From: Olegusella massiliensis
GTDB taxonomy: Bacteria; Actinomycetota; Coriobacteriia; Coriobacteriales; Atopobiaceae
Direction of reading: 5' to 3'
Assembly (NCBI RefSeq): GCF_900078545.1
Contig: NZ_FLLS01000002.1
Coordinates: forward strand, 992,001 to 1,056,000
Length of the DNA: 64,000 nucleotides
Shown here: one piece after another, positions 1 through 64,000 of the stretch
Layout of the letters: each line of letters starts with the position of its first letter
Numbering within the stretch: position 1 is the stretch's first letter
Translations under genes and position numbers: made by a program
The notes under the pieces: generated by a model
Seen by the model: the letters and a program-made list of their open reading frames with translations, nothing else
Told to the model about the DNA's origin: nothing
Database searches by the model: none

Positions 1-1372
1 ATTCGCCTTTGACGGTGTAGGGGATGACCAAGAAGTTTTGCTCGTTTTCATAATGGGTTGCTAGTGTTGCGCTTGCTGCGTCTGGAGTTTTGCTTCCACC
101 AAAAACCAGTGTCAGCTCGATGGTACCCTCAGCGGATTTAGGTGCTGTGTACTTTACTACCAAAGCCCCGCTTGCATTTGTTTCAAGCGTACTGGTAAAC
201 GAAATGTTCTCAACGCGAGCATCGCCTTCGCTTGAATCTGTGTCCTTTGACACAGCCCCGTGACGGTGTACAAGTCCAGAAAATGTTCCTGTTAACTGAG
301 TAGTGCCATCACTGTTAGTCTGCGTACTACCAATAGTGATTTTGAGCGGCGAAGAGTTTGCGCCATAGCAGCCGTGGCCGTCATTTTTCTGGGATTGATA
401 GCTGCCTGTCCACGTACCTACAAGCGGGGCGTAGTTGGTCTTTCGTGCATCTGCATCTGGTGTGCAGGATTTGATGTCCCACTGACCTGTTTTTGATGAG
501 AGATGAAACTTGATGGTGAGCTTGCACTTGCGTTCGGAAAAACTGTCCTTGTTGGAAAAAGCCAGCACAATTGTGGCGTTGTTAGTCTTGGGGTCGAATT
601 CTTCTTGGAATAGCGTGCAGTCCGCATCGCGATAGAGAGAATAAAGCGAGTCTTGCTCTGTAGAAGAAGTGTTTGTCTGGTTAGATTTCTCGTTTGTTTT
701 GGCAGCTTTACGTTCGGCAATATCTGCGCGCTGTAAAAAAACGCGTGCTTGTGTAAGTACTTTATTCGTATCGGGACCTTTGCTAGCAGACCAGCTCACC
801 TCTTGGATGATGAGATCTCCGGTTGCAGACCACTTGCCGTGGCTGTGATGGTCGTAGAGAAGGCTAACTTTCTCGCGCGCAGCAATTCCATCGCCTGCGT
901 AAATGACAGCACCTGTCGCATTGCAGTGATCTTCATTGCGGATGACCTCGCTATAGTCTACAGAATCGAGGGTGAGTGTCGCATCACGGCCGAAATCGCC
1001 AGGGTCATAGGCAGGCGCTTCGGACAGGTTGGCAATGTCGCTGCTCACCTGATTGAGCGATGGCTTGTCAGTCGCACGGATTGATGAAATGGTAATCATT
1101 GACAGAAGAATGACTGTAGCTATCCCCAGCACTATGAGGCCACGTAGATGAGCTTGCAGCCAAGGATGACTCTTTAGTCTCGATTTTGGTGAGGCAATTG
1201 GATCTGGCCCTGAGCTCTGTTCTGGCACCTTATTGAAAAGATCGCGATTTTGAAGGCGTGTGGCGGTAACTTCAGTCTTTTCAAGGTTATCTGATGTGGC
1301 GCTGTGCTCCTCAGTGTTTGCTGCAGAAGAAGGCAGACTTGTATCGTTATGAAGTCCGTCTTTGCTCATCAT
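1..1372 (-). CDS. membrane-anchored exported protein, function unknown (C-terminus beyond window)
   Basis: The minus strand is open without a stop from an ATGATG pair at 1372/1369 to the left edge, giving at least 457 codons; I checked every codon by hand. An AGGG lies a few bases before the start. Residues 1-75 are polar and low in hydrophobics, 78-98 form one strong membrane segment, and the rest is polar with several cysteines and a beta-like stretch starting at LVGTWTGSY, which resembles the C-terminal halves of Coriobacteriia surface proteins. The likely topology is a short cytoplasmic tail, one membrane anchor and a large extracytoplasmic domain. No enzyme motif is visible and I do not recognise the family. 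It diverges from the peptidase gene at 1639 across 266 bp that must hold both promoters. Confidence 0.8.
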   Translation of the reverse strand, partial: MMSKDGLHNDTSLPSSAANTEEHSATSDNLEKTEVTATRLQNRDLFNKVPEQSSGPDPIASPKSRLKSHPWLQAHLRGLIVLGIATVILLSMITISSIRATDKPSLNQVSSDIANLSEAPAYDPGDFGRDATLTLDSVDYSEVIRNEDHCNATGAVIYAGDGIAAREKVSLLYDHHSHGKWSATGDLIIQEVSWSASKGPDTNKVLTQARVFLQRADIAERKAAKTNEKSNQTNTSSTEQDSLYSLYRDADCTLFQEEFDPKTNNATIVLAFSNKDSFSERKCKLTIKFHLSSKTGQWDIKSCTPDADARKTNYAPLVGTWTGSYQSQKNDGHGCYGANSSPLKITIGSTQTNSDGTTQLTGTFSGLVHRHGAVSKDTDSSEGDARVENISFTSTLETNASGALVVKYTAPKSAEGTIELTLVFGGSKTPDAASATLATHYENEQNFLVIPYTVKGE

Positions 1373-1638
1373 GTATCCCTAAAGTTGCGTTGTGCTGTTT
1401 GCCGTTGTAACCAAAGCTTTTACCCATTATGGAGCTTACTGTGCATCTGCGCTACTGAAAGTGAGTATCGAGCGGGGTGCGGGTGGTGCAAAGATGTGAA
1501 AAAAAGGTCATTTCATGGTGGATTGAATTGCAGGGCAAAAGGGTATTTCTTATCACGAAGATGCGGTACTCATCTTTTAAAGCTAAAAATTTGCTAGCGT
1601 AGTGCTGTCTCAAAACAAGCAAAACGAAGGAGTTATCC

Positions 1639-3342
1639 ATGAAGTTTCAGGATATGCCCTATGAGCGTCCCGATTTGGCAAAGATCAAAGCAGATATCAG
1701 TGCATTGACAGAACGCTTTGCCAATGCGAGTAGCTTTGAGGAAGCAGAGAAAGTCTTTCTAGAAAAAGATCAACTCGCCGGTCACATTTTGACCTTACAG
1801 ACCCTTGTTGAGATTCGCCACTCAATCAACACGCTTGACGAGTTTTACGATAAAGAGCAGCAGTTCTGGAATGATGCATCCCCTGAGATTGAGGAAGCTG
1901 ATGATGCTTGGAGTGCAGCTCTTCTTGCCTCGTCCTTCCGTCCTGAGTTTGAGGCAAAGTATGGCACGCTCATTTTTGATAAAGCTGAGCAGGATCGCCG
2001 CTGTTTTTCTCCCGCAATAATGGATGAGATGAAGCGCGAAAACGCCTTGGTTCAAGCATATGAAAAGCTTATCGCCTCTGCTCAGATTGAGTTTGAGGGT
2101 GGCATGTACACGCTTTCTCAGCTTGCTCCCCAAAAGCACGACAAAGACGACGCTCGTCGTCTTGCTGCCTGGAAAGCCGAAGGCTCATGGTACAAAGACA
2201 ACCAATCTGAGCTGGATCGCATCTACGATGAACTGGTACATGTCCGTGATGCTATGGGCAAAAAACTTGGCTATGACAATTACCTTCCTTTAGGCTACGA
2301 CCGTATGGAGCGTCTGAGTTACAAGCGCGAAGATGTCGAACGTTTCCGCAAGGCTGTTCGTACCTATGTGGTGCCTGTGGCAAATAGAGTTTTTCTTGAG
2401 CAAGCAAAGCGTATCGGTCGCCCATATCCCCTCTCCTTTGCAGATGAGGGCCTGACTTTCCGTTCAGGAAATCCTCTGCCTGAAGGCACGCCCGATGACA
2501 TCGTGGCGGCTGCGCGCAGCTTCTACAGTGAGCTGAGTCCCGAGACCAAGGAATTCTTTGAGACTATGCTCAACGGTCAGCTCATGGATTTGCTTTCCAC
2601 TAAGGGAAAAGCTGCCGGTGGCTATATGACTGAAATTCCTGACCACAAAGTTCCGTTCATCTTTGCCAACTTCAACGGCACTCAAGGGGATGTTGACGTG
2701 ATGACCCATGAGGCGGGTCATGCTTTTAGTTATTACATGAATACTCAGCGTGTACCCGGCTTGCTTGCAATGCCGAGTTCAGAAGCTTGTGAGGTTCACT
2801 CTATGAGTATGGAGTTCCTCGCGTGGCCTTGGATTGAGGGCTTTTTTGGCAAGGATGCTCGTAAATATCGCTATGCGCATTTGGCGGGTGCCCTTACCTT
2901 TATCCCTTATGGCACGATGGTCGACCACTTCCAACATCTGATGTACGAGCAGCCCGAGCTGACCCCTGCCGAACGCCATGCTACGTGGCGTCGCCTGCTG
3001 GCAATCTACATGCCCTGGGTATCCGTTGATGGCGACATTCCTTTCTATGGCGACGGTATGGGTTGGCAACGTCAGATACACATTTATGAATGGCCGCTGT
3101 ATTACATCGATTATTGCTTGGCACAAACTGTGGCGCTTGAGATTTGGGAGCTCTCCCAGGAGGACTTTGCCAACGCTTGGAAACATTACATGGCCTACAC
3201 GCGTCAAGGTGGCACCAAAGCATTTACGGATCTTGTTGCTGGAGCCGAGCTTGTCTCGCCCTTTGATGAAGCATGTTTGCGCAGTGTTTGCGAGCACGCG
3301 AGCAAATGGCTTGACTCTTATGATTTGACGGGCATCGAGTAG
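1639..3342 (+). CDS. M3 family oligoendopeptidase (PepF-like)
   Basis: A 567-residue zinc metallopeptidase of the M3 (thimet/PepF) family, which cleaves short peptides in the cytoplasm. The zinc motif HEAGH is at residues 357-361, with a probable third ligand Glu385 in the downstream SSEACEVHSMSME stretch; Glu358 would be the catalytic base. The length matches the M3B oligoendopeptidases of Gram-positive bacteria (550-600 aa), and no signal peptide is visible. The start has a good GGAG about 9 bases upstream. The gene is monocistronic: a minus-strand gene lies upstream and a hairpin separates it from prfA. The exact peptide specificity cannot be read from the sequence. Confidence 0.92.
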   Translation: MKFQDMPYERPDLAKIKADISALTERFANASSFEEAEKVFLEKDQLAGHILTLQTLVEIRHSINTLDEFYDKEQQFWNDASPEIEEADDAWSAALLASSFRPEFEAKYGTLIFDKAEQDRRCFSPAIMDEMKRENALVQAYEKLIASAQIEFEGGMYTLSQLAPQKHDKDDARRLAAWKAEGSWYKDNQSELDRIYDELVHVRDAMGKKLGYDNYLPLGYDRMERLSYKREDVERFRKAVRTYVVPVANRVFLEQAKRIGRPYPLSFADEGLTFRSGNPLPEGTPDDIVAAARSFYSELSPETKEFFETMLNGQLMDLLSTKGKAAGGYMTEIPDHKVPFIFANFNGTQGDVDVMTHEAGHAFSYYMNTQRVPGLLAMPSSEACEVHSMSMEFLAWPWIEGFFGKDARKYRYAHLAGALTFIPYGTMVDHFQHLMYEQPELTPAERHATWRRLLAIYMPWVSVDGDIPFYGDGMGWQRQIHIYEWPLYYIDYCLAQTVALEIWELSQEDFANAWKHYMAYTRQGGTKAFTDLVAGAELVSPFDEACLRSVCEHASKWLDSYDLTGIE

Positions 3343-3365
3343 CTAACAAAATAGATAGGTTTTAA

Positions 3366-3398
3366 GGTGGCAGGGCTTCAACGTTTAGCCTTGCCACC
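3366..3398 (+). terminator. hairpin after the peptidase gene, weak terminator
   Basis: An 11-bp stem (GGTGGCAGGGC with GCCTTGCCACC, one G-U pair) and an 11-base loop lie 24 bases after the peptidase stop. Only a poor T-stretch follows, so this may be a leaky terminator or an mRNA-stabilising hairpin. Confidence 0.45.
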
Positions 3399-3470
3399 TC
3401 GGTGGTATCATTTGTGAGTTGAGAAATATGCGCAGCATTGACTGCGTGAGTAAAGCGTTGAGGAGCCATC

Positions 3471-4538
3471 ATGCGGGACAAGCTCGAAAAACTCATTGCA
3501 GCCTATCTTGAGCTGGAAAAGAAACTCATGGATCCTGAGGTTGTGTCGGATCCTAAAGAATATGCGCGTCTTGCCAAGGAGCACTCAAACCAGTCTGATC
3601 TGGTGGAAAAGGCACGGGAGTACTTAACAGCGCTTGATGATATCGATGCGGCAAAGGAAATGCTGCGCGAGACCTCAGATGCTGAGGATAAAGAAATGCT
3701 TCAAGCAGATATTTCTGACAATGAAGCAAAGCTTCCCGGTCTTGAGGATGAGATTAAAATCATGCTCATTCCAGGCGACCCCAACGACGAGAAAGACACC
3801 ATCGTTGAAATTCGCGCGGGCGTAGGTGGCGATGAGGCAAGTATTTTTGCGGGTGACCTTTTTGCTATGTACCAGCGTTTTGCTGCTTCTAGAGGGTGGA
3901 AAATTGAAGTTTTGAGCTCCAATGAGGGCACGGCTGGCGGTTTCAAAACTATTGAATTTAAGGTTATGGGAGACAAGGTTTACTCCGTAATGAAGTACGA
4001 GAGTGGTGTCCATCGCGTACAGCGTGTTCCCAAAACTGAGAGTCAGGGTCGCATCCAGACGTCGACAGCAACCGTTGCCGTATTGCCCGAAGCAGACGAG
4101 ATTGATGTTCAGATTGCACCCGAGGATATTCGTATTGATACCTATTGCTCGTCGGGTCCTGGCGGCCAGGGCGTTAATACGACCTATTCGGCTGTACGCA
4201 TTACGCACTTGCCTACCAATACCGTTGTTACTTCACAAGACCAGCGTTCGCAGATTCAAAACCGCGAAGCTTGTATGCAGATGCTGCGTGCACGTCTGTA
4301 TGAGATGGAACTTGAAAAGCAACAGGCAGAGGCGGGCGCCAGCCGCTTGGCGCAGATTGGCCACGGCAATCGATCTGAAAAGATTCGTACCTACAACCAA
4401 CCTCAGGATCGTGTGACGGACCATCGCATAGGTTTTAATGGCACGTACAATGGTGTGTTGTTGGGTGATACGTTGCCTTCGGTGATTGAGGCTCTTGCCG
4501 CCGCTGACCGAGCGGAGAAGCTCACACAGGCTGTCTAA
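3471..4538 (+). CDS. prfA: peptide chain release factor 1
   Basis: RF1 recognises UAA and UAG in the ribosomal A site and triggers peptide release. The 355-residue protein has the complete family layout: an N-terminal helical domain, the stop-codon recognition tripeptide PKT at 187-189 (RF1 class PxT), and the catalytic GGQ at 231-233 in [10 protein letters not shown]. The GGQ glutamine is the target of PrmC, encoded 1.1 kb downstream. The ATG is preceded by AGGAG. A strong terminator follows at 4554-4590, so prfA is probably transcribed separately from the hydrolase and prmC. Confidence 0.98.
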
Positions 4539-4553
4539 ACTAGCATTTGTCTG

Positions 4554-4590
4554 ACGCCTCTGGCTTGAATGGAGCTAGAGGTGTTTTTTT
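4554..4590 (+). terminator. rho-independent terminator of prfA
   Basis: A 12-bp stem (ACGCCTCTGGCT with AGCTAGAGGTGT, two G-U pairs) is followed directly by seven T residues. Confidence 0.85.
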
Positions 4591-4641
4591 GTTTATGCCT
4601 ATGTACTGGGTGCGTGTACGGCAAGTCTGCAGGAGGTGCTT

Positions 4642-5589
4642 ATGACCCACGAAGATATCAAGCTGCAATCAGCTGATGGGCAAACGACTTGTATAGGTGA
4701 TATATGGCTGCCCAAAGATGTGCCCTGCGGTATCGTGCAGATTGTGCATGGGATGGTTGAGCATTTTCGCTGTTATGACAAGGTTGCCGAAGCACTGACG
4801 TCTGTGGGTTATGTCGTTTGTGGCATCGACCAGCTAGGGCATGGTCGAACAACGCCTCATACAGCTCAACGCGGTATATATGACCCCAAGCATGGTGCGG
4901 ATTATCTCATCGAAGATCAGCATGCGCTCAGGCAGCTCGTCTCTAATCGTTTTCCCAAGCTACCTTATGTGATGCTGGGACATTCGATGGGTTCTTTTGT
5001 GGTGCGCTGCTATATAGCTCGCTATGGTGAGGGACTTGCTGGTGCCATTATCATGGGCACCGCATGGATGGCAAACGTTGCCGCTCCAAAGATTATTACC
5101 TCAATTATTGCGCGCTTTCATGGTTGGGGTTATCGCTCTGCTTTTGTAGACAGTATGGGCACAGGAAGTTATAACAAGAGTTTTGAGGGTACGGGTGCCA
5201 ACACAGGCTATGAGTGGCTTAGCTCAGATCCTGCGCGTCCGATTAGCTATGCGGCTGATCCAGATTGTGGCTGGATGTTTTCGGTTTCGGGCTATTATGT
5301 CATTGCTCAGCTTCTTGAGGAAGCAGAGCGCCCCGAGGCTTTGATGCGCATCCCACACGAACTACCCGTGCTGATTTTATCGGGCGAGCAAGATCCCGTA
5401 GGTGAAAACGGTAAAGGTCCGCGCAGCTGTGCTATGGCTTTGCGCAAAGCCGGCCTTCTGGATGTGACAGTCAAGCTTTATCCTAACGCTCGCCACGAAT
5501 TGCATAATGAGCGTTGCCGCCAAGATGTGCGAGCTGATGTGGTGAAATTTCTTGAAAGGGTCTGTGTGCCTGCTGGAGGAGAGCAATGA
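4642..5589 (+). CDS. alpha/beta hydrolase, monoacylglycerol-lipase-like (serine aminopeptidase S33 fold)
   Basis: A 315-residue serine hydrolase of the Hydrolase_4 group, which includes lysophospholipases and monoacylglycerol lipases. The nucleophile elbow GHSMG places Ser115 in the active site; the likely acid is in GEQDPVG and the histidine in NARHELHNE near the C-terminus. No signal peptide is visible. I chose ATG 4642 over GTG 4636 because the GTG sits inside the AGGAGG ribosome binding site (4631-4636), which is ideally spaced for 4642. The stop overlaps the start of prmC (ATGA), so the two are translationally coupled. The physiological substrate is unknown. Confidence 0.88.
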   Translation: MTHEDIKLQSADGQTTCIGDIWLPKDVPCGIVQIVHGMVEHFRCYDKVAEALTSVGYVVCGIDQLGHGRTTPHTAQRGIYDPKHGADYLIEDQHALRQLVSNRFPKLPYVMLGHSMGSFVVRCYIARYGEGLAGAIIMGTAWMANVAAPKIITSIIARFHGWGYRSAFVDSMGTGSYNKSFEGTGANTGYEWLSSDPARPISYAADPDCGWMFSVSGYYVIAQLLEEAERPEALMRIPHELPVLILSGEQDPVGENGKGPRSCAMALRKAGLLDVTVKLYPNARHELHNERCRQDVRADVVKFLERVCVPAGGEQ

Positions 5590-6467
5590 CAAAAAACGAG
5601 TGGACCTGTAAGGCCATACTCGATTGGACAAGTGAGTATCTAGAGCGTAAAGGAGATGAGCACCCCCGCCTCTCTGCGGAGTGGCTGCTTTCTGGTGTAT
5701 TGGGACTTTCTCGCATTGAACTTTATACCAACTTTGATAGACCACTTGATAGCTTGGAGCTTGCTGCAATGCACGCCGCTATTGAGCGTCGTGTAGCTGG
5801 AGAACCGCTGCAGTATGTCACGGGAGAGACTGCCTTTCGACATATCGTAGTCAATTGTAAAAGCGGTGTGTTGATTCCGCGCCCTGAGACGGAATTACTT
5901 GTTGAAGAGGTGCTGAACCATTTATCAGCTCAGCTCAATCAATACCCTGCGCTGGTATTGGAGGTAGGCTGTGGCACTGGCTGCGTTGCTTGTTCACTTG
6001 CTCACGAGCGAGCTAAGACACACGTAATCACGACAGACGTATCGCCTGATGCAGTAGCACTCGCACGCCTCAATCGCGATAAGTTGGGACTGACATCTCT
6101 GGTGGACGTTTTGGAGTGCGATCTTGCTTCTAAAGTAGATCCAAGACTTATGGGACATTTTGATGCACTTGTTTCCAATCCGCCCTATATCCCAAGTGAG
6201 GTGGTAGAAGAGCTACCTTATGAGGTATCAGGCTTTGAACCGCATCTCGCGTTGGATGGGGGTGCAGATGGTCTGGATGTGTATCGTCGCCTCCTAGAAC
6301 TTGCAGGGCAGGCGTTGCTTCCCGGAGGTCTATTTGCGGTAGAGCTTTTTGAAACAACTCTTGAAGAGGCAGCAGGTTTAGCACATGCGCAGGGCATTTG
6401 GCAGTCGATTGAGGTGCATGAGGACTACACACATCGTCCGCGTTTTTTGCTTGCGGTGCGTGCATAG
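5586..6467 (+). CDS. prmC: peptide chain release factor N5-glutamine methyltransferase
   Basis: PrmC (HemK) methylates the GGQ glutamine of RF1 and RF2 using S-adenosylmethionine. The 293-residue protein has the N-terminal helical substrate domain, a SAM-binding VGCGTG at about 127-132 and the diagnostic NPPY at 198-201 that binds the target glutamine amide. It overlaps the hydrolase stop by four bases and has GGAGGAG just upstream. The placement prfA - hydrolase - prmC - tsaC is a variant of the common prfA-prmC-tsaC order, with the hydrolase inserted. Confidence 0.96.
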   Translation: MTKNEWTCKAILDWTSEYLERKGDEHPRLSAEWLLSGVLGLSRIELYTNFDRPLDSLELAAMHAAIERRVAGEPLQYVTGETAFRHIVVNCKSGVLIPRPETELLVEEVLNHLSAQLNQYPALVLEVGCGTGCVACSLAHERAKTHVITTDVSPDAVALARLNRDKLGLTSLVDVLECDLASKVDPRLMGHFDALVSNPPYIPSEVVEELPYEVSGFEPHLALDGGADGLDVYRRLLELAGQALLPGGLFAVELFETTLEEAAGLAHAQGIWQSIEVHEDYTHRPRFLLAVRA

Positions 6468-6508
6468 TAAAAGAATGCAGATAGTTTGTCTGTTGCAGGG
6501 AGAATACT

Positions 6509-7159
6509 ATGGGTGCAATGATTGAGGTCGACCAACAATGTCCATCTGCAGAAGTGCTTACACGCGTCTGTGACGTTTTGTTACATGAGGGTGTGCTGGT
6601 AATGCCAACGGATTCGGTATATGGCATTGGCTGTCTTGCGGCGCCTGGCAACCCTGCGCGTGCGAGAGTTTTTAAAATCAAAGAGCGTCCAGCGGATATG
6701 ACTCTGCCCTGGCTTGTTTCGGACGCATCTGAACTCGAACGTTTGGGTGTTGATATTCCTGCTTGGGCTACTGCATTGGCACAAGAGTTTTGGCCAGGTG
6801 CGCTTACCCTTGTTGTTAACGCGTCTGTGCAGGTGCCAAGCGAATACCAGCGTGCGGATAGCGGCACCATCGCTCTGCGTGTTCCCGACTCTATGTTGGT
6901 ACGTGAACTTGCACGTCGCGTTGGTCCACTAGCGGTTACTTCAGCTAACACCCACGGAGTAGATGCAGCTGTCTCTGGTAGATCAGTTGAGGAGCGCATT
7001 GTTACATTAGCGGATTTGACTCTGGACTCAGGCCCCGCTCCACTAGCCATCGCGTCTACAATTGTTGATTGTACGGGGACGGAGCCAACTATTTTGCGCG
7101 AAGGAGCTATTCCTGCGATAGATATTATGCGGATTGCTTTAGGCGCAAGCTCTGCTTAA
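6509..7159 (+). CDS. tsaC: L-threonylcarbamoyladenylate synthase (YrdC/Sua5 family)
   Basis: This enzyme makes threonylcarbamoyl-AMP from threonine, bicarbonate and ATP, the first step of t6A37 tRNA modification. The 216-residue protein is a single YrdC domain: the early VMPTDSVYGIGCLA, the basic KIKERP motif and TSANTHGVDA are family signatures. It lacks the C-terminal Sua5 domain, so it is TsaC-type. A GGGAGA lies 8 bases before the ATG. It sits 41 bp after prmC and 45 bp before glyA on the same strand, probably in one operon. Confidence 0.93.
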   Translation: MGAMIEVDQQCPSAEVLTRVCDVLLHEGVLVMPTDSVYGIGCLAAPGNPARARVFKIKERPADMTLPWLVSDASELERLGVDIPAWATALAQEFWPGALTLVVNASVQVPSEYQRADSGTIALRVPDSMLVRELARRVGPLAVTSANTHGVDAAVSGRSVEERIVTLADLTLDSGPAPLAIASTIVDCTGTEPTILREGAIPAIDIMRIALGASSA

Positions 7160-7204
7160 TTGCAAAAAGGTCGAATGTGGAATAGACGGGGAGAGGAACT
7201 GCGT

Positions 7205-8461
7205 ATGAACTTTAGATATCTGAGTCAGGCGGACCCTGAAGTTGCAGCTATTATCACCGACGAGCTTGGACGGCAGCGTGAATCTATTGAGCTGATTGCT
7301 TCTGAAAATCTTGTTTCGCTGCCGGTAATGGAAGCTGTGGGTTCTGTTCTTACCAATAAGTATGCAGAGGGCTACCCTGGACATCGTTTTTATGGTGGTT
7401 GCTGGGCCGTTGATAAGGTAGAGGAACTGGCACGCGAGCGCGCATGTCAGCTCTTTGGCTGCAAATTTGCAAATGTGCAGCCGCATTCGGGGGCTCAAGC
7501 AAACTACGCAGCCGAAGCTGCGCTTATGCAGCCGGGCGATACCTTTATGGGTATGAATCTTTCTGAAGGCGGTCACCTGACTCATGGCTCGTCTGCCAAT
7601 TTTTCGGGCAAACTCTATCGTAATGTGTCTTATGGAGTAAGCTCCACCGACGGACGTATTGATTACGACCAGGTAGAAAACCTTGCTAAGGAATGCAAGC
7701 CAAAGCTCATTATTGCGGGCGCCTCAGCATATCCACGCGTTATTGACTTTGAACGCTTTGCTGAAATTGCATATGCGGTTGGGGCATATCTGATGGTGGA
7801 TATGGCACATATCGCAGGTCTTGTGGCTGCGGGCCGACACCCGAGCCCCTTCCCCTACGCCGATGTAGTTACTACAACGACGCACAAGACCTTGCGCGGT
7901 ACGCGCGGTGGGATGATTCTTACCAATGATGAGGAGCTGTACAAAAAGATAAACTCGGCGGTGTTTCCTGGGACACAGGGTGGACCGTTGATGCATGTTA
8001 TTGCGGGCAAAGCAGTTGCTTTGGGCGAGGCACTCAAACCTGAGTTTGCAGCCTATATTGATCAGGTACTTCTTAATTGCCAAGCCTTAGGACAAGGCAT
8101 GGTTGATCGTGGACTTGCGCTTGTATCAGGTGGCTCTGATAATCATTTGCAGCTGGTAGATTTGACTCCCTTAGGTGAAGTTACTGGTCGTGATGCTGAG
8201 CTTGTACTTGAAAAGGTGGGTATTACGGCAAACAAAAATACTATTCCAGGTGAGAAGCGTAGCCCCTTTAAAACATCTGGCCTGCGTGTTGGGTCGCCCG
8301 CAATTACCACACGTGGTTTTACCGAGCAAGAATGTTATCGCGTAGGAGAGATGATTGGCGAAGTATTAGCTGCACTTGAAGATGAAACGCTGGCGACTCA
8401 TATAGCGGCTGAAGTTCAAGCCTTGCTTGCTGCTCACCCACTGTATCCCGAATTGGCTTAG
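7205..8461 (+). CDS. glyA: serine hydroxymethyltransferase
   Basis: GlyA is a PLP enzyme that interconverts serine and glycine and charges tetrahydrofolate with a one-carbon unit. The frame stays open upstream to 7160, but ATG 7205 is the supported start: it follows GGGAGAGGA at 7188-7197 and gives a 418-residue protein aligned with family N-termini ([11 protein letters not shown] soon after the start). The PLP Schiff-base lysine is Lys228 in [14 protein letters not shown]. Other family blocks are [14 protein letters not shown] and the [13 protein letters not shown] loop. It is followed by rpiB 69 bp downstream. Confidence 0.98.
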
Positions 8462-8530
8462 ATTGACTGTGGTCTTGCGCTGTAGTTATGGCGCACAGTT
8501 TATGAGACAAACATGAGAGAGGATATGTTT

Positions 8531-8989
8531 ATGCGCGTTGCAATTGCTTCTGATCATGCAGGTTTTCTGCAGAAAAAGCCCGTCATTGAGTTCATTCAGG
8601 GTATGGGTCATGAGGTGCTGGATTTTGGACCCGATAGTGATGGCAGGGTAGATTATCCTGACTATGCCGATAAAGTTGCCCGTAAGGTTGCTTCTGGTAA
8701 AGCAGAATACGGTGTTTTGATTTGCGGCACTGGTTTGGGTATGGCAATTGCTGCCGATAAGGTTGCGGGGATTCGTGCGGTGTCCGTGCGGGATACAACC
8801 TTTGCACGTCTTGCTCGTGAGCACAATGATGCAAATATCGTCTGCCTGTCTGGTCGCTTTGTGAGCCTGATGGATAACTGTGCCATCGTTGAGACATTCT
8901 TAACGACAAAACATGCTGGCGGTCGCCATACAGATCGCGTTGCCAAAATTATGCGTGAGGATGACGCTGCTTTCCTCGGGGTGGAGTAG
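8531..8989 (+). CDS. rpiB: ribose-5-phosphate isomerase B
   Basis: RpiB interconverts ribose 5-phosphate and ribulose 5-phosphate. The 152-residue protein begins MRVAIASDHAGF, as in the RpiB/LacAB family, and carries the catalytic Cys65 in LICGTGLGMAIAADK. Frames open to 8513, but AGAGAGGA at 8516-8523 places the start at ATG 8531 (7-base spacing). It complements the transketolase and transaldolase-like genes at 41-43 kb in the non-oxidative pentose phosphate route. Confidence 0.96.
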   Translation: MRVAIASDHAGFLQKKPVIEFIQGMGHEVLDFGPDSDGRVDYPDYADKVARKVASGKAEYGVLICGTGLGMAIAADKVAGIRAVSVRDTTFARLAREHNDANIVCLSGRFVSLMDNCAIVETFLTTKHAGGRHTDRVAKIMREDDAAFLGVE

Positions 8990-9060
8990 CAGTACTCTTG
9001 GGCGTTGCTTTTTGACATTAAGTTTTTAGTTAGCTCTTTATTCTGCCTAGGAGTGGAAGG

Positions 9061-9144
9061 ATGTGCCATGGCTATTTCTATCTGCCATTTCTATCGAACG
9101 AACAATTTATAGGCTGTTCTGCGCTAGAATTTGGGAGGTATTAG
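9061..9144 (+). CDS. possible short leader ORF upstream of upp
   Basis: A 27-codon frame starts at ATG 9061, immediately after AGGAGTGGAAGG, and ends at a TAG 57 bases before upp. It lies in the otherwise empty 211-bp gap between rpiB and upp. A TTGACA at 9012-9017 upstream could be a -35 box, but no convincing -10 follows. The peptide has no recognisable motif. A translated leader would fit pyrimidine-gene attenuation, but no attenuator hairpin is obvious, so this is tentative. Confidence 0.2.
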   Translation: MCHGYFYLPFLSNEQFIGCSALEFGRY

Positions 9145-9200
9145 GGGACTGCAACAGCATATCAGATGCGTTGTAGTTCACGCGAAAGAAAGGATCGCCC

Positions 9201-9848
9201 ATGGCAATCGAGTTTGACGAGAGCCGTCTTACCATCATTGATCACCCCCTCGTACAGCATAAATTGCATATTTTGCGCGACAAGAACACCCCTACGAAGC
9301 AGTTCCGTGAGCTTGTGAGCGAACTTGCAATTTTTGAGGGTTATGAGGCTATGCGCGATCTCCCGCTAGAGGACGTTGAGGTTGAGACTCCGCTTGAAAC
9401 TGCCGTATGCAAGCGTCTTTCGGGTAAAAAGGTTGCTATTATTCCCATCTTGCGCGCAGGCCTTGGCATGGTTGATGGCATCCTCTCTCTTGTTCCTTCT
9501 GCTCGCGTTGGCCATGTGGGCATGTATCGCGACCCTGAAACCCATGAACCGCATCAGTACTACTGCAAGTTCCCTCAGGATATCGAGAATCGTACCTGCC
9601 TGATTGTTGATCCCATGCTTGCAACTGGAGGCTCGCTTACCGCAGCTATTCAGTTCCTACGTGAGGCGGGAGTCAAAGATATTCGCGCTTTGACCCTCGT
9701 ATCGGCTCCAGAGGGTGTCAAGACAGTTCTCGACTTTGATCCTGAGGTTCGCCTGTATACCTGTGCTCTTGATCGCCAGCTTAACGATGCTGCCTACATT
9801 CTTCCTGGCTTAGGTGATGCGGGCGACCGCATTTATGGAACCAAGTAA
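9201..9848 (+). CDS. upp: uracil phosphoribosyltransferase
   Basis: Upp salvages uracil to UMP with PRPP. The 215-residue protein has the type-I PRPP loop [11 protein letters not shown] (about 135-145) and the uracil-binding C-terminus [11 protein letters not shown]. The ATG follows GAAAGGA. It is convergent with the small minus-strand gene ending at 9864, leaving only 15 bp between stops. In this window it is a logical partner of the nucleoside cassette at 49.7-60.6 kb, which would release free bases. Confidence 0.97.
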
Positions 9849-9863
9849 ATAGAGCAACAAACC

Positions 9864-10169
9864 CTACTGGTCTTTTTTAGGTGATTTAGGTTTGAGAAAG
9901 CGCAGGATGCCACCGCGGCCATCCTGCGCTTTGTCGGCCTCAGATATATGCACATACTTGTCACAAATAGCTTTAGTGCGCAGATATTCACGGCCGCGCG
10001 GGTCGGTGACGGGCACTAGTTCTTCGGGGCTATCGGCAAAATAATGATCGGGGCCCTCATCTATGTGGGGGTTTGCCAAAATATAGCCACGCATGCAGGT
10101 TCCACGCCAGCGACCAGTGCGCTCGTTGCGTTCGAATTTGCCAAACTCGCAGTCTGTGCAATGCAGCAT
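9864..10169 (-). CDS. conserved hypothetical cysteine-containing protein
   Basis: A 101-residue protein starting MLHCTDCEFGKFERN. Its four cysteines (a CxxC at residues 4-7, then two single ones) suggest a small zinc or iron-sulfur site. The C-terminus is basic (RFLKPKSPKKD). No known function is recognised. The codons near its C-terminus contain a perfect 13-bp inverted repeat (9897-9932). An AGGAC lies a few bases upstream of the start. It is convergent with upp and diverges from the ATP synthase operon. Confidence 0.65.
   Translation of the reverse strand: MLHCTDCEFGKFERNERTGRWRGTCMRGYILANPHIDEGPDHYFADSPEELVPVTDPRGREYLRTKAICDKYVHISEADKAQDGRGGILRFLKPKSPKKDQ
9897..9932. repeat. perfect 13-bp inverted repeat between upp and the minus gene
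   Basis: AAAGCGCAGGATG at 9897-9909 is repeated in inverted form at 9920-9932 with a 10-base loop. It lies inside the last third of the minus-strand gene and about 50 bases after the upp stop. It could act as a hairpin terminator for upp read-through, although no T-run follows on either strand. Confidence 0.6.
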
Positions 10170-10285
10170 AAGAAGTCCTGTTCTCGGATAGCCTATTACT
10201 ATCTGCGTCCAATCTTGATGATATGCTAAGCGAGAAATTCAAAAAAGGGCCTCAGACTTATGTGTTGAAGGCGTAAGTTCGTACA

Positions 10286-10387
10286 TAGTTCAGAGGGCGT
10301 ACAATTTAAAAGGACTATACTGGCGCTCCCGCATGACTGCACATCATAGGTAGTTCAAAGGGAGTACAATTTATGCGAACCATACTG
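10286..10387 (+). repeat. tandem 37-bp imperfect repeat upstream of the ATP synthase operon
   Basis: Units 10286-10322 and 10351-10387 share TAGTTCARAGGGMGTACAAT and end in ATACTG, with a 65-bp period. Each contains TACAAT, a good -10 hexamer, so this may be a duplicated promoter or a pair of regulator sites. The unit nearer the genes ends 34 bp before the first start. Confidence 0.6.
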
Positions 10388-10421
10388 CCGTCTGCTTTGA
10401 TTTGCGGTAAGGAATAGCGCC

Positions 10422-10709
10422 TTGGAGACATGGAGTACAGTAGTTGTAGGTGCTATATGTGGCATAGTGGGAGCTCTCCCACAGGTGTATTTGTTTGAGT
10501 GTGCCATACGACGGCGTGGGAAAGTGAGTATTGCTTTAGGACTTCTGAGTGTTATTGTGTCACTTTGTGTATTTGAACTTGCTCTTTTTGTCGTGTGGGT
10601 GGTGGCGCCAAAGCAAGAGCTGAGTTTTGGGATTGCGTTAGTAGCTGCGTATCTCAGTCTTTGGACTGTTGGAGCAGTACGTGCCTGGCAAGATGCCCAA
10701 AAAGGCTGA
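10422..10709 (+). CDS. small membrane protein at head of the ATP synthase operon (AtpI-like position)
   Basis: A 95-residue protein with three hydrophobic segments (about 6-24, 37-60, 68-86) and a basic loop CAIRRRGKV between the first two. Its place directly before atpB (26 bp) is that of atpI-type genes, whose products help c-ring assembly, but I see no diagnostic AtpI motif. The start is TTG 10422, preceded by GTAAGGA; the nearby ATG 10430 is in a different frame that stops after 23 codons, so the TTG is needed to read this gene. Confidence 0.65.
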   Translation: METWSTVVVGAICGIVGALPQVYLFECAIRRRGKVSIALGLLSVIVSLCVFELALFVVWVVAPKQELSFGIALVAAYLSLWTVGAVRAWQDAQKG

Positions 10710-10735
10710 GGACCGGGTTGGGGAAAGGACTTGCT

Positions 10736-11539
10736 GTGGGAGTCTTTGATAAGCTGCCAGCGGTTGTGGATGAGCTCGTAAAGGGCTTTAATTCCACACC
10801 AGCTTTTGGCAACCTAGGCTTTGGAATTACTCAGTATTCGTTCTGGTTGTACCTCTCCTGCATTTTTCTGCTTGTTCTTATGGTGGTCTTTACTAAGGCA
10901 CAGGCAAAATCAATTGCTCCTAAAGGCAAGTTTGTCAATGGCATGGAGTTTCTCATTGAGTTTGTACGCGATGATCTCTGCATCGGCATGCTTGGTCGCG
11001 ACAAGTGGCGCAAGCACTTCCCCTATCTTGCGACACTGTTTTTCTTTGTTTTGGTCAATGATGTAGTGGGTATTGTGCCTGGTATGCACCCTGGTACGGG
11101 TACCATCGGCACCACGGCCGCTCTTGCTCTCGTCTCTTTTATCTACTTTATCTGGATGGGCGTTAATGCCAAAGGTGGTTGGGGTTATATCAAGAGCCTT
11201 GCACCAGAAGGTTTGCCGCTGCCTTTAGCTCTTCTTGTCTGGGTTATCGAGATTTTCTCTACGCTCTTGCGCCCCATCACTTTGGCTATTCGTCTTTTTT
11301 GCAATATGTACGCAGGGCACATTGTTATGGGTACCTTTGCCGTTTTGGCATCAATGTTTTTCCAGCCCCTGCTGGTCGCATTTAACCCTGCCAATGCGGC
11401 AGGTGTCTTTGCTTCGATTGCATGGGTATTCGTTCTCATCATCATCTACCTTGTAGAGATGCTAGTTGCAGCAATTCAGGCATATGTTTTTACGCTTTTG
11501 ACTGCCGTATACATTAGCTCTGCTGAGGAGGGCGACTAG
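10736..11539 (+). CDS. atpB: ATP synthase Fo subunit a
   Basis: Subunit a forms the proton half-channels next to the c-ring. The 267-residue membrane protein carries the essential arginine (Arg186) in LAIRLFCNMYAGH, the motif conserved across a subunits. The frame is open to 10595 through the preceding gene, but GTG 10736 has GGGGAAAGGA upstream at a 6-base spacing and yields a normal N-terminus. It is followed by a 117-bp gap with two hairpins before atpE, unusual in an operon whose later genes overlap or nearly touch. Confidence 0.95.
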   Translation: MGVFDKLPAVVDELVKGFNSTPAFGNLGFGITQYSFWLYLSCIFLLVLMVVFTKAQAKSIAPKGKFVNGMEFLIEFVRDDLCIGMLGRDKWRKHFPYLATLFFFVLVNDVVGIVPGMHPGTGTIGTTAALALVSFIYFIWMGVNAKGGWGYIKSLAPEGLPLPLALLVWVIEIFSTLLRPITLAIRLFCNMYAGHIVMGTFAVLASMFFQPLLVAFNPANAAGVFASIAWVFVLIIIYLVEMLVAAIQAYVFTLLTAVYISSAEEGD

Positions 11540-11550
11540 TTACCATTTTT

Positions 11551-11597
11551 ACCGTATATCACGGTATAAATTGGCCTTGTGCGGGTATAAGACCCGC
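11551..11597 (+). promoter_or_regulatory. two hairpins in the atpB-atpE gap
   Basis: ACCGT-ATATC-ACGGT (11551-11565) and GCGGGT-ATAAG-ACCCGC (11581-11597) are perfect short hairpins 12-28 bases after the atpB stop. Neither has a T-run, so they are more likely mRNA processing or stability elements than terminators. Their position suits the need for about ten c subunits per a subunit. Confidence 0.5.
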
Positions 11598-11656
11598 TTG
11601 GCATAACGTGTAAGAAATAGCACGCACGTCTTTTAAGCAAGTCATAAGGAGGAACC

Positions 11657-11851
11657 GTGGGAGTTATTGGTTACAGCCTCGGCGTTATTGGTGCTGGCCT
11701 GGGCATTGGTTTGGCAGCATTTGGCGCTACAAGTGCAATGGCGCGTCAGCCTGAGGTACAGGGCCGCCTGTTCACCGTATTTATTCTCGCGTCCGCATTT
11801 GTCGAGGCCCTAGCTCTGATCGGCTTCGTTGTTACCCTGATTGCTAAATAA
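11657..11851 (+). CDS. atpE: ATP synthase Fo subunit c
   Basis: A 64-residue two-helix proteolipid that builds the rotor ring. The helices flank the polar loop ARQPEV; the ion-carrying carboxylate is Glu50 in AFVEALALIGFV. The residues around Glu50 lack the Glu-Ser/Thr and Gln pattern of sodium-binding rings, so proton coupling is inferred. GTG 11657 is the only start, because an in-frame TAA lies 12 bases upstream, and it has a strong AGGAGGA. The length is at the short end for bacterial c subunits (usually 70-85). Confidence 0.95.
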   Translation: MGVIGYSLGVIGAGLGIGLAAFGATSAMARQPEVQGRLFTVFILASAFVEALALIGFVVTLIAK

Positions 11852-11891
11852 GCAGCGGGTGACAAAGACGTTTTGGACGGAGGCTAGCAAT

Positions 11892-12494
11892 ATGGACAAC
11901 AAGACGCCGAAGGGTGTGCGCAAGCTTGCTGCACTGGGCTTCGCCGCAATTTCAGCGGCTTCTCTTTCAGGTTGCAGCATGCCAGAAAGCGCGAGCATTC
12001 TAATCCCCAAGCCTGCGGAATTTATTCCCGCACTGATTGCCTTCCTAGTCATTTGGTTTTTGTTGGCAAAGTATGCTTGGCCCACAATCATCAAGACCCT
12101 AGATGATCGCCAGGCAAAGATTCAAGAAGACTTGGATGCTGCTGAGCGTACGCGTGCTGAGGTCGAGAAGGAAAAGCACGAATATGCTACCCGTGTCGAT
12201 CAGGCGCAGCGTGAAGCAGGAGAAATTGTTGCTGAGGCAAAGAAGGACGCAGAGTCTGTGCGTTCTGAAGTGCTTGCTAAGGCGCAAAAAGAAGCTTCGG
12301 GCATTATCGCAAAGTCGCATGAAGCTCTTGAAGGTGAGCGTCGTAAGGCCATGATTGAGCTCTCGGGCTCCGTTGTAGACCTTTCTGTCGAAATCGCAGG
12401 CAAGATTATCGGCAATGACCTCTCCGAAGATCAGCAGCGCGCCCTTGCTGAGAAGTATCTTGCAGAAGTGGGAAAGACCAATGACAAAGAGTAG
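11892..12494 (+). CDS. atpF: ATP synthase Fo subunit b, with lipoprotein-like N-terminus
   Basis: Subunit b is the peripheral stalk linking Fo to the F1 head. The 200-residue protein has a lipoprotein-type signal in residues 1-30 ending LSGC, one membrane helix (about residues 45-62, FIPALIAFLVIWFLLAKYAW), then a long charged coiled coil. ATG 11892 is supported by GGACGGAGG with 8-base spacing; the frame is open further upstream without a better start. The LSGC lipobox implies that the N-terminus may be cleaved and lipid-modified outside the membrane, which would leave one transmembrane pass. The atpH start lies inside its last codons. Confidence 0.94.
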   Translation: MDNKTPKGVRKLAALGFAAISAASLSGCSMPESASILIPKPAEFIPALIAFLVIWFLLAKYAWPTIIKTLDDRQAKIQEDLDAAERTRAEVEKEKHEYATRVDQAQREAGEIVAEAKKDAESVRSEVLAKAQKEASGIIAKSHEALEGERRKAMIELSGSVVDLSVEIAGKIIGNDLSEDQQRALAEKYLAEVGKTNDKE

Positions 12495-12960
12495 CGACGA
12501 CAGGCAGAAGGTTGAGGCTTACGCTCGCGCGCTGATTGAAGCAGGTCGTGCTGAGGGTCGCCCCAACGCTGACCTCGTGCAGTGGCTGCATGCAGGTAAG
12601 TTCTCACCTGAGGTTCTCGAGGCACTGGGAGCCATGCACCATGCTGGTGACCTAGAGCTTATCGATGCTGTCTCCAAGCAATACAAAGAGATTATCGATA
12701 ATGAGGACGACACCGTAAATGTTACGGTAACCACAGCGGTTCCGTTAGATGAGGAGCTGCGCCGCAAGGTTAAGACAAAGGTCGAAGCAGATCTTGGTTG
12801 TCCCATTTACCTTGTCGAGCGAGTAGAGCCCGAGATTTTGGGCGGAATTATTATCGAGCAGCGTGGCAAGCGTTTTGATGCTTCGGTGCGAGCACAGCTC
12901 ACCAGCATTCGCAGGCAGCTCTCAACTACCTTTATTGGAGTTGATGACAATGACAAATAG
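12481..12960 (+). CDS. atpH: ATP synthase F1 subunit delta
   Basis: Delta (OSCP) caps F1 and binds subunit b. The 159-residue protein ends with the family signature [23 protein letters not shown] 12481 overlaps the last codons of atpF, and the wording of the junction (ATGACAAA ... TAG) is repeated at the atpH-atpA junction, so both pairs are translationally coupled. It is slightly shorter than the usual 175-180 residues. Confidence 0.93.
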
Positions 12961-14599
12961 CATTAGCTCCAGCGAGGTCATGAATGCATTGCGTGACAGG
13001 CTGGCACAAATTGGTACAACGGTAGATCTTAATGAGGCATCCATTGTTACGTCGGTAGGAGATGGTATTGCTCGTATCGACGGACTTAAGACGGCTATGG
13101 CAGGTGAGTTGCTGGAATTTACCAGCTCTCGTACTGCGCACTCAGTCTATGGTCTTGCTCAAAATCTTGACACCGATTCTGTTGGTGCGGTTTTGTTTGG
13201 CGAGGTAGACACCATCAGAGAGGGCGATGAGTGCCATACGACCGGTCGCGTTATGGATATTCCTGTTGGTCACGCCATGCTTGGCCGTGTTGTTAATCCT
13301 TTGGGCCAGCCTATCGATGGTCAAGGCCCCATTAACACGTCGCACCGCCGTCCTATTGAATTTAAGGCTCCCGGCATCATGGAGCGTCAGCCAGTGTGCG
13401 AGCCAGTACAGACTGGCCTCATAGCAATTGATGCAATGGTGCCTATCGGTCGTGGTCAGCGTGAGCTTATCATTGGCGACCGCAAGACGGGCAAGACTGC
13501 TATCGCTATTGACGCTATCGTCAACCAGCGCGACACCGATATGATTTGTATCTATGTTGCGATTGGTCAAAAGGCATCTACGGTCGCAGCTATTCGCGAA
13601 GAGTTAGCTCAACGTGGTGTTCTTGGCAAGACTATCATTGTTGCTGCTACCGCTGCTGACTCCGCCCCCATGCAATACATCGCTCCTATGGCAGGCGCTG
13701 CTATTGGCGAGTACTTTATGTACAACGACAAAAAAGGCAATCCTGCAGATGCAGAGCACCCCGGTGGACACGTTTTGATTGTCTATGATGACCTATCAAA
13801 GCAGGCGGTGGCATACCGTCAGATGTCCCTCACGCTACATCGTCCGCCTGGACGCGAGGCGTATCCTGGCGACATTTTCTACCTGCATTCTCGCTTGCTT
13901 GAGCGTGCAGTCAAGATGAGTGATGCCAATGGCGGTGGCTCAATGACCGCTCTTCCCATCATCGAAACTCAAGAGGGAGACGTTTCTGCTTATATTCCGA
14001 CGAATGTAATTTCAATTACTGATGGTCAAATTTATCTGCAGTCAAGTCTTTTCTTCCAAGGACAACGTCCCGCAGTTGATGTGGGCATTTCGGTTTCGCG
14101 CGTGGGTGGCGCTGCTCAGCTGGCTGCTATGAAGCAGGTGGCAGGTACGTTGCGTTTGGATTTGGCTAGTTACCGCGAAAAGCAGGCCTTTGCGCAGTTT
14201 GGCTCCGACCTTGATGCTACGACGCGCTACCAGCTCAACCACGGTGCTCATATGATGGAGCTGCTCAAGCAAAAGCGCTTTGCGGCACTTCCGGTAGCCG
14301 ATCAGGTTATCTCGATTTTTGCTGCCAAGGAAAACTTCCTTGATGATATTGACCTTGAGAATGTGGTGCTCTTCCGTGACGAGCTGGCCAAGTATATGAA
14401 TGAGCGTCACGGGAAGCTGCGTCGCAATATCGTTAAGAGCAAAATCAGCGACAAGCAGGCAGAGCGCCTTAAGATGCACATTGCGCATTTTAAAGAGCAG
14501 TTCCTCGCTAAGCATCCCAACCAAGAGGAGATTGACGTCGAAAGTTTCTCTGAGGATGCACAAGATTCTGATGACATTCGGAAGACAACCGAGGCATAA
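12950..14599 (+). CDS. atpA: ATP synthase F1 subunit alpha
   Basis: Alpha is the non-catalytic nucleotide-binding subunit of the F1 hexamer. The 549-residue protein carries a P-loop GDRKTGKT at 176-183; most bacterial alphas have GDRQTGKT, so Lys179 is a small deviation. The family motif around [14 protein letters not shown] (here [13 protein letters not shown]) is present. ATG 12950 overlaps the atpH stop and has TTGGAG upstream; upstream frame to 12863 is just read-through of atpH. The C-terminus has an acidic tail of about 30 residues ([11 protein letters not shown]) longer than in most homologues. Confidence 0.97.
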
Positions 14600-14607
14600 A
14601 GGCAGAC

Positions 14608-17009
<2,402 letters not shown>

Positions 17010-17016
17010 GACGTCT

Positions 17017-17457
17017 ATGTCTTCTATTACCTGCCAGTTTGTCCGTCCAGACAAGCTGCTCTTTGAAGGACATGCCAAACATTTAACCCTCCTCACTCCT
17101 TCGGGTGAGGTGGGTGTCTGGCCTGGGCATGCCGCTGAAATTTGCGCTCTTGGTGACGGCGTAGTACGCCTGCACCCCGTTGACGAAGAGGGCGGCGGCC
17201 AGGTGAACGTTATTATTTCAGGTGGCTATGCCGAAATTAGCAATGATATGGTTATTATCTTGGCTGATCACGCGCGTCGCTCGGACGATATTGATCCCAA
17301 AGTTGTGCGACAAACGCGCCAAAAAGCTTTTGATGCAAAAGAGCAACTTGCTGCAGATGACCACAGCAATGCGTATTATGACGAAAAGATTAAGTGGTGC
17401 AACCTGCTGCTGAAGCACGCCGCCTCCTCTGATGCGACTGCTACAGTAGAGGAGTAG
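17017..17457 (+). CDS. atpC: ATP synthase F1 subunit epsilon
   Basis: Epsilon links gamma to the c-ring and can inhibit ATP hydrolysis. The 146-residue protein has an N-terminal beta-sandwich (FVRPDKLLFEG, LTPSGEVGVWPGHA) and a C-terminal helical hairpin. An insertion EEGGGQVN lengthens one loop of the sandwich. It ends the atp gene set; murA follows 21 bp later and may be cotranscribed. Confidence 0.94.
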   Translation: MSSITCQFVRPDKLLFEGHAKHLTLLTPSGEVGVWPGHAAEICALGDGVVRLHPVDEEGGGQVNVIISGGYAEISNDMVIILADHARRSDDIDPKVVRQTRQKAFDAKEQLAADDHSNAYYDEKIKWCNLLLKHAASSDATATVEE

Positions 17458-17478
17458 CAGGCGACGAAAGAGGGCCTC

Positions 17479-18765
17479 ATGGAAGCAATACAAGTCGAGG
17501 GCGGACATCCCCTTAGTGGTGAAATTATCGTTGAGGGTGCAAAAAATTCCACTCTAAAGCTTATGGCGGCTACCATTTTGGCCCCTGGCGTAACAACACT
17601 TACCAATGTGCCCAATATTGCTGATGTGCATGTGATGGGCAAGGTACTCAAGCGCCTTGGCGCTGAGATTGAAGTTGCAGATGAGCATACGCTTCGTATT
17701 GATACTTCAGGTGTTGACAAGTGGGAGACACCTTATCAATTAGTAGTTCAGATGCGAGCCTCAACAGCAGTACTTGGTCCTTTGTTGGGTCGTTTTGGCA
17801 AGGCGATTGTTGCCATGCCTGGAGGCTGCAACATTGGTGCTCGCAAAATTGATATGCACATTCTTGGTCTTGAGGCGTTGGGTGTGAGTTTTGATATCGA
17901 TCATGGCAATATCCATGCTTCGACGCCTAATGGCTTGGTTGGTTCGACGGTGACCTTGGATTTTGCCAGTGTTGGTGCTACCGAAAACCTCATGATGGCA
18001 TCAGTGCATGCGTGTGGAACAACCGTTATTGACAATGCTGCTCGCGAACCTGAGATTGTTGATCTAGCTAATCTTCTTAATGAAATGGGTGCTCATATCA
18101 AGGGCGCAGGTACTCCTGTCATTGAGATTACAGGCACCAAAGAAACTCTTCATCCAGTGGAGCACCGTACTGTTGGTGATCGTATTGAAGCCGGCACCTT
18201 TATTGGTATGGGTGGGCTAGCTGGCGGTCCTTTGACCGTGCGCGGCTTTGACCCTCGCCATCTTGATCTTGTTCTGCGCAAATATGAGCTTATGGGTCTT
18301 GATATTGAGCGCCTTTCTGATGGTGTTGTCGTACGCAAAAATGGTTCTATTAAGCCAACGGATATTCAGACTCTACCTTTCCCAGGCTTTCCAACCGATA
18401 TGCAAGCGCAGACTATGTGCTTGTTGGCACTTGCTCAGGGCAGTAGTGTGGTAACCGAGAATGTCTTTGAGAATCGCTTTATGTTTGCCAGCGAGTTGCA
18501 GCGTATGGGTGCTGATATTGTTATCAAGGGTCATCATGCTATTGTGCATGGAGTTTCGGGTTTCTCGGGAGCCGAGGTAAAGGCCCCTGATCTTCGCGGT
18601 GGTGCCGCACTTGTTATGGCAGGTCTTGTTGCTGACGGGTACACCACGGTTACTGATGTGCATCATATCGATCGAGGGTATGAAGGCTTTGTTCCCAAGC
18701 TTACTTCGGTTGGTGCTGTCGTTCGCCGTATTGACTTGCCCGATCCCAGTTTTGATAGCGAGTAA
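17479..18765 (+). CDS. murA: UDP-N-acetylglucosamine 1-carboxyvinyltransferase
   Basis: MurA transfers enolpyruvate from PEP to UDP-GlcNAc, the first committed step of peptidoglycan synthesis. The 428-residue protein has the substrate motif GAKNSTLKLMAA near the N-terminus and the catalytic cysteine Cys117 in MPGGCNIGARKIDMH; a cysteine here (rather than aspartate) predicts the usual fosfomycin target. The linkage atpC-murA is common in Actinobacteria. The ATG follows GAAAGAGG. Confidence 0.97.
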   Translation: MEAIQVEGGHPLSGEIIVEGAKNSTLKLMAATILAPGVTTLTNVPNIADVHVMGKVLKRLGAEIEVADEHTLRIDTSGVDKWETPYQLVVQMRASTAVLGPLLGRFGKAIVAMPGGCNIGARKIDMHILGLEALGVSFDIDHGNIHASTPNGLVGSTVTLDFASVGATENLMMASVHACGTTVIDNAAREPEIVDLANLLNEMGAHIKGAGTPVIEITGTKETLHPVEHRTVGDRIEAGTFIGMGGLAGGPLTVRGFDPRHLDLVLRKYELMGLDIERLSDGVVVRKNGSIKPTDIQTLPFPGFPTDMQAQTMCLLALAQGSSVVTENVFENRFMFASELQRMGADIVIKGHHAIVHGVSGFSGAEVKAPDLRGGAALVMAGLVADGYTTVTDVHHIDRGYEGFVPKLTSVGAVVRRIDLPDPSFDSE

Positions 18766-18802
18766 CCTCTATCTGCTTGACCGTTCACGGGTATTGTGAT
18801 GT

Positions 18803-18842
18803 TTGACAAACCGCTTCAGTGGGTAAAGTTAGCCTCAACTGA
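18803..18842 (+). promoter_or_regulatory. candidate promoter with overlapping DtxR/IdeR-type operator
   Basis: TTGACA at 18803-18808 is a perfect -35 box; TAAAGT at 18824-18829, 15 bases on, could be the -10. The 19 bases 18824-18842 match the DtxR/IdeR box consensus at 14 of 19 positions, including the central GTTAGCCT. The site lies 24 bases before the start of a DtxR-family gene, suggesting metal-dependent autorepression. Confidence 0.5.
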
Positions 18843-18865
18843 TGTCAAACGAAGGGTTTTTATAT

Positions 18866-19309
18866 ATGACTACAAAGTCAGGTAAAGTCAACACTCACGG
18901 TGCTGATAGCCTTTCTATGTCGAGCGAGGATTATCTCGAATCTATCTATAGGCTGAGTCAGACAAGCGATAAGCCCGACTCAAGTGTGCACTCGGTAGAT
19001 GTTGCCGACCAGTTGAATGTCTCCAAGGCGAGCGTCAACAAAGCGCTGACCGCCTTGAGAGAAGCTGGCATGGTCGAGCAGGTGCGCTATGGTCGTATCG
19101 AGCTGACGCCTCAAGGCCGCGAGTATGGTCGTGATATCTGGCGTCGTCACCTCACGTTGCGCGCTTTCCTCGAGCAAGAGTTGGGTGTCGACCACGAGAC
19201 AGCAAACGCTGAAGCTTGTCTTATGGAACATGATCTTTCTGCGGACACTATGAATCGCTGGGTTAGCTATCTAGAGGAGCAGGGTGTCTCGCTTAATATC
19301 GAGTTATAA
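18866..19309 (+). CDS. DtxR/MntR-family metal-dependent transcriptional regulator
   Basis: A 147-residue repressor with an N-terminal winged helix (VADQLNVSKASVNKALTALREAGMV) and the metal-binding dimerisation domain; the third SH3-like domain is absent, as in MntR. Aligned by eye, ligand positions read Asp in SSEDYLES (as in MntR Asp8), His in WRRHLTL, then Cys, Glu and His in EACLMEHDL. Cys at that position is DtxR-like, so iron or manganese specificity is ambiguous. ATG 18866 is preferred to ATG 18842 because only it has an AGGG upstream. It stands alone, with a candidate operator of its own family just upstream. Confidence 0.9.
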   Translation: MTTKSGKVNTHGADSLSMSSEDYLESIYRLSQTSDKPDSSVHSVDVADQLNVSKASVNKALTALREAGMVEQVRYGRIELTPQGREYGRDIWRRHLTLRAFLEQELGVDHETANAEACLMEHDLSADTMNRWVSYLEEQGVSLNIEL

Positions 19310-19390
19310 CGTGTAAACATACTCTCGCGTTCTGCTTTAATGAATAAAGAAATCTGCTAGAAAATGCAGCACAAACGAAAGGAATTGCTC

Positions 19391-20287
19391 ATGAAGGCCG
19401 TAATCCCTGCCGCAGGTCTTGGCACCCGCTTTCTTCCGGCCACCAAGGCGCTGCCCAAGGAGCTTCTTCCCGTACTCGATAAACCTGTTATTCAGTATGT
19501 GGTAGAAGAGGCATTGGCACCTTCTGCAGTTGATGGTGTTGTAATTGTTAACTCTCATGAAAAGCCTCAGATAAACGAATACTTTTCGGTGGATAAGCAT
19601 TTTGAGGAGTATCTTGAGGCGCATGGTAAAAGTAAAGAAGCAGAGCTTGTTCATGAAGCAGGTGCTCTGCCGGTAAGCTTTGTGTATCAAGATGATCCGC
19701 GTGGTCTTGGTCATGCGGTACTTTGTGCTGCTCCAGAGACAGCGGATGAGTCGTTCTTTGTTCTGCTTGGTGACTATTTTGTGCCCGAAAAGCAGATGTG
19801 CGTACGTATGCAAGAAGTATCTGAGGCTCACGGCGGCGCCTCAGTCATTGCGGTGGCGCCCGTGCCTGCCGATCAAGTGAGCCGCTATGGCATTATCGCT
19901 GGCGAACGTGTTGAGAGTCTTTCTGGTCTTGAAGATGCAGCCGATGAGGAGCCTGGTGCTGTTTGGAAAGTGAGTGGTCTCGTAGAAAAACCTAGCCTAG
20001 AAGATGCTCCTTCCCATCTCTTTATTGTTGGTCGCTATCTATTGTCTGCCCGAGTGATGGAACTTTTGCGTACTCAGGGCCCTGGTGCTGGTGGCGAGAT
20101 TCAACTGACCGATGCCATGGCACGTCTTCTTGAAGAAGAAGAAATGTACGCTGTTGTAGTGGATCCCAACGACGGATGTGATACGGGTACTCCCGCCGCT
20201 TGGGCAGCCACTAACGCTCGTATGGCGCTTGCTAATCCCGCGTTCCGTGATGCCTTCATTGAGGGTCTCGGCGGAGCTAGAATCTAA
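19391..20287 (+). CDS. galU: UTP-glucose-1-phosphate uridylyltransferase
   Basis: GalU makes UDP-glucose for cell-envelope glycans. The 298-residue protein starts with the nucleotidyltransferase motif AAGLGTRFLPATKALPKE and contains VEKP and GRYLLSARVMELL blocks of the family. ATG 19391 follows GAAAGGA at 6 bases. The phosphohexomutase gene starts 12 bp downstream, so glucose 1-phosphate supply and use are probably encoded together. Confidence 0.95.
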   Translation: MKAVIPAAGLGTRFLPATKALPKELLPVLDKPVIQYVVEEALAPSAVDGVVIVNSHEKPQINEYFSVDKHFEEYLEAHGKSKEAELVHEAGALPVSFVYQDDPRGLGHAVLCAAPETADESFFVLLGDYFVPEKQMCVRMQEVSEAHGGASVIAVAPVPADQVSRYGIIAGERVESLSGLEDAADEEPGAVWKVSGLVEKPSLEDAPSHLFIVGRYLLSARVMELLRTQGPGAGGEIQLTDAMARLLEEEEMYAVVVDPNDGCDTGTPAAWAATNARMALANPAFRDAFIEGLGGARI

Positions 20288-20299
20288 GGGGCAGAAGTT

Positions 20300-21709
20300 A
20301 TGCCCGTCATTAGGTTTGCTCCCTCCGGTTGGCAGGGGCGCTTTGACGGAGACTTTAGCGAAGCCAATGTCACGCGTATTGCTGGAGCTATTGGTGCAAT
20401 TTGGTCTCAGCGCTATGGTGATGCTCGTGTGTATGTGGGCTACGACAGGCGCTACCACGCCGAATCATTTGCATTGCTTATAGGCAAAACGCTTGCGGCT
20501 TTTGGTCTACAGCCGCAGGTGTCACTTGGTGCCTGCCCTTTGCCAGCAGTTGAATGGGCTGCGGCAAACGATAGTCATGCTGCGGGTGCGCTCATGGTTA
20601 CGGCTTCTGAGAGTCCGTGTGAGTATGGTGGCATTATTGCGCGTGGTAAAGACGGCGGTCCTGTAACCTCTGCATTTGCGCATGAGGTTGAGAGATGTGT
20701 GTTGGCAAATCCTCTTCCCACCTATGGTGAGGTCGAACGAGCCAATCTAGTAAAACCTTATCTCGATAATCTTTTGTCCTACTTTGATGCCGATCTGATC
20801 CGCTCGGCGCAGTTAAGGATAGTGCTTGATCCCATGTATGGTGCGGTGTCTGGGGTTTTGTACAATGCGCTTGAGACGATGGGCTGTTCGGTTACCGAAA
20901 TTCATGGGGACCGACGTGAAGATTTTGATGGCTTGCACCCCAAGCCTGTAGAGCCTTGGGTAGATGAGTGTGAGCAGTTGGTCATTTGCCAGCACGCGGA
21001 CGTGGGTCTTGTGCTTGATGGTGATGGCGATCGTGCCGCGCTTATTGATGAAAAGGGAAGACTGGTTGTTGCACACAATCTTGCTCCCTTAATTCTGGGC
21101 TATCTCGTCGAACATTACGGATTACGTGGCCGTGTGGTTACCACGTTGGCGAGTTCTATGCGTATTGTTTCACAAGCAAAACGCCTTGGTTTAGAAGTGA
21201 CTCAGGTGCCCGTAGGCTTTGATCGCCTCTATGCTGAAGTACGCCAGGGTGATGTTGTAATGGCTGCAGAGGAATACGGTGGCATCTGCGTACCAATACA
21301 TCTGTATGAGCGAGATGGACTTTTGAGTTGCCTTTTGGTGTTGGAGCTCTTAGCACAAGAAGGGCGTCCGTTGTCCGAACTTGTAGACGAACTTTCAGAG
21401 CGCTTGGGTTCAATGTCATATATACGGCGTGATTTACGCCTGGATTCTGCTGCATCCCAAACGCTGCGCAATCTGCTTCCGGGACTCAATCCGCCGACTC
21501 TGGCGGGAATGGAGCCTGTATCAATCAATCATGCCGAAGGGTTGCGCGTGCAATTCAAAAACGGCTCGTGGGCGATGTTACGCCCATCTCGATCGGGCTC
21601 TCACGTGCGCATTTATGCCGAAGCGGCAAATGCTGAAGCCCGCGATGCGCTTATTGAAGCTATGTCGCAGCTTGCAAAGCATCCTCACATATGGAGAAAC
21701 CATGGATAG
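20300..21709 (+). CDS. phosphohexomutase (phosphoglucomutase/phosphomannomutase family), atypical active-site loops
   Basis: A 469-residue alpha-D-phosphohexomutase. The phosphoserine loop is TASESP with Ser103 (usually TASHNP), the metal-binding loop is the standard DGDGDR at 240-245, but the sugar-binding loop reads AAEEYGG instead of GE(E/M)SGH. Substrate preference is therefore hard to predict; next to galU, interconversion of glucose phosphates is the best guess. The final seven codons and stop (21689-21709) belong to the left end of the long rRNA repeat and recur at 27248. No terminator separates it from the first rRNA leader. Confidence 0.85.
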   Translation: MPVIRFAPSGWQGRFDGDFSEANVTRIAGAIGAIWSQRYGDARVYVGYDRRYHAESFALLIGKTLAAFGLQPQVSLGACPLPAVEWAAANDSHAAGALMVTASESPCEYGGIIARGKDGGPVTSAFAHEVERCVLANPLPTYGEVERANLVKPYLDNLLSYFDADLIRSAQLRIVLDPMYGAVSGVLYNALETMGCSVTEIHGDRREDFDGLHPKPVEPWVDECEQLVICQHADVGLVLDGDGDRAALIDEKGRLVVAHNLAPLILGYLVEHYGLRGRVVTTLASSMRIVSQAKRLGLEVTQVPVGFDRLYAEVRQGDVVMAAEEYGGICVPIHLYERDGLLSCLLVLELLAQEGRPLSELVDELSERLGSMSYIRRDLRLDSAASQTLRNLLPGLNPPTLAGMEPVSINHAEGLRVQFKNGSWAMLRPSRSGSHVRIYAEAANAEARDALIEAMSQLAKHPHIWRNHG

Positions 21710-21953
21710 TCACCTACAACCCTCGCAAAGTAGAGCCGGGGTGCGTATAGTGATTCCTCGCGTTGCAACACACAAGCAACGCAGCGAACCTTGAAAACCG
21801 GATACTGCGATTGATGAAATCGATGAGAGACAGACGAAATGAAAGTCATTTCGGAGAGTGTGTACCACAATTTCGTATAACACAAACCGATCAATTTCAT
21901 TGAATCCGAGATCAGCGTGATTTCGGGGACGGACCGACTCAAACAGTAGATTC

Positions 21954-21976
21954 GCTACTTATATAAGTAGCTTTTT
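21954..21976 (+). promoter_or_regulatory. terminator-like hairpin directly before 16S, copy 1
   Basis: The 18-bp perfect palindrome GCTACTTATATAAGTAGC is followed by five T residues at the 5' edge of 16S. Such a structure would need antitermination or serves in processing. The leader (21710-21976) also holds the hairpin CGAAATGA-AAG-TCATTTCG at 21835-21853. I find no convincing -35/-10 pair in the leader. Confidence 0.5.
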
Positions 21977-23488
<1,512 letters not shown>

Positions 23489-23728
23489 CTAGGGAGATAC
23501 GCTTTCTAGGAAGCATCATTTACTTTGTACTTCTATGGGCGGCCCGTCCTTAATCAGTTTGTTTCTCATTGCACCATCTCGGTGCGCAGTGTCCGGTCTC
23601 GAGGGTTCGCCCTCGCCGTACCTTGAGAGCCGCATAGCGTGATGTAGATTGAAATCTACATTCTCCTTAATTTAATAAGATCGCATCAAGAAGATGTGCA
23701 AATCATCGTTATGTGATACCAACCATCG
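23489..23728 (+). other. 16S-23S spacer, copy 1, no tRNA
   Basis: About 240 bp without any tRNA-like cloverleaf; it holds short hairpins such as CTCGAGGGTTCGCCCTCG and a TGTAGATT/AATCTACA pair, which probably form processing stems. The same spacer occurs at 29048-29287. Confidence 0.75.
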
Positions 23729-26659
<2,931 letters not shown>

Positions 26660-26761
26660 TATTTGTGTTGGGCACATCTTCTTATGCATCTTGTTAATGG
26701 AGAATCACGCTGTGCGGCCCTGAGGGCACGGCTGAGGTCGTACCTGATGGAACGCCTCTAG

Positions 26762-26881
26762 TTGGTCAGCGACCATAGCAGGGGAGGCACACCTGGTCCC
26801 ATTCCGAACCCAGAAGTTAAGCCCCCGAGCGCCGATGGTACTGCGGAGTAGTCCGTGGGAGAGCAGGTCATCGCTGACCAA
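26762..26881 (+). rRNA. 5S ribosomal RNA, copy 1
   Basis: About 120 bases closed by the terminal stem TTGGTCAGCGA/TCGCTGACCAA, with the 5S hallmark TCCCATTCCGAACCCAGAAG. Ends are approximate. Confidence 0.95.
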
Positions 26882-26907
26882 CTAGGGGCGCTTTGTTTTG
26901 CGCAGAG

Positions 26908-26938
26908 AAAGGACTTCCTTTTGTGGAAGTCCTTTTTT
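26908..26938 (+). terminator. rRNA operon terminator, copy 1
   Basis: Perfect 11-bp stem AAAGGACTTCC/GGAAGTCCTTT with a six-T tract, 27 bases after 5S. Confidence 0.9.
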
Positions 26939-26993
26939 GTTATGTGGATATCTTCTTGCACAGTAAGTCTCAAAGAGGGCTGTGGGGTTAGGA

Positions 26994-27247
26994 CGAAGGA
27001 TTAACAGGAGACTGCTTTTGCAGTATCCAAATATGAATACTTTTTGTGGAAAGAAAATTCTTTGTAAACGCGCAGAGATTGTGTAGGCATTCAGTTGCTC
27101 GATGTGCTTTTTTGCAAAAGAACGCGTTAGTTGCCGTCTGCTCTTTAAAAATGACCGTTTACCTGCATATATTTGCCTAGTCGGACTTTATCACGTAAAA
27201 TATAACATCCAAGGAATCACAATCTATCTCTCTATCCTGGTCTCCAT
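26994..27247 (+). promoter_or_regulatory. unique 254-bp spacer between the two rRNA operons, with promoter and boxA candidates
   Basis: The only DNA between the two repeat units that is not repeated. TTGCCT (27173-27178) and TAAAAT (27196-27201) with a 17-bp spacer form a fair sigma-70-type promoter pointing into the second operon. TGCTCTTTAAAA at 27139-27150 matches the boxA antitermination consensus at 11 of 12 bases, but it lies before this promoter, so it would need an upstream start. The spacer ends in an imperfect inverted repeat centred on the repeat junction (27235-27265). Confidence 0.5.
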
Positions 27248-27512
27248 ATATGGAGAAACCATGGATAGTCACCTACAACCCTCGCAAAGTAGAGCCGGGG
27301 TGCGTATAGTGATTCCTCGCGTTGCAACACACAAGCAACGCAGCGAACCTTGAAAACCGGATACTGCGATTGATGAAATCGATGAGAGACAGACGAAATG
27401 AAAGTCATTTCGGAGAGTGTGTACCACAATTTCGTATAACACAAACCGATCAATTTCATTGAATCCGAGATCAGCGTGATTTCGGGGACGGACCGACTCA
27501 AACAGTAGATTC

Positions 27513-27535
27513 GCTACTTATATAAGTAGCTTTTT
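27513..27535 (+). promoter_or_regulatory. terminator-like hairpin directly before 16S, copy 2
   Basis: Same 18-bp palindrome and T5 tract as at 21954-21976. Confidence 0.5.
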
Positions 27536-29047
<1,512 letters not shown>

Positions 29048-29287
29048 CTAGGGAGATACGCTTTCTAGGAAGCATCATTTACTTTGTACTTCTATGGGCG
29101 GCCCGTCCTTAATCAGTTTGTTTCTCATTGCACCATCTCGGTGCGCAGTGTCCGGTCTCGAGGGTTCGCCCTCGCCGTACCTTGAGAGCCGCATAGCGTG
29201 ATGTAGATTGAAATCTACATTCTCCTTAATTTAATAAGATCGCATCAAGAAGATGTGCAAATCATCGTTATGTGATACCAACCATCG

Positions 29288-32218
<2,931 letters not shown>

Positions 32219-32320
32219 TATTTGTGTTGGGCACATCTTCTTATGCATCTTGTTAATGGAGAATCACGCTGTGCGGCCCTGAGGGCACGGCTGAGGTCGT
32301 ACCTGATGGAACGCCTCTAG

Positions 32321-32440
32321 TTGGTCAGCGACCATAGCAGGGGAGGCACACCTGGTCCCATTCCGAACCCAGAAGTTAAGCCCCCGAGCGCCGATGGTAC
32401 TGCGGAGTAGTCCGTGGGAGAGCAGGTCATCGCTGACCAA
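32321..32440 (+). rRNA. 5S ribosomal RNA, copy 2
   Basis: Identical to copy 1 by eye; same closing stem. Ends approximate. Confidence 0.95.
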
Positions 32441-32466
32441 CTAGGGGCGCTTTGTTTTGCGCAGAG

Positions 32467-32497
32467 AAAGGACTTCCTTTTGTGGAAGTCCTTTTTT
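32467..32497 (+). terminator. rRNA operon terminator, copy 2
   Basis: Same 11-bp stem and T6 as copy 1, 27 bases after 5S. Confidence 0.9.
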
Positions 32498-32696
32498 GTT
32501 ATGTGGATATCTTCTTGCACAGTAAGTCTCAAAGAGGGCTGTGGGGTTAGGATTGTTTGCTATATGCTTGGCGCAAATTTGGCAGCAGACTGATACAAGC
32601 TTGGCAGGATTGTGGATATCCCTTGAACTTTTGCATCTTATGCATTTAAAGTGACCTCTTATGCAGTGCGAGAATTTGGCAAGCAACTTCTTCAGG

Positions 32697-32724
32697 AACA
32701 ATCAAACTTCCGGATCTGATTGTT
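32697..32724 (+). promoter_or_regulatory. inverted repeat just upstream of the large regulator gene
   Basis: AACAATCA and TGATTGTT form a perfect 8-bp inverted repeat with a 12-base loop, ending 18 bases before the ATG and close to its AAGGAG. It could be an operator or an mRNA hairpin that masks the ribosome binding site. Confidence 0.45.
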
Positions 32725-32742
32725 TGGTAGAAGGAGAAGCCT

Positions 32743-35700
32743 ATGGATGCACATGGTGTTAGCTCGAGTCTTGCTGTGGCTGAGGACGTTGTTGAGCCTG
32801 CGGAGGGTAGCCCTCTCTTGCCTCCCATGGCCCCACCAGAGCTATGCCGATGCGATATCGTACTTGTAGTGGGTGAGCCGGGACTTATGAAAACTCTGCT
32901 TGCAAAGCGTCTGCTTCAGAGTCGATCTTTAGATGCTCCGCAACCATTACTCACCTTTCTCAAGGCCAATTCTCATGAACTTGCCAAGAGACTTGAGGAT
33001 ACGCTCTGCAAGGCCAGAGCCGTGGCCCGCAAGCAGAAAGATCAGCTGGTCTGCGTACTTTTTGATGATTTTCCTGCCCTTGACGAAGAGACAATTGATA
33101 AGGCTACAGAGCTTATACGAGCTGCTGCGGTAGAGGGCGTCACCATACTGATAACACTTTGTCCAGAAGCGGAGCAGCTCTGTGAGGAGCTTCCAGAGGC
33201 GTATGTGCTTGCTGGTCGTGAATTGCTTTATCGCATGCCGCTACAACCCAGTGATTTAGCGCGGCGAGCTTGGAGTATGACCAATGGCATCCCATTGCTG
33301 GCACGCGCTCTTACACATGAGGTAGATCCGCATGCTCCACGTTATCTCGAATCGCTTCAACGTGTCGTAATCATGTCCTTGCGCAACGGCATACCTCTAT
33401 CAGAGCTGAGAATTCGCTATGCGATGATGCTGCTTGGTTCAGGTAACTTTGAGCAGCTGCGTCAAATACTTCCAACGACTGATGATGAAACTCTTGCATG
33501 GATGCAGGCGGAAGCCTTTTTCTTTCAAGTCAATGTTTATACAGGTTCATTTTGTTGTGCGGGAATTGACGATATTTCGCTTTTCCGGCTTTGTTTTCCG
33601 AGTCTAAGACAATATGCAGGACTTTATGCTGATATCGTTGAGCAGGCCTTTAGCGTGTTGTGTCGAAGTCATAACTTTGTCCGTGCTGGAATTTGCGGCG
33701 CTTTGCTTCCCACAACAGATAGCCGCAGTAAGCTGCTGATGCCATGGGGAGTTGAACTTTGTGCAGCAGGAGCGTTGGGTATTATCAAAGACTGTCTTGC
33801 GGCAGCCCGGCAACTTTTTATGAAAGAGGAAGTAGGCTACCTAGAGAGCGCTGCTGCATATGCTTTGATTGAACAAAAGCAGATGGTAGCTCGCCAAGCC
33901 TTTGCGGCAGTAGTAGACCAACAAAAAACAAGGGGAGCAAAACTACAGTTTCGTGGTAATTCAGCGCTGCTGTTACGTATGCTTGCGCAGGGTCGTAGCC
34001 TTGCTATGGGAGATAAGCTTGTAGGCATACATGACAAAGCAGCAAAAGTATATCCAGAGTTGTTGTTGCATCTAGAGCTGAGGCAGCTCCTTTTTGAGGG
34101 GCAGTTTCATCGAGTTCTTGAGCGCTTTACCGAAGAGTCGCCGTGGTCACATGGCAAGAGTCTTGCTGAACTGTTGCTAATCAATGATTTGGTGCTTGCG
34201 ACTGCGTTTGGCGGTGAGACCGTAGGAGACGAGCTCAACGCGCTGCTTGTCAAGGCAGAACAGGCACTAATTCATAGCAGATCCCAACGCTTGATGGACT
34301 ACCAACTTGCGGTAAGCGAGCTGGTGGCGATTGCGGGCGGCTCTTGTAGCTCAGGTTTTTTAGAGCGTGCGGCAGCACGAGCGGAAAGTATGGGCGACCG
34401 CATGTTACGAGCGGTTTTTTCTCTGGCATTGGCACTTAGTGAGTTGAGAAATGGCAATCTATCAAGCGCACATGTAAGAGCGCAGCGCGCGGTTGATTTG
34501 GCAGCGCCCTGTGAGTTTGACTATATAGATAGCTGCGCGCGACTGGTTGAGGCTGTTATTGCGGCGCTCGCAGGAGATGCGGGACCACTGCGTCGCATGG
34601 CAGAAACGAAAAAAGAGAAAAGCATTCCTCAAGATCTCGCAAGACTATTACTTTCGTTTGGTGCTGACGTTATAGCGGATGGCAATTTTCACATTGAGTC
34701 TGCTCGTCCAGAGAATAAAAAGACACAGCGGATTGAGTTCCAGGTGCTTAGTTGGCACAAATTGCAAAACGATGCGTTGTGGCTCGTCGGTTGGCTGATT
34801 AACGATTGTGCAGAGATTTCCCAACTTTGTAGACTCAAGATGCCGAAGCACTGGATTGCGGCACTGCTGCCACACTCAGCGTCTACTCAAAAAATGACTT
34901 CCGTTACAACTGCCCGTCATAGTAGTTCTCCTGCCCAGACAGATAGTCCCCACCTATCACAGCACTCGCACGCTACTGAGCAGCCACACTATCACGTCGT
35001 TATCAATCTATTGGGTGGGCTCTCGGTAAGCGTTGATGGTCATCCCATTGAGATGCGAAAATTTAATCGGCGTCAGTCAAAGGTGTTGCTTGCTTTACTT
35101 GCGGCAAAAGAGAATCACCGTATGCGTCGTGTAGAACTGGCAAATCAAATTTGGCCTGACGCAACTTTAGAGCTGGGCATGCAAAGGCTTTACGAGGCGA
35201 TATCTGGCGCGCGCAAGGCAATGGAGTCGCGTTATCGCGGTTTTGAACCCTTTTTGACAAATAAGGCGGATGGCACCGTAGCACTTAACCCTGAAGTAGT
35301 TGTTTGTGACGTTGATTGCTTTGTAGAAGCAGTGCATAGTTGTGCGGTCAATGATGGGATTGCAGATGAAGTAATCAATGCAGCCTGCGAGGTACGTGAC
35401 CTTTATCTAGGCGATATGGATGTGACGACCATAAATCCTGAGCCATGGATTAGCTTGCGAGCAGAAAATCTTCGTTCAATGTTTGTTGCCGCAATGGTTA
35501 CCGGTTCTCGCACAGCACTTCTCCAGGGAAAAGTGCAACTTGCCATACAGTTTGCGCGTAGCGCTGTCTCGGTGCAGTGTAACCGTGAAGATGTGGTTAC
35601 GGTGCTTATTGAAGCTCTTGTGGCAGCGGGTCGTCCGGGAGATGCGCGCGATGCTTATCTGCGTTTCTGCAGCAGGGTTGTTGGCTCAAAAGGACTGCCA

Positions 35701-35799
35701 CCTTCTCGTGAACTCAGGCGACTTGTTGCCGATCTTATACCAGAGCCTAAGCAGTCCTCCCACAGTCATATTGCGCGTGAAGATGTCATAGGAGCATGA
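32743..35799 (+). CDS. large regulator: NTPase-like N-terminus with C-terminal SARP/BTAD-type DNA-binding region
   Basis: A 1018-residue protein. Near residues 45-52 it has GEPGLMKT, a Walker A-like loop in which the glycine before the lysine is replaced by Met, and then a good Walker B (LVCVLFDDFPALDEE), as in STAND/MalT-type signal NTPases. The middle is helical and probably repeat-rich. From about residue 760, LLGGLSVSVDGHPIEMRKFNRRQSKVLLALLAA marks an OmpR-like winged helix of the SARP kind, followed by a BTAD-like helical domain to the C-terminus. In classical SARPs the DNA-binding domain is N-terminal, so the order is inverted. The ATG follows AAGGAG. The target genes are unknown; its neighbour upstream is the second rRNA operon. 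Confidence 0.75.
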   Translation: MDAHGVSSSLAVAEDVVEPAEGSPLLPPMAPPELCRCDIVLVVGEPGLMKTLLAKRLLQSRSLDAPQPLLTFLKANSHELAKRLEDTLCKARAVARKQKDQLVCVLFDDFPALDEETIDKATELIRAAAVEGVTILITLCPEAEQLCEELPEAYVLAGRELLYRMPLQPSDLARRAWSMTNGIPLLARALTHEVDPHAPRYLESLQRVVIMSLRNGIPLSELRIRYAMMLLGSGNFEQLRQILPTTDDETLAWMQAEAFFFQVNVYTGSFCCAGIDDISLFRLCFPSLRQYAGLYADIVEQAFSVLCRSHNFVRAGICGALLPTTDSRSKLLMPWGVELCAAGALGIIKDCLAAARQLFMKEEVGYLESAAAYALIEQKQMVARQAFAAVVDQQKTRGAKLQFRGNSALLLRMLAQGRSLAMGDKLVGIHDKAAKVYPELLLHLELRQLLFEGQFHRVLERFTEESPWSHGKSLAELLLINDLVLATAFGGETVGDELNALLVKAEQALIHSRSQRLMDYQLAVSELVAIAGGSCSSGFLERAAARAESMGDRMLRAVFSLALALSELRNGNLSSAHVRAQRAVDLAAPCEFDYIDSCARLVEAVIAALAGDAGPLRRMAETKKEKSIPQDLARLLLSFGADVIADGNFHIESARPENKKTQRIEFQVLSWHKLQNDALWLVGWLINDCAEISQLCRLKMPKHWIAALLPHSASTQKMTSVTTARHSSSPAQTDSPHLSQHSHATEQPHYHVVINLLGGLSVSVDGHPIEMRKFNRRQSKVLLALLAAKENHRMRRVELANQIWPDATLELGMQRLYEAISGARKAMESRYRGFEPFLTNKADGTVALNPEVVVCDVDCFVEAVHSCAVNDGIADEVINAACEVRDLYLGDMDVTTINPEPWISLRAENLRSMFVAAMVTGSRTALLQGKVQLAIQFARSAVSVQCNREDVVTVLIEALVAAGRPGDARDAYLRFCSRVVGSKGLPPSRELRRLVADLIPEPKQSSHSHIAREDVIGA

Positions 35800-35973
35800 T
35801 GTGAAACACAAAATAGCCAAATTAGCGTCAAAAGAACGAAGAAATTGCGTGATGTAAACGCTTATTTGATGGGAACGCGCGTTGTGGCTCGCATAGACGT
35901 CCAAGACGCGATACCTTAGTGCTCGTTTGAGAAATTGGATGACCCTAGGGTCTCGGGCTTACGAAAGGCGCGT

Positions 35974-38763
35974 ATGCCAAACTTCTTCTCCAGTCTCCTC
36001 AGTCGCGGAGCCAATAAGCAGCTTCGCGAGCTCGAGAAAATCGCTGCACTCGTGAATGACCGCGAGTCAACATACCAAGCCATGGACGACTCTGAACTCA
36101 AGTCCCAAACAACCCTCTTTAAGGAGCGTATTGAGCAGGGCGAGAGTCTCGATGATTTGCTCCCTGATGCCTTTGCAGTTGTGCGTGAGGCGTCTAAACG
36201 TTCGATGGGCATGCGTCACTTCGATGTGCAAATCATCGGTGGCATTGCCCTGCATCGAGGCATGATTGCCGAAATGAAGACGGGTGAGGGCAAGACGCTT
36301 GTCTCTACACTGGCAGGCTACCTTAATGCGCTCTCAGGCAATGGTGTCCACATCGTTACCGTTAACGACTACCTAGCAAAGCGAGACTCCGAATGGATGG
36401 GTCGCGTGTATCGTTATCTAGGCATGAATGTGGGCTTGCTGCAAAATGGTATGTTACCCGCACTCAAGAAGCCTGCGTATAACGCTGATGTCACGTATGG
36501 TACCAACTCTGAGTTTGGCTTTGACTACCTACGTGACAATATGGTAATGCGTGCTGACCAGCGAGCCCAACGTGGTCATCATTTTGCCATTGTCGACGAG
36601 GTTGACTCCATTCTCATTGATGAGGCGCGCACGCCTCTTATTATCTCGGGCGCAGGTACCAAGTCAGCCAATACCTATAAGGATTTTGCTCGCGCTGTTC
36701 GCGGCTTGATTCGTGGTGAAGAAACACCAGCTGATCCGCTGACAGGTGAAAAACCCGAGCCTACGGGCGATTATGTCATGGATGAAGCAAAGCGCACTAT
36801 TACGGTGACCGATCGTGGCCTCAAAAAGGTTGAACGTGCGCTGGGTATTGATGATATTTATGCTGATATGTCTGGCCAGCTGGTCAATCATTTGCAGCAG
36901 GCGCTCAAGGCGCAGTATATGTTCCATCGCGATAAGGACTATGTCGTGATGGATGGTGAGGTCAAGATTGTTGACGAATTCACGGGCCGTATCATGGAAG
37001 GCCGTCGTTGGTCTGAAGGCTTGCACCAGGCAGTTGAGGCCAAGGAAGGCGTAGCTGTCCGCGAGGAAAACCAAACCATCGCAACCATTACCCTGCAGAA
37101 CTATTTCCGCCTGTACGAGAAGCTCTCGGGCATGACAGGTACAGCTGTCACAGAAGATACTGAGTTTCGAGAGATTTACAAGCTGCCCGTTCAGGCTATT
37201 CCACCCAACAAACCCGTCATCCGTAACGATCACGATGATTTGATTTATCAGACCGTTGATGCAAAGTTTGATGCGGTGGCCGATGAGGTTGAGGGGCGAC
37301 ATGCTTATGGTCAACCTTGTCTGGTGGGTACAGTTTCCATCGAGAGTTCCGAGCGTTTGTCTCGCACGTTGAGTAAGCGCGGTATTCGTCATGAGGTTCT
37401 AAACGCTAAATTCCATGAGCGCGAGGCACAGATTGTTGCCCAGGCTGGTCGCGAAGGTGCTGTCACCATTGCTACTAACATGGCAGGTCGCGGTACAGAC
37501 ATTTTGCTTGGCGGCAACTCTGAAGAGATGGCTAAGGAATCTCTGCGTGAGCAGGGTATTGATCCTGAAGAAGTGAGCGACGAGCAGCTTGCCGCGGCTA
37601 CTGCAGAAGCAAAGAAGATTTGCGAGATTGAGCGCGAACACGTACTTGCTGTAGGCGGGCTTTGTGTTATCGGTACGGAGCGTCACGAGAGTCGTCGTAT
37701 TGACAACCAGCTCCGTGGCCGTGCTGGTCGTCAGGGAGATCCCGGTGAGACACAGTTTTACCTTTCGCTTGAAGATGATCTTATGCGTCTCTTTGGTGGT
37801 AACCGCATGGATCAGATTTCTGCTTTGATGACCAAAGCGGACTTGCCTCCCAGCACACCCATTCAACACCGTATGGTATCCAAGGCGGTTGAGGGCGCCC
37901 AGCGTAAGGTTGAGGAAGTCAATTATGCGATGCGTAAAAACGTCCTTGATTATGATGACGTTATGAACAAGCAGCGCCAAGTCATCTACGAGGAGCGCAA
38001 CAAGATTTTAGATGGCAAGGACTTGGTTGCTCATGTCAATGAGGTTACTGAGAGCACCGTCAATAGGGTGGTAGCAGAGTTTTGTCCTGCTGATGCTGAG
38101 CCTGAGACCTGGGACCTTGATGGTCTGCGCTCTTGGATTGAACAATTAACAGGTCGTGAGGATACGCCGGTCACTGACGGTGAGTTTGACATTGATGAGC
38201 TTGAGGAAAAAGTGCGCGCTTTTGTGAGCGACTGCTACCAGCGCAAAGCAGATACCTTGGGAGATGAGGTGCTCCAAGCGCTCTCTATGCAAGTTATGTT
38301 GCGCGTAATTGATACTCGCTGGATGGGCTATTTGCAGGACATGGATTATCTGAGGACTGGCATTGGCCTGCGTGGTTATGGTCAGCGTGATCCTTTGGTG
38401 GAATATAAAAGCGAAGCCTACGCCGCCTTTACCGATTTGGTGAACACGATGTATGAGGACTTCCTTCGTACTATCCTGCGCCTACAGATTCGCTTGGCTC
38501 CCACCCAACCCGCCGTACAGCCTGCAGCCGAAGAACCTGAGACCTTGCGTGGAGCACACTTCTCTGGTCCTTCTGAGGTAGATGGAGACAATGGCAGCCC
38601 AACAATGCACCGTGCTCGTCACTCTTCGGAAAATCCGCATGCAGATGCAAAGCCTGCTACCTATCGTAAAAGCGATGATCCCTATGCAGGTGTTGGTCGC
38701 AATGAGCCCTGTCCCTGCGGCTCTGGTAAAAAATTCAAGAATTGCCACGGCAAGAACCGCTGA
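35974..38763 (+). CDS. secA: preprotein translocase ATPase
   Basis: SecA drives preproteins through SecYEG. The 929-residue protein has Walker A MKTGEGKT at 101-108, the DEAD-like IVDEVDSILIDEARTPLI block, the second NBD motif ATNMAGRGTDI, and a C-terminal SEC-C zinc motif CPCGSGKKFKNCH just before the stop. The frame is open to 35935, but ATG 35974 has GAAAGG upstream and matches family N-termini. A long inverted repeat follows the gene. One secA is visible here; whether a second exists cannot be judged from this window. Confidence 0.98.
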   Translation: MPNFFSSLLSRGANKQLRELEKIAALVNDRESTYQAMDDSELKSQTTLFKERIEQGESLDDLLPDAFAVVREASKRSMGMRHFDVQIIGGIALHRGMIAEMKTGEGKTLVSTLAGYLNALSGNGVHIVTVNDYLAKRDSEWMGRVYRYLGMNVGLLQNGMLPALKKPAYNADVTYGTNSEFGFDYLRDNMVMRADQRAQRGHHFAIVDEVDSILIDEARTPLIISGAGTKSANTYKDFARAVRGLIRGEETPADPLTGEKPEPTGDYVMDEAKRTITVTDRGLKKVERALGIDDIYADMSGQLVNHLQQALKAQYMFHRDKDYVVMDGEVKIVDEFTGRIMEGRRWSEGLHQAVEAKEGVAVREENQTIATITLQNYFRLYEKLSGMTGTAVTEDTEFREIYKLPVQAIPPNKPVIRNDHDDLIYQTVDAKFDAVADEVEGRHAYGQPCLVGTVSIESSERLSRTLSKRGIRHEVLNAKFHEREAQIVAQAGREGAVTIATNMAGRGTDILLGGNSEEMAKESLREQGIDPEEVSDEQLAAATAEAKKICEIEREHVLAVGGLCVIGTERHESRRIDNQLRGRAGRQGDPGETQFYLSLEDDLMRLFGGNRMDQISALMTKADLPPSTPIQHRMVSKAVEGAQRKVEEVNYAMRKNVLDYDDVMNKQRQVIYEERNKILDGKDLVAHVNEVTESTVNRVVAEFCPADAEPETWDLDGLRSWIEQLTGREDTPVTDGEFDIDELEEKVRAFVSDCYQRKADTLGDEVLQALSMQVMLRVIDTRWMGYLQDMDYLRTGIGLRGYGQRDPLVEYKSEAYAAFTDLVNTMYEDFLRTILRLQIRLAPTQPAVQPAAEEPETLRGAHFSGPSEVDGDNGSPTMHRARHSSENPHADAKPATYRKSDDPYAGVGRNEPCPCGSGKKFKNCHGKNR

Positions 38764-38784
38764 CACAGATTGTTGACTTTGTTG

Positions 38785-38826
38785 CAAGCCGGGCGTGGCG
38801 TTAACTCTGACGTCAAGCTCGGCTTG
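38785..38826 (+). terminator. inverted repeat after secA, possible terminator
   Basis: CAAGCCG and CGGCTTG enclose a 28-base loop which can itself fold; only TTT follows. It may reduce but probably not abolish read-through into prfB. Confidence 0.35.
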
Positions 38827-38858
38827 TTTGTCGCTGCAGATGTTGGGGGAGGGGCAAA

Positions 38859-39968
38859 ATGATAGATGCAGGCATGCTAAAAGAACTCAAAAAGCGTCTG
38901 GATGATATTGAGGGCTATCTGCATATAGATGAAAGACGTAAGCTCATTGCCAAGCTTGAAGAGCAGAGCGCAGTTCCTGGTTTTTGGGATGATGCAGACG
39001 CTGCTCGTCAGATTATGGAGCGTCTAACGCAGGCCAAGTCAGATGTTTCTGCTTTGCAAGAGGCCCGAAGCCAATTTGATGATGCTGAAGCAGCGCTTGA
39101 ATTGGGTAGCGAGTTGGAGGATGAAGAGACTCTTGCCGAAGCCGAACAACTTGCAGTCGACCTAGCTCATCAACTCGATGAGCTAGAGCTTGCTAGTTGG
39201 TTTAATGATGAGAGAGATCATGGTGACGCTATCGTCTCTATTACCCCTGGTCAAGGCGGCCTTGAGGCGCAAGACTGGTGTCAGATGCTGTTGCATATGT
39301 ACCTACGCTACGGTGAACGCAGAGGTTGGAAAATTACGGTCAACGATGCCCCTTCTGCCGACGTGATAGGTATCGATCATGCGACTTTTACCGTAAGCGG
39401 ACACAATGCGTACGGGATGCTACGTGCAGAGCATGGGGTACACCGTTTGGTGCGCATCTCACCAACTGATGCAAAGAAGCGTCGTCAGACCACCTTTGCA
39501 GGTGTTGAGGTACTGCCTGTTTTGCCTGAGGATATTGAGTTTGAAATTGATCCCAATGATCTTCGCATTGATGTGTATCATTCTTCAGGTCCTGGTGGTC
39601 AGGGAGTCAATACGACCGACTCGGCTGTACGTATTACTCACCTTCCTACAGGAACAGTAGTTACCTGCCAAAACGAACGTAGTCAGATTCAAAATAAGGC
39701 AACTGCGATGGGCATTCTTCGCAGCCGTCTCTATGAGCTTGAACAAGCTAAGCGTGCAGCCGAACTTGATGAGTTACGTGGTCCCAAACGTGACATTTCT
39801 TTTGGAAATCAGATTCGCAATTATGTCTTATATCCCTTCCAGTTGGTAAAAGACCCACGCACAGGAGTAGAGACAGGCAACGTCGATGCAGTATTGGAAG
39901 ATGGTGATTTGGATCGCTTTGTTGTGGGCTACCACAGATGGGCGGTTGGGGGAGGCGAAACCTCATGA
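38859..39968 (+). CDS. prfB: peptide chain release factor 2, no programmed frameshift, SPT instead of SPF
   Basis: RF2 reads UGA and UAA. The 369-residue protein has the catalytic GGQ at 246-248 ([10 protein letters not shown]) and the overall RF2 sequence (GVHRLVRISP..., RRQTTF). Two points stand out: the gene is a single uninterrupted frame, without the in-frame UGA and +1 shift that autoregulates RF2 in most bacteria; and the stop-recognition tripeptide, normally SPF, is SPT at 201-203. UGA is used as a stop by several genes here (secA, prfB itself, rnr), so function must be retained. A strong GGGAGGGG precedes the ATG. Its stop overlaps the next start. Confidence 0.95.
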   Translation: MIDAGMLKELKKRLDDIEGYLHIDERRKLIAKLEEQSAVPGFWDDADAARQIMERLTQAKSDVSALQEARSQFDDAEAALELGSELEDEETLAEAEQLAVDLAHQLDELELASWFNDERDHGDAIVSITPGQGGLEAQDWCQMLLHMYLRYGERRGWKITVNDAPSADVIGIDHATFTVSGHNAYGMLRAEHGVHRLVRISPTDAKKRRQTTFAGVEVLPVLPEDIEFEIDPNDLRIDVYHSSGPGGQGVNTTDSAVRITHLPTGTVVTCQNERSQIQNKATAMGILRSRLYELEQAKRAAELDELRGPKRDISFGNQIRNYVLYPFQLVKDPRTGVETGNVDAVLEDGDLDRFVVGYHRWAVGGGETS

Positions 39969-40858
39969 GCAGAGTAATAACACGGACTCCTGTGCCTATA
40001 GCAAAACTGCTAAAGGATGCAGCTTATATCTTTGTGGGATCGCTGATATATGCCATTGGCGTTGACTGTTTTGAAGTACCTAATGGTCTTGCTGCGGGCG
40101 GTCTTACAGGTTTGGCCACAATTTTTTATGCGATTGCCAAGGATTATGGCATTCACTTTCCCGTTGGTATTCAAACCATTGCAATGAATGTGTTACTTCT
40201 TACCTATGTGGAACTTCGCACGCATGACCGTAGCTATGTAGCTCGCTCGATTGCAGGTATTTTAATCTCAGGCATTCTTACGGACGCACTAGCGCCCATT
40301 TTACCCAACCTTGCGGCAGATGATTTGCTGCTTGCTTCACTTTGGGGCGGCGTGCTTGTAGGTGCCGGTATTGGCATTGTTTTTCTTTCGGGAGGAAATA
40401 CCGGAGGCACAGATATTATTGTGCAGATGATTGCCAAACGTACCGGTTCGCCAATTGGCACGGTTGCCATTGTGGTTGATGGTGCCATTATTTTGGCATC
40501 AATCCCCGTTTTTTCGCTCAGTAATGCATTGTATGCAACGATTGCGTTGTATATTTCTGGTCAGCTGATGGACATGGTGGTCGATGGCCCACGTACTGAG
40601 CGGGCAGCTTATGTTATCTCTGAATACCACGATCGTATTGCCAATGAAATTATGTACAATCTTGGTCGTGGTTGCACTGAGTTGCAAGCGCGTGGTGTAT
40701 GGAGTGGTGCGAGTCGCCCGGTACTTTTGTGTGTTCTTGGTCGAAGTGAGACCATGCGTCTTAAAGATATTGTGGCGCGCATTGATCCAGATGCGATTAT
40801 TATCATCTCCGAAGTGCATGAAGCATTTGGGCAGGGATTTGGCCGCATAGGGAATTAA
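39965..40858 (+). CDS. YitT family membrane protein (DUF161/DUF2179)
   Basis: A 297-residue protein with five or six hydrophobic segments in the first ~200 residues (GLAAGGLTGLATIFYA, LLLASLWGGVLVGAGIGIVFLSGGNTGGTDI) and a soluble C-terminal DUF2179-type domain (about 210-290: AYVISEYHDRIANEIMYNL ... IDPDAIIIISEVHEAFGQGF). The repeated Gly-Gly-Thr-Gly/Asp patterns are typical of the YitT/YpjC group, whose transport role is unproven. ATG 39965 overlaps the prfB stop (ATGA) and has GGAGGCG upstream, so the two are coupled. Confidence 0.9.
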   Translation: MSRVITRTPVPIAKLLKDAAYIFVGSLIYAIGVDCFEVPNGLAAGGLTGLATIFYAIAKDYGIHFPVGIQTIAMNVLLLTYVELRTHDRSYVARSIAGILISGILTDALAPILPNLAADDLLLASLWGGVLVGAGIGIVFLSGGNTGGTDIIVQMIAKRTGSPIGTVAIVVDGAIILASIPVFSLSNALYATIALYISGQLMDMVVDGPRTERAAYVISEYHDRIANEIMYNLGRGCTELQARGVWSGASRPVLLCVLGRSETMRLKDIVARIDPDAIIIISEVHEAFGQGFGRIGN

Positions 40859-41004
40859 GCCTTTCCCTTGCAGAAGCTGCGGGCCAAGGTGCCTTCGTTG
40901 AAGATACTATTGTGGTGCTTTGTATTCATCGTCAGAAACACAGGCGATGGTAGTACATTTTGTTTAGCTTTGTTTATGCAAGATTCCTGTGAAAGGGGAC
41001 CGCA

Positions 41005-41688
41005 ATGAAGTTTTTCATCGATACCGCTGACCTAGACGAGATTCGCGAGGCAGAAAGCTGGGGCGTCCTGTCTGGTGTTACCACCAACCCGAGTCTGTAT
41101 GCAAAGACCGGTGGCAAGCTTGCTGATTTTAATGATCACATGGTCAAAATTTGCGAGATTTGCAAGGGCCTGCCTGTTTCGGCCGAGTCTCAGGCAAAGA
41201 CTACAGAAGACATGATCCGCGAGGGTCGCGAGCTTTCTGCGTTGGCTCCCAACATTGTAGTTAAGCTCCCCATCTGTGAGGAGTCTCTTCCTGCAACTCA
41301 CGTGCTCGCCGCTGAAGGCGTTCGCATCAACATGACATTGGTGTTCTCACCCACACAGGCTCTGCTTGCTGCTGCTGCTGGTGCTCGCTACATTTCGCCT
41401 TTTGTTGGCCGTTTTGATGATATTGCTGAGGATGGCATCGAGCAGTTGGCCAACGTGGTACAGGTGCTCAACAACTACGATTGGTCTGGCAAAAACGTCG
41501 ACAATCAAGTTGAGATCATCACTGCTTCTGTTCGTACCCCCAACCACATTACCCAGGCAGCTCTTCTTGGTGCCGACATCGCTACAGTGCCCTTTGGTGC
41601 CTTGAAGAAGGCCATCAAGCATCCTTTGACCGATCAGGGTCGCGCTAGCTTTGACAAGGATTGGCAGAAGGTTCTGGATGCCCAGTAG
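41005..41688 (+). CDS. transaldolase-like / fructose-6-phosphate aldolase (TalC/MipB family)
   Basis: A 227-residue class I aldolase barrel: MKFFIDTADLDEIREA is the family start, VTTNPSL the substrate loop and Lys87 in IVVKLP the Schiff-base lysine. Proteins of this size are either small transaldolases or fructose-6-phosphate aldolases; directly upstream of the two transketolase subunit genes, transaldolase activity in the non-oxidative pentose phosphate pathway is more likely. GAAAGGGGACC precedes the ATG. Confidence 0.92.
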   Translation: MKFFIDTADLDEIREAESWGVLSGVTTNPSLYAKTGGKLADFNDHMVKICEICKGLPVSAESQAKTTEDMIREGRELSALAPNIVVKLPICEESLPATHVLAAEGVRINMTLVFSPTQALLAAAAGARYISPFVGRFDDIAEDGIEQLANVVQVLNNYDWSGKNVDNQVEIITASVRTPNHITQAALLGADIATVPFGALKKAIKHPLTDQGRASFDKDWQKVLDAQ

Positions 41689-41728
41689 AATTTGTACGCG
41701 CTTCTCTTACGAAGGGATGTGTCCTGAC

Positions 41729-42559
41729 ATGGGCAATATCGAACTCAAGAGACGTGCAAACGAGATTCGAAAAGGTATCCTGACAAGTGTTCATGCCGCA
41801 AAGTCAGGTCATCCCGGCGGATCTTTGTCTGCGACCGAGATTTTCACGTACCTCTACTTTGAAGAAATGCATGTTGACCCTGCAAATCCTGCAGATCCAA
41901 CGCGTGATCGTTTGGTGCTGTCCAAAGGACACTGTGCACCAGGCCTCTATGCCACGTTGGCAGAGAAGGGCTTTTTCCCCAAGGAGTGGCTGTTGACGCT
42001 GCGTCATGTTGACTCTCGCCTACAAGGCCATCCCAATATGAATGACACGCCAGGCGTTGATATGTCAACAGGTTCGCTGGGGCAAGGCATCTCTGCTGCT
42101 GTAGGTATGGCTCTGTCCGCTCAAATGTTTGGCGATACCAATCGCGTGTATGCGCTGTTGGGTGACGGCGAAATTGAGGAAGGTCAGGTGTGGGAGGCTG
42201 CAATGCTTGCAGGCAACCACAAGCTTGATAACCTCTGCGTTATTGTTGATAACAACAATTTGCAGATAGACGGGCCTATCACTGAGGTCAACCCAGCTTA
42301 TCCTATTGATGAGAAGTTCCGTGCATTCAACTTCCATGTAATTAATGTCGCTGATGGCAGTGACTTTGATCAGCTACGAGCTGCCTTCACCGAGGCTCGT
42401 GAGACTCAGGGTATGCCTACCGCAATTATTTGCAAGACTGTCAAAGGCAAAGGCGTCTCCTTTATGGAAGACCAAGTGGGCTGGCATGGCAAGGCTCCCA
42501 ATGATGAGCAGTACGCCGAGGCTATGGCTGAGCTAACGAAGGTAGGTGAGGAACTGTGA
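41729..42559 (+). CDS. transketolase N-terminal subunit
   Basis: The split transketolase carries its thiamine-diphosphate-binding half as a separate 276-residue protein: HPGGSLSATEI, the GHCAPGLYA block, and the TPP motif GDGEIEEGQVWEAAM ending in NN. ATG 41729 is chosen because it matches family N-termini; GAAGGG is 12 bases upstream. ATG 41717 touches the GAAGGG and is less likely. The gene starts 40 bp after the aldolase stop and its stop overlaps the C-terminal subunit's GTG start. Confidence 0.94.
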   Translation: MGNIELKRRANEIRKGILTSVHAAKSGHPGGSLSATEIFTYLYFEEMHVDPANPADPTRDRLVLSKGHCAPGLYATLAEKGFFPKEWLLTLRHVDSRLQGHPNMNDTPGVDMSTGSLGQGISAAVGMALSAQMFGDTNRVYALLGDGEIEEGQVWEAAMLAGNHKLDNLCVIVDNNNLQIDGPITEVNPAYPIDEKFRAFNFHVINVADGSDFDQLRAAFTEARETQGMPTAIICKTVKGKGVSFMEDQVGWHGKAPNDEQYAEAMAELTKVGEEL

Positions 42560-43497
42560 GCGATGTACAAAAAATTGCCACCCGCGCAAGTTATGGCGCA
42601 GCTCTCGTAGAGCTTGGCAACGAACATGACGACCTTGTAGTTCTTGATGCTGACCTCGCGGCGGCCACTCAGACGGGGAAGTTCAAGGCAGCGCATCCCG
42701 AACGTTTTATAGATGTAGGTATCGCTGAGGCCAACCTCATTGGTGTTGCTGCAGGCATCGCGACAACGGGACGCGTGCCTTTTGCAAGCACCTTTGCAAT
42801 GTTTGCAGCTGGTCGTGCTTTTGAACAGATTCGTAACTCTGTGGGATACCCTCATCTCAATGTAAAAATTGGTGCTACACATGCAGGTATTTCTGTTGGT
42901 GAAGACGGTGCCTCCCATCAATGTAATGAGGATATTGCCCTCATGCGTACCATTCCTGGGATGACAGTTGTATGCCCCGCCGATGATGTTGAGGCTCGTG
43001 CCTTGGTTAAGGCCGCCTATGAGTTTGTGGGTCCCATGTATATGCGCTTCGGGCGTCTCGCGGCTCCTGTGATTCACGATGAGGCGACGTATAAGTTTGA
43101 ATTGGGCCGCGGAATTGTTGAGCGCAAAGGTGCAGATGTTACCATTGTGGCTACGGGATTGATGGTAGGCGAAGCTTTACAGGCGGCAGAGGAACTTGCC
43201 AAAGCAGGTATTGATGCTGAGGTTATTAACATTCACACTATCAAGCCGCTTGATGAGGAGCTCATCGTTTCGTCTGCAAACAAAACACGCAAGGTTGTTA
43301 CGGTAGAAGAGCATTCAATTATTGGCGGTTTGGGCAGTGCGGTATGCGATGCTTTAGCAGAGAAGTACCCTGTGCCTGTCCGTAAAATTGGCATGAACGA
43401 CACCTTTGGTGAGTCTGGTCCTGCTGTGGAACTGCTTGTCAAATATGGTCTGAGTGCTCAGAATATCGTTTCCCAAGTTACTGATTTTCTGAAATAG
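42556..43497 (+). CDS. transketolase C-terminal subunit
   Basis: The 313-residue partner holds the pyrimidine-binding and C-terminal domains: RFIDVGIAEANLIGVAAGIA contains the activating glutamate, TFAMFAAGRAFEQIRNSV follows, and the tail DTFGESGPAVELLVKYGLS is typical of the family. It starts at GTG 42556 in a GTGA overlap with the N-terminal subunit, so the two are made in equal amounts. With the aldolase and rpiB it supplies pentose phosphates without an oxidative branch being visible here. A strong terminator follows. Confidence 0.95.
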   Translation: MSDVQKIATRASYGAALVELGNEHDDLVVLDADLAAATQTGKFKAAHPERFIDVGIAEANLIGVAAGIATTGRVPFASTFAMFAAGRAFEQIRNSVGYPHLNVKIGATHAGISVGEDGASHQCNEDIALMRTIPGMTVVCPADDVEARALVKAAYEFVGPMYMRFGRLAAPVIHDEATYKFELGRGIVERKGADVTIVATGLMVGEALQAAEELAKAGIDAEVINIHTIKPLDEELIVSSANKTRKVVTVEEHSIIGGLGSAVCDALAEKYPVPVRKIGMNDTFGESGPAVELLVKYGLSAQNIVSQVTDFLK

Positions 43498-43521
43498 CTT
43501 TGTATCAAAGGTGATACAACA

Positions 43522-43558
43522 ATCTCCTTCGCATATAACGTGCGGAGGAGATTTTTTG
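43522..43558 (+). terminator. rho-independent terminator of the transketolase operon
   Basis: 12-bp stem ATCTCCTTCGCA/TGCGGAGGAGAT with one G-U pair, 7-base loop and a T6 tract. Confidence 0.9.
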
Positions 43559-43625
43559 TTGCGCTATGTCTGGGTATCCTGCAAGGCATTTTTTGCAAAG
43601 CATTGCTTATAAACAAGCCAATCGC

Positions 43626-43694
43626 TAAGGGCTGGCGCTGCAAAACAAGATATCGTTCCACAAAACATAAGGGCTGGCATCACAAAACAAGATA
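43626..43694 (+). repeat. 27-bp direct repeat pair
   Basis: TAAGGGCTGGC...CAAAACAAGATA occurs at 43626-43652 and 43668-43694, differing in four central bases; a third CAAAACA lies between them. Confidence 0.7.
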
Positions 43695-43725
43695 GATGCT
43701 TCAAGCCTCGATGGCGTATTTCTTA

Positions 43726-43800
43726 GATGGTTCATTCTTCGCAGTCAGATGCCGTAAAAGAGCAGGTCATTTTTTCCTTGAGTTCGAAGGATGAACCATC
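43726..43800 (-). repeat. 75-bp intergenic element, copy A
   Basis: Ends GATGGTTC / GAACCATC; the outer 16 bases of each side are inverted repeats with one mismatch. Its reverse complement aligns without gaps to 62821-62895 at about 48 of 75 positions (hand count), best over the ends and a central TGACCTGC..TTTTA.G block. Confidence 0.65.
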
Positions 43801-43976
43801 TGAAGAAAAGAGGCCGAAACATGAACCATCGAGGGAAGAGCTGTGTCCATGAAGCAGCGTGGGAAACTTTCTTGAAAATAAAGGAGGGTAAAGGCGCGTA
43901 AAGCGGACCATTGCGATGGTATAAAAAGCAAAACTACCAAAAAGCTATGTCGCATCCATATGGACAGATTACTGCT

Positions 43977-43993
43977 TGCATGAATTACATGCA
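43977..43993. promoter_or_regulatory. palindromic site upstream of ftsE
   Basis: Perfect TGCATG-AATTA-CATGCA, 56 bases before the ftsE start, beside TACTATATAT, which could hold a -10 box. It is a candidate operator. Confidence 0.4.
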
Positions 43994-44048
43994 TTTTTGG
44001 TACTATATATCAGTCTATCCATGTCGCGAACAAAACAAAGGAGATCTC

Positions 44049-45152
44049 GTGGCTCAACACTTTCGCAGCTCAGAGCGACAGGGGATGGCGGACCGAGATG
44101 TGACAGTTAACGACGAGAAGGTCGTGGCTGAAGTCGCGGACCAGACTCTCGTCGAAGAGGTCGCACCAGCCCCTGAGGCCGCTCCCATAATGGATTCTGT
44201 TGTTATTGCTGACACTGATGCCGTTGCAAGCACGGTGTCTGATGAAGAGGTGTCGGCAGCATTCGATTCTCTCTCATCTGTATCGCCTCTTGTGGCAGAG
44301 CCTGAAGCTCCTGCCTACGATATGCCTGAGGCTACATCGGCAGCAGCGCCCGTCACAGTTCCTCAAGTCCCAGTTATTTCGACTGTCGACACTCCTGCTG
44401 CACCCGCTTATAGCGATGCCTTCATGGATTCGCCGGCGGTGCCAAGGAATGGTACGCCTACCATCTCGATGCGTGGCGTAACAGTGGTCTACCCTGCTCA
44501 GCCTAATAAACCCGCCCTCGAAGACGTGAGTGTGGATATCTATCCTGGTGAGTTTGTCTTTATTGTTGGACATTCGGGTTCAGGTAAGTCCACCTTCATC
44601 CGCCTTTTAACTCGTGAGCTTCGCGCTACCCAGGGGCAGGTTTTGGTTGCAGGCCAAGACCTTACTAAGATGCGCAACAGCAAGGTACCCTACCTGCGCC
44701 GTCAGCTGGGCTGCGTCTTCCAGGACTTTAAACTTTTGCCTGACAAGACTACCTACGAAAATGTTGCTTTTGCTCTTGAGTGCATTGGCAAGCCCAAGTC
44801 TGTCATTAAGGCTCAGGTGCCTGAGGTACTCCGACTCGTGGGTCTTGGCGAAAAGATGGACAATTATCCCGACCAGCTTTCTGGTGGCGAGCAGCAGCGT
44901 GTGGCTGTTGCCCGGGCTATGGTTAATCGTCCGCCGCTTTTGGTCTGCGATGAGCCCACGGGTAATCTTGACCCCGCAATTTCGTTAGGCATCATGAAAT
45001 TACTTGACCGCATTAACCGTGCTGGCACCACTGTCGTAATGGCCACGCATGACCGCGAGATGGTCGACTCTATGCGCAAGCGCGTTATCACGCTTGAGGC
45101 AGGCCATGTCGTCCGTGACCAGGAGAGGGGAGGCTACGGTTACTATGTCTAA
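44049..45152 (+). CDS. ftsE: cell division ABC ATPase FtsE with long disordered N-terminal extension
   Basis: FtsE works with FtsX to activate peptidoglycan hydrolases during division. The ABC domain starts near residue 139 (ISMRGVTVVYP) and has Walker A GHSGSGKS at 174-181, the signature LSGGEQQRVAVARA and Walker B LLVCDEPTGNLDP. Before it lie about 138 residues rich in Ala, Pro, Glu and Val with few aromatics, not found in ordinary FtsE (220-230 aa). GTG 44049 is the start: it has AAGGAGA upstream and the frame before it reads through non-coding DNA. The last codons overlap ftsX. Confidence 0.93.
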   Translation: MAQHFRSSERQGMADRDVTVNDEKVVAEVADQTLVEEVAPAPEAAPIMDSVVIADTDAVASTVSDEEVSAAFDSLSSVSPLVAEPEAPAYDMPEATSAAAPVTVPQVPVISTVDTPAAPAYSDAFMDSPAVPRNGTPTISMRGVTVVYPAQPNKPALEDVSVDIYPGEFVFIVGHSGSGKSTFIRLLTRELRATQGQVLVAGQDLTKMRNSKVPYLRRQLGCVFQDFKLLPDKTTYENVAFALECIGKPKSVIKAQVPEVLRLVGLGEKMDNYPDQLSGGEQQRVAVARAMVNRPPLLVCDEPTGNLDPAISLGIMKLLDRINRAGTTVVMATHDREMVDSMRKRVITLEAGHVVRDQERGGYGYYV

Positions 45153-46077
45153 CTTCGGCTATTCCATACGTGAAGCGATTAAACATTTCCGCCGCAATTT
45201 TGGTACCTGCTTAGGCGCCACCATTACCATCTTTCTATCCCTTTTTGTTATCGGCGCTTTTGTGTTGGGCAGTGCCCTTCTTACCGGTCTCGTTGGTAGC
45301 GTTGAGGATCGCGTGACCATTCAGGCCTTCCTGTCTGATGATGCCGTCAACAAAAACCTTGATGAGGTCAAAGCCTTACAAGCAAAGATTGAAGGCTGGA
45401 AAGACGTTGAGCCTCCTGTTGTCTACAAAGACAAGGAGACCGCGCTCAAGGAGTATCGTGAGACCATGAGCAATCGCAACGCTGAAGAAGCGGTTGCCGC
45501 CTTAGATGGAATTAACCCTGTACCTGCATCCCTTGTTATCAAGTTGGATGACCCTGAGAAAGTCAAAAAAGTTGCTGACCACTTGGCGGCTGATTCTGAT
45601 TTTGCCAAGCTATGTGATGATGCTAAAAATCCTTCCGCTTCTGTCTTGTATGGTCGTGAGACAGTTGAGCGCCTCTTTAGCGTAACGCGTTATATCCGCA
45701 TAGCAACTATTGGACTGGTTGTTCTGCTTACCTTTGTCGCCTTTGTCTTTATTAACAACACCATTCGTTTGGCTATCTCTGCACGTCGTCGTGAGATTGG
45801 CATCGAGCGTTTGGTTGGCGCTTCTAATAGTTTTATTCGTGGACCTTTTGTTGCTGAAGCAGCACTGGAAGCCTGTCTAGGTGCCGCCTTTGCCATTGTT
45901 GCTTTGCACTTTGGCAAGGCAGCTCTGCTCCCTCGCCTGTCTGCAGCCATGTCCTTCCTCTCTTTCAAAATTGCCCCAAGGATAGTACTGAGCACCTATG
46001 GAGCACTGTTGATTATGGGCGTGCTGCTGGGTTTGCTAGGTTCTGCAATTGCTATGAGGCGCTATCTTAGGGTTTAG
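45145..46077 (+). CDS. ftsX: cell division permease-like protein FtsX
   Basis: A 310-residue protein with four membrane segments (about 20-45, then three in the C-terminal half) and a ~130-residue extracytoplasmic domain between the first two, the FtsX layout. The tail IGIERLVGASNSFIRGPF is the conserved ABC-coupling region. ATG 45145 lies within the last codons of ftsE and after GGAGAGGGGAGG, so FtsE and FtsX are coupled. It precedes rnr by 51 bp. Confidence 0.94.
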   Translation: MSNFGYSIREAIKHFRRNFGTCLGATITIFLSLFVIGAFVLGSALLTGLVGSVEDRVTIQAFLSDDAVNKNLDEVKALQAKIEGWKDVEPPVVYKDKETALKEYRETMSNRNAEEAVAALDGINPVPASLVIKLDDPEKVKKVADHLAADSDFAKLCDDAKNPSASVLYGRETVERLFSVTRYIRIATIGLVVLLTFVAFVFINNTIRLAISARRREIGIERLVGASNSFIRGPFVAEAALEACLGAAFAIVALHFGKAALLPRLSAAMSFLSFKIAPRIVLSTYGALLIMGVLLGLLGSAIAMRRYLRV

Positions 46078-46128
46078 TAGTCGGTTGTGATGTGTTGTTG
46101 AGCATCACATAGTTCAGAAGAGGGGCAT

Positions 46129-48156
46129 ATGTCCCGCAAGAGAATTCATAAAGGCCATCGTCGTAACTCCGGCGGTGGCCTTCACCGTCCTCATCAAACG
46201 ATTCAGGGGACATTGCATGTGCAACGCAAAGGCGTTGCTACCGTGGATACTGCCGGGGGCAGTTTTGGTGTTGCTCGTGGCGGTATTCACGAAGCGATGG
46301 ATGGAGATGAGGTCCACGTACTGTTAGTGCAGCGCGGCAGACACGAGCGTCTAGCGGTGGTCTGCGATGTTATTACGCGTGCTCACAGTGAGTTTGTAGG
46401 CCTTTATGAGCTGGCAGATCCATTAGGAGTGATAACTCCTTTGGATGGCCGTCTGGCACGGGATTTTTTTGTATTGCCCGAAGATAGTTCTGCTCAGCGT
46501 CTAGGCGTTAAGCCAGGCGATGTAGTGCGCGCACGCATTTTGGAATACCCTAGCCGCCGCTCGGCAGGTGTGGTGACGATTGATGAACGTCTCGGGACGA
46601 GTTCAGAACTCGATTTGGATATCGAGGCATTGATTGCTTCTTATGGCTTGCCAGAACCTTTTTCTGAAGCAGTGCTTAGTGAGGCTCAGGCCTTGAGCTT
46701 TGATGCTGAAAAGCTTTTGACAAAGGACACGCTGCGGTGCGATTTGCGCCACTTGCTGGCGGTGACAATTGATCCTAGCGATGCTCGTGACTTTGATGAT
46801 GCTGTTGGTGCTCGCATGTTGGATGATGGTGGTTTTGAGCTTGAGGTGCATATTGCTGATGTGAGCCATTTTGTCCCTTGGGGATCTTCAATTGATCTTG
46901 AAGCGCGAAGTCGCACGTGTTCGACGTATTTGGCTGATCGCGTCATTCCCATGTTGCCCGAAAAACTCTGCAATGACCTGTGTTCGCTGATGCCTGAGAC
47001 TGATCGTCTCAGCATGAGTGTATTGATGCAGCTCAACGCCCGAGGCGAGACCATATCTTGCAAGGCAATGCCTGCTGTTATTCATTCATCAGCACGTTTG
47101 GATTACGACAGAGTTGATCAATTGTTGACAGGAGAAATTGCGGCAACAGACCTACCTTGTGCAGAAAAGTTACAGCAGCTCGTGTCAGAAATGCTGCACA
47201 CACTCAACCACATTGCGATGCTCAGGCGCAAGATGCGCCAATGTCGAGGTTCGATTGATTTTGAGACAAGCGAATCTAAGGTTTTGCTTGATAAAGAGGG
47301 ACATGCGATTGGTGTTAAAGTGCGTCGGCGTACTGCTGCAACAAGTCTTATTGAGGAAGCCATGCTTGCAGCTAATGAGGCTGTGGCACAAATGCTTGTA
47401 CAAGCCCAGATTCCTGCGGCGTTTCGCGTACATGAGGCGCCAACGAGTGAGGATCTCAAGGCGACATTGCCAGTCTTGCGCGAACTAGGGGTGCTCAACG
47501 CGGAGGATGAGCCTGCGCTGGTGGCGGGTAGCCCACATGCTATTCAGGCAGTACTTGACGCTGCGAAAGATCAGCCTTCGGCTCCGCTTGTGTCGGCTCT
47601 ACTTTTGCGCGCTCAAAAAAGAGCAGTTTATAGGCCAGAAAATCTCGGTCACTATGCATTAGGTGCGGATGCATATTGTCACTTTACTTCGCCTATTAGA
47701 CGCTATCCCGACTTGGTGGTGCATCGAGCGCTCAAGGCTTTGCTTGCTAAGCAAAGGGAAAGTAAGGAGCAGCACCAAATTGCTCAGGTATTGCCCCAAA
47801 TTTGTCGGAACTGCTCTGACCGTGAACGTATCGCAGATGCAGCAGGAAAGATGTCACAAAAGATAAAGATGGCAGAGTACTATTCTGACCACATTGGCGA
47901 AGCTTTCTCAGGAGTCATTATGGGCGTTGAACGCTACGGACTCTTTGTGACGCTTGACGATACCTTGGCGGAAGGCCTGTTGCCCGTGCGAGTACTGGGG
48001 GCAGAATGGCATCTTTTTGATGATGCGCACATGACACTGCGAGGAGAGGCAAGTGGCCGTGTGTGGCGCGTGGGACAACGCGTGGCCGTGCGCGTTGTGC
48101 ACACCAATTCTGCTCGTGGGCAGATAGATTTTGCCTTGGCAAGTGATACCCGCTGA
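46129..48156 (+). CDS. rnr: ribonuclease R (RNB family 3'-5' exoribonuclease)
   Basis: RNase R degrades structured RNA and defective messages released by trans-translation. The 675-residue protein has a basic N-terminus, cold-shock-like OB domains, the RNB catalytic core with IDPSDARDFDDAV at 214-226 (metal-binding aspartates), and a C-terminal S1-like domain (FSGVIMGVERYGLFVTLDDTLAEGLLPV). It lacks the long Lys-rich tail of E. coli RNase R. Its neighbours smpB and, further on, ssrA make the trans-translation context clear. GAGGGGC precedes the ATG. Confidence 0.95.
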   Translation: MSRKRIHKGHRRNSGGGLHRPHQTIQGTLHVQRKGVATVDTAGGSFGVARGGIHEAMDGDEVHVLLVQRGRHERLAVVCDVITRAHSEFVGLYELADPLGVITPLDGRLARDFFVLPEDSSAQRLGVKPGDVVRARILEYPSRRSAGVVTIDERLGTSSELDLDIEALIASYGLPEPFSEAVLSEAQALSFDAEKLLTKDTLRCDLRHLLAVTIDPSDARDFDDAVGARMLDDGGFELEVHIADVSHFVPWGSSIDLEARSRTCSTYLADRVIPMLPEKLCNDLCSLMPETDRLSMSVLMQLNARGETISCKAMPAVIHSSARLDYDRVDQLLTGEIAATDLPCAEKLQQLVSEMLHTLNHIAMLRRKMRQCRGSIDFETSESKVLLDKEGHAIGVKVRRRTAATSLIEEAMLAANEAVAQMLVQAQIPAAFRVHEAPTSEDLKATLPVLRELGVLNAEDEPALVAGSPHAIQAVLDAAKDQPSAPLVSALLLRAQKRAVYRPENLGHYALGADAYCHFTSPIRRYPDLVVHRALKALLAKQRESKEQHQIAQVLPQICRNCSDRERIADAAGKMSQKIKMAEYYSDHIGEAFSGVIMGVERYGLFVTLDDTLAEGLLPVRVLGAEWHLFDDAHMTLRGEASGRVWRVGQRVAVRVVHTNSARGQIDFALASDTR

Positions 48157-48208
48157 AACACTGCGAGCCCAGTCGGGTAGACTATCCTCACATGATGAGA
48201 GGAACAAG

Positions 48209-49054
48209 ATGAATGCACCTACTACATTAGAAGAAGAACTTCTGCGAGCGGAAGGCTTGCTTGTCCAAGGTGAGGCTGAGGCTGCTCATACGCTGTTGGT
48301 ACGCATGGCTGAAGATGCGGAAGGCTATGTTGACGCCAATTGTGTGACAACCGATGAACTGCAATGGTTTAGCTTTCCGTCGCTGTTTGAGCGCTTGGCA
48401 TATCGTCGTGTTGAAGAAGATCCGCGCGAGTTGCGTGATGTGGGTGAGCCATTGGAGCGTTTGTATGGCGACTTGGGGCTTGCTGAGGTGCATCTTGGTG
48501 ACTACGAAGCGGCAATGCGCGCGCTCACTCAGGCGGTGCGATGGAACCCTATGGGTTGTGAGCACAGGCTTAACCTTGCAGATTTATACCGTTTAGCAGG
48601 GAATATGCAGGAGTATTTGGCACTGACATACTCGGTATTTGAGCGCGCATCCGATGTGCAGCATCTTTGCCGGGCGTTTTTGAATTTTGCAAATTGGTTT
48701 GCCGAGACGGATAAGCCCCAGACTGCGGCGGCTGCACTAAGGGTGGCGCGTCGCCTGGACGCACAGGATGGCTCGCTTGCCGCAGCGCTGGAACAAGCGC
48801 AGGGCACTGATCGTGACCCCGATACCTTAAGTGATGCTGAGGCGCGCAAGCTTTTGAGTGAAGAGGGATTGCCCGATGGCGCAAATGCAGAGATTGCTAT
48901 TTGCTTGCTGATGTGTGCAACAGATGCGGCGGATGCTGGCCAGCGTGGGCTTGCAACGCAGCTGACTCTACGTGCTCGCGACCTGGTGGGTGAAGATGCG
49001 GCGATGACCTTGCTACAGCTTATCCGTGCGGATAATACAGCGGATGAGGTTTAG
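48209..49054 (+). CDS. tetratricopeptide-like protein, function unknown
   Basis: A 281-residue soluble, acidic, helix-rich protein. LYGDLGLAEVHLGDYEAAMRALTQAVRWNPMGCEHRLNLADLYRLAGN around residues 85-135 looks like two TPR units. No catalytic motif is visible. ATG 48209 follows GAGAGGA. It sits between rnr (52 bp) and smpB (4 bp) on the same strand, so it is probably cotranscribed with the RNA quality-control genes; a role there is only an inference from position. Confidence 0.75.
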   Translation: MNAPTTLEEELLRAEGLLVQGEAEAAHTLLVRMAEDAEGYVDANCVTTDELQWFSFPSLFERLAYRRVEEDPRELRDVGEPLERLYGDLGLAEVHLGDYEAAMRALTQAVRWNPMGCEHRLNLADLYRLAGNMQEYLALTYSVFERASDVQHLCRAFLNFANWFAETDKPQTAAAALRVARRLDAQDGSLAAALEQAQGTDRDPDTLSDAEARKLLSEEGLPDGANAEIAICLLMCATDAADAGQRGLATQLTLRARDLVGEDAAMTLLQLIRADNTADEV

Positions 49055-49058
49055 CAGT

Positions 49059-49541
49059 ATGGCTCAAAAGACAAACAAGCGTAATATAAAACTTATCTCG
49101 CGCAATCGTTCTGCTCGACATGAGTATGAGATTGAAGAAACCTGGGAAGTAGGTATTGAGCTTACGGGCACCGAAGTGCGCAGTTTGAGAGAGCGCGCTT
49201 GTCAGATTTCAGACTCCTACTGTATTGTCCGCAATGGGCAGCTGTGGTTGGTGGGTGTGCATATCCACCCCTTTTCACATGGTACGGTATGGAATGTTGA
49301 CCCCGATCGACGCAGGCGCCTGCTTATGCACAAGCGTCAGATAAATTATCTTGATGAAAAGCTGCGTATTCGCGGCATGGCTATTGTGCCGCTGCAGCTT
49401 TATTTTGACGAGCATAACCGCGCAAAACTTCAAATTGGTCTTGCTCGTGGCAAAAAACTCTATGACAAGCGTCATGATTTGGCTCAGCGCCAGTCCGAGC
49501 GCGAGATGCAGCGCGCACTGAAGGAACGTAGTCGGTATTAG
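49059..49541 (+). CDS. smpB: SsrA-binding protein SmpB
   Basis: SmpB binds tmRNA (encoded at 63046-63416) and brings it to stalled ribosomes. The 160-residue protein has the OB-fold signature WEVGIELTGTEVRSLRERACQISDSY, and the C-terminal tail KKLYDKRHDLAQRQSEREM that mimics the anticodon arm. ATG 49059 follows GGATGAGG. The last 13 codons and stop are duplicated at 60641-60681 with one base change (Ala to Val), marking this 3' end as an insertion site. Confidence 0.96.
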   Translation: MAQKTNKRNIKLISRNRSARHEYEIEETWEVGIELTGTEVRSLRERACQISDSYCIVRNGQLWLVGVHIHPFSHGTVWNVDPDRRRRLLMHKRQINYLDEKLRIRGMAIVPLQLYFDEHNRAKLQIGLARGKKLYDKRHDLAQRQSEREMQRALKERSRY

Positions 49542-49543
49542 AG
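49503..49543 (+). repeat. 41-bp direct repeat, left copy (3' end of smpB)
   Basis: GAGATGCAGCGCGCACTGAA and the following bases to GTATTAGAG are repeated at 60641-60681 with a single C/T difference (49516 versus 60654). It spans the last smpB codons plus the stop; this pattern is typical of attachment sites of elements that integrate into gene 3' ends. Confidence 0.9.
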
Positions 49544-49586
49544 AACATGGCAAATACGACATAGATACAAGTAAATATACAGGTAT

Positions 49587-49614
49587 TGCCGCCTTTTTGT
49601 TGGCGGCATTTTTT
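49587..49614 (+). terminator. rho-independent terminator after smpB
   Basis: TGCCGCC-N8-GGCGGCA followed by six T residues, 45 bases after the smpB stop. It lies on the island side of the left repeat, so the element brought a terminator that isolates its genes. Confidence 0.9.
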
Positions 49615-49669
49615 AGACCACTTACCGAGTTGGATGTGTATATGAAGAGAGGTTATCTATACTTCAACT

Positions 49670-49695
49670 CATCATGACAACCTAACAACATGATG
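49670..49695. promoter_or_regulatory. inverted repeat upstream of the GntR gene
   Basis: CATCATG-N12-CATGATG, 38 bases before the GntR start, directly beside TTTATAAGAT, a possible -10 region. It is a candidate operator for autoregulation of the cassette. Confidence 0.4.
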
Positions 49696-49733
49696 TTTAT
49701 AAGATACGAAATTGACACTTGGAGACACAAACA

Positions 49734-50534
49734 ATGGATAAGGGAAAAGTGTCTACCAAACGGGTACTGAGGAACGGCACGGTAGTGGTTAACTCTACCC
49801 GGCCTCAATCTTACGTTCCAAAGTATTACACGGTTAAAGAGTGTATCTCCAAAAATATAGCTGCTAATAAATATAGGTCAGGCGATGCAATACCTAGTGA
49901 GCACGACTTAATGGAGTACTTTGGAGTTAGTCGCATTACGATTCGTCGCGCAATCGATGACCTTGTCAACGAGGGTCTTCTCTATCGCGTTCAAGGTAAA
50001 GGTACATATGTTAGCGGCGCGGGATTTAGCGAAGATTTACTTTCGCTTATGAGTTGTACTCAAGATATTCAAAACTTAGGAATGACCCCCACCAGGAAAG
50101 TAATATCAAGTTCAATTGTTGAGCCAGACGCTGAGCGGCGTACAGTGCTAAATCTTGGTGATGGCGAAGCTGTATTTCGACTTGAACGTATTTACTATGC
50201 GGATGATTTGCCCGTAAATCATACGACCACATATCTGCCGAGTCGTCTTTTTCCTGAAATTGAGCAAATTGACTTTTCACAAAACTCTCTTTATGAAGTG
50301 CTTCGCAAGCGATATGAAGTGCAATTGGTTGAAGCGTTTAGAACAGTACAAGCAGTTAGAGCAAATAATGACATTGCGCGATACCTGCAAATCTCAAAAG
50401 CTTCACCCGTGCTTTTCTTTAGCTGTGTAACTACGGGAGAAGTTCGTGGTCGAAAGATTCCAATTGAAACTTTTGACTGTCATTATCGCAGCGACAAATT
50501 CAAGTTTTATATCAGACAAGCTGCTGGTAATTAG
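49734..50534 (+). CDS. GntR/HutC-family transcriptional regulator (UTRA domain)
   Basis: A 266-residue one-component regulator. The N-terminal winged helix is SGDAIPSEHDLMEYFGVSRITIRRAIDDLVNEGLLYRVQGKGTYVS, cut here only by memory of the family pattern (residues about 55-97); the rest is a UTRA ligand-binding domain that senses small sugars or amino compounds. ATG 49734 is 8 bases after TTGGAGA, which itself is an alternative TTG start and is rejected. It opens the catabolic cassette and likely represses it until the imported compound or a phosphorylated product binds. Confidence 0.92.
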   Translation: MDKGKVSTKRVLRNGTVVVNSTRPQSYVPKYYTVKECISKNIAANKYRSGDAIPSEHDLMEYFGVSRITIRRAIDDLVNEGLLYRVQGKGTYVSGAGFSEDLLSLMSCTQDIQNLGMTPTRKVISSSIVEPDAERRTVLNLGDGEAVFRLERIYYADDLPVNHTTTYLPSRLFPEIEQIDFSQNSLYEVLRKRYEVQLVEAFRTVQAVRANNDIARYLQISKASPVLFFSCVTTGEVRGRKIPIETFDCHYRSDKFKFYIRQAAGN

Positions 50535-50612
50535 ACAGATTTTTTGGCAGGAGGACATCAAGAAAGATGTCTAGTTTTAAACGGTACAAGAAGCAACGAA
50601 AGGAAGAGAGAG

Positions 50613-51818
50613 ATGAGAAGCACTAATGTTAGCAGGCGTTCTTTCCTAGGCGGATCCGTTGCATTGATTGGTCTTGGTCTTGCGGGCTGCGGCTCAAAAG
50701 GTAATTCCAAGACAGAATCTGGTTCAGCAGCTAAAGCTGGTGACAAGAAAGTAGCTATTGTATGTGATGCAGCAGGAAAGACTGACAACGGCTTTAACCA
50801 GCAAGCCATTGAGGCTGCTCAATCAATCTGTGATGAGAATGGCTGGGAGCTCAATGTTATTGAGCCCACCAATGGACTCCCCGCAGCTCTTGAGACGTTA
50901 GGTGAAGAGGGATACAACCTCGTCTTTAATATGCAATATGATTTTGAAGCCCTCATTAATGGCACTGGTGGTGCAAGCCCCTTGGCGGAGCAGTATCCAG
51001 ATACCACCTGGGTAGTATTTAACGACAATCCTAATGTTGATAAAGAAGGCAAGCTTATTCATAAAAATGTGATTTCTGTTCTCTTTAATATGAATGAGAA
51101 TTCTTATCTTGCCGGTGCTCTTGCAGTTTTAGTTAATGAGAACGCAGAAAAAATCTTTGCAGGCGGTGATTACAAGTTTACCGCTCCAGACAAGACACGT
51201 GCAATGGGCTTCATTGGCGGCACCGAATCTAATGGTATTACGGTATTCTCCTATGGCTTTATTCAGGGCATGCAGCATGAGGCGGAGAAACTTGGTGTGA
51301 AATATGACTATTACACCAAGTATGATGCTGGTTTTACAGATACTGCCGCTGGTTCAACGACAGCAGGTACCTACTATGACAACGGCGCAAATATTGTATT
51401 TGTTGCTGCAGGCGGCGTGGGCACAGGTGTAACCTCCAAGGCAAAAGAGGTTGGCAAGTTAGCTATAGAAGTTGATGCCAATAAGGATGAGGATCAGCCT
51501 GGTTATATTCTCACGTCTGTGTTGAAGTCAACCAATGTACCCGCCCAGGCGCTCTGCGAGGCGCTCGGTAATGGCAGTATTGCTGAGGTAGAGCGTGTGC
51601 AATATTACAACCTTGAATCTGGTGCAGTTGATTTGACTGATTTTGCAACGATTGAAAAGTCGATTACTTCTGATGAGGGCAAGACAAAGTGGGAAGAAGC
51701 AAAGCAGGAGATTGCAACTTTAAAGAAGCAAATTATTGATGGCGACATTAAGGTTGTAAACGCTCAAGAAGGCGAAACATTTGATCCTGCTACTTGTCCC
51801 AACGTGAATATTAAGTAG
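50613..51818 (+). CDS. BMP-family substrate-binding lipoprotein (nucleoside-type ABC importer)
   Basis: A 401-residue extracytoplasmic binding protein of the Bmp/PnrA family, most members of which bind nucleosides. The N-terminus has a twin-arginine motif SRRSFLGG and a lipobox LAGC with Cys30, so export by Tat and lipid anchoring are predicted. Family blocks include DNGFNQQAIEAA and MGFIGGTESNGITVFSYGF. ATG 50613 follows GAAAGGAAGAGAG. A strong hairpin after the gene separates it from the ATPase and permeases, as expected if more binding protein than transporter is made. Confidence 0.92.
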   Translation: MRSTNVSRRSFLGGSVALIGLGLAGCGSKGNSKTESGSAAKAGDKKVAIVCDAAGKTDNGFNQQAIEAAQSICDENGWELNVIEPTNGLPAALETLGEEGYNLVFNMQYDFEALINGTGGASPLAEQYPDTTWVVFNDNPNVDKEGKLIHKNVISVLFNMNENSYLAGALAVLVNENAEKIFAGGDYKFTAPDKTRAMGFIGGTESNGITVFSYGFIQGMQHEAEKLGVKYDYYTKYDAGFTDTAAGSTTAGTYYDNGANIVFVAAGGVGTGVTSKAKEVGKLAIEVDANKDEDQPGYILTSVLKSTNVPAQALCEALGNGSIAEVERVQYYNLESGAVDLTDFATIEKSITSDEGKTKWEEAKQEIATLKKQIIDGDIKVVNAQEGETFDPATCPNVNIK

Positions 51819-51829
51819 CTTGCTACATA

Positions 51830-51869
51830 TAAGAGGGGATGGTTGCATTATTTGCATCCCCTCTTATTT
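51830..51869 (+). terminator. attenuating hairpin between binding protein and transporter genes
   Basis: Perfect 12-bp stem TAAGAGGGGATG/CATCCCCTCTTA with a 13-base loop, then only TTTC. Probably a partial terminator or an mRNA 3'-end protector for the binding-protein message. Confidence 0.75.
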
Positions 51870-51923
51870 CATGCGTTTTTATGTCTATGTGTTCCACCTC
51901 AACCATACGGAGATGTATGGCAG

Positions 51924-53495
51924 ATGAATATTATCCAAACAATCGGCTTAACAAAGAAGTTTGGTGACTTTGTTGCCAATGATCACATTGACCTCTCAAT
52001 CAAAGAGGGGGAAATCCGCTGCATTGTCGGCGAAAACGGTGCAGGCAAATCAACATTGATGAATATGCTCTATGGGATGTTGCGTCCTACGAGCGGCACA
52101 CTTCTGCTCCGCGGTAAAGAAGTTCAGATTGACAGTCCTACCGATGCGATTAACCTAGGCCTTGGCATGGTGCACCAACACTTTAAGCTTGTACCTAGTC
52201 TTACGGTCTATGAGAATATTCTGCTAGGAGCCGAGATTAAGAAATCGGCAAATTCCCCGCTGATTGATACACGTAAAGAAATTGAAGTTGTACGCGCATT
52301 GATTGACGATTATGACTTTGAGCTGAATCCTGAGGATAAGGTTGAAGACATTTCCGTTGGCGAACGTCAGCGGGTAGAGATTCTCAAAATGTTATATCGC
52401 AATGTCGATATCCTTATTTTGGATGAGCCAACGGCGGTGCTTACCCCTCAAGAAGTTGACGGACTCTTTGAGAATCTTCGCAAACTACGCTCTCAAGGCA
52501 AAACTATCATCGTCATTACGCACAAGTTGCGTGAGGTCATGGCGTTGTCCGACAACGTTACCGTTATCAAAGCTGGAAAAGTTGTTGGCCAGCTTAAGAC
52601 AAGCGAGACAAATGAAGTGGAACTTGCCCAACTAATGGTGGGTCGCAAGGTGGCCCATGCAGTTAATGATGGCTCGGTCCAAGCACCCTCTGACAACATT
52701 ATGTATTACGTTGAAAATCTACGCACGATTGATGGGTATGGCAACGAAGTTCTCTTTGGAGTTTCATTTGAGGTTCATAAAGGAGAGATTCTTGGCATTG
52801 CAGGTGTTGAGGGCAATGGTCAATCAGAACTAGTAAGCCTTTTATCGGGGACGATGGAGGCTACAGCAGGAAAAGTATTTCTTAAAGGTAACGATATCAC
52901 CAATTGGTGGCCTGATCAGCTTCGCCATGTTGGGATAGGTATTATTCCGGAAGATCGAGGTCTAGAGGGTCTATGTGGAACAATGAGCATTGCTGATAAC
53001 GCGATAGCAGGCTATCACGATCGATCCGAAGTTTGTCATCATGGCTTTTTGGATAGCAGAGCAATTAAGACAAAGCGTGATCGTCTTCTTGAAGCCTTTG
53101 CTGTCCGTACGGGTGATGTTAACGGTGATGTAGGCGCTCTTTCTGGTGGAAATGCGCAAAAACTCATTGTTGCTCGTGAACTCGAAAGCAATCCACATTT
53201 CCTTATTGCCTGTCAGCCTACGCGTGGTGTTGATATTGGATCAGAAGAATTTATCCATGCTAAATTGCTTGATTTTCGTAATGCCGGCCAGTCAGTGCTG
53301 TTGGTGTCCAGTGAGCTTTCTGAGGTGCTAGGCCTTTCAGACAGAGTACTCGTTATGTATCGCGGAAAAATCGCAGGTGAAGTGGATCCTAAAAAGGTTA
53401 CGAGTCGAGAGGTGGGCCTGCTGATGGCGGGAATCTCGGCCGAGGAGCAAAAATCAGAAAGAAAGGAGGTAGGCGATGAAGAGAACCAATCGTAA
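51924..53495 (+). CDS. ABC transporter ATP-binding protein with two ABC domains (nucleoside/sugar type)
   Basis: A 523-residue tandem ATPase of the RbsA/NupO type. Domain 1 has a complete Walker A GENGAGKS at 36-43, signature SVGERQRVEI and Walker B ILILDEPTAVLTP. Domain 2 has the degenerate P-loop GVEGNGQSELVS and signature LSGGNAQKLIVARE, as is normal for this family, so one site probably hydrolyses ATP. ATG 51924 has GGAG 11 bases upstream. The gene overlaps the first permease by 20 bp. Confidence 0.94.
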   Translation: MNIIQTIGLTKKFGDFVANDHIDLSIKEGEIRCIVGENGAGKSTLMNMLYGMLRPTSGTLLLRGKEVQIDSPTDAINLGLGMVHQHFKLVPSLTVYENILLGAEIKKSANSPLIDTRKEIEVVRALIDDYDFELNPEDKVEDISVGERQRVEILKMLYRNVDILILDEPTAVLTPQEVDGLFENLRKLRSQGKTIIVITHKLREVMALSDNVTVIKAGKVVGQLKTSETNEVELAQLMVGRKVAHAVNDGSVQAPSDNIMYYVENLRTIDGYGNEVLFGVSFEVHKGEILGIAGVEGNGQSELVSLLSGTMEATAGKVFLKGNDITNWWPDQLRHVGIGIIPEDRGLEGLCGTMSIADNAIAGYHDRSEVCHHGFLDSRAIKTKRDRLLEAFAVRTGDVNGDVGALSGGNAQKLIVARELESNPHFLIACQPTRGVDIGSEEFIHAKLLDFRNAGQSVLLVSSELSEVLGLSDRVLVMYRGKIAGEVDPKKVTSREVGLLMAGISAEEQKSERKEVGDEENQS

Positions 53496-54600
53496 TAATC
53501 TAAAAAAAGCCGTTTTAAACTCAGTTCTTCCTGTTCTGCTTGCTCTTATAATCGGCGCAATTATTATTGCCTGCATTGGTGAAGACCCTTTGGCTACGTA
53601 TACCCTTCTTTTTGAGAAATCTTTACTGACGCCAAAAGGCTTTATGAACACCTTGCACTACGCGATGCCATTAGTGCTGACGGGCTTGGCAATCGCAGTG
53701 ACATTCAAGGCAAATATATACAACATGGCAGTTGAAGGCTCGTGTGTTCTTGGCGGATTCTTTGCGGGTATCGTGGGAGCGAGTCTCTCTGCACAGATGG
53801 ATGTTCTCTCTATGCAGGCCATCTGCCTTCTTACGGGCATACTTTTTGGTGTCCTCTTTGCGCTGCTTCCAGCTGTGCTTAAAGCAGTTTTTCACGTAGA
53901 TGAGATGGTAGTTACCTTGATGCTTAACTACGCTCTCCAGAAGATTTTGGAGTACTTAGCAACTGGTGTATTTCGCGATACTGCCTCAGGCTATGTATGT
54001 ACTCCTACAATCCATACAAATGCAATGTTCAACCGAATAGGCAATTTTCGCATTACACCCTTTGTATTTATAGCCTTGGTCGCCTTTATCATTATCTATT
54101 TGATAATGAAGCACAGTAAGTTAGGCTACGAAATTACCGCAATGGGGAAGAGTGCGACTTTCTCTGAAGCTATGGGTATGCGCACCACCCGCAAAATAAT
54201 TATTTTAATGATAATCTCTGGGGCACTTTCAGGTCTTGCGGGTGCTGGCTGGATGATGAGCGAAAAATTCAAGTATACCTTGGACTTTTCAGGTAATCCT
54301 GGCCTTGGCTGGGATGGCATGTTGGTATCTCTGCTTGGTGGGCACTCACCTATCGGAATTCTGGTGGCGGCTATTCTTTATGCAGCGCTTAAAACTGGAG
54401 CAGATAGCATCAATATTTACTCCACCGTTCCGAAAGAGATAGTTTCAGTTATTCAAGGTCTGATTATTCTTTTCTTAGCTATCAAGTTTGTTGATGAGCG
54501 TTTTGGAGTAAGCGGCAAAATCTCGCAAGCAATACACACATATAAAGCTCGCCACAAGAAAACTACGTCTGATCAAATTTCAGTTCAAGAGGAGGTCTAG
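53476..54600 (+). CDS. ABC transporter permease 1 (NupP/BPD_transp_2 family)
   Basis: A 374-residue protein with about eight to ten membrane segments and the coupling region FSEAMGMRTTRKIIILMIISGALSGLAGA typical of branched permeases paired with BMP proteins. The ATG follows GAAAGGAGG inside the ATPase gene's end. It forms a heterodimer with the next product. The cytoplasmic tail of about 30 residues is polar. Confidence 0.92.
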   Translation: MKRTNRNNLKKAVLNSVLPVLLALIIGAIIIACIGEDPLATYTLLFEKSLLTPKGFMNTLHYAMPLVLTGLAIAVTFKANIYNMAVEGSCVLGGFFAGIVGASLSAQMDVLSMQAICLLTGILFGVLFALLPAVLKAVFHVDEMVVTLMLNYALQKILEYLATGVFRDTASGYVCTPTIHTNAMFNRIGNFRITPFVFIALVAFIIIYLIMKHSKLGYEITAMGKSATFSEAMGMRTTRKIIILMIISGALSGLAGAGWMMSEKFKYTLDFSGNPGLGWDGMLVSLLGGHSPIGILVAAILYAALKTGADSINIYSTVPKEIVSVIQGLIILFLAIKFVDERFGVSGKISQAIHTYKARHKKTTSDQISVQEEV

Positions 54601-54601
54601 T

Positions 54602-55516
54602 ATGCAGCTCCTCGGTAACATTCTGTACGACACTATTTACCATAGTGCTCCAATTATTTTGTGCGTTATCGGAGGTGTATTTGCCTTTAAAGCAAATGTG
54701 CTCAATATTGCGCTCGAAGGAATGATGGGTATTGGCGCATTTTTTTCAGTATATGTGACATTTATTACAGGCAATTTATTATTGGGATTTATTGCTGGGG
54801 TAATTGTAGCGTTGGTTTTTGGCGTGATGTTTTCGTTGTTTGGAGTGACTTTCAAGGGCAATGTTATTGTTGTCGGCCTTGCACTTAATTTGTTAGCAAC
54901 AGCAATTGCAAGTTTCATTTTGGTGCAAATGGGTGAGTCAAACCTCACGCTTTCACATTTTAGTGTGGCAGATCTTCAGATTCATATCCCCTATATCGAA
55001 TCTATACCACTTCTAGGCTCTCTTCTCTCAGGACATCCCTTCCTAACGTATGTTGCTTTTATTGGTGTTTGGCTGACATGGATGCTGATGTATCGTACAA
55101 AATTTGGCACCTATGTACGTGTGGTCGGTGAAAATGAAGATGCGGCAAAGAGTCTCGGCCTTAAGACAGATTTGTACAAGTGGTGTGCTGTGCTTATTGG
55201 GGCGCTTTGCTGTGGTCTCGCGGGCGTTAATCTCTCTACCGAGCGTTTGGGTCTTTATACAAATGGTATGACTGCGGCGCGAGGATTTATTGCAATTGCC
55301 GCTATTTATTGTGGCCGAGGCGATCCCTTTATCTCCTCTATTTATGCTGTTCTCTTTGGATTAGCCCGTTCCCTAGCAATTAATTTCGCTGTTTTTGCGG
55401 GTCCTATAGCAGGTCTCTTTGATGTTATTCCCTACATCGTGATGGTGGTCGCGCTCTTTGTGGCTTCCGTTAGTCAGCGCCGCCACGTCAAGGTTAGGGG
55501 GTTTGCAAATGGCTAG
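54602..55516 (+). CDS. ABC transporter permease 2 (NupQ/BPD_transp_2 family)
   Basis: A 304-residue partner permease with the family N-terminus FKANVLNIALEGMMGIGAF and the coupling block RVVGENEDAAKSLGLKTDLYKW. It starts one base after the stop of permease 1 with AGGAGG 7 bases upstream, and its end overlaps the cysteine hydrolase gene, linking import tightly to catabolism. Confidence 0.92.
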   Translation: MQLLGNILYDTIYHSAPIILCVIGGVFAFKANVLNIALEGMMGIGAFFSVYVTFITGNLLLGFIAGVIVALVFGVMFSLFGVTFKGNVIVVGLALNLLATAIASFILVQMGESNLTLSHFSVADLQIHIPYIESIPLLGSLLSGHPFLTYVAFIGVWLTWMLMYRTKFGTYVRVVGENEDAAKSLGLKTDLYKWCAVLIGALCCGLAGVNLSTERLGLYTNGMTAARGFIAIAAIYCGRGDPFISSIYAVLFGLARSLAINFAVFAGPIAGLFDVIPYIVMVVALFVASVSQRRHVKVRGFANG

Positions 55517-56117
55517 TAAAACAACATCTGCGGCAATCGATGCAAAAAATCATGACCAGACTGCTCTTTTGATTGTAGATATGCTGCGTGACTTTACTAA
55601 CCCTGCAGGGCTGGTTTATTACCCACAAAATAGGGAAGTGCTTCCCCGTATCGCGGAGGTTCTAAAGAAATTTCACGATAGTAAGAGGTTGGTAATTTTT
55701 CTAAGGCATTTTACTCGTGCAAATAAGCCCGATGCTAAATCTTCATCTATGCGCCCGAATTCTATTGAGGGAAGTTGGGGTGACGAAATCGATGACATGC
55801 TTAGGGTGGATCCTGAGTGTGATTACATCATCAATAAAAGACGATACAGCGGTTTTTTTGGAACTGATTTGGATTTGGTCTTGCGTGAACACGACATAAA
55901 AAACCTGGTCATTGTAGGTACCAAGACAAATTGCTGTATCCGGGCTACGGTTACCGATGCGTTCAACCTTAACTACGAACCAATAGTTGTAAGGGAATGC
56001 GTAGCAACTAATTCCCAGATAGTAAATGAGGTAAACCTGCAAGATATCGATAAATACCTAGGTAGCGTCATTACTCAAGAGGAGCTATTTGAAAAGCTGG
56101 AGAGGGGGGAACTGTAA
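55509..56117 (+). CDS. isochorismatase-family cysteine hydrolase
   Basis: A 202-residue amidohydrolase fold with the family triad: Asp in LLIVDMLRDF, Lys in IINKRRYSGFFGTDLD and the nucleophile Cys143 in NCCIRATVTDA. It lacks the His-rich zinc motif of nicotinamidases, so it is closer to isochorismatase, ureidoacrylate or N-carbamoyl hydrolases. ATG 55509 overlaps the permease end after GGGGG; its stop shares a base with the kinase start (TAATG). In this setting it may act on a base or base fragment freed by the phosphorylase; this is inference. Confidence 0.85.
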   Translation: MASKTTSAAIDAKNHDQTALLIVDMLRDFTNPAGLVYYPQNREVLPRIAEVLKKFHDSKRLVIFLRHFTRANKPDAKSSSMRPNSIEGSWGDEIDDMLRVDPECDYIINKRRYSGFFGTDLDLVLREHDIKNLVIVGTKTNCCIRATVTDAFNLNYEPIVVRECVATNSQIVNEVNLQDIDKYLGSVITQEELFEKLERGEL

Positions 56118-57109
56118 TGACAGGTGATAGTTTGCCAATAGCCACTGAAGTACTAACGAGTGGTTATGTGAGCATGGATCATATGGTAAGAGTAAAGACA
56201 CCTGTGCGCGTTGGATACACTTCCCTCATTTCTAACGCGAGCTGCAACACCATAAATTACGGCGGATGCTCGGTAAATATTGCCTATGCTTTAGCGCAGC
56301 TCAGTGTTGCAGCGGCGCCTGTGTTGCGTGTTGGTAATGATTGGGAGAACAATGGTTTTAGGGCTTTTCTTGAGAAGGGAAATGTCCGTACATATGCGAT
56401 TGAAGTTATACCTAGTGAAATTACCTCCCTTTCATACATGGTGGAAGATCCGGAAGGCCAACATATCTGTCTCTTTTATCCGGGCTCAATGGATGCTTGC
56501 TATGCCCACAAGCTGCCTGAAAAGCTTTTTGAGGGAGTTAGCTTAGCTGTTATTACAGTCGGCTCTCGGCCTGATAATGAAGAATTCTTTCATCAGTGTA
56601 AGACGCATAAGGTGCCAGTGGCGTTTGGCATGAAATGTGACTTTGATGCCTTCCCGCAGAGCTTTCTTCTCCAATTACTCAGGGGGAGTCAAGTGATTTT
56701 CTCCAATGAAGGCGAGCGCGATTATCTAGTAGATCAGTTTGCTTTAGGGAGCATCGAAGAGCTTTTTGAATATGAGGCAAAAGTCATTGTGACTACAAAA
56801 GGAGCGAATGGCTCTTGCTATGCTGCAAAACTTCCTGATGGGACAATCGAGCACGGCAGCTTGGGCTGTTGTCCCGTAGACGAAATTGTGGATGCTACAG
56901 GTAGTGGCGATGCGTATATGTCGGGATTTATCTATGGCTACCTGCGTGGTTATGACCTCAAGGATTGCTGTGCTTTAGGGGCGACCCTTTCAGCATTCGT
57001 ACTTGAAAAAGAGGGCTGCTGCGCAGGAGTGCCTGATGAGATGGAGCTGCTTGAACGCTTTACGGCTTTCCGTAAATCAATGTCGTTCGATGAAGGCAAC
57101 AATAGATAA
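56117..57109 (+). CDS. PfkB-family carbohydrate/nucleoside kinase
   Basis: A 330-residue ribokinase-fold kinase. The C-terminal signature is VDATGSGDAYMSGFIYGYL, with Asp265 as the catalytic base and the GSGD anion hole (usually GAGD). The N-terminal SINYGGCSVNIAYALAQL block (here CNTINYGGCSVNIAYALA) matches the substrate-side GG motif. Possible substrates are ribose, a nucleoside or ribose 1-phosphate; the context of a phosphorylase next door favours a pentose derivative. It overlaps the hydrolase stop by one base. Confidence 0.9.
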   Translation: MTGDSLPIATEVLTSGYVSMDHMVRVKTPVRVGYTSLISNASCNTINYGGCSVNIAYALAQLSVAAAPVLRVGNDWENNGFRAFLEKGNVRTYAIEVIPSEITSLSYMVEDPEGQHICLFYPGSMDACYAHKLPEKLFEGVSLAVITVGSRPDNEEFFHQCKTHKVPVAFGMKCDFDAFPQSFLLQLLRGSQVIFSNEGERDYLVDQFALGSIEELFEYEAKVIVTTKGANGSCYAAKLPDGTIEHGSLGCCPVDEIVDATGSGDAYMSGFIYGYLRGYDLKDCCALGATLSAFVLEKEGCCAGVPDEMELLERFTAFRKSMSFDEGNNR

Positions 57110-57122
57110 AAGAGGTTTCACT

Positions 57123-57878
57123 ATGGGAACACTGTATATGGGCGGAGATTCTAGTACGATTGCCCCTACCGTTATTTTTTCAGGCGATCCTTGGCGTGTT
57201 GAAGTTGTCAAAGATTATCTTGATAGACCTAAGAAAGTTGCTTTTAATCGTGAATTTAATACTTATACCGGCAGTTATAAAGACGTGCCGGTAACGGTGA
57301 CTTCAACTGGTATGGGGGCTCCTACGGCAGCGGTTGCGGTGGAAGAGATGTACGCATCTGGCATGCGCGTAGCCATCCGTATGGGGACCGTCATGTCGCT
57401 GGATGATGATATGCTGGGCGAATTTTTTGTACCCGTAGCTGCTATGAGGCGTGAAGCGACAAGCGATACCTATGTGGATAAATCGTTTCCTGCCGTTGCT
57501 GACTTTGATCTTATCAACGTGATGAATGAAGTGGTACATGACTATGGTCATCGCAGCAGCAATGGGATTTCATGCTCCATGGATGGCTTTTATACCCAGA
57601 TGCATGATTCAAAATTTTCGCGTGAGTTTGGCCGCGATATAAGCAAGATCTTTCACGAGCTTCATAACTTGCATGTGGGCGGGGTCGATATGGAAACATC
57701 CTGCATGCTTACGGTTTGTCGTCTCATGGGCGTAAAAGCTTGTTCCCTTACCGTGGCAACAGTTCTTGAAAATCTTAAAGCTGCACTCCAAGGGAAGGCA
57801 CGCACCGATGCAGAAGATCTGCTGTGTCGTGTTGCTCTAGAGGGCGCTTACCGCTATAACCAGCGCTTTGGCGCATAG
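57123..57878 (+). CDS. nucleoside phosphorylase, uridine-phosphorylase-like
   Basis: A 251-residue NP-I family enzyme that would split a nucleoside with phosphate into base and (deoxy)ribose 1-phosphate. FSGDPWRVEVVKDYLD, STGMGAPTAAVAVEE, RMGTVMSL and GVDMETSCML are the family blocks; SFPAVADF and SMDGFYTQM align best with uridine phosphorylases. The residue context differs from E. coli Udp at the phosphate loop (RMGTVMS rather than RIGTTGA), so the substrate may not be uridine. ATG 57123 follows AAAGAGG; the frame upstream is a run-on through the kinase end. Confidence 0.88.
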   Translation: MGTLYMGGDSSTIAPTVIFSGDPWRVEVVKDYLDRPKKVAFNREFNTYTGSYKDVPVTVTSTGMGAPTAAVAVEEMYASGMRVAIRMGTVMSLDDDMLGEFFVPVAAMRREATSDTYVDKSFPAVADFDLINVMNEVVHDYGHRSSNGISCSMDGFYTQMHDSKFSREFGRDISKIFHELHNLHVGGVDMETSCMLTVCRLMGVKACSLTVATVLENLKAALQGKARTDAEDLLCRVALEGAYRYNQRFGA

Positions 57879-57893
57879 AAGAAAGGATGTCTT

Positions 57894-58679
57894 ATGAGTA
57901 AAACGCTATTTCCGTTAAACGGAAAAACCGCTATCGGAATGGTTCATTGCCTAGCTCTTCCTGGTGCTGCAAATTTTGATGGCAATATGGACAAAGTGGT
58001 CACGCAGGCAATTGAGGATGCACGCACTCTTGAGCGCGCTGGTGCAGATGCAGTTATTGTTGAAAATATGAATGATTTGCCTTTGCCAGCAGAGCTTAAC
58101 AAGGTTGAGGTTGCTGCACTTGCAGCTGTCACTTCTTTGGTTTGCCACTCAGTGTCTATCCCCGTAGGAGTTGATGCTGCTTTCTCCGACGGCGAAGCTG
58201 CAGTTGCGGTTGCCGTAAGCGCTGGGGCACAGTTTGTGCGCTGCCCAGTCTTTGTTGATACGGTAGTCAACTTTTGCGGAACGATTGGTCCGTCTGCCCA
58301 AATTGTTATGCAGACGAAGGCCCGCCTGCATGCTGAGGATATTTTTGTTTTGGCAGATATCCAAGTTAAGCACTCACGCATGCTGTTGCCAGAGACCTCT
58401 ATCGAGGAGTCTGCAGCTAATGCGGTTGCCTGTGGAGCCGATGGCATTATTGTTACGGGTTTGACGACGGGTATGGCGACTCCTATGGAGCTTGTCACGC
58501 GAGTAAAAAATGTAGTACAGGTTCCTGTTTTTGTGGGATCCGGCGTTACTGCCAAGTCTATTGCTGATCAATTGTCTATCGCAGACGGTGCCATTATCGG
58601 TACAAATACTAAACCTGGCGGAGTGTTATCGGCACCCGTTGACTACGACCTTGCACACGAGCTTTTTTCAAGCCGCTAA
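57894..58679 (+). CDS. BtpA/SgcQ-family TIM-barrel protein
   Basis: A 261-residue (beta/alpha)8 protein of the BtpA family: IGMVHCLALPGAANFDG at the start, ERAGADAVIVENMND, PVGVDAAFSDGEAAVAVA and GSGVTAKSIADQL with a C-terminal phosphate-binding-like loop DGAIIGTNTK. BtpA was named for photosystem I in cyanobacteria and SgcQ lies in a sugar operon of E. coli, but no reaction is established. The phosphate-site pattern suggests a phosphorylated sugar substrate. GAAAGGA precedes the ATG; it lies 15 bp after the phosphorylase. Confidence 0.88.
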   Translation: MSKTLFPLNGKTAIGMVHCLALPGAANFDGNMDKVVTQAIEDARTLERAGADAVIVENMNDLPLPAELNKVEVAALAAVTSLVCHSVSIPVGVDAAFSDGEAAVAVAVSAGAQFVRCPVFVDTVVNFCGTIGPSAQIVMQTKARLHAEDIFVLADIQVKHSRMLLPETSIEESAANAVACGADGIIVTGLTTGMATPMELVTRVKNVVQVPVFVGSGVTAKSIADQLSIADGAIIGTNTKPGGVLSAPVDYDLAHELFSSR

Positions 58680-58734
58680 AACAAAGTTGTTTTTGTAAGC
58701 AGTGATATAGCACTGTAAGAACGGAGAGAAGAAT

Positions 58735-59883
58735 ATGATGCGTCCCATGAAGCTTGCAGGAAGTGAGCTTATGTTTGGCAAAGGAAGCCTCGAATACATC
58801 AAGACTTCCGTATATTGCAAGCGAGCAATCATTGTCATTGGTGGTAAGAGTGTTGAAAAAAACGGCACTCTTGCAAAAGTGGAAGAGTATTTTCACGCTA
58901 ATGGTGCTCAAACTACGGTCTTTGAAGGTGTTGAGCCAGATCCCCACTTTGCGACTGTTAAAGCTGGCGCAAATGTAATGACTGAATGGCAGCCAGATCT
59001 AATTTGTGCGTTGGGAGGTGGTTCAGTAATGGATGCCGCAAAGACGATGTGGGTCATGTACGAGCATCCAGAACTTGATACGCTTGATAAAATATTGAGT
59101 ACCAAGCCGTTGCCTAAACTGCGTGCAAAAGCACGCTTTATGTGCATCCCTTCTACTAGTGGAACTGCAAGTGAAGTCTCCCGTTCAGTGGTAATTTCCG
59201 ATGATGAAACAGGTCATAAGCACGGCCTTGGTGATATGGAAATGATGCCAGATATCGCAATTGTTGATCCTCTGGTTTCCTGCTCAATGCCTGCACATGT
59301 TACTGCGGAAACGGGTATGGATGCGCTGACTCATGCAATCGAGGCGCTCGTTTCTAATCGTGCCAATTATGTGTCCAATATTCTGGCGATAGCTGCTGCA
59401 AAAGATATCGTTACCTGGCTTCCTAAAGCCTATGCCGATGGCAATAATATGGAAGCTCGCGAAATGATGGCAAATGCTTCTATGACGGCAGGGCTTGCTT
59501 TTACTAATGTCTCTCTTGGCATTGATCATTCGATGGCACAGACCATTGCAGGGTTTTTCCCCATGGCTCATGGTCGTATTTGCGCAATCCTGCTCCCTTA
59601 TACCATTGAATGGAACAGCCAAGATTTAAGAGCAAAGCAAATCTATACCGATTTTGGCGCATTAATCGGTACTGATAATCTTGCGCAGTATGTGCGCGAG
59701 CTGAATATAGCAGTGGGCATTCCCCATTGCATTCGTGAAATTGTGCCTGATAAGGATGCCTTTATGGCAGTTCTTGATGATATGGCACGTCTATCGCTTG
59801 CTGATGGTTGCACTAAGACCAACCCCATTATTCCAACGGTTCCTCAATTTGCCGAGCTTATAGAAAAGGCCTACCTTGGCTAG
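58735..59883 (+). CDS. iron-containing alcohol dehydrogenase
   Basis: A 382-residue group III dehydrogenase. The nucleotide loop is ALGGGSVMDAAKT, SGTASEVSRSVVIS binds the second half of the cofactor, and the metal site is formed by Asp/His residues in GMDALTHAIEAL, DHSMAQTIAGFFPMAHG. It would reduce a small aldehyde (or oxidise a polyol) with NAD(P)H. ATG 58735 is preceded by ACGGAGAGAAG. It is the only obvious redox enzyme of the cassette, so it may dispose of an aldehyde generated by sugar cleavage. Confidence 0.92.
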   Translation: MMRPMKLAGSELMFGKGSLEYIKTSVYCKRAIIVIGGKSVEKNGTLAKVEEYFHANGAQTTVFEGVEPDPHFATVKAGANVMTEWQPDLICALGGGSVMDAAKTMWVMYEHPELDTLDKILSTKPLPKLRAKARFMCIPSTSGTASEVSRSVVISDDETGHKHGLGDMEMMPDIAIVDPLVSCSMPAHVTAETGMDALTHAIEALVSNRANYVSNILAIAAAKDIVTWLPKAYADGNNMEAREMMANASMTAGLAFTNVSLGIDHSMAQTIAGFFPMAHGRICAILLPYTIEWNSQDLRAKQIYTDFGALIGTDNLAQYVRELNIAVGIPHCIREIVPDKDAFMAVLDDMARLSLADGCTKTNPIIPTVPQFAELIEKAYLG

Positions 59884-59896
59884 AGAAGAGAAAAAG

Positions 59897-60613
59897 ATGA
59901 AATTGATTTGTTATTTCTCGGGCGGATATCCTGATTTTAAGAGTGCCAATCGACTGGCTCACGCATATGCTGATGCGGGTGTGGATACCCTAGAGATTGA
60001 TTTTCCTTCTTCCAATCCCTTTGTAGATGCTCCGTATATTCAGCAACGTATGAAAAAAGCTCTTGAGCATTGTAACGATCTAGATAAGTATCTTGAAGCC
60101 GTTGCCCAAATTAAGAGTGAATTGCCAAGTAAAGCCATTTTGCTGACTATTTATGAAAGCAGCATTGTAGAAATTGGCATCGAAAAATTCTGTGCTTTCT
60201 GCCGTGAGAATGATTTGCTTGATGTTATCGTGACAGGTCTTACAGGCGATGACGTAAAAGATGCTCTGATTGCAGGCGGTGTACATGTTAGCTGCTACGT
60301 TCCCTTTGATCTGCCAGAGACTGATGTAGAGTTAGCACTTTCATCAAATGGCTTTTGCTATCTTCAGGCAGTTCCCACGCAAGCGCAGATCAATGCAAAA
60401 CACCCCGATCTTGCGTCTTGTATCAACTATCTTAGGAACCGGGGCTTAAAGAATCCAATATATTGCGGTGTGGGTGTGCATAGTCCAAAAGAAGCAAAAA
60501 TGGTACGTGACGCTGGTGCAGACGGTGTGTTTGTGGGAAGTGCGGTATTAAAACTGACTGACGATTTGCCAGCAATGACTGAGTTGATTGGAAAATTTAA
60601 GGCAGTTTGTTAA
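59897..60613 (+). CDS. TrpA-like (tryptophan synthase alpha family) lyase, no TrpB partner
   Basis: A 238-residue TIM barrel resembling tryptophan synthase alpha: YFSGGYPDF is the family start, TLEIDFPSSNPFVDAPYIQQR corresponds to the active-site segment, and GVGVHSPKEAKMVRDAGADGVFVGSAVLKL is the C-terminal phosphate-binding region. Glu33 and Asp44 keep the 11-residue spacing of the catalytic Glu49 and Asp60 of E. coli TrpA, so retro-aldol chemistry is plausible. No trpB or other trp gene is nearby, and the protein is about 30 residues shorter than TrpA. ATG 59897 follows AGAGAAGAG; the gene overlaps nothing after the dehydrogenase. It ends 27 bp before the right island repeat. Confidence 0.82.
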   Translation: MKLICYFSGGYPDFKSANRLAHAYADAGVDTLEIDFPSSNPFVDAPYIQQRMKKALEHCNDLDKYLEAVAQIKSELPSKAILLTIYESSIVEIGIEKFCAFCRENDLLDVIVTGLTGDDVKDALIAGGVHVSCYVPFDLPETDVELALSSNGFCYLQAVPTQAQINAKHPDLASCINYLRNRGLKNPIYCGVGVHSPKEAKMVRDAGADGVFVGSAVLKLTDDLPAMTELIGKFKAVC

Positions 60614-60640
60614 TTACATCTACCTAGCCATTTCTGTTGT

Positions 60641-60681
60641 GAGATGCAGCGCGTACTGAAGGAACGTAGTCGGTATTAGAG
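60641..60681 (+). repeat. 41-bp direct repeat, right copy (orphan smpB tail)
   Basis: Matches 49503-49543 at 40 of 41 bases. In the smpB frame it would encode EMQRVLKERSRY and the TAG stop, but no smpB body precedes it. It is the probable right attachment site. Confidence 0.9.
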
Positions 60682-60775
60682 GGCGAAAACATTTTCTATC
60701 TGTGTTTAAAATTTCTCATACGTGGTATCCTACCTGCAAGCGCAAGGTGCGCAAACCGTCGAGAGAGGAGCCATT

Positions 60776-60916
60776 ATGGCTGACGAGAAGACCTACACGT
60801 TCCGCTGCACTGTTTGTGGCTATGAAGTTACCGTCGACACTCCCGAGCTGCCTGATGACTATGTCTGCCCCGTCTGCGGCGTCGGTGCTGATATGTTCGA
60901 GCTGGTTGAGGATTAG
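60776..60916 (+). CDS. small rubredoxin
   Basis: A 46-residue electron-transfer protein with one Fe(Cys)4 site: Cys11 and Cys14 in CTVCGY, Cys31 and Cys34 in CPVCG. It is shorter than clostridial rubredoxins (52-54 aa), lacking part of the loop between the cysteine pairs. ATG 60776 follows GAGAGAGGAG; the frame upstream to 60722 has no ribosome binding site. A terminator follows at 60941, so it is a single-gene unit just outside the island. Confidence 0.92.
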
Positions 60917-60940
60917 TACTTCTTACAATGTGTATGGTAG

Positions 60941-60966
60941 AGGCGGCCCTGCGGGGTCGCCTTTTT
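60941..60966 (+). terminator. rho-independent terminator of rubredoxin gene
   Basis: 9-bp stem AGGCGGCCC/GGGTCGCCT with one G-U pair, a four-base loop and T5. Confidence 0.85.
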
Positions 60967-61003
60967 AATACGGGTGCTTATGAGTTTGACGGCGGTGTGA
61001 CGC

Positions 61004-61597
61004 ATGACAACAGATAGACTTGAAGCTTTTTCTGATGGCTGTATTGCAATTTTTATTACGATTACCCTGCTGACATTTCGACTGCCAGAAGGAGATACGT
61101 ATGCCAATCTCTTGGTACAAGTTCCTGCTTTTTTCTGTTATGCAATAAGCTTTATCGTGATTGGTATCTATTGGGGCAACCACCATCATCTGATTCATAC
61201 CATTGAAAAAGTTTCTGAAAAAATCATGTGGGCAAATATGGCATGGCTTTTTGCGCTGAGTCTGGTGAGCTTTGCGACGGGCTGGGTGGCACTCTATATG
61301 CTTGCTCCGCATACAGTATCTTTTTTTGGTGTCATTTTGCTGGCATGCAATCGGACCTATGTGTATCTTGAACACTGTGTAGTTGAGTGCGAACGTGAAG
61401 AGGCAAAGCAGCGCGGTGCACGGTATAGCCTTGACGACAGGCTAGGCGAGCGCATCAAGGAGCGCGTATCGATGTGTTTCTATGCAAGTGGCGCTGTGAT
61501 AGCGTTTTGGCTGCCTTGGGTTGCCGTGCTTTTTTACTTTGTGGTCAACGTTATCTGGTTTGTACCCGATCGTCGCATTGTCCACATTATGGAATAA
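61004..61597 (+). CDS. TMEM175-family potassium channel-like membrane protein (DUF1211)
   Basis: A 197-residue protein with the family signature RLEAFSDGCIAIFITI at residues 5-20 (RxxxFSDG) and about five to six membrane segments; HHHLIHT in the second half is also usual. Bacterial TMEM175 proteins form tetrameric potassium channels without the classical selectivity filter. The C-terminal half has an acidic/basic loop EREEAKQRGARYSLDDRLGERIKER between membrane segments. The ribosome binding site is weak (GGCGGTG). Confidence 0.9.
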   Translation: MTTDRLEAFSDGCIAIFITITLLTFRLPEGDTYANLLVQVPAFFCYAISFIVIGIYWGNHHHLIHTIEKVSEKIMWANMAWLFALSLVSFATGWVALYMLAPHTVSFFGVILLACNRTYVYLEHCVVECEREEAKQRGARYSLDDRLGERIKERVSMCFYASGAVIAFWLPWVAVLFYFVVNVIWFVPDRRIVHIME

Positions 61598-62173
61598 ACT
61601 TTTGCAGCGCTTTGATGTGTGCTTGATAAGAGCGTTTTGTATATAAATGTGATGGCGACTTCTTTTTTTCCTATAGGTGGTTCAGTAGGCACTCTTTTAC
61701 CCGTAAGCAGCTCACCATGCTCCTATACGGCAATCATGATTTTCTCTGTTCGTCGTGGGCTTACATTGCAGCTGATGCTACAACGTAAGACGGACGGCAC
61801 CTACTGCAATAGGTCAAGCCATCTCCAAATCACTTTTGTAGAGTGAAGAGAGCGGCCGTTCCTATTTAGTTAGGGGCGGCGTTTTCTTTGGGCAATCACA
61901 TCGCCGCATTTTCCACTTTTTGCTTCATCACGCCATTCGGCTTTAAGCTGCGATGCCAGTGGGCGCCTTGTGGTTAGTGCTTAGTCCTTGAGCGCCAGGA
62001 TGGCAGCGAACGCATCGACCTTAAGCCAAGGAACGATAACGAGCGCTAATACTCTTTTATTAGTGACGACAATCAACCGCAGCAAAATTGAGCGCAACTA
62101 AGAATACTTTGGCAGGTGTATAAGCGATCGATTCTGATCTGACTGCTCAAGACTCTTATCTTCAGCAGGCTTG
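61598..62173. other. 576-bp stretch without a supported gene
   Basis: Contains a terminator at 61855-61886. On the minus strand, 62098-61983 has a 39-codon frame (TTG start, no ribosome binding site) ending RVLALVIVPWLKVDAFAAILALKD, which looks protein-like and may be the remnant of a lost gene. Nothing else is recognised. Confidence 0.5.
61855..61886 (+). terminator. rho-independent terminator, plus strand
   Basis: 10-bp stem GCCGTTCCTA/TAGGGGCGGC with two G-U pairs, six-base loop, followed by GTTTTCTTT. It probably ends the TMEM175 transcript. Confidence 0.65.
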
Positions 62174-62686
62174 CTAATAACTCTTTTTTTCTATGAGGAT
62201 TATCCCGATGCCTGCGCCAACCAAAACAATAGGGGCAAGTCTGACAAAAGCCCATTCAAAGCTATGGATAATGGTTCCTATCACAGCAGTCTCAGGATTG
62301 CTATAGTCCCATTCCAAATACGATCCGTCTATTCCTAATAGAACTGCAAAGATGATGACAATTGCAACGCATAGTAGAATCAAAAACCATCGAAGGTGCT
62401 TTCTCCTAGCCTCTTTCTGTTGTGCTAGTTGAAAGTTAATGACCTCAAGCTTTTCTGATATGACCTTTAGTTCGTCAGTTTCAGTTACCGTTACGTTCTC
62501 GCCAAGCAGTGTGCTTGTGGGGACTTCGAATACATCTGATATGGAAATAAGCATTTCAGAATCAGGGACCGATAGGCCTCGTTCCCATTTTGAAACCGTT
62601 TGCCGCACCACGTTCAGCTTGATAGCAAGGTCGTCCTGCGAAAGTCCCTTAGATTTTCTCAGCGCTTTGATATTTTCGTTTAGCAT
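62174..62686 (-). CDS. membrane-bound XRE-family transcriptional regulator
   Basis: A 170-residue protein with an N-terminal HTH_3 domain (NIKALRKSKGLSQDDLAIKLNVVRQTVSKWERG, residues about 4-37), a short coiled linker with many Glu/Lys and two membrane segments near residues 98-118 and 140-165. Such membrane-tethered XRE proteins sense the envelope or a partner membrane protein. ATG 62686 is chosen because AAGGAGG lies 8 bases upstream; the open frame beyond it has no site. A perfect hairpin sequence (62725-62747) lies 39 bases upstream. Confidence 0.85.
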   Translation of the reverse strand: MLNENIKALRKSKGLSQDDLAIKLNVVRQTVSKWERGLSVPDSEMLISISDVFEVPTSTLLGENVTVTETDELKVISEKLEVINFQLAQQKEARRKHLRWFLILLCVAIVIIFAVLLGIDGSYLEWDYSNPETAVIGTIIHSFEWAFVRLAPIVLVGAGIGIILIEKKSY

Positions 62687-62724
62687 TATTAAAAACCTCC
62701 TTCCGTACTCACGATAGACGCTCT

Positions 62725-62747
62725 TTGCGTTGCTGCAAGCAACGCAA
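62725..62747. promoter_or_regulatory. perfect inverted repeat upstream of the XRE gene
   Basis: TTGCGTTGC-TGCAA-GCAACGCAA, a 9-bp stem with a five-base loop. Its place in front of the XRE start makes it a candidate operator or a 5'-UTR hairpin. Confidence 0.5.
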
Positions 62748-63000
62748 ATTAACATGTCATATTGCCTTGCTTATGTATCGAATAGCGCAGACGGTTCGTG
62801 TTTCGGTGTCAATCAGCAAGGATGGTTCGTTCTTCGAGTTGTCACAAATTCTGACCTGCGGTTTTATGGATGGGCATGCCAAAGTTTGAACCATCAACAG
62901 TTGGAGGAGTCGAAGCTTGAACCATCTGTTATATAGTTGCTTAACACATGTATTTACCTGCGGATGTTTGTCAATTCCCGATAGTAATGGCTTAATAAAA
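62748..63000. other. non-coding stretch between XRE gene and tmRNA with repeat element copy B
   Basis: Holds the 75-bp element at 62821-62895, another GAACCATC at 62919-62926 and no supported gene. Confidence 0.6.
62821..62895 (+). repeat. 75-bp intergenic element, copy B
   Basis: Same length and same terminal GATGGTTC / GAACCATC as copy A (43726-43800), in opposite orientation on the chromosome. The central TGACCTGC..TTTTA.G block is shared. Confidence 0.65.
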
Positions 63001-63036
63001 TAAGACCCCTACCAGCGGAAACGCCGATAGGAGCCT
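63000..63036 (-). terminator. terminator of tmRNA (minus strand)
   Basis: On the minus strand CTCCTATCGGCG-TTTC-CGCTGGTAGGGG folds with three G-U pairs and is followed by CTTATTTTATT, 10 bases after the tmRNA CCA end. Confidence 0.75.
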
Positions 63037-63045
63037 GAAACGTCA

Positions 63046-63416
63046 TGGTGGAGGCGCGGAGAATCGAACTCCGGTCCAAAGCAACTCCCTGACAGGTGTC
63101 TCCAGGTTCAGCCAGCGATTTAATCTTGGATGCTGTACACACGCTGACCAGCGCGCAGTATCCCAGTCGGTTCAGTCTTTGCTTGCGGCATACCGACTAC
63201 GTCCGCAAGCGCATCTCCCTAGATGACGTCACACCGGGGGCGGGAGTGTTCCCCGGATAGACGCGCCAGGCTTAATTAAGCGGCGAGAGCCATGGAAGGC
63301 TCAAAAGAAAGAACGTTGTCGTCAATTCAATTTTGACTGTACCCCTGTTTTACGTGGCGAGGAGACCACGACCTGCTGCCCATCTCAGAATTACCCTGTC
63401 GAAACCAGTCGCCCCC
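63046..63416 (-). ncRNA. ssrA: transfer-messenger RNA
   Basis: tmRNA rescues stalled ribosomes together with SmpB. On the minus strand it begins GGGGGCGACTGG, continues TTCGACAGGG, and ends with the tRNA-like half GTTCGATTCTCCGCGCC and an encoded TGGTGGAGGCGC-complement giving CCACCA. The 371-base length is normal. The tag frame at about 63323-63276 reads DDNVLSFEPSMALAA then TAA (the first residue is my estimate of the resume codon); the ALAA end is a typical ClpXP degron. It is encoded as one piece, not permuted. Confidence 0.96.
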
Positions 63417-63584
63417 AAAAAATAAGCCGCTGGCATGCAGTTACACACCAGCGCTGGCACGCCGTGGCGCACCAGTCAAAAAGGGGCACAGGGCCACCAT
63501 GCGAATTTCAAAGTACCATCGCAGCATAACGCTTTGACGTAGTTTATTCTACCCAAGTAAGCATATATGTAGACAGGAGCCAAG

Positions 63585-64000
63585 ATGAGCATACAAAATC
63601 GCATCGCTTTGGTGCTTGAAGGCGGTGGCTACCGAGGCATCTTTACGGCAGGCGTACTCGATGTGTTGATGGAGCGAGGGCTGGGCGATGAGTATGCCAG
63701 TGTTTGGGGTACCTCTGCTGGTGCTATGAATGCTGTTAACGTAAAGAGTCGCCAGATTGGGCGCACTATGCGCATCATGCTCGCCTTTCGGGATGATCGC
63801 CGCTTTATGTCCTTTATGTCTTTAGCCAAGACAGGTGATTTAGCAAGCGGTGAGTTTATCTACGACGAAGTCCAAAACAAACTCGACCCCTGCGATTATG
63901 AAGAATTTTTTGATAATCCTCTGGAGCTTTATGCAATAGCAACTGATGTCGTGTTTGGTACGGCTGCCTACCTACCTGTGCGTAGCAAAGAAGATTTTTT
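63585..64000 (+). CDS. patatin-like phospholipase (5' part, runs off window)
   Basis: The visible 138 codons show the patatin pattern: an oxyanion hole VLEGGGYRGIFTAGVLDVL and the nucleophile elbow GTSAGA, whose serine works with an Asp further on. Such enzymes hydrolyse acyl esters of membrane lipids, in the cytoplasm when no signal peptide is present, as here. ACAGGAGCC precedes ATG 63585. The gene is divergent from ssrA across 168 bp and is cut at the right edge. Confidence 0.92.
   Translation, partial: MSIQNRIALVLEGGGYRGIFTAGVLDVLMERGLGDEYASVWGTSAGAMNAVNVKSRQIGRTMRIMLAFRDDRRFMSFMSLAKTGDLASGEFIYDEVQNKLDPCDYEEFFDNPLELYAIATDVVFGTAAYLPVRSKEDF

Follow-up and report, generated by a model that had tools for sequence, protein, structure and literature searches.

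A putatively mobile eleven-gene cassette that very probably serves nucleoside catabolism, with a possible route through BtpA- and TrpA-like proteins

Eleven genes lying between 49719 and 60613 of a 64,000-nt stretch of Olegusella massiliensis DNA (the window) very probably constitute a nucleoside-catabolic operon. Our best overall reading, offered tentatively, is that the operon is mobile, probably under GntR control, and breaks down an unusual ribonucleoside by a route through BtpA and a TrpA-like protein (TrpL). This reading is based on gene content, co-inheritance, family membership and conserved residues. More doubtful is the combined claim of a doubly phosphorylated pentose route, in which BtpA would be a phosphosugar isomerase and TrpL the first TrpA-derived sugar-phosphate aldolase, encoded by an interphylum eleven-gene cassette. 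All of the genes named in a preliminary description of the sequence were recovered by Pfam and NCBIfam profile matches, on the + strand and in the order listed in Table 1; an in-frame TTG at 49719 lies upstream of the gntR start.

Table 1. Genes and boundary features of the cassette (window coordinates)
Feature	Coordinates	Strand	Evidence
Intrinsic-terminator-like hairpin closing upstream smpB transcript (boundary)	49587..49608	+	consensus match only
Candidate GntR operator, inverted repeat CATCATG-N12-CATGATG containing ACAACATGATGT	49670..49696	+	
GntR/UTRA transcriptional regulator	49734..50534	+	PF00392 65.5 bits, PF07702 110.6 bits
BMP/PnrA-type substrate-binding lipoprotein	50613..51818	+	PF02608 108.7 bits
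ABC ATPase, two nucleotide-binding domains	51921..53495	+	PF00005 in two stretches, 171 bits
ABC permease A	53476..54600	+	PF02653 125.8 bits
ABC permease B	54602..55516	+	PF02653 109.4 bits
Isochorismatase-fold Cys amidohydrolase (Cys-hydrolase)	55509..56117	+	PF00857 135.5 bits
PfkB-family kinase, predicted ribofuranosyl 5'-OH kinase	56117..57109	+	PF00294 121.3 bits
UdP-like nucleoside phosphorylase, base and 5' sites altered	57120..57878	+	PF01048 111.2 bits
BtpA-family TIM barrel, VKH-motif subgroup	57894..58679	+	PF03437 214.5 bits
Iron-containing alcohol dehydrogenase (Fe-ADH), predicted short-aldehyde reductase	58735..59883	+	AdhE model 332.9 bits
TrpA-like TIM barrel (TrpL), predicted carbon-carbon lyase	59897..60613	+	PF00290 104.6 bits

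All eleven genes were found in identical order and orientation at eight loci. Besides the window, the carriers are five other Atopobiaceae genomes and Caproiciproducens (Bacillota), and the genes surrounding the cassette differ among them. Such collinearity in two phyla within differing surroundings indicates a self-sufficient unit rather than chance adjacency. The preliminary description had proposed a search of other genomes for a conserved gene set, and its view of the genes as a single unit catabolizing a nucleoside-type substrate is supported by the set found collinear in Actinomycetota and Bacillota. Although each of the families is common on its own, it is hardly credible that ordinary nucleoside salvage genes lie together here by chance, an explanation contradicted by the strict eleven-gene collinearity across two phyla and unrelated surroundings. 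Separation of the enzymes into other neighborhoods, which had been named as evidence against a single pathway, was seen in part: BtpA and PfkB also occur together elsewhere, while close relatives of TrpL were found only inside the eleven-gene unit.

In a genome of the same genus that does not carry the cassette, smpB and a patatin-like gene, which flank the cassette in the window, are ~2.5 kb apart. TrpL of Caproiciproducens is 70-75% identical to that of the Olsenella group and 53-54% identical to that of the window, and the GC content of the cassette is 43-47%, compared with ~50% upstream. As judged from sequence, relationships among the cassettes do not follow those of the species, and the eleven genes appear to be one horizontally moved functional unit. 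No BtpA relative was detected in viral contigs by the patterns used, and plasmids contained only BtpA proteins of ~32-36% and TrpA proteins of ~28% identity. A PHROGs search returned nothing useful, and no tmRNA or tRNA that could mark an island insertion site was present in the window. The hairpin at the upstream boundary (a 7-bp stem with 6 G-C pairs, followed by a T-run) is conserved in carrier locus L036. Five carrier loci from two phyla have the 12-mer of the candidate operator ahead of gntR (0-3 mismatches), and 0 of 200 shuffles were as good, a comparison that does not control for relatedness of the loci. Rfam gave nothing above threshold over 48900-62500, and hence no known riboswitch.

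From gene content and residue conservation we infer the reactions, their substrates and their order, and the full assignment of steps is offered with considerable doubt. The BMP-ABC importer would take up a nucleoside, which the UdP-like enzyme would cleave by phosphorolysis to a base and a pentose 1-phosphate, and PfkB would phosphorylate the 5'-OH to give ribose 1,5-bisphosphate. The latter two steps may be reversed, with a nucleoside kinase preceding a nucleotide phosphorylase and leading to the same end compound. BtpA would then rearrange the phosphosugar, most likely by an aldose-to-ketose isomerization to ribulose 1,5-bisphosphate, and a retro-aldol cut by TrpL would release a triose phosphate together with glycolaldehyde or glycolaldehyde phosphate as the two-carbon aldehyde. 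Reduction of the aldehyde to an alcohol by Fe-ADH would re-oxidize NADH in a fermenting cell, and the Cys-hydrolase would hydrolyze the base at an amide or ureido group. Since the cassette contains no phosphatase, cutting of the bisphosphate would leave glycolaldehyde phosphate, which enzymes of the Fe-ADH family would not ordinarily be expected to reduce; this counts against the scheme.

The nearest solved chains to the BMP protein are Lbp (7x0r) and PnrA-type lipoproteins, placing it, by sequence, closest to nucleoside-binding lipoproteins. Catalytic residues are retained in the kinase, phosphorylase and hydrolase. PfkB, whose gene adjoins that of the UdP-family phosphorylase, has an invariant GxGD active site and MJ0406 as its nearest solved chain (2c49, 121 bits), and is nearest to nucleoside kinases. 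Against NF053626, the model for the haloarchaeal ribose-1-phosphate kinase, it scores weakly (75.8 bits, cut-off 330), and this match was rejected as proof of kinase specificity, since other PfkB proteins score alike.

The UdP-like enzyme falls below the curated uridine phosphorylase model TIGR01718 (159 bits, cut-off 280) and retains the phosphate-binding Gly/Arg/Arg/Thr and the ribose Met-Glu. The roles of the corresponding residues in uridine phosphorylase (UP) and DeoD are well established. Relative to the E. coli proteins, H8 of UP is replaced by Tyr and R223 (D204 of DeoD) by Glu, both replacements being invariant in carriers, and the equivalents of the uracil-binding R168 and R223 are both changed. 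These changes would argue against uridine, and the altered base site would better suit a purine-like or a modified base. Tyr at the position of His8, the 5'-OH site, could indicate a substrate lacking an ordinary 5'-OH, as expected if the cassette were an analogue of the DHAP shunt for 5'-deoxynucleosides (e.g. 5'-deoxyadenosine) with acetaldehyde reduced by the AdhE-like dehydrogenase. The nearest solved chain to Fe-ADH is indeed the AdhE alcohol dehydrogenase domain (3zdr), and its score against the lactaldehyde reductase model is 233.8 bits. The shunt, however, needs no kinase after the phosphorylase, its 5-deoxy sugar lacks the 5'-OH on which a kinase would act, and neither its PF01008 isomerase nor its class II aldolase is encoded in the cassette, leaving this explanation only a small chance of being right. 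The PF01008 (R15P/MTR1P isomerase) family is absent from the O. massiliensis genome and from 5 of 8 carriers, so another protein must isomerize the sugar if isomerization occurs. A PF00596 protein is encoded in the O. massiliensis genome outside the cassette.

D24, K110 and C142/C143 of the Cys-hydrolase are invariant in the carrier alignment, and its nearest solved relatives are 3hb7, N-carbamoylsarcosine amidase-like proteins and RutB. Nicotinamidases belong to the same fold family and were among its matches, raising the case of a nicotinamide riboside operon in which the UdP-like enzyme frees nicotinamide for the isochorismatase-fold protein acting as nicotinamidase. Identity as a nicotinamidase was rejected on motif, however, as carriers have (R/K)H(F/C) in place of the Asp-x-His metal motif. 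With a score of 38 bits against the NCBIfam nicotinamidase model (cut-off 174), and with NAD salvage not needing PfkB, BtpA, TrpL or an alcohol dehydrogenase, such an operon is very improbable.

The absence of deoC and phosphopentomutase noted in the preliminary description holds for the cassette but not for the genome, where deoB and deoC were both found (C2:647626-649799). Among the eight carrier genomes tested, deoC exceeded its cut-off in all, while deoB was present in all and exceeded its cut-off in seven; a transketolase pair was also recognized, by sequence reading, at 41651-43497 of the window. Plain ribose 1-phosphate therefore needs no new route, and with deo enzymes elsewhere in the genome, ordinary nucleosides leave no gap for the cassette to fill. 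That deoB, deoC and transketolase already cover these would suit a modified pentose (e.g. 2'-O-methylribose, or arabinose from modified nucleosides), which after phosphorolysis and 5-phosphorylation would be cut between C2 and C3 to glyceraldehyde 3-phosphate and a substituted acetaldehyde. Glyceraldehyde 3-phosphate is the natural product of TrpA; the site binding the glycerol-phosphate end of the TrpA substrate is preserved in TrpL, and the UdP-like pocket is altered. A modified pentose is nevertheless unlikely, given that the UdP-like enzyme keeps the Glu with which UP holds the 2'/3'-OH and that the cassette includes no demethylase or epimerase.

An AF2 model of TrpL (pLDDT 92.4) aligns with the TrpA structure (VIA Z 27.6, 2.1 Å over 227 residues). 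The acid pair (E33 and D/E44, corresponding to E49 and D60 of TrpA) and the phosphate site (GVG...GS) are kept, and TrpL narrowly misses the curated trpA model TIGR00262 (99.7 bits, cut-off 102.35). No trpB over cut-off was found in any of the 8 carrier genomes tested. BtpA exceeds the cut-offs of both of its family models (30 bits for PF03437; 200 bits against a cut-off of 153 for TIGR00259), and shares N58, R116 and K240 with all 37 sequences compared. In other settings BtpA adjoins PfkB (L077, L079, L080, L082, L085 and L096), in L085 together with a BMP importer, and is accompanied by differing aldolases, TAL/FSA in L082 and, by sequence reading, DeoC-like in L086. TrpL is therefore the likeliest cutter in the cassette.

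Structural neighbors of BtpA (AF2 model, pLDDT 77.9) identified by VIA include MfnB MJ1099 (Z 20.7), 3-hexulose-6-phosphate synthase (HPS; 20.4 and 20.2) and KDPGal/KDPG aldolase (19.4 and 19.0), the aldolases being tied with other families. Because many TIM barrels are tied, the function of BtpA was not read from its fold neighbors; the presence of aldolases among them nonetheless means that the two roles may be swapped, with TrpL isomerizing the sugar through its general acid-base pair and BtpA acting as aldolase. HPS, KDPGal/KDPG aldolase and MfnB are all carbon-carbon enzymes, the pair K159-H160, where strand 5 ends, is invariant in carrier BtpA proteins, and TrpL gives a slight match of 19.7 bits to the triosephosphate isomerase model. 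Retro-aldol cleavage is, however, the chemistry of the TrpA family, and BtpA loci elsewhere bring an aldolase of their own. As K159 is not universal in BtpA in the 37-sequence motif comparison and tied fold neighbors do not show function, exchanged roles are improbable.

Literature searches covering the gene set, SgcQ, and BtpA in combination with aldolase or nucleoside found no published description of the eleven-gene set, in keeping with the preliminary view of a possibly undescribed pathway; nor did they yield a described reaction for the BtpA/SgcQ family in sugar operons, where these proteins are widespread. The photosystem-I name does not apply to BtpA/SgcQ. The cassette offers a defined context for identifying their reaction, with the kinase predicted to supply the substrate and the dehydrogenase to take the product. 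If the BtpA/TrpL route is correct, the TrpA fold would have been re-used for sugar breakdown, and oral and gut anaerobes would be able to use nucleosides from the host or the diet as nutrients. Sato et al. suggested that ribose-1-phosphate kinase and ribose 1,5-bisphosphate have a wider spread among archaea and bacteria than thought (PMC9700705), and the route would carry this suggestion further.

Of published routes, the nearest in logic is the haloarchaeal non-carboxylating pentose bisphosphate pathway and not the DHAP shunt named as a parallel in the preliminary description; the shunt has no need of a second phosphate. In the haloarchaeal route, a UdP-family phosphorylase, a PfkB ribose-1-phosphate kinase and an isomerization precede an aldol cut to DHAP and glycolaldehyde, the latter being reduced to ethylene glycol, with genes partly in operons (Sato et al. 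2022, PMC9700705). The cassette likewise combines a phosphorylase, a PfkB kinase, a putative aldolase and an aldehyde reductase. The haloarchaeal enzymes, however, are an eIF2B-like R15P isomerase (PF01008), a HAD protein dephosphorylating RuBP, a FucA-type aldolase and a reductase related to glycerol-1-phosphate dehydrogenase (PMC9700705), whereas the cassette, with no gene for such a phosphatase or aldolase, has BtpA and TrpL as putative middle enzymes and adds an importer and the Cys-hydrolase. In the DHAP shunt and 5-deoxyribose salvage, a nucleoside sugar also ends as DHAP and an aldehyde, but through one phosphate, 5-deoxy sugars, a kinase or phosphorylase, another isomerase family and a Mn-dependent aldolase (PMC6079011, PMC10986504). 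The Thermococcales pentose bisphosphate pathway similarly converts nucleosides to ribose 1,5-bisphosphate, but ends with Rubisco and uses archaeal enzyme families (PMC9700705). BtpA resembles the BtpA/SgcQ family in its model scores and family residues. TrpL shares fold, phosphate site, acid pair and expected retro-aldol chemistry with TrpA and its lyase relative BX1, but differs from them in identity (24-27%), operon context, the lack of a TrpB over cut-off in carrier genomes and changed substrate-site residues (invariant Glu87, Gln164 and His169).

Between smpB and a TMEM175-like gene in the 1.81-Mb genome of O. massiliensis, eleven genes follow one another on one strand: gntR, bmp (encoding the substrate-binding lipoprotein BMP), an ABC ATPase, two permeases, a Cys-hydrolase, pfkB, a udp-like gene (UdP), btpA, an Fe-ADH and a trpA-like gene (TrpL), confirming the nucleoside-type cassette recognized in the preliminary description. 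Junctions are mostly short or overlapping, and a strong terminator-like hairpin separates smpB from the cassette. Just upstream of gntR, five loci with the cassette (carriers) have in common a ACAACATGATGT-like sequence. Its distance from the start codon is 25-33 bases in four of them; in the window it is 49 bases, and the sequence there lies inside CATCATG-N12-CATGATG. None of 200 shuffles matched this sharing, a statistic that ignores kinship among the loci, so the evidence for a candidate regulatory site is suggestive. Elsewhere in the window are two tandem rRNA operons, identical in scores and spacing; ARAGORN found no tRNA in the whole 64 kb, hence none between 16S and 23S.

Positions of the cassette, its surroundings and selected BtpA loci
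Feature	Position	Remark
rRNA operon, first	window 21976-26879	16S-23S-5S
rRNA operon, second	window 27535-32438	16S-23S-5S
smpB	window 49026-49541	flanks cassette upstream
Cassette	window 49719-60613	eleven genes
TMEM175-like gene	window 61004-61597	bounds cassette on far side from smpB
Second BtpA of own genome	L037 (C2:215000-232000), 7335-8162	31% identical; no VKH motif
BtpA and PfkB, Haloferax larsenii plasmid	L077, 6971-8741	VKH subgroup
BtpA with BMP-ABC importer	L085 (G616:C84:47000-64000)	

When the TrpL alignment served as query against ~85,000 species, each represented by a single genome, through two short peptide patterns (so that more distant forms may be missed), eight loci were returned: Atopobium sp. 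oral taxon 810, the nearest relative (cassette proteins 91-98% identical), Tractidigestivibacter scatoligenes, three Olsenella-group genomes, two Caproiciproducens galactitolivorans records and a Clostridiales fragment. The long loci are complete, with gene order and orientation unchanged, and the fragment is consistent with this over its extent. The cassette is rare, as relatives searches also bore out: close TrpL occurred in five genomes, own included, among ~90 of the own family and in 2/295 of the Caproiciproducens order, and close PfkB in 1/398 of the Caproiciproducens phylum. Flanking genes vary from genus to genus, and in a same-genus genome lacking the cassette (G003) smpB and the patatin-like gene, which both flank it in the window, are ~2.5 kb apart. 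Caproiciproducens TrpL is 70-75% identical to Olsenella-group proteins versus 53-54% to that of the window, indicating that cassette kinship does not follow species, which the GC content (43-47%, versus ~50% upstream) fits. The cassette is a module moving as a whole.

PnrA proteins bind nucleosides, and the BMP protein, closest to Lbp (7x0r) and PnrA-type lipoproteins, is compatible with nucleoside import without naming which nucleoside. UdP shares 26-31% identity with E. coli uridine phosphorylase (UP) and scores under the curated cut-off for that enzyme. Aligned with the E. coli reference enzymes, it keeps the phosphate and ribose residues; the base site has an altered Q166/R168 region and an invariant Glu at UP R223, a position aligning with D204 of the phosphorylase DeoD, and an invariant Tyr replaces UP His8. 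The roles of these residues are well established, His8 holding the 5'-OH; the altered base site and the Tyr make uridine an unlikely substrate. Among solved structures, the closest to the cassette PfkB is MJ0406, known to be a nucleoside kinase; nucleoside and adenosine kinases come next. Such enzymes phosphorylate the ribofuranoside 5'-OH. Haloarchaeal ribose-1-phosphate kinase does likewise, but the model specific for it does not discriminate. The Cys-hydrolase has the invariant isochorismatase-fold triad (Asp, Lys, Cys) and lacks the nicotinamidase metal motif; it is related to N-carbamoylsarcosine amidase-like proteins and to RutB.

The AlphaFold2 model of TrpL is a confident TIM barrel (pLDDT 92.4) that superposes on TrpA (Z 27.6, 2.1 A over 227 residues, 24% identity). 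E33, equivalent to TrpA E49, is invariant, the position of TrpA D60 is D44 or E44, and the phosphate-binding GVG...GS segments are retained. No trpB scored over the cut-off in any carrier genome tested, and no second TrpA-like match was found in the own genome. Taken together, these findings indicate that TrpL is related to TrpA and has the means for TrpA-like chemistry, though most likely on another substrate. With no trpB match, and the cassette TrpL as sole TrpA-like match, five carriers (G000, the own genome, G001, G028, G066 and G090) appear unable to make tryptophan via the usual synthase.

BtpA was modelled with moderate confidence (pLDDT 77.9) as a TIM barrel, and its structural neighbours were tied. 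Among 37 sequences compared for motifs, carrier BtpA falls in a subgroup marked by a VKH motif that follows strand 5 and is also present in BtpA beside PfkB kinases; another subgroup, in which the motif is missing, adjoins kinases that read as FGGY-like. BtpA adjoins PfkB in six loci (L077, L079, L080, L082, L085, L096), accompanies a TAL/FSA aldolase in L082 and adjoins a DeoC-like protein in L086. These neighbours suggest that BtpA most likely acts on a kinase product, upstream of interchangeable aldolases, and that TrpL would be the aldolase of the cassette.

Several of these loci have further features. L085, the only other BtpA-PfkB locus with a BMP importer, combines BtpA with GntR, PfkB, an SIS protein, the BMP-ABC importer, three xanthine-dehydrogenase-like genes and an amidohydrolase; it looks like a purine nucleoside cassette and is useful for finding the role of BtpA. 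The second own-genome BtpA neighbours, by sequence reading, an FGGY-like kinase, two GntR regulators, PfkB kinases, an AP-endonuclease-like TIM barrel and an amidohydrolase-like gene, a set similar to that of Caproiciproducens L099 that reads as another undescribed sugar locus. In L079, on a Sagittula stellata plasmid, GntR-PfkB-BtpA adjoins ureidoglycine aminohydrolase allE and a Zn hydrolase, and a second BtpA lies beside TenA. Rhizobium indicum plasmid pPR13E03 (L080) carries consecutive genes for phosphotriesterase, glutamine amidotransferase, BtpA, TenA and ribokinase; three of the five types have matches in the Salmonella rikA locus, whose carbon source is unknown (PMC13432705). The BtpA-PfkB pair of L077 may be relevant to those haloarchaea in which phosphorylase and kinase occur without a known ribose 1,5-bisphosphate isomerase.

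In the proposed scheme, an imported nucleoside would undergo phosphorolysis and 5-phosphorylation, BtpA would rearrange the product, TrpL would cut a carbon-carbon bond and the C2 aldehyde would be reduced. PF01008, the known ribose 1,5-bisphosphate isomerase family, is absent from the own genome, so that the scheme, if right, requires a non-homologous isomerase. The scheme has two weak points. With no phosphatase in the cassette, cutting ribulose 1,5-bisphosphate would give glycolaldehyde phosphate; and the presence of deoB, deoC and transketolase outside the cassette suggests that it serves other than ordinary ribonucleosides, or redox balance via the dehydrogenase. The pathway as first proposed stands in part: the cassette as a unit for a nucleoside-type substrate is supported, and TrpL keeps the TrpA acid pair, but the usual enzymes, deoB and deoC, are missing from the cassette only, not from the genome. 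If the scheme holds, two central cassette enzymes would have new functions in nucleoside-sugar catabolism. No published assignment of the eleven-gene set was found in the open-licence literature, in keeping with its preliminary description as possibly undescribed. Sato et al. (2022) reported a haloarchaeal pathway of the same outline, with further variants expected (PMC9700705). Its phosphorylase and kinase families are shared with the cassette, whereas its isomerase, phosphatase and aldolase have no counterpart families there; on the proposed scheme, therefore, the cassette works like the haloarchaeal pathway and is not a member of it by gene content.
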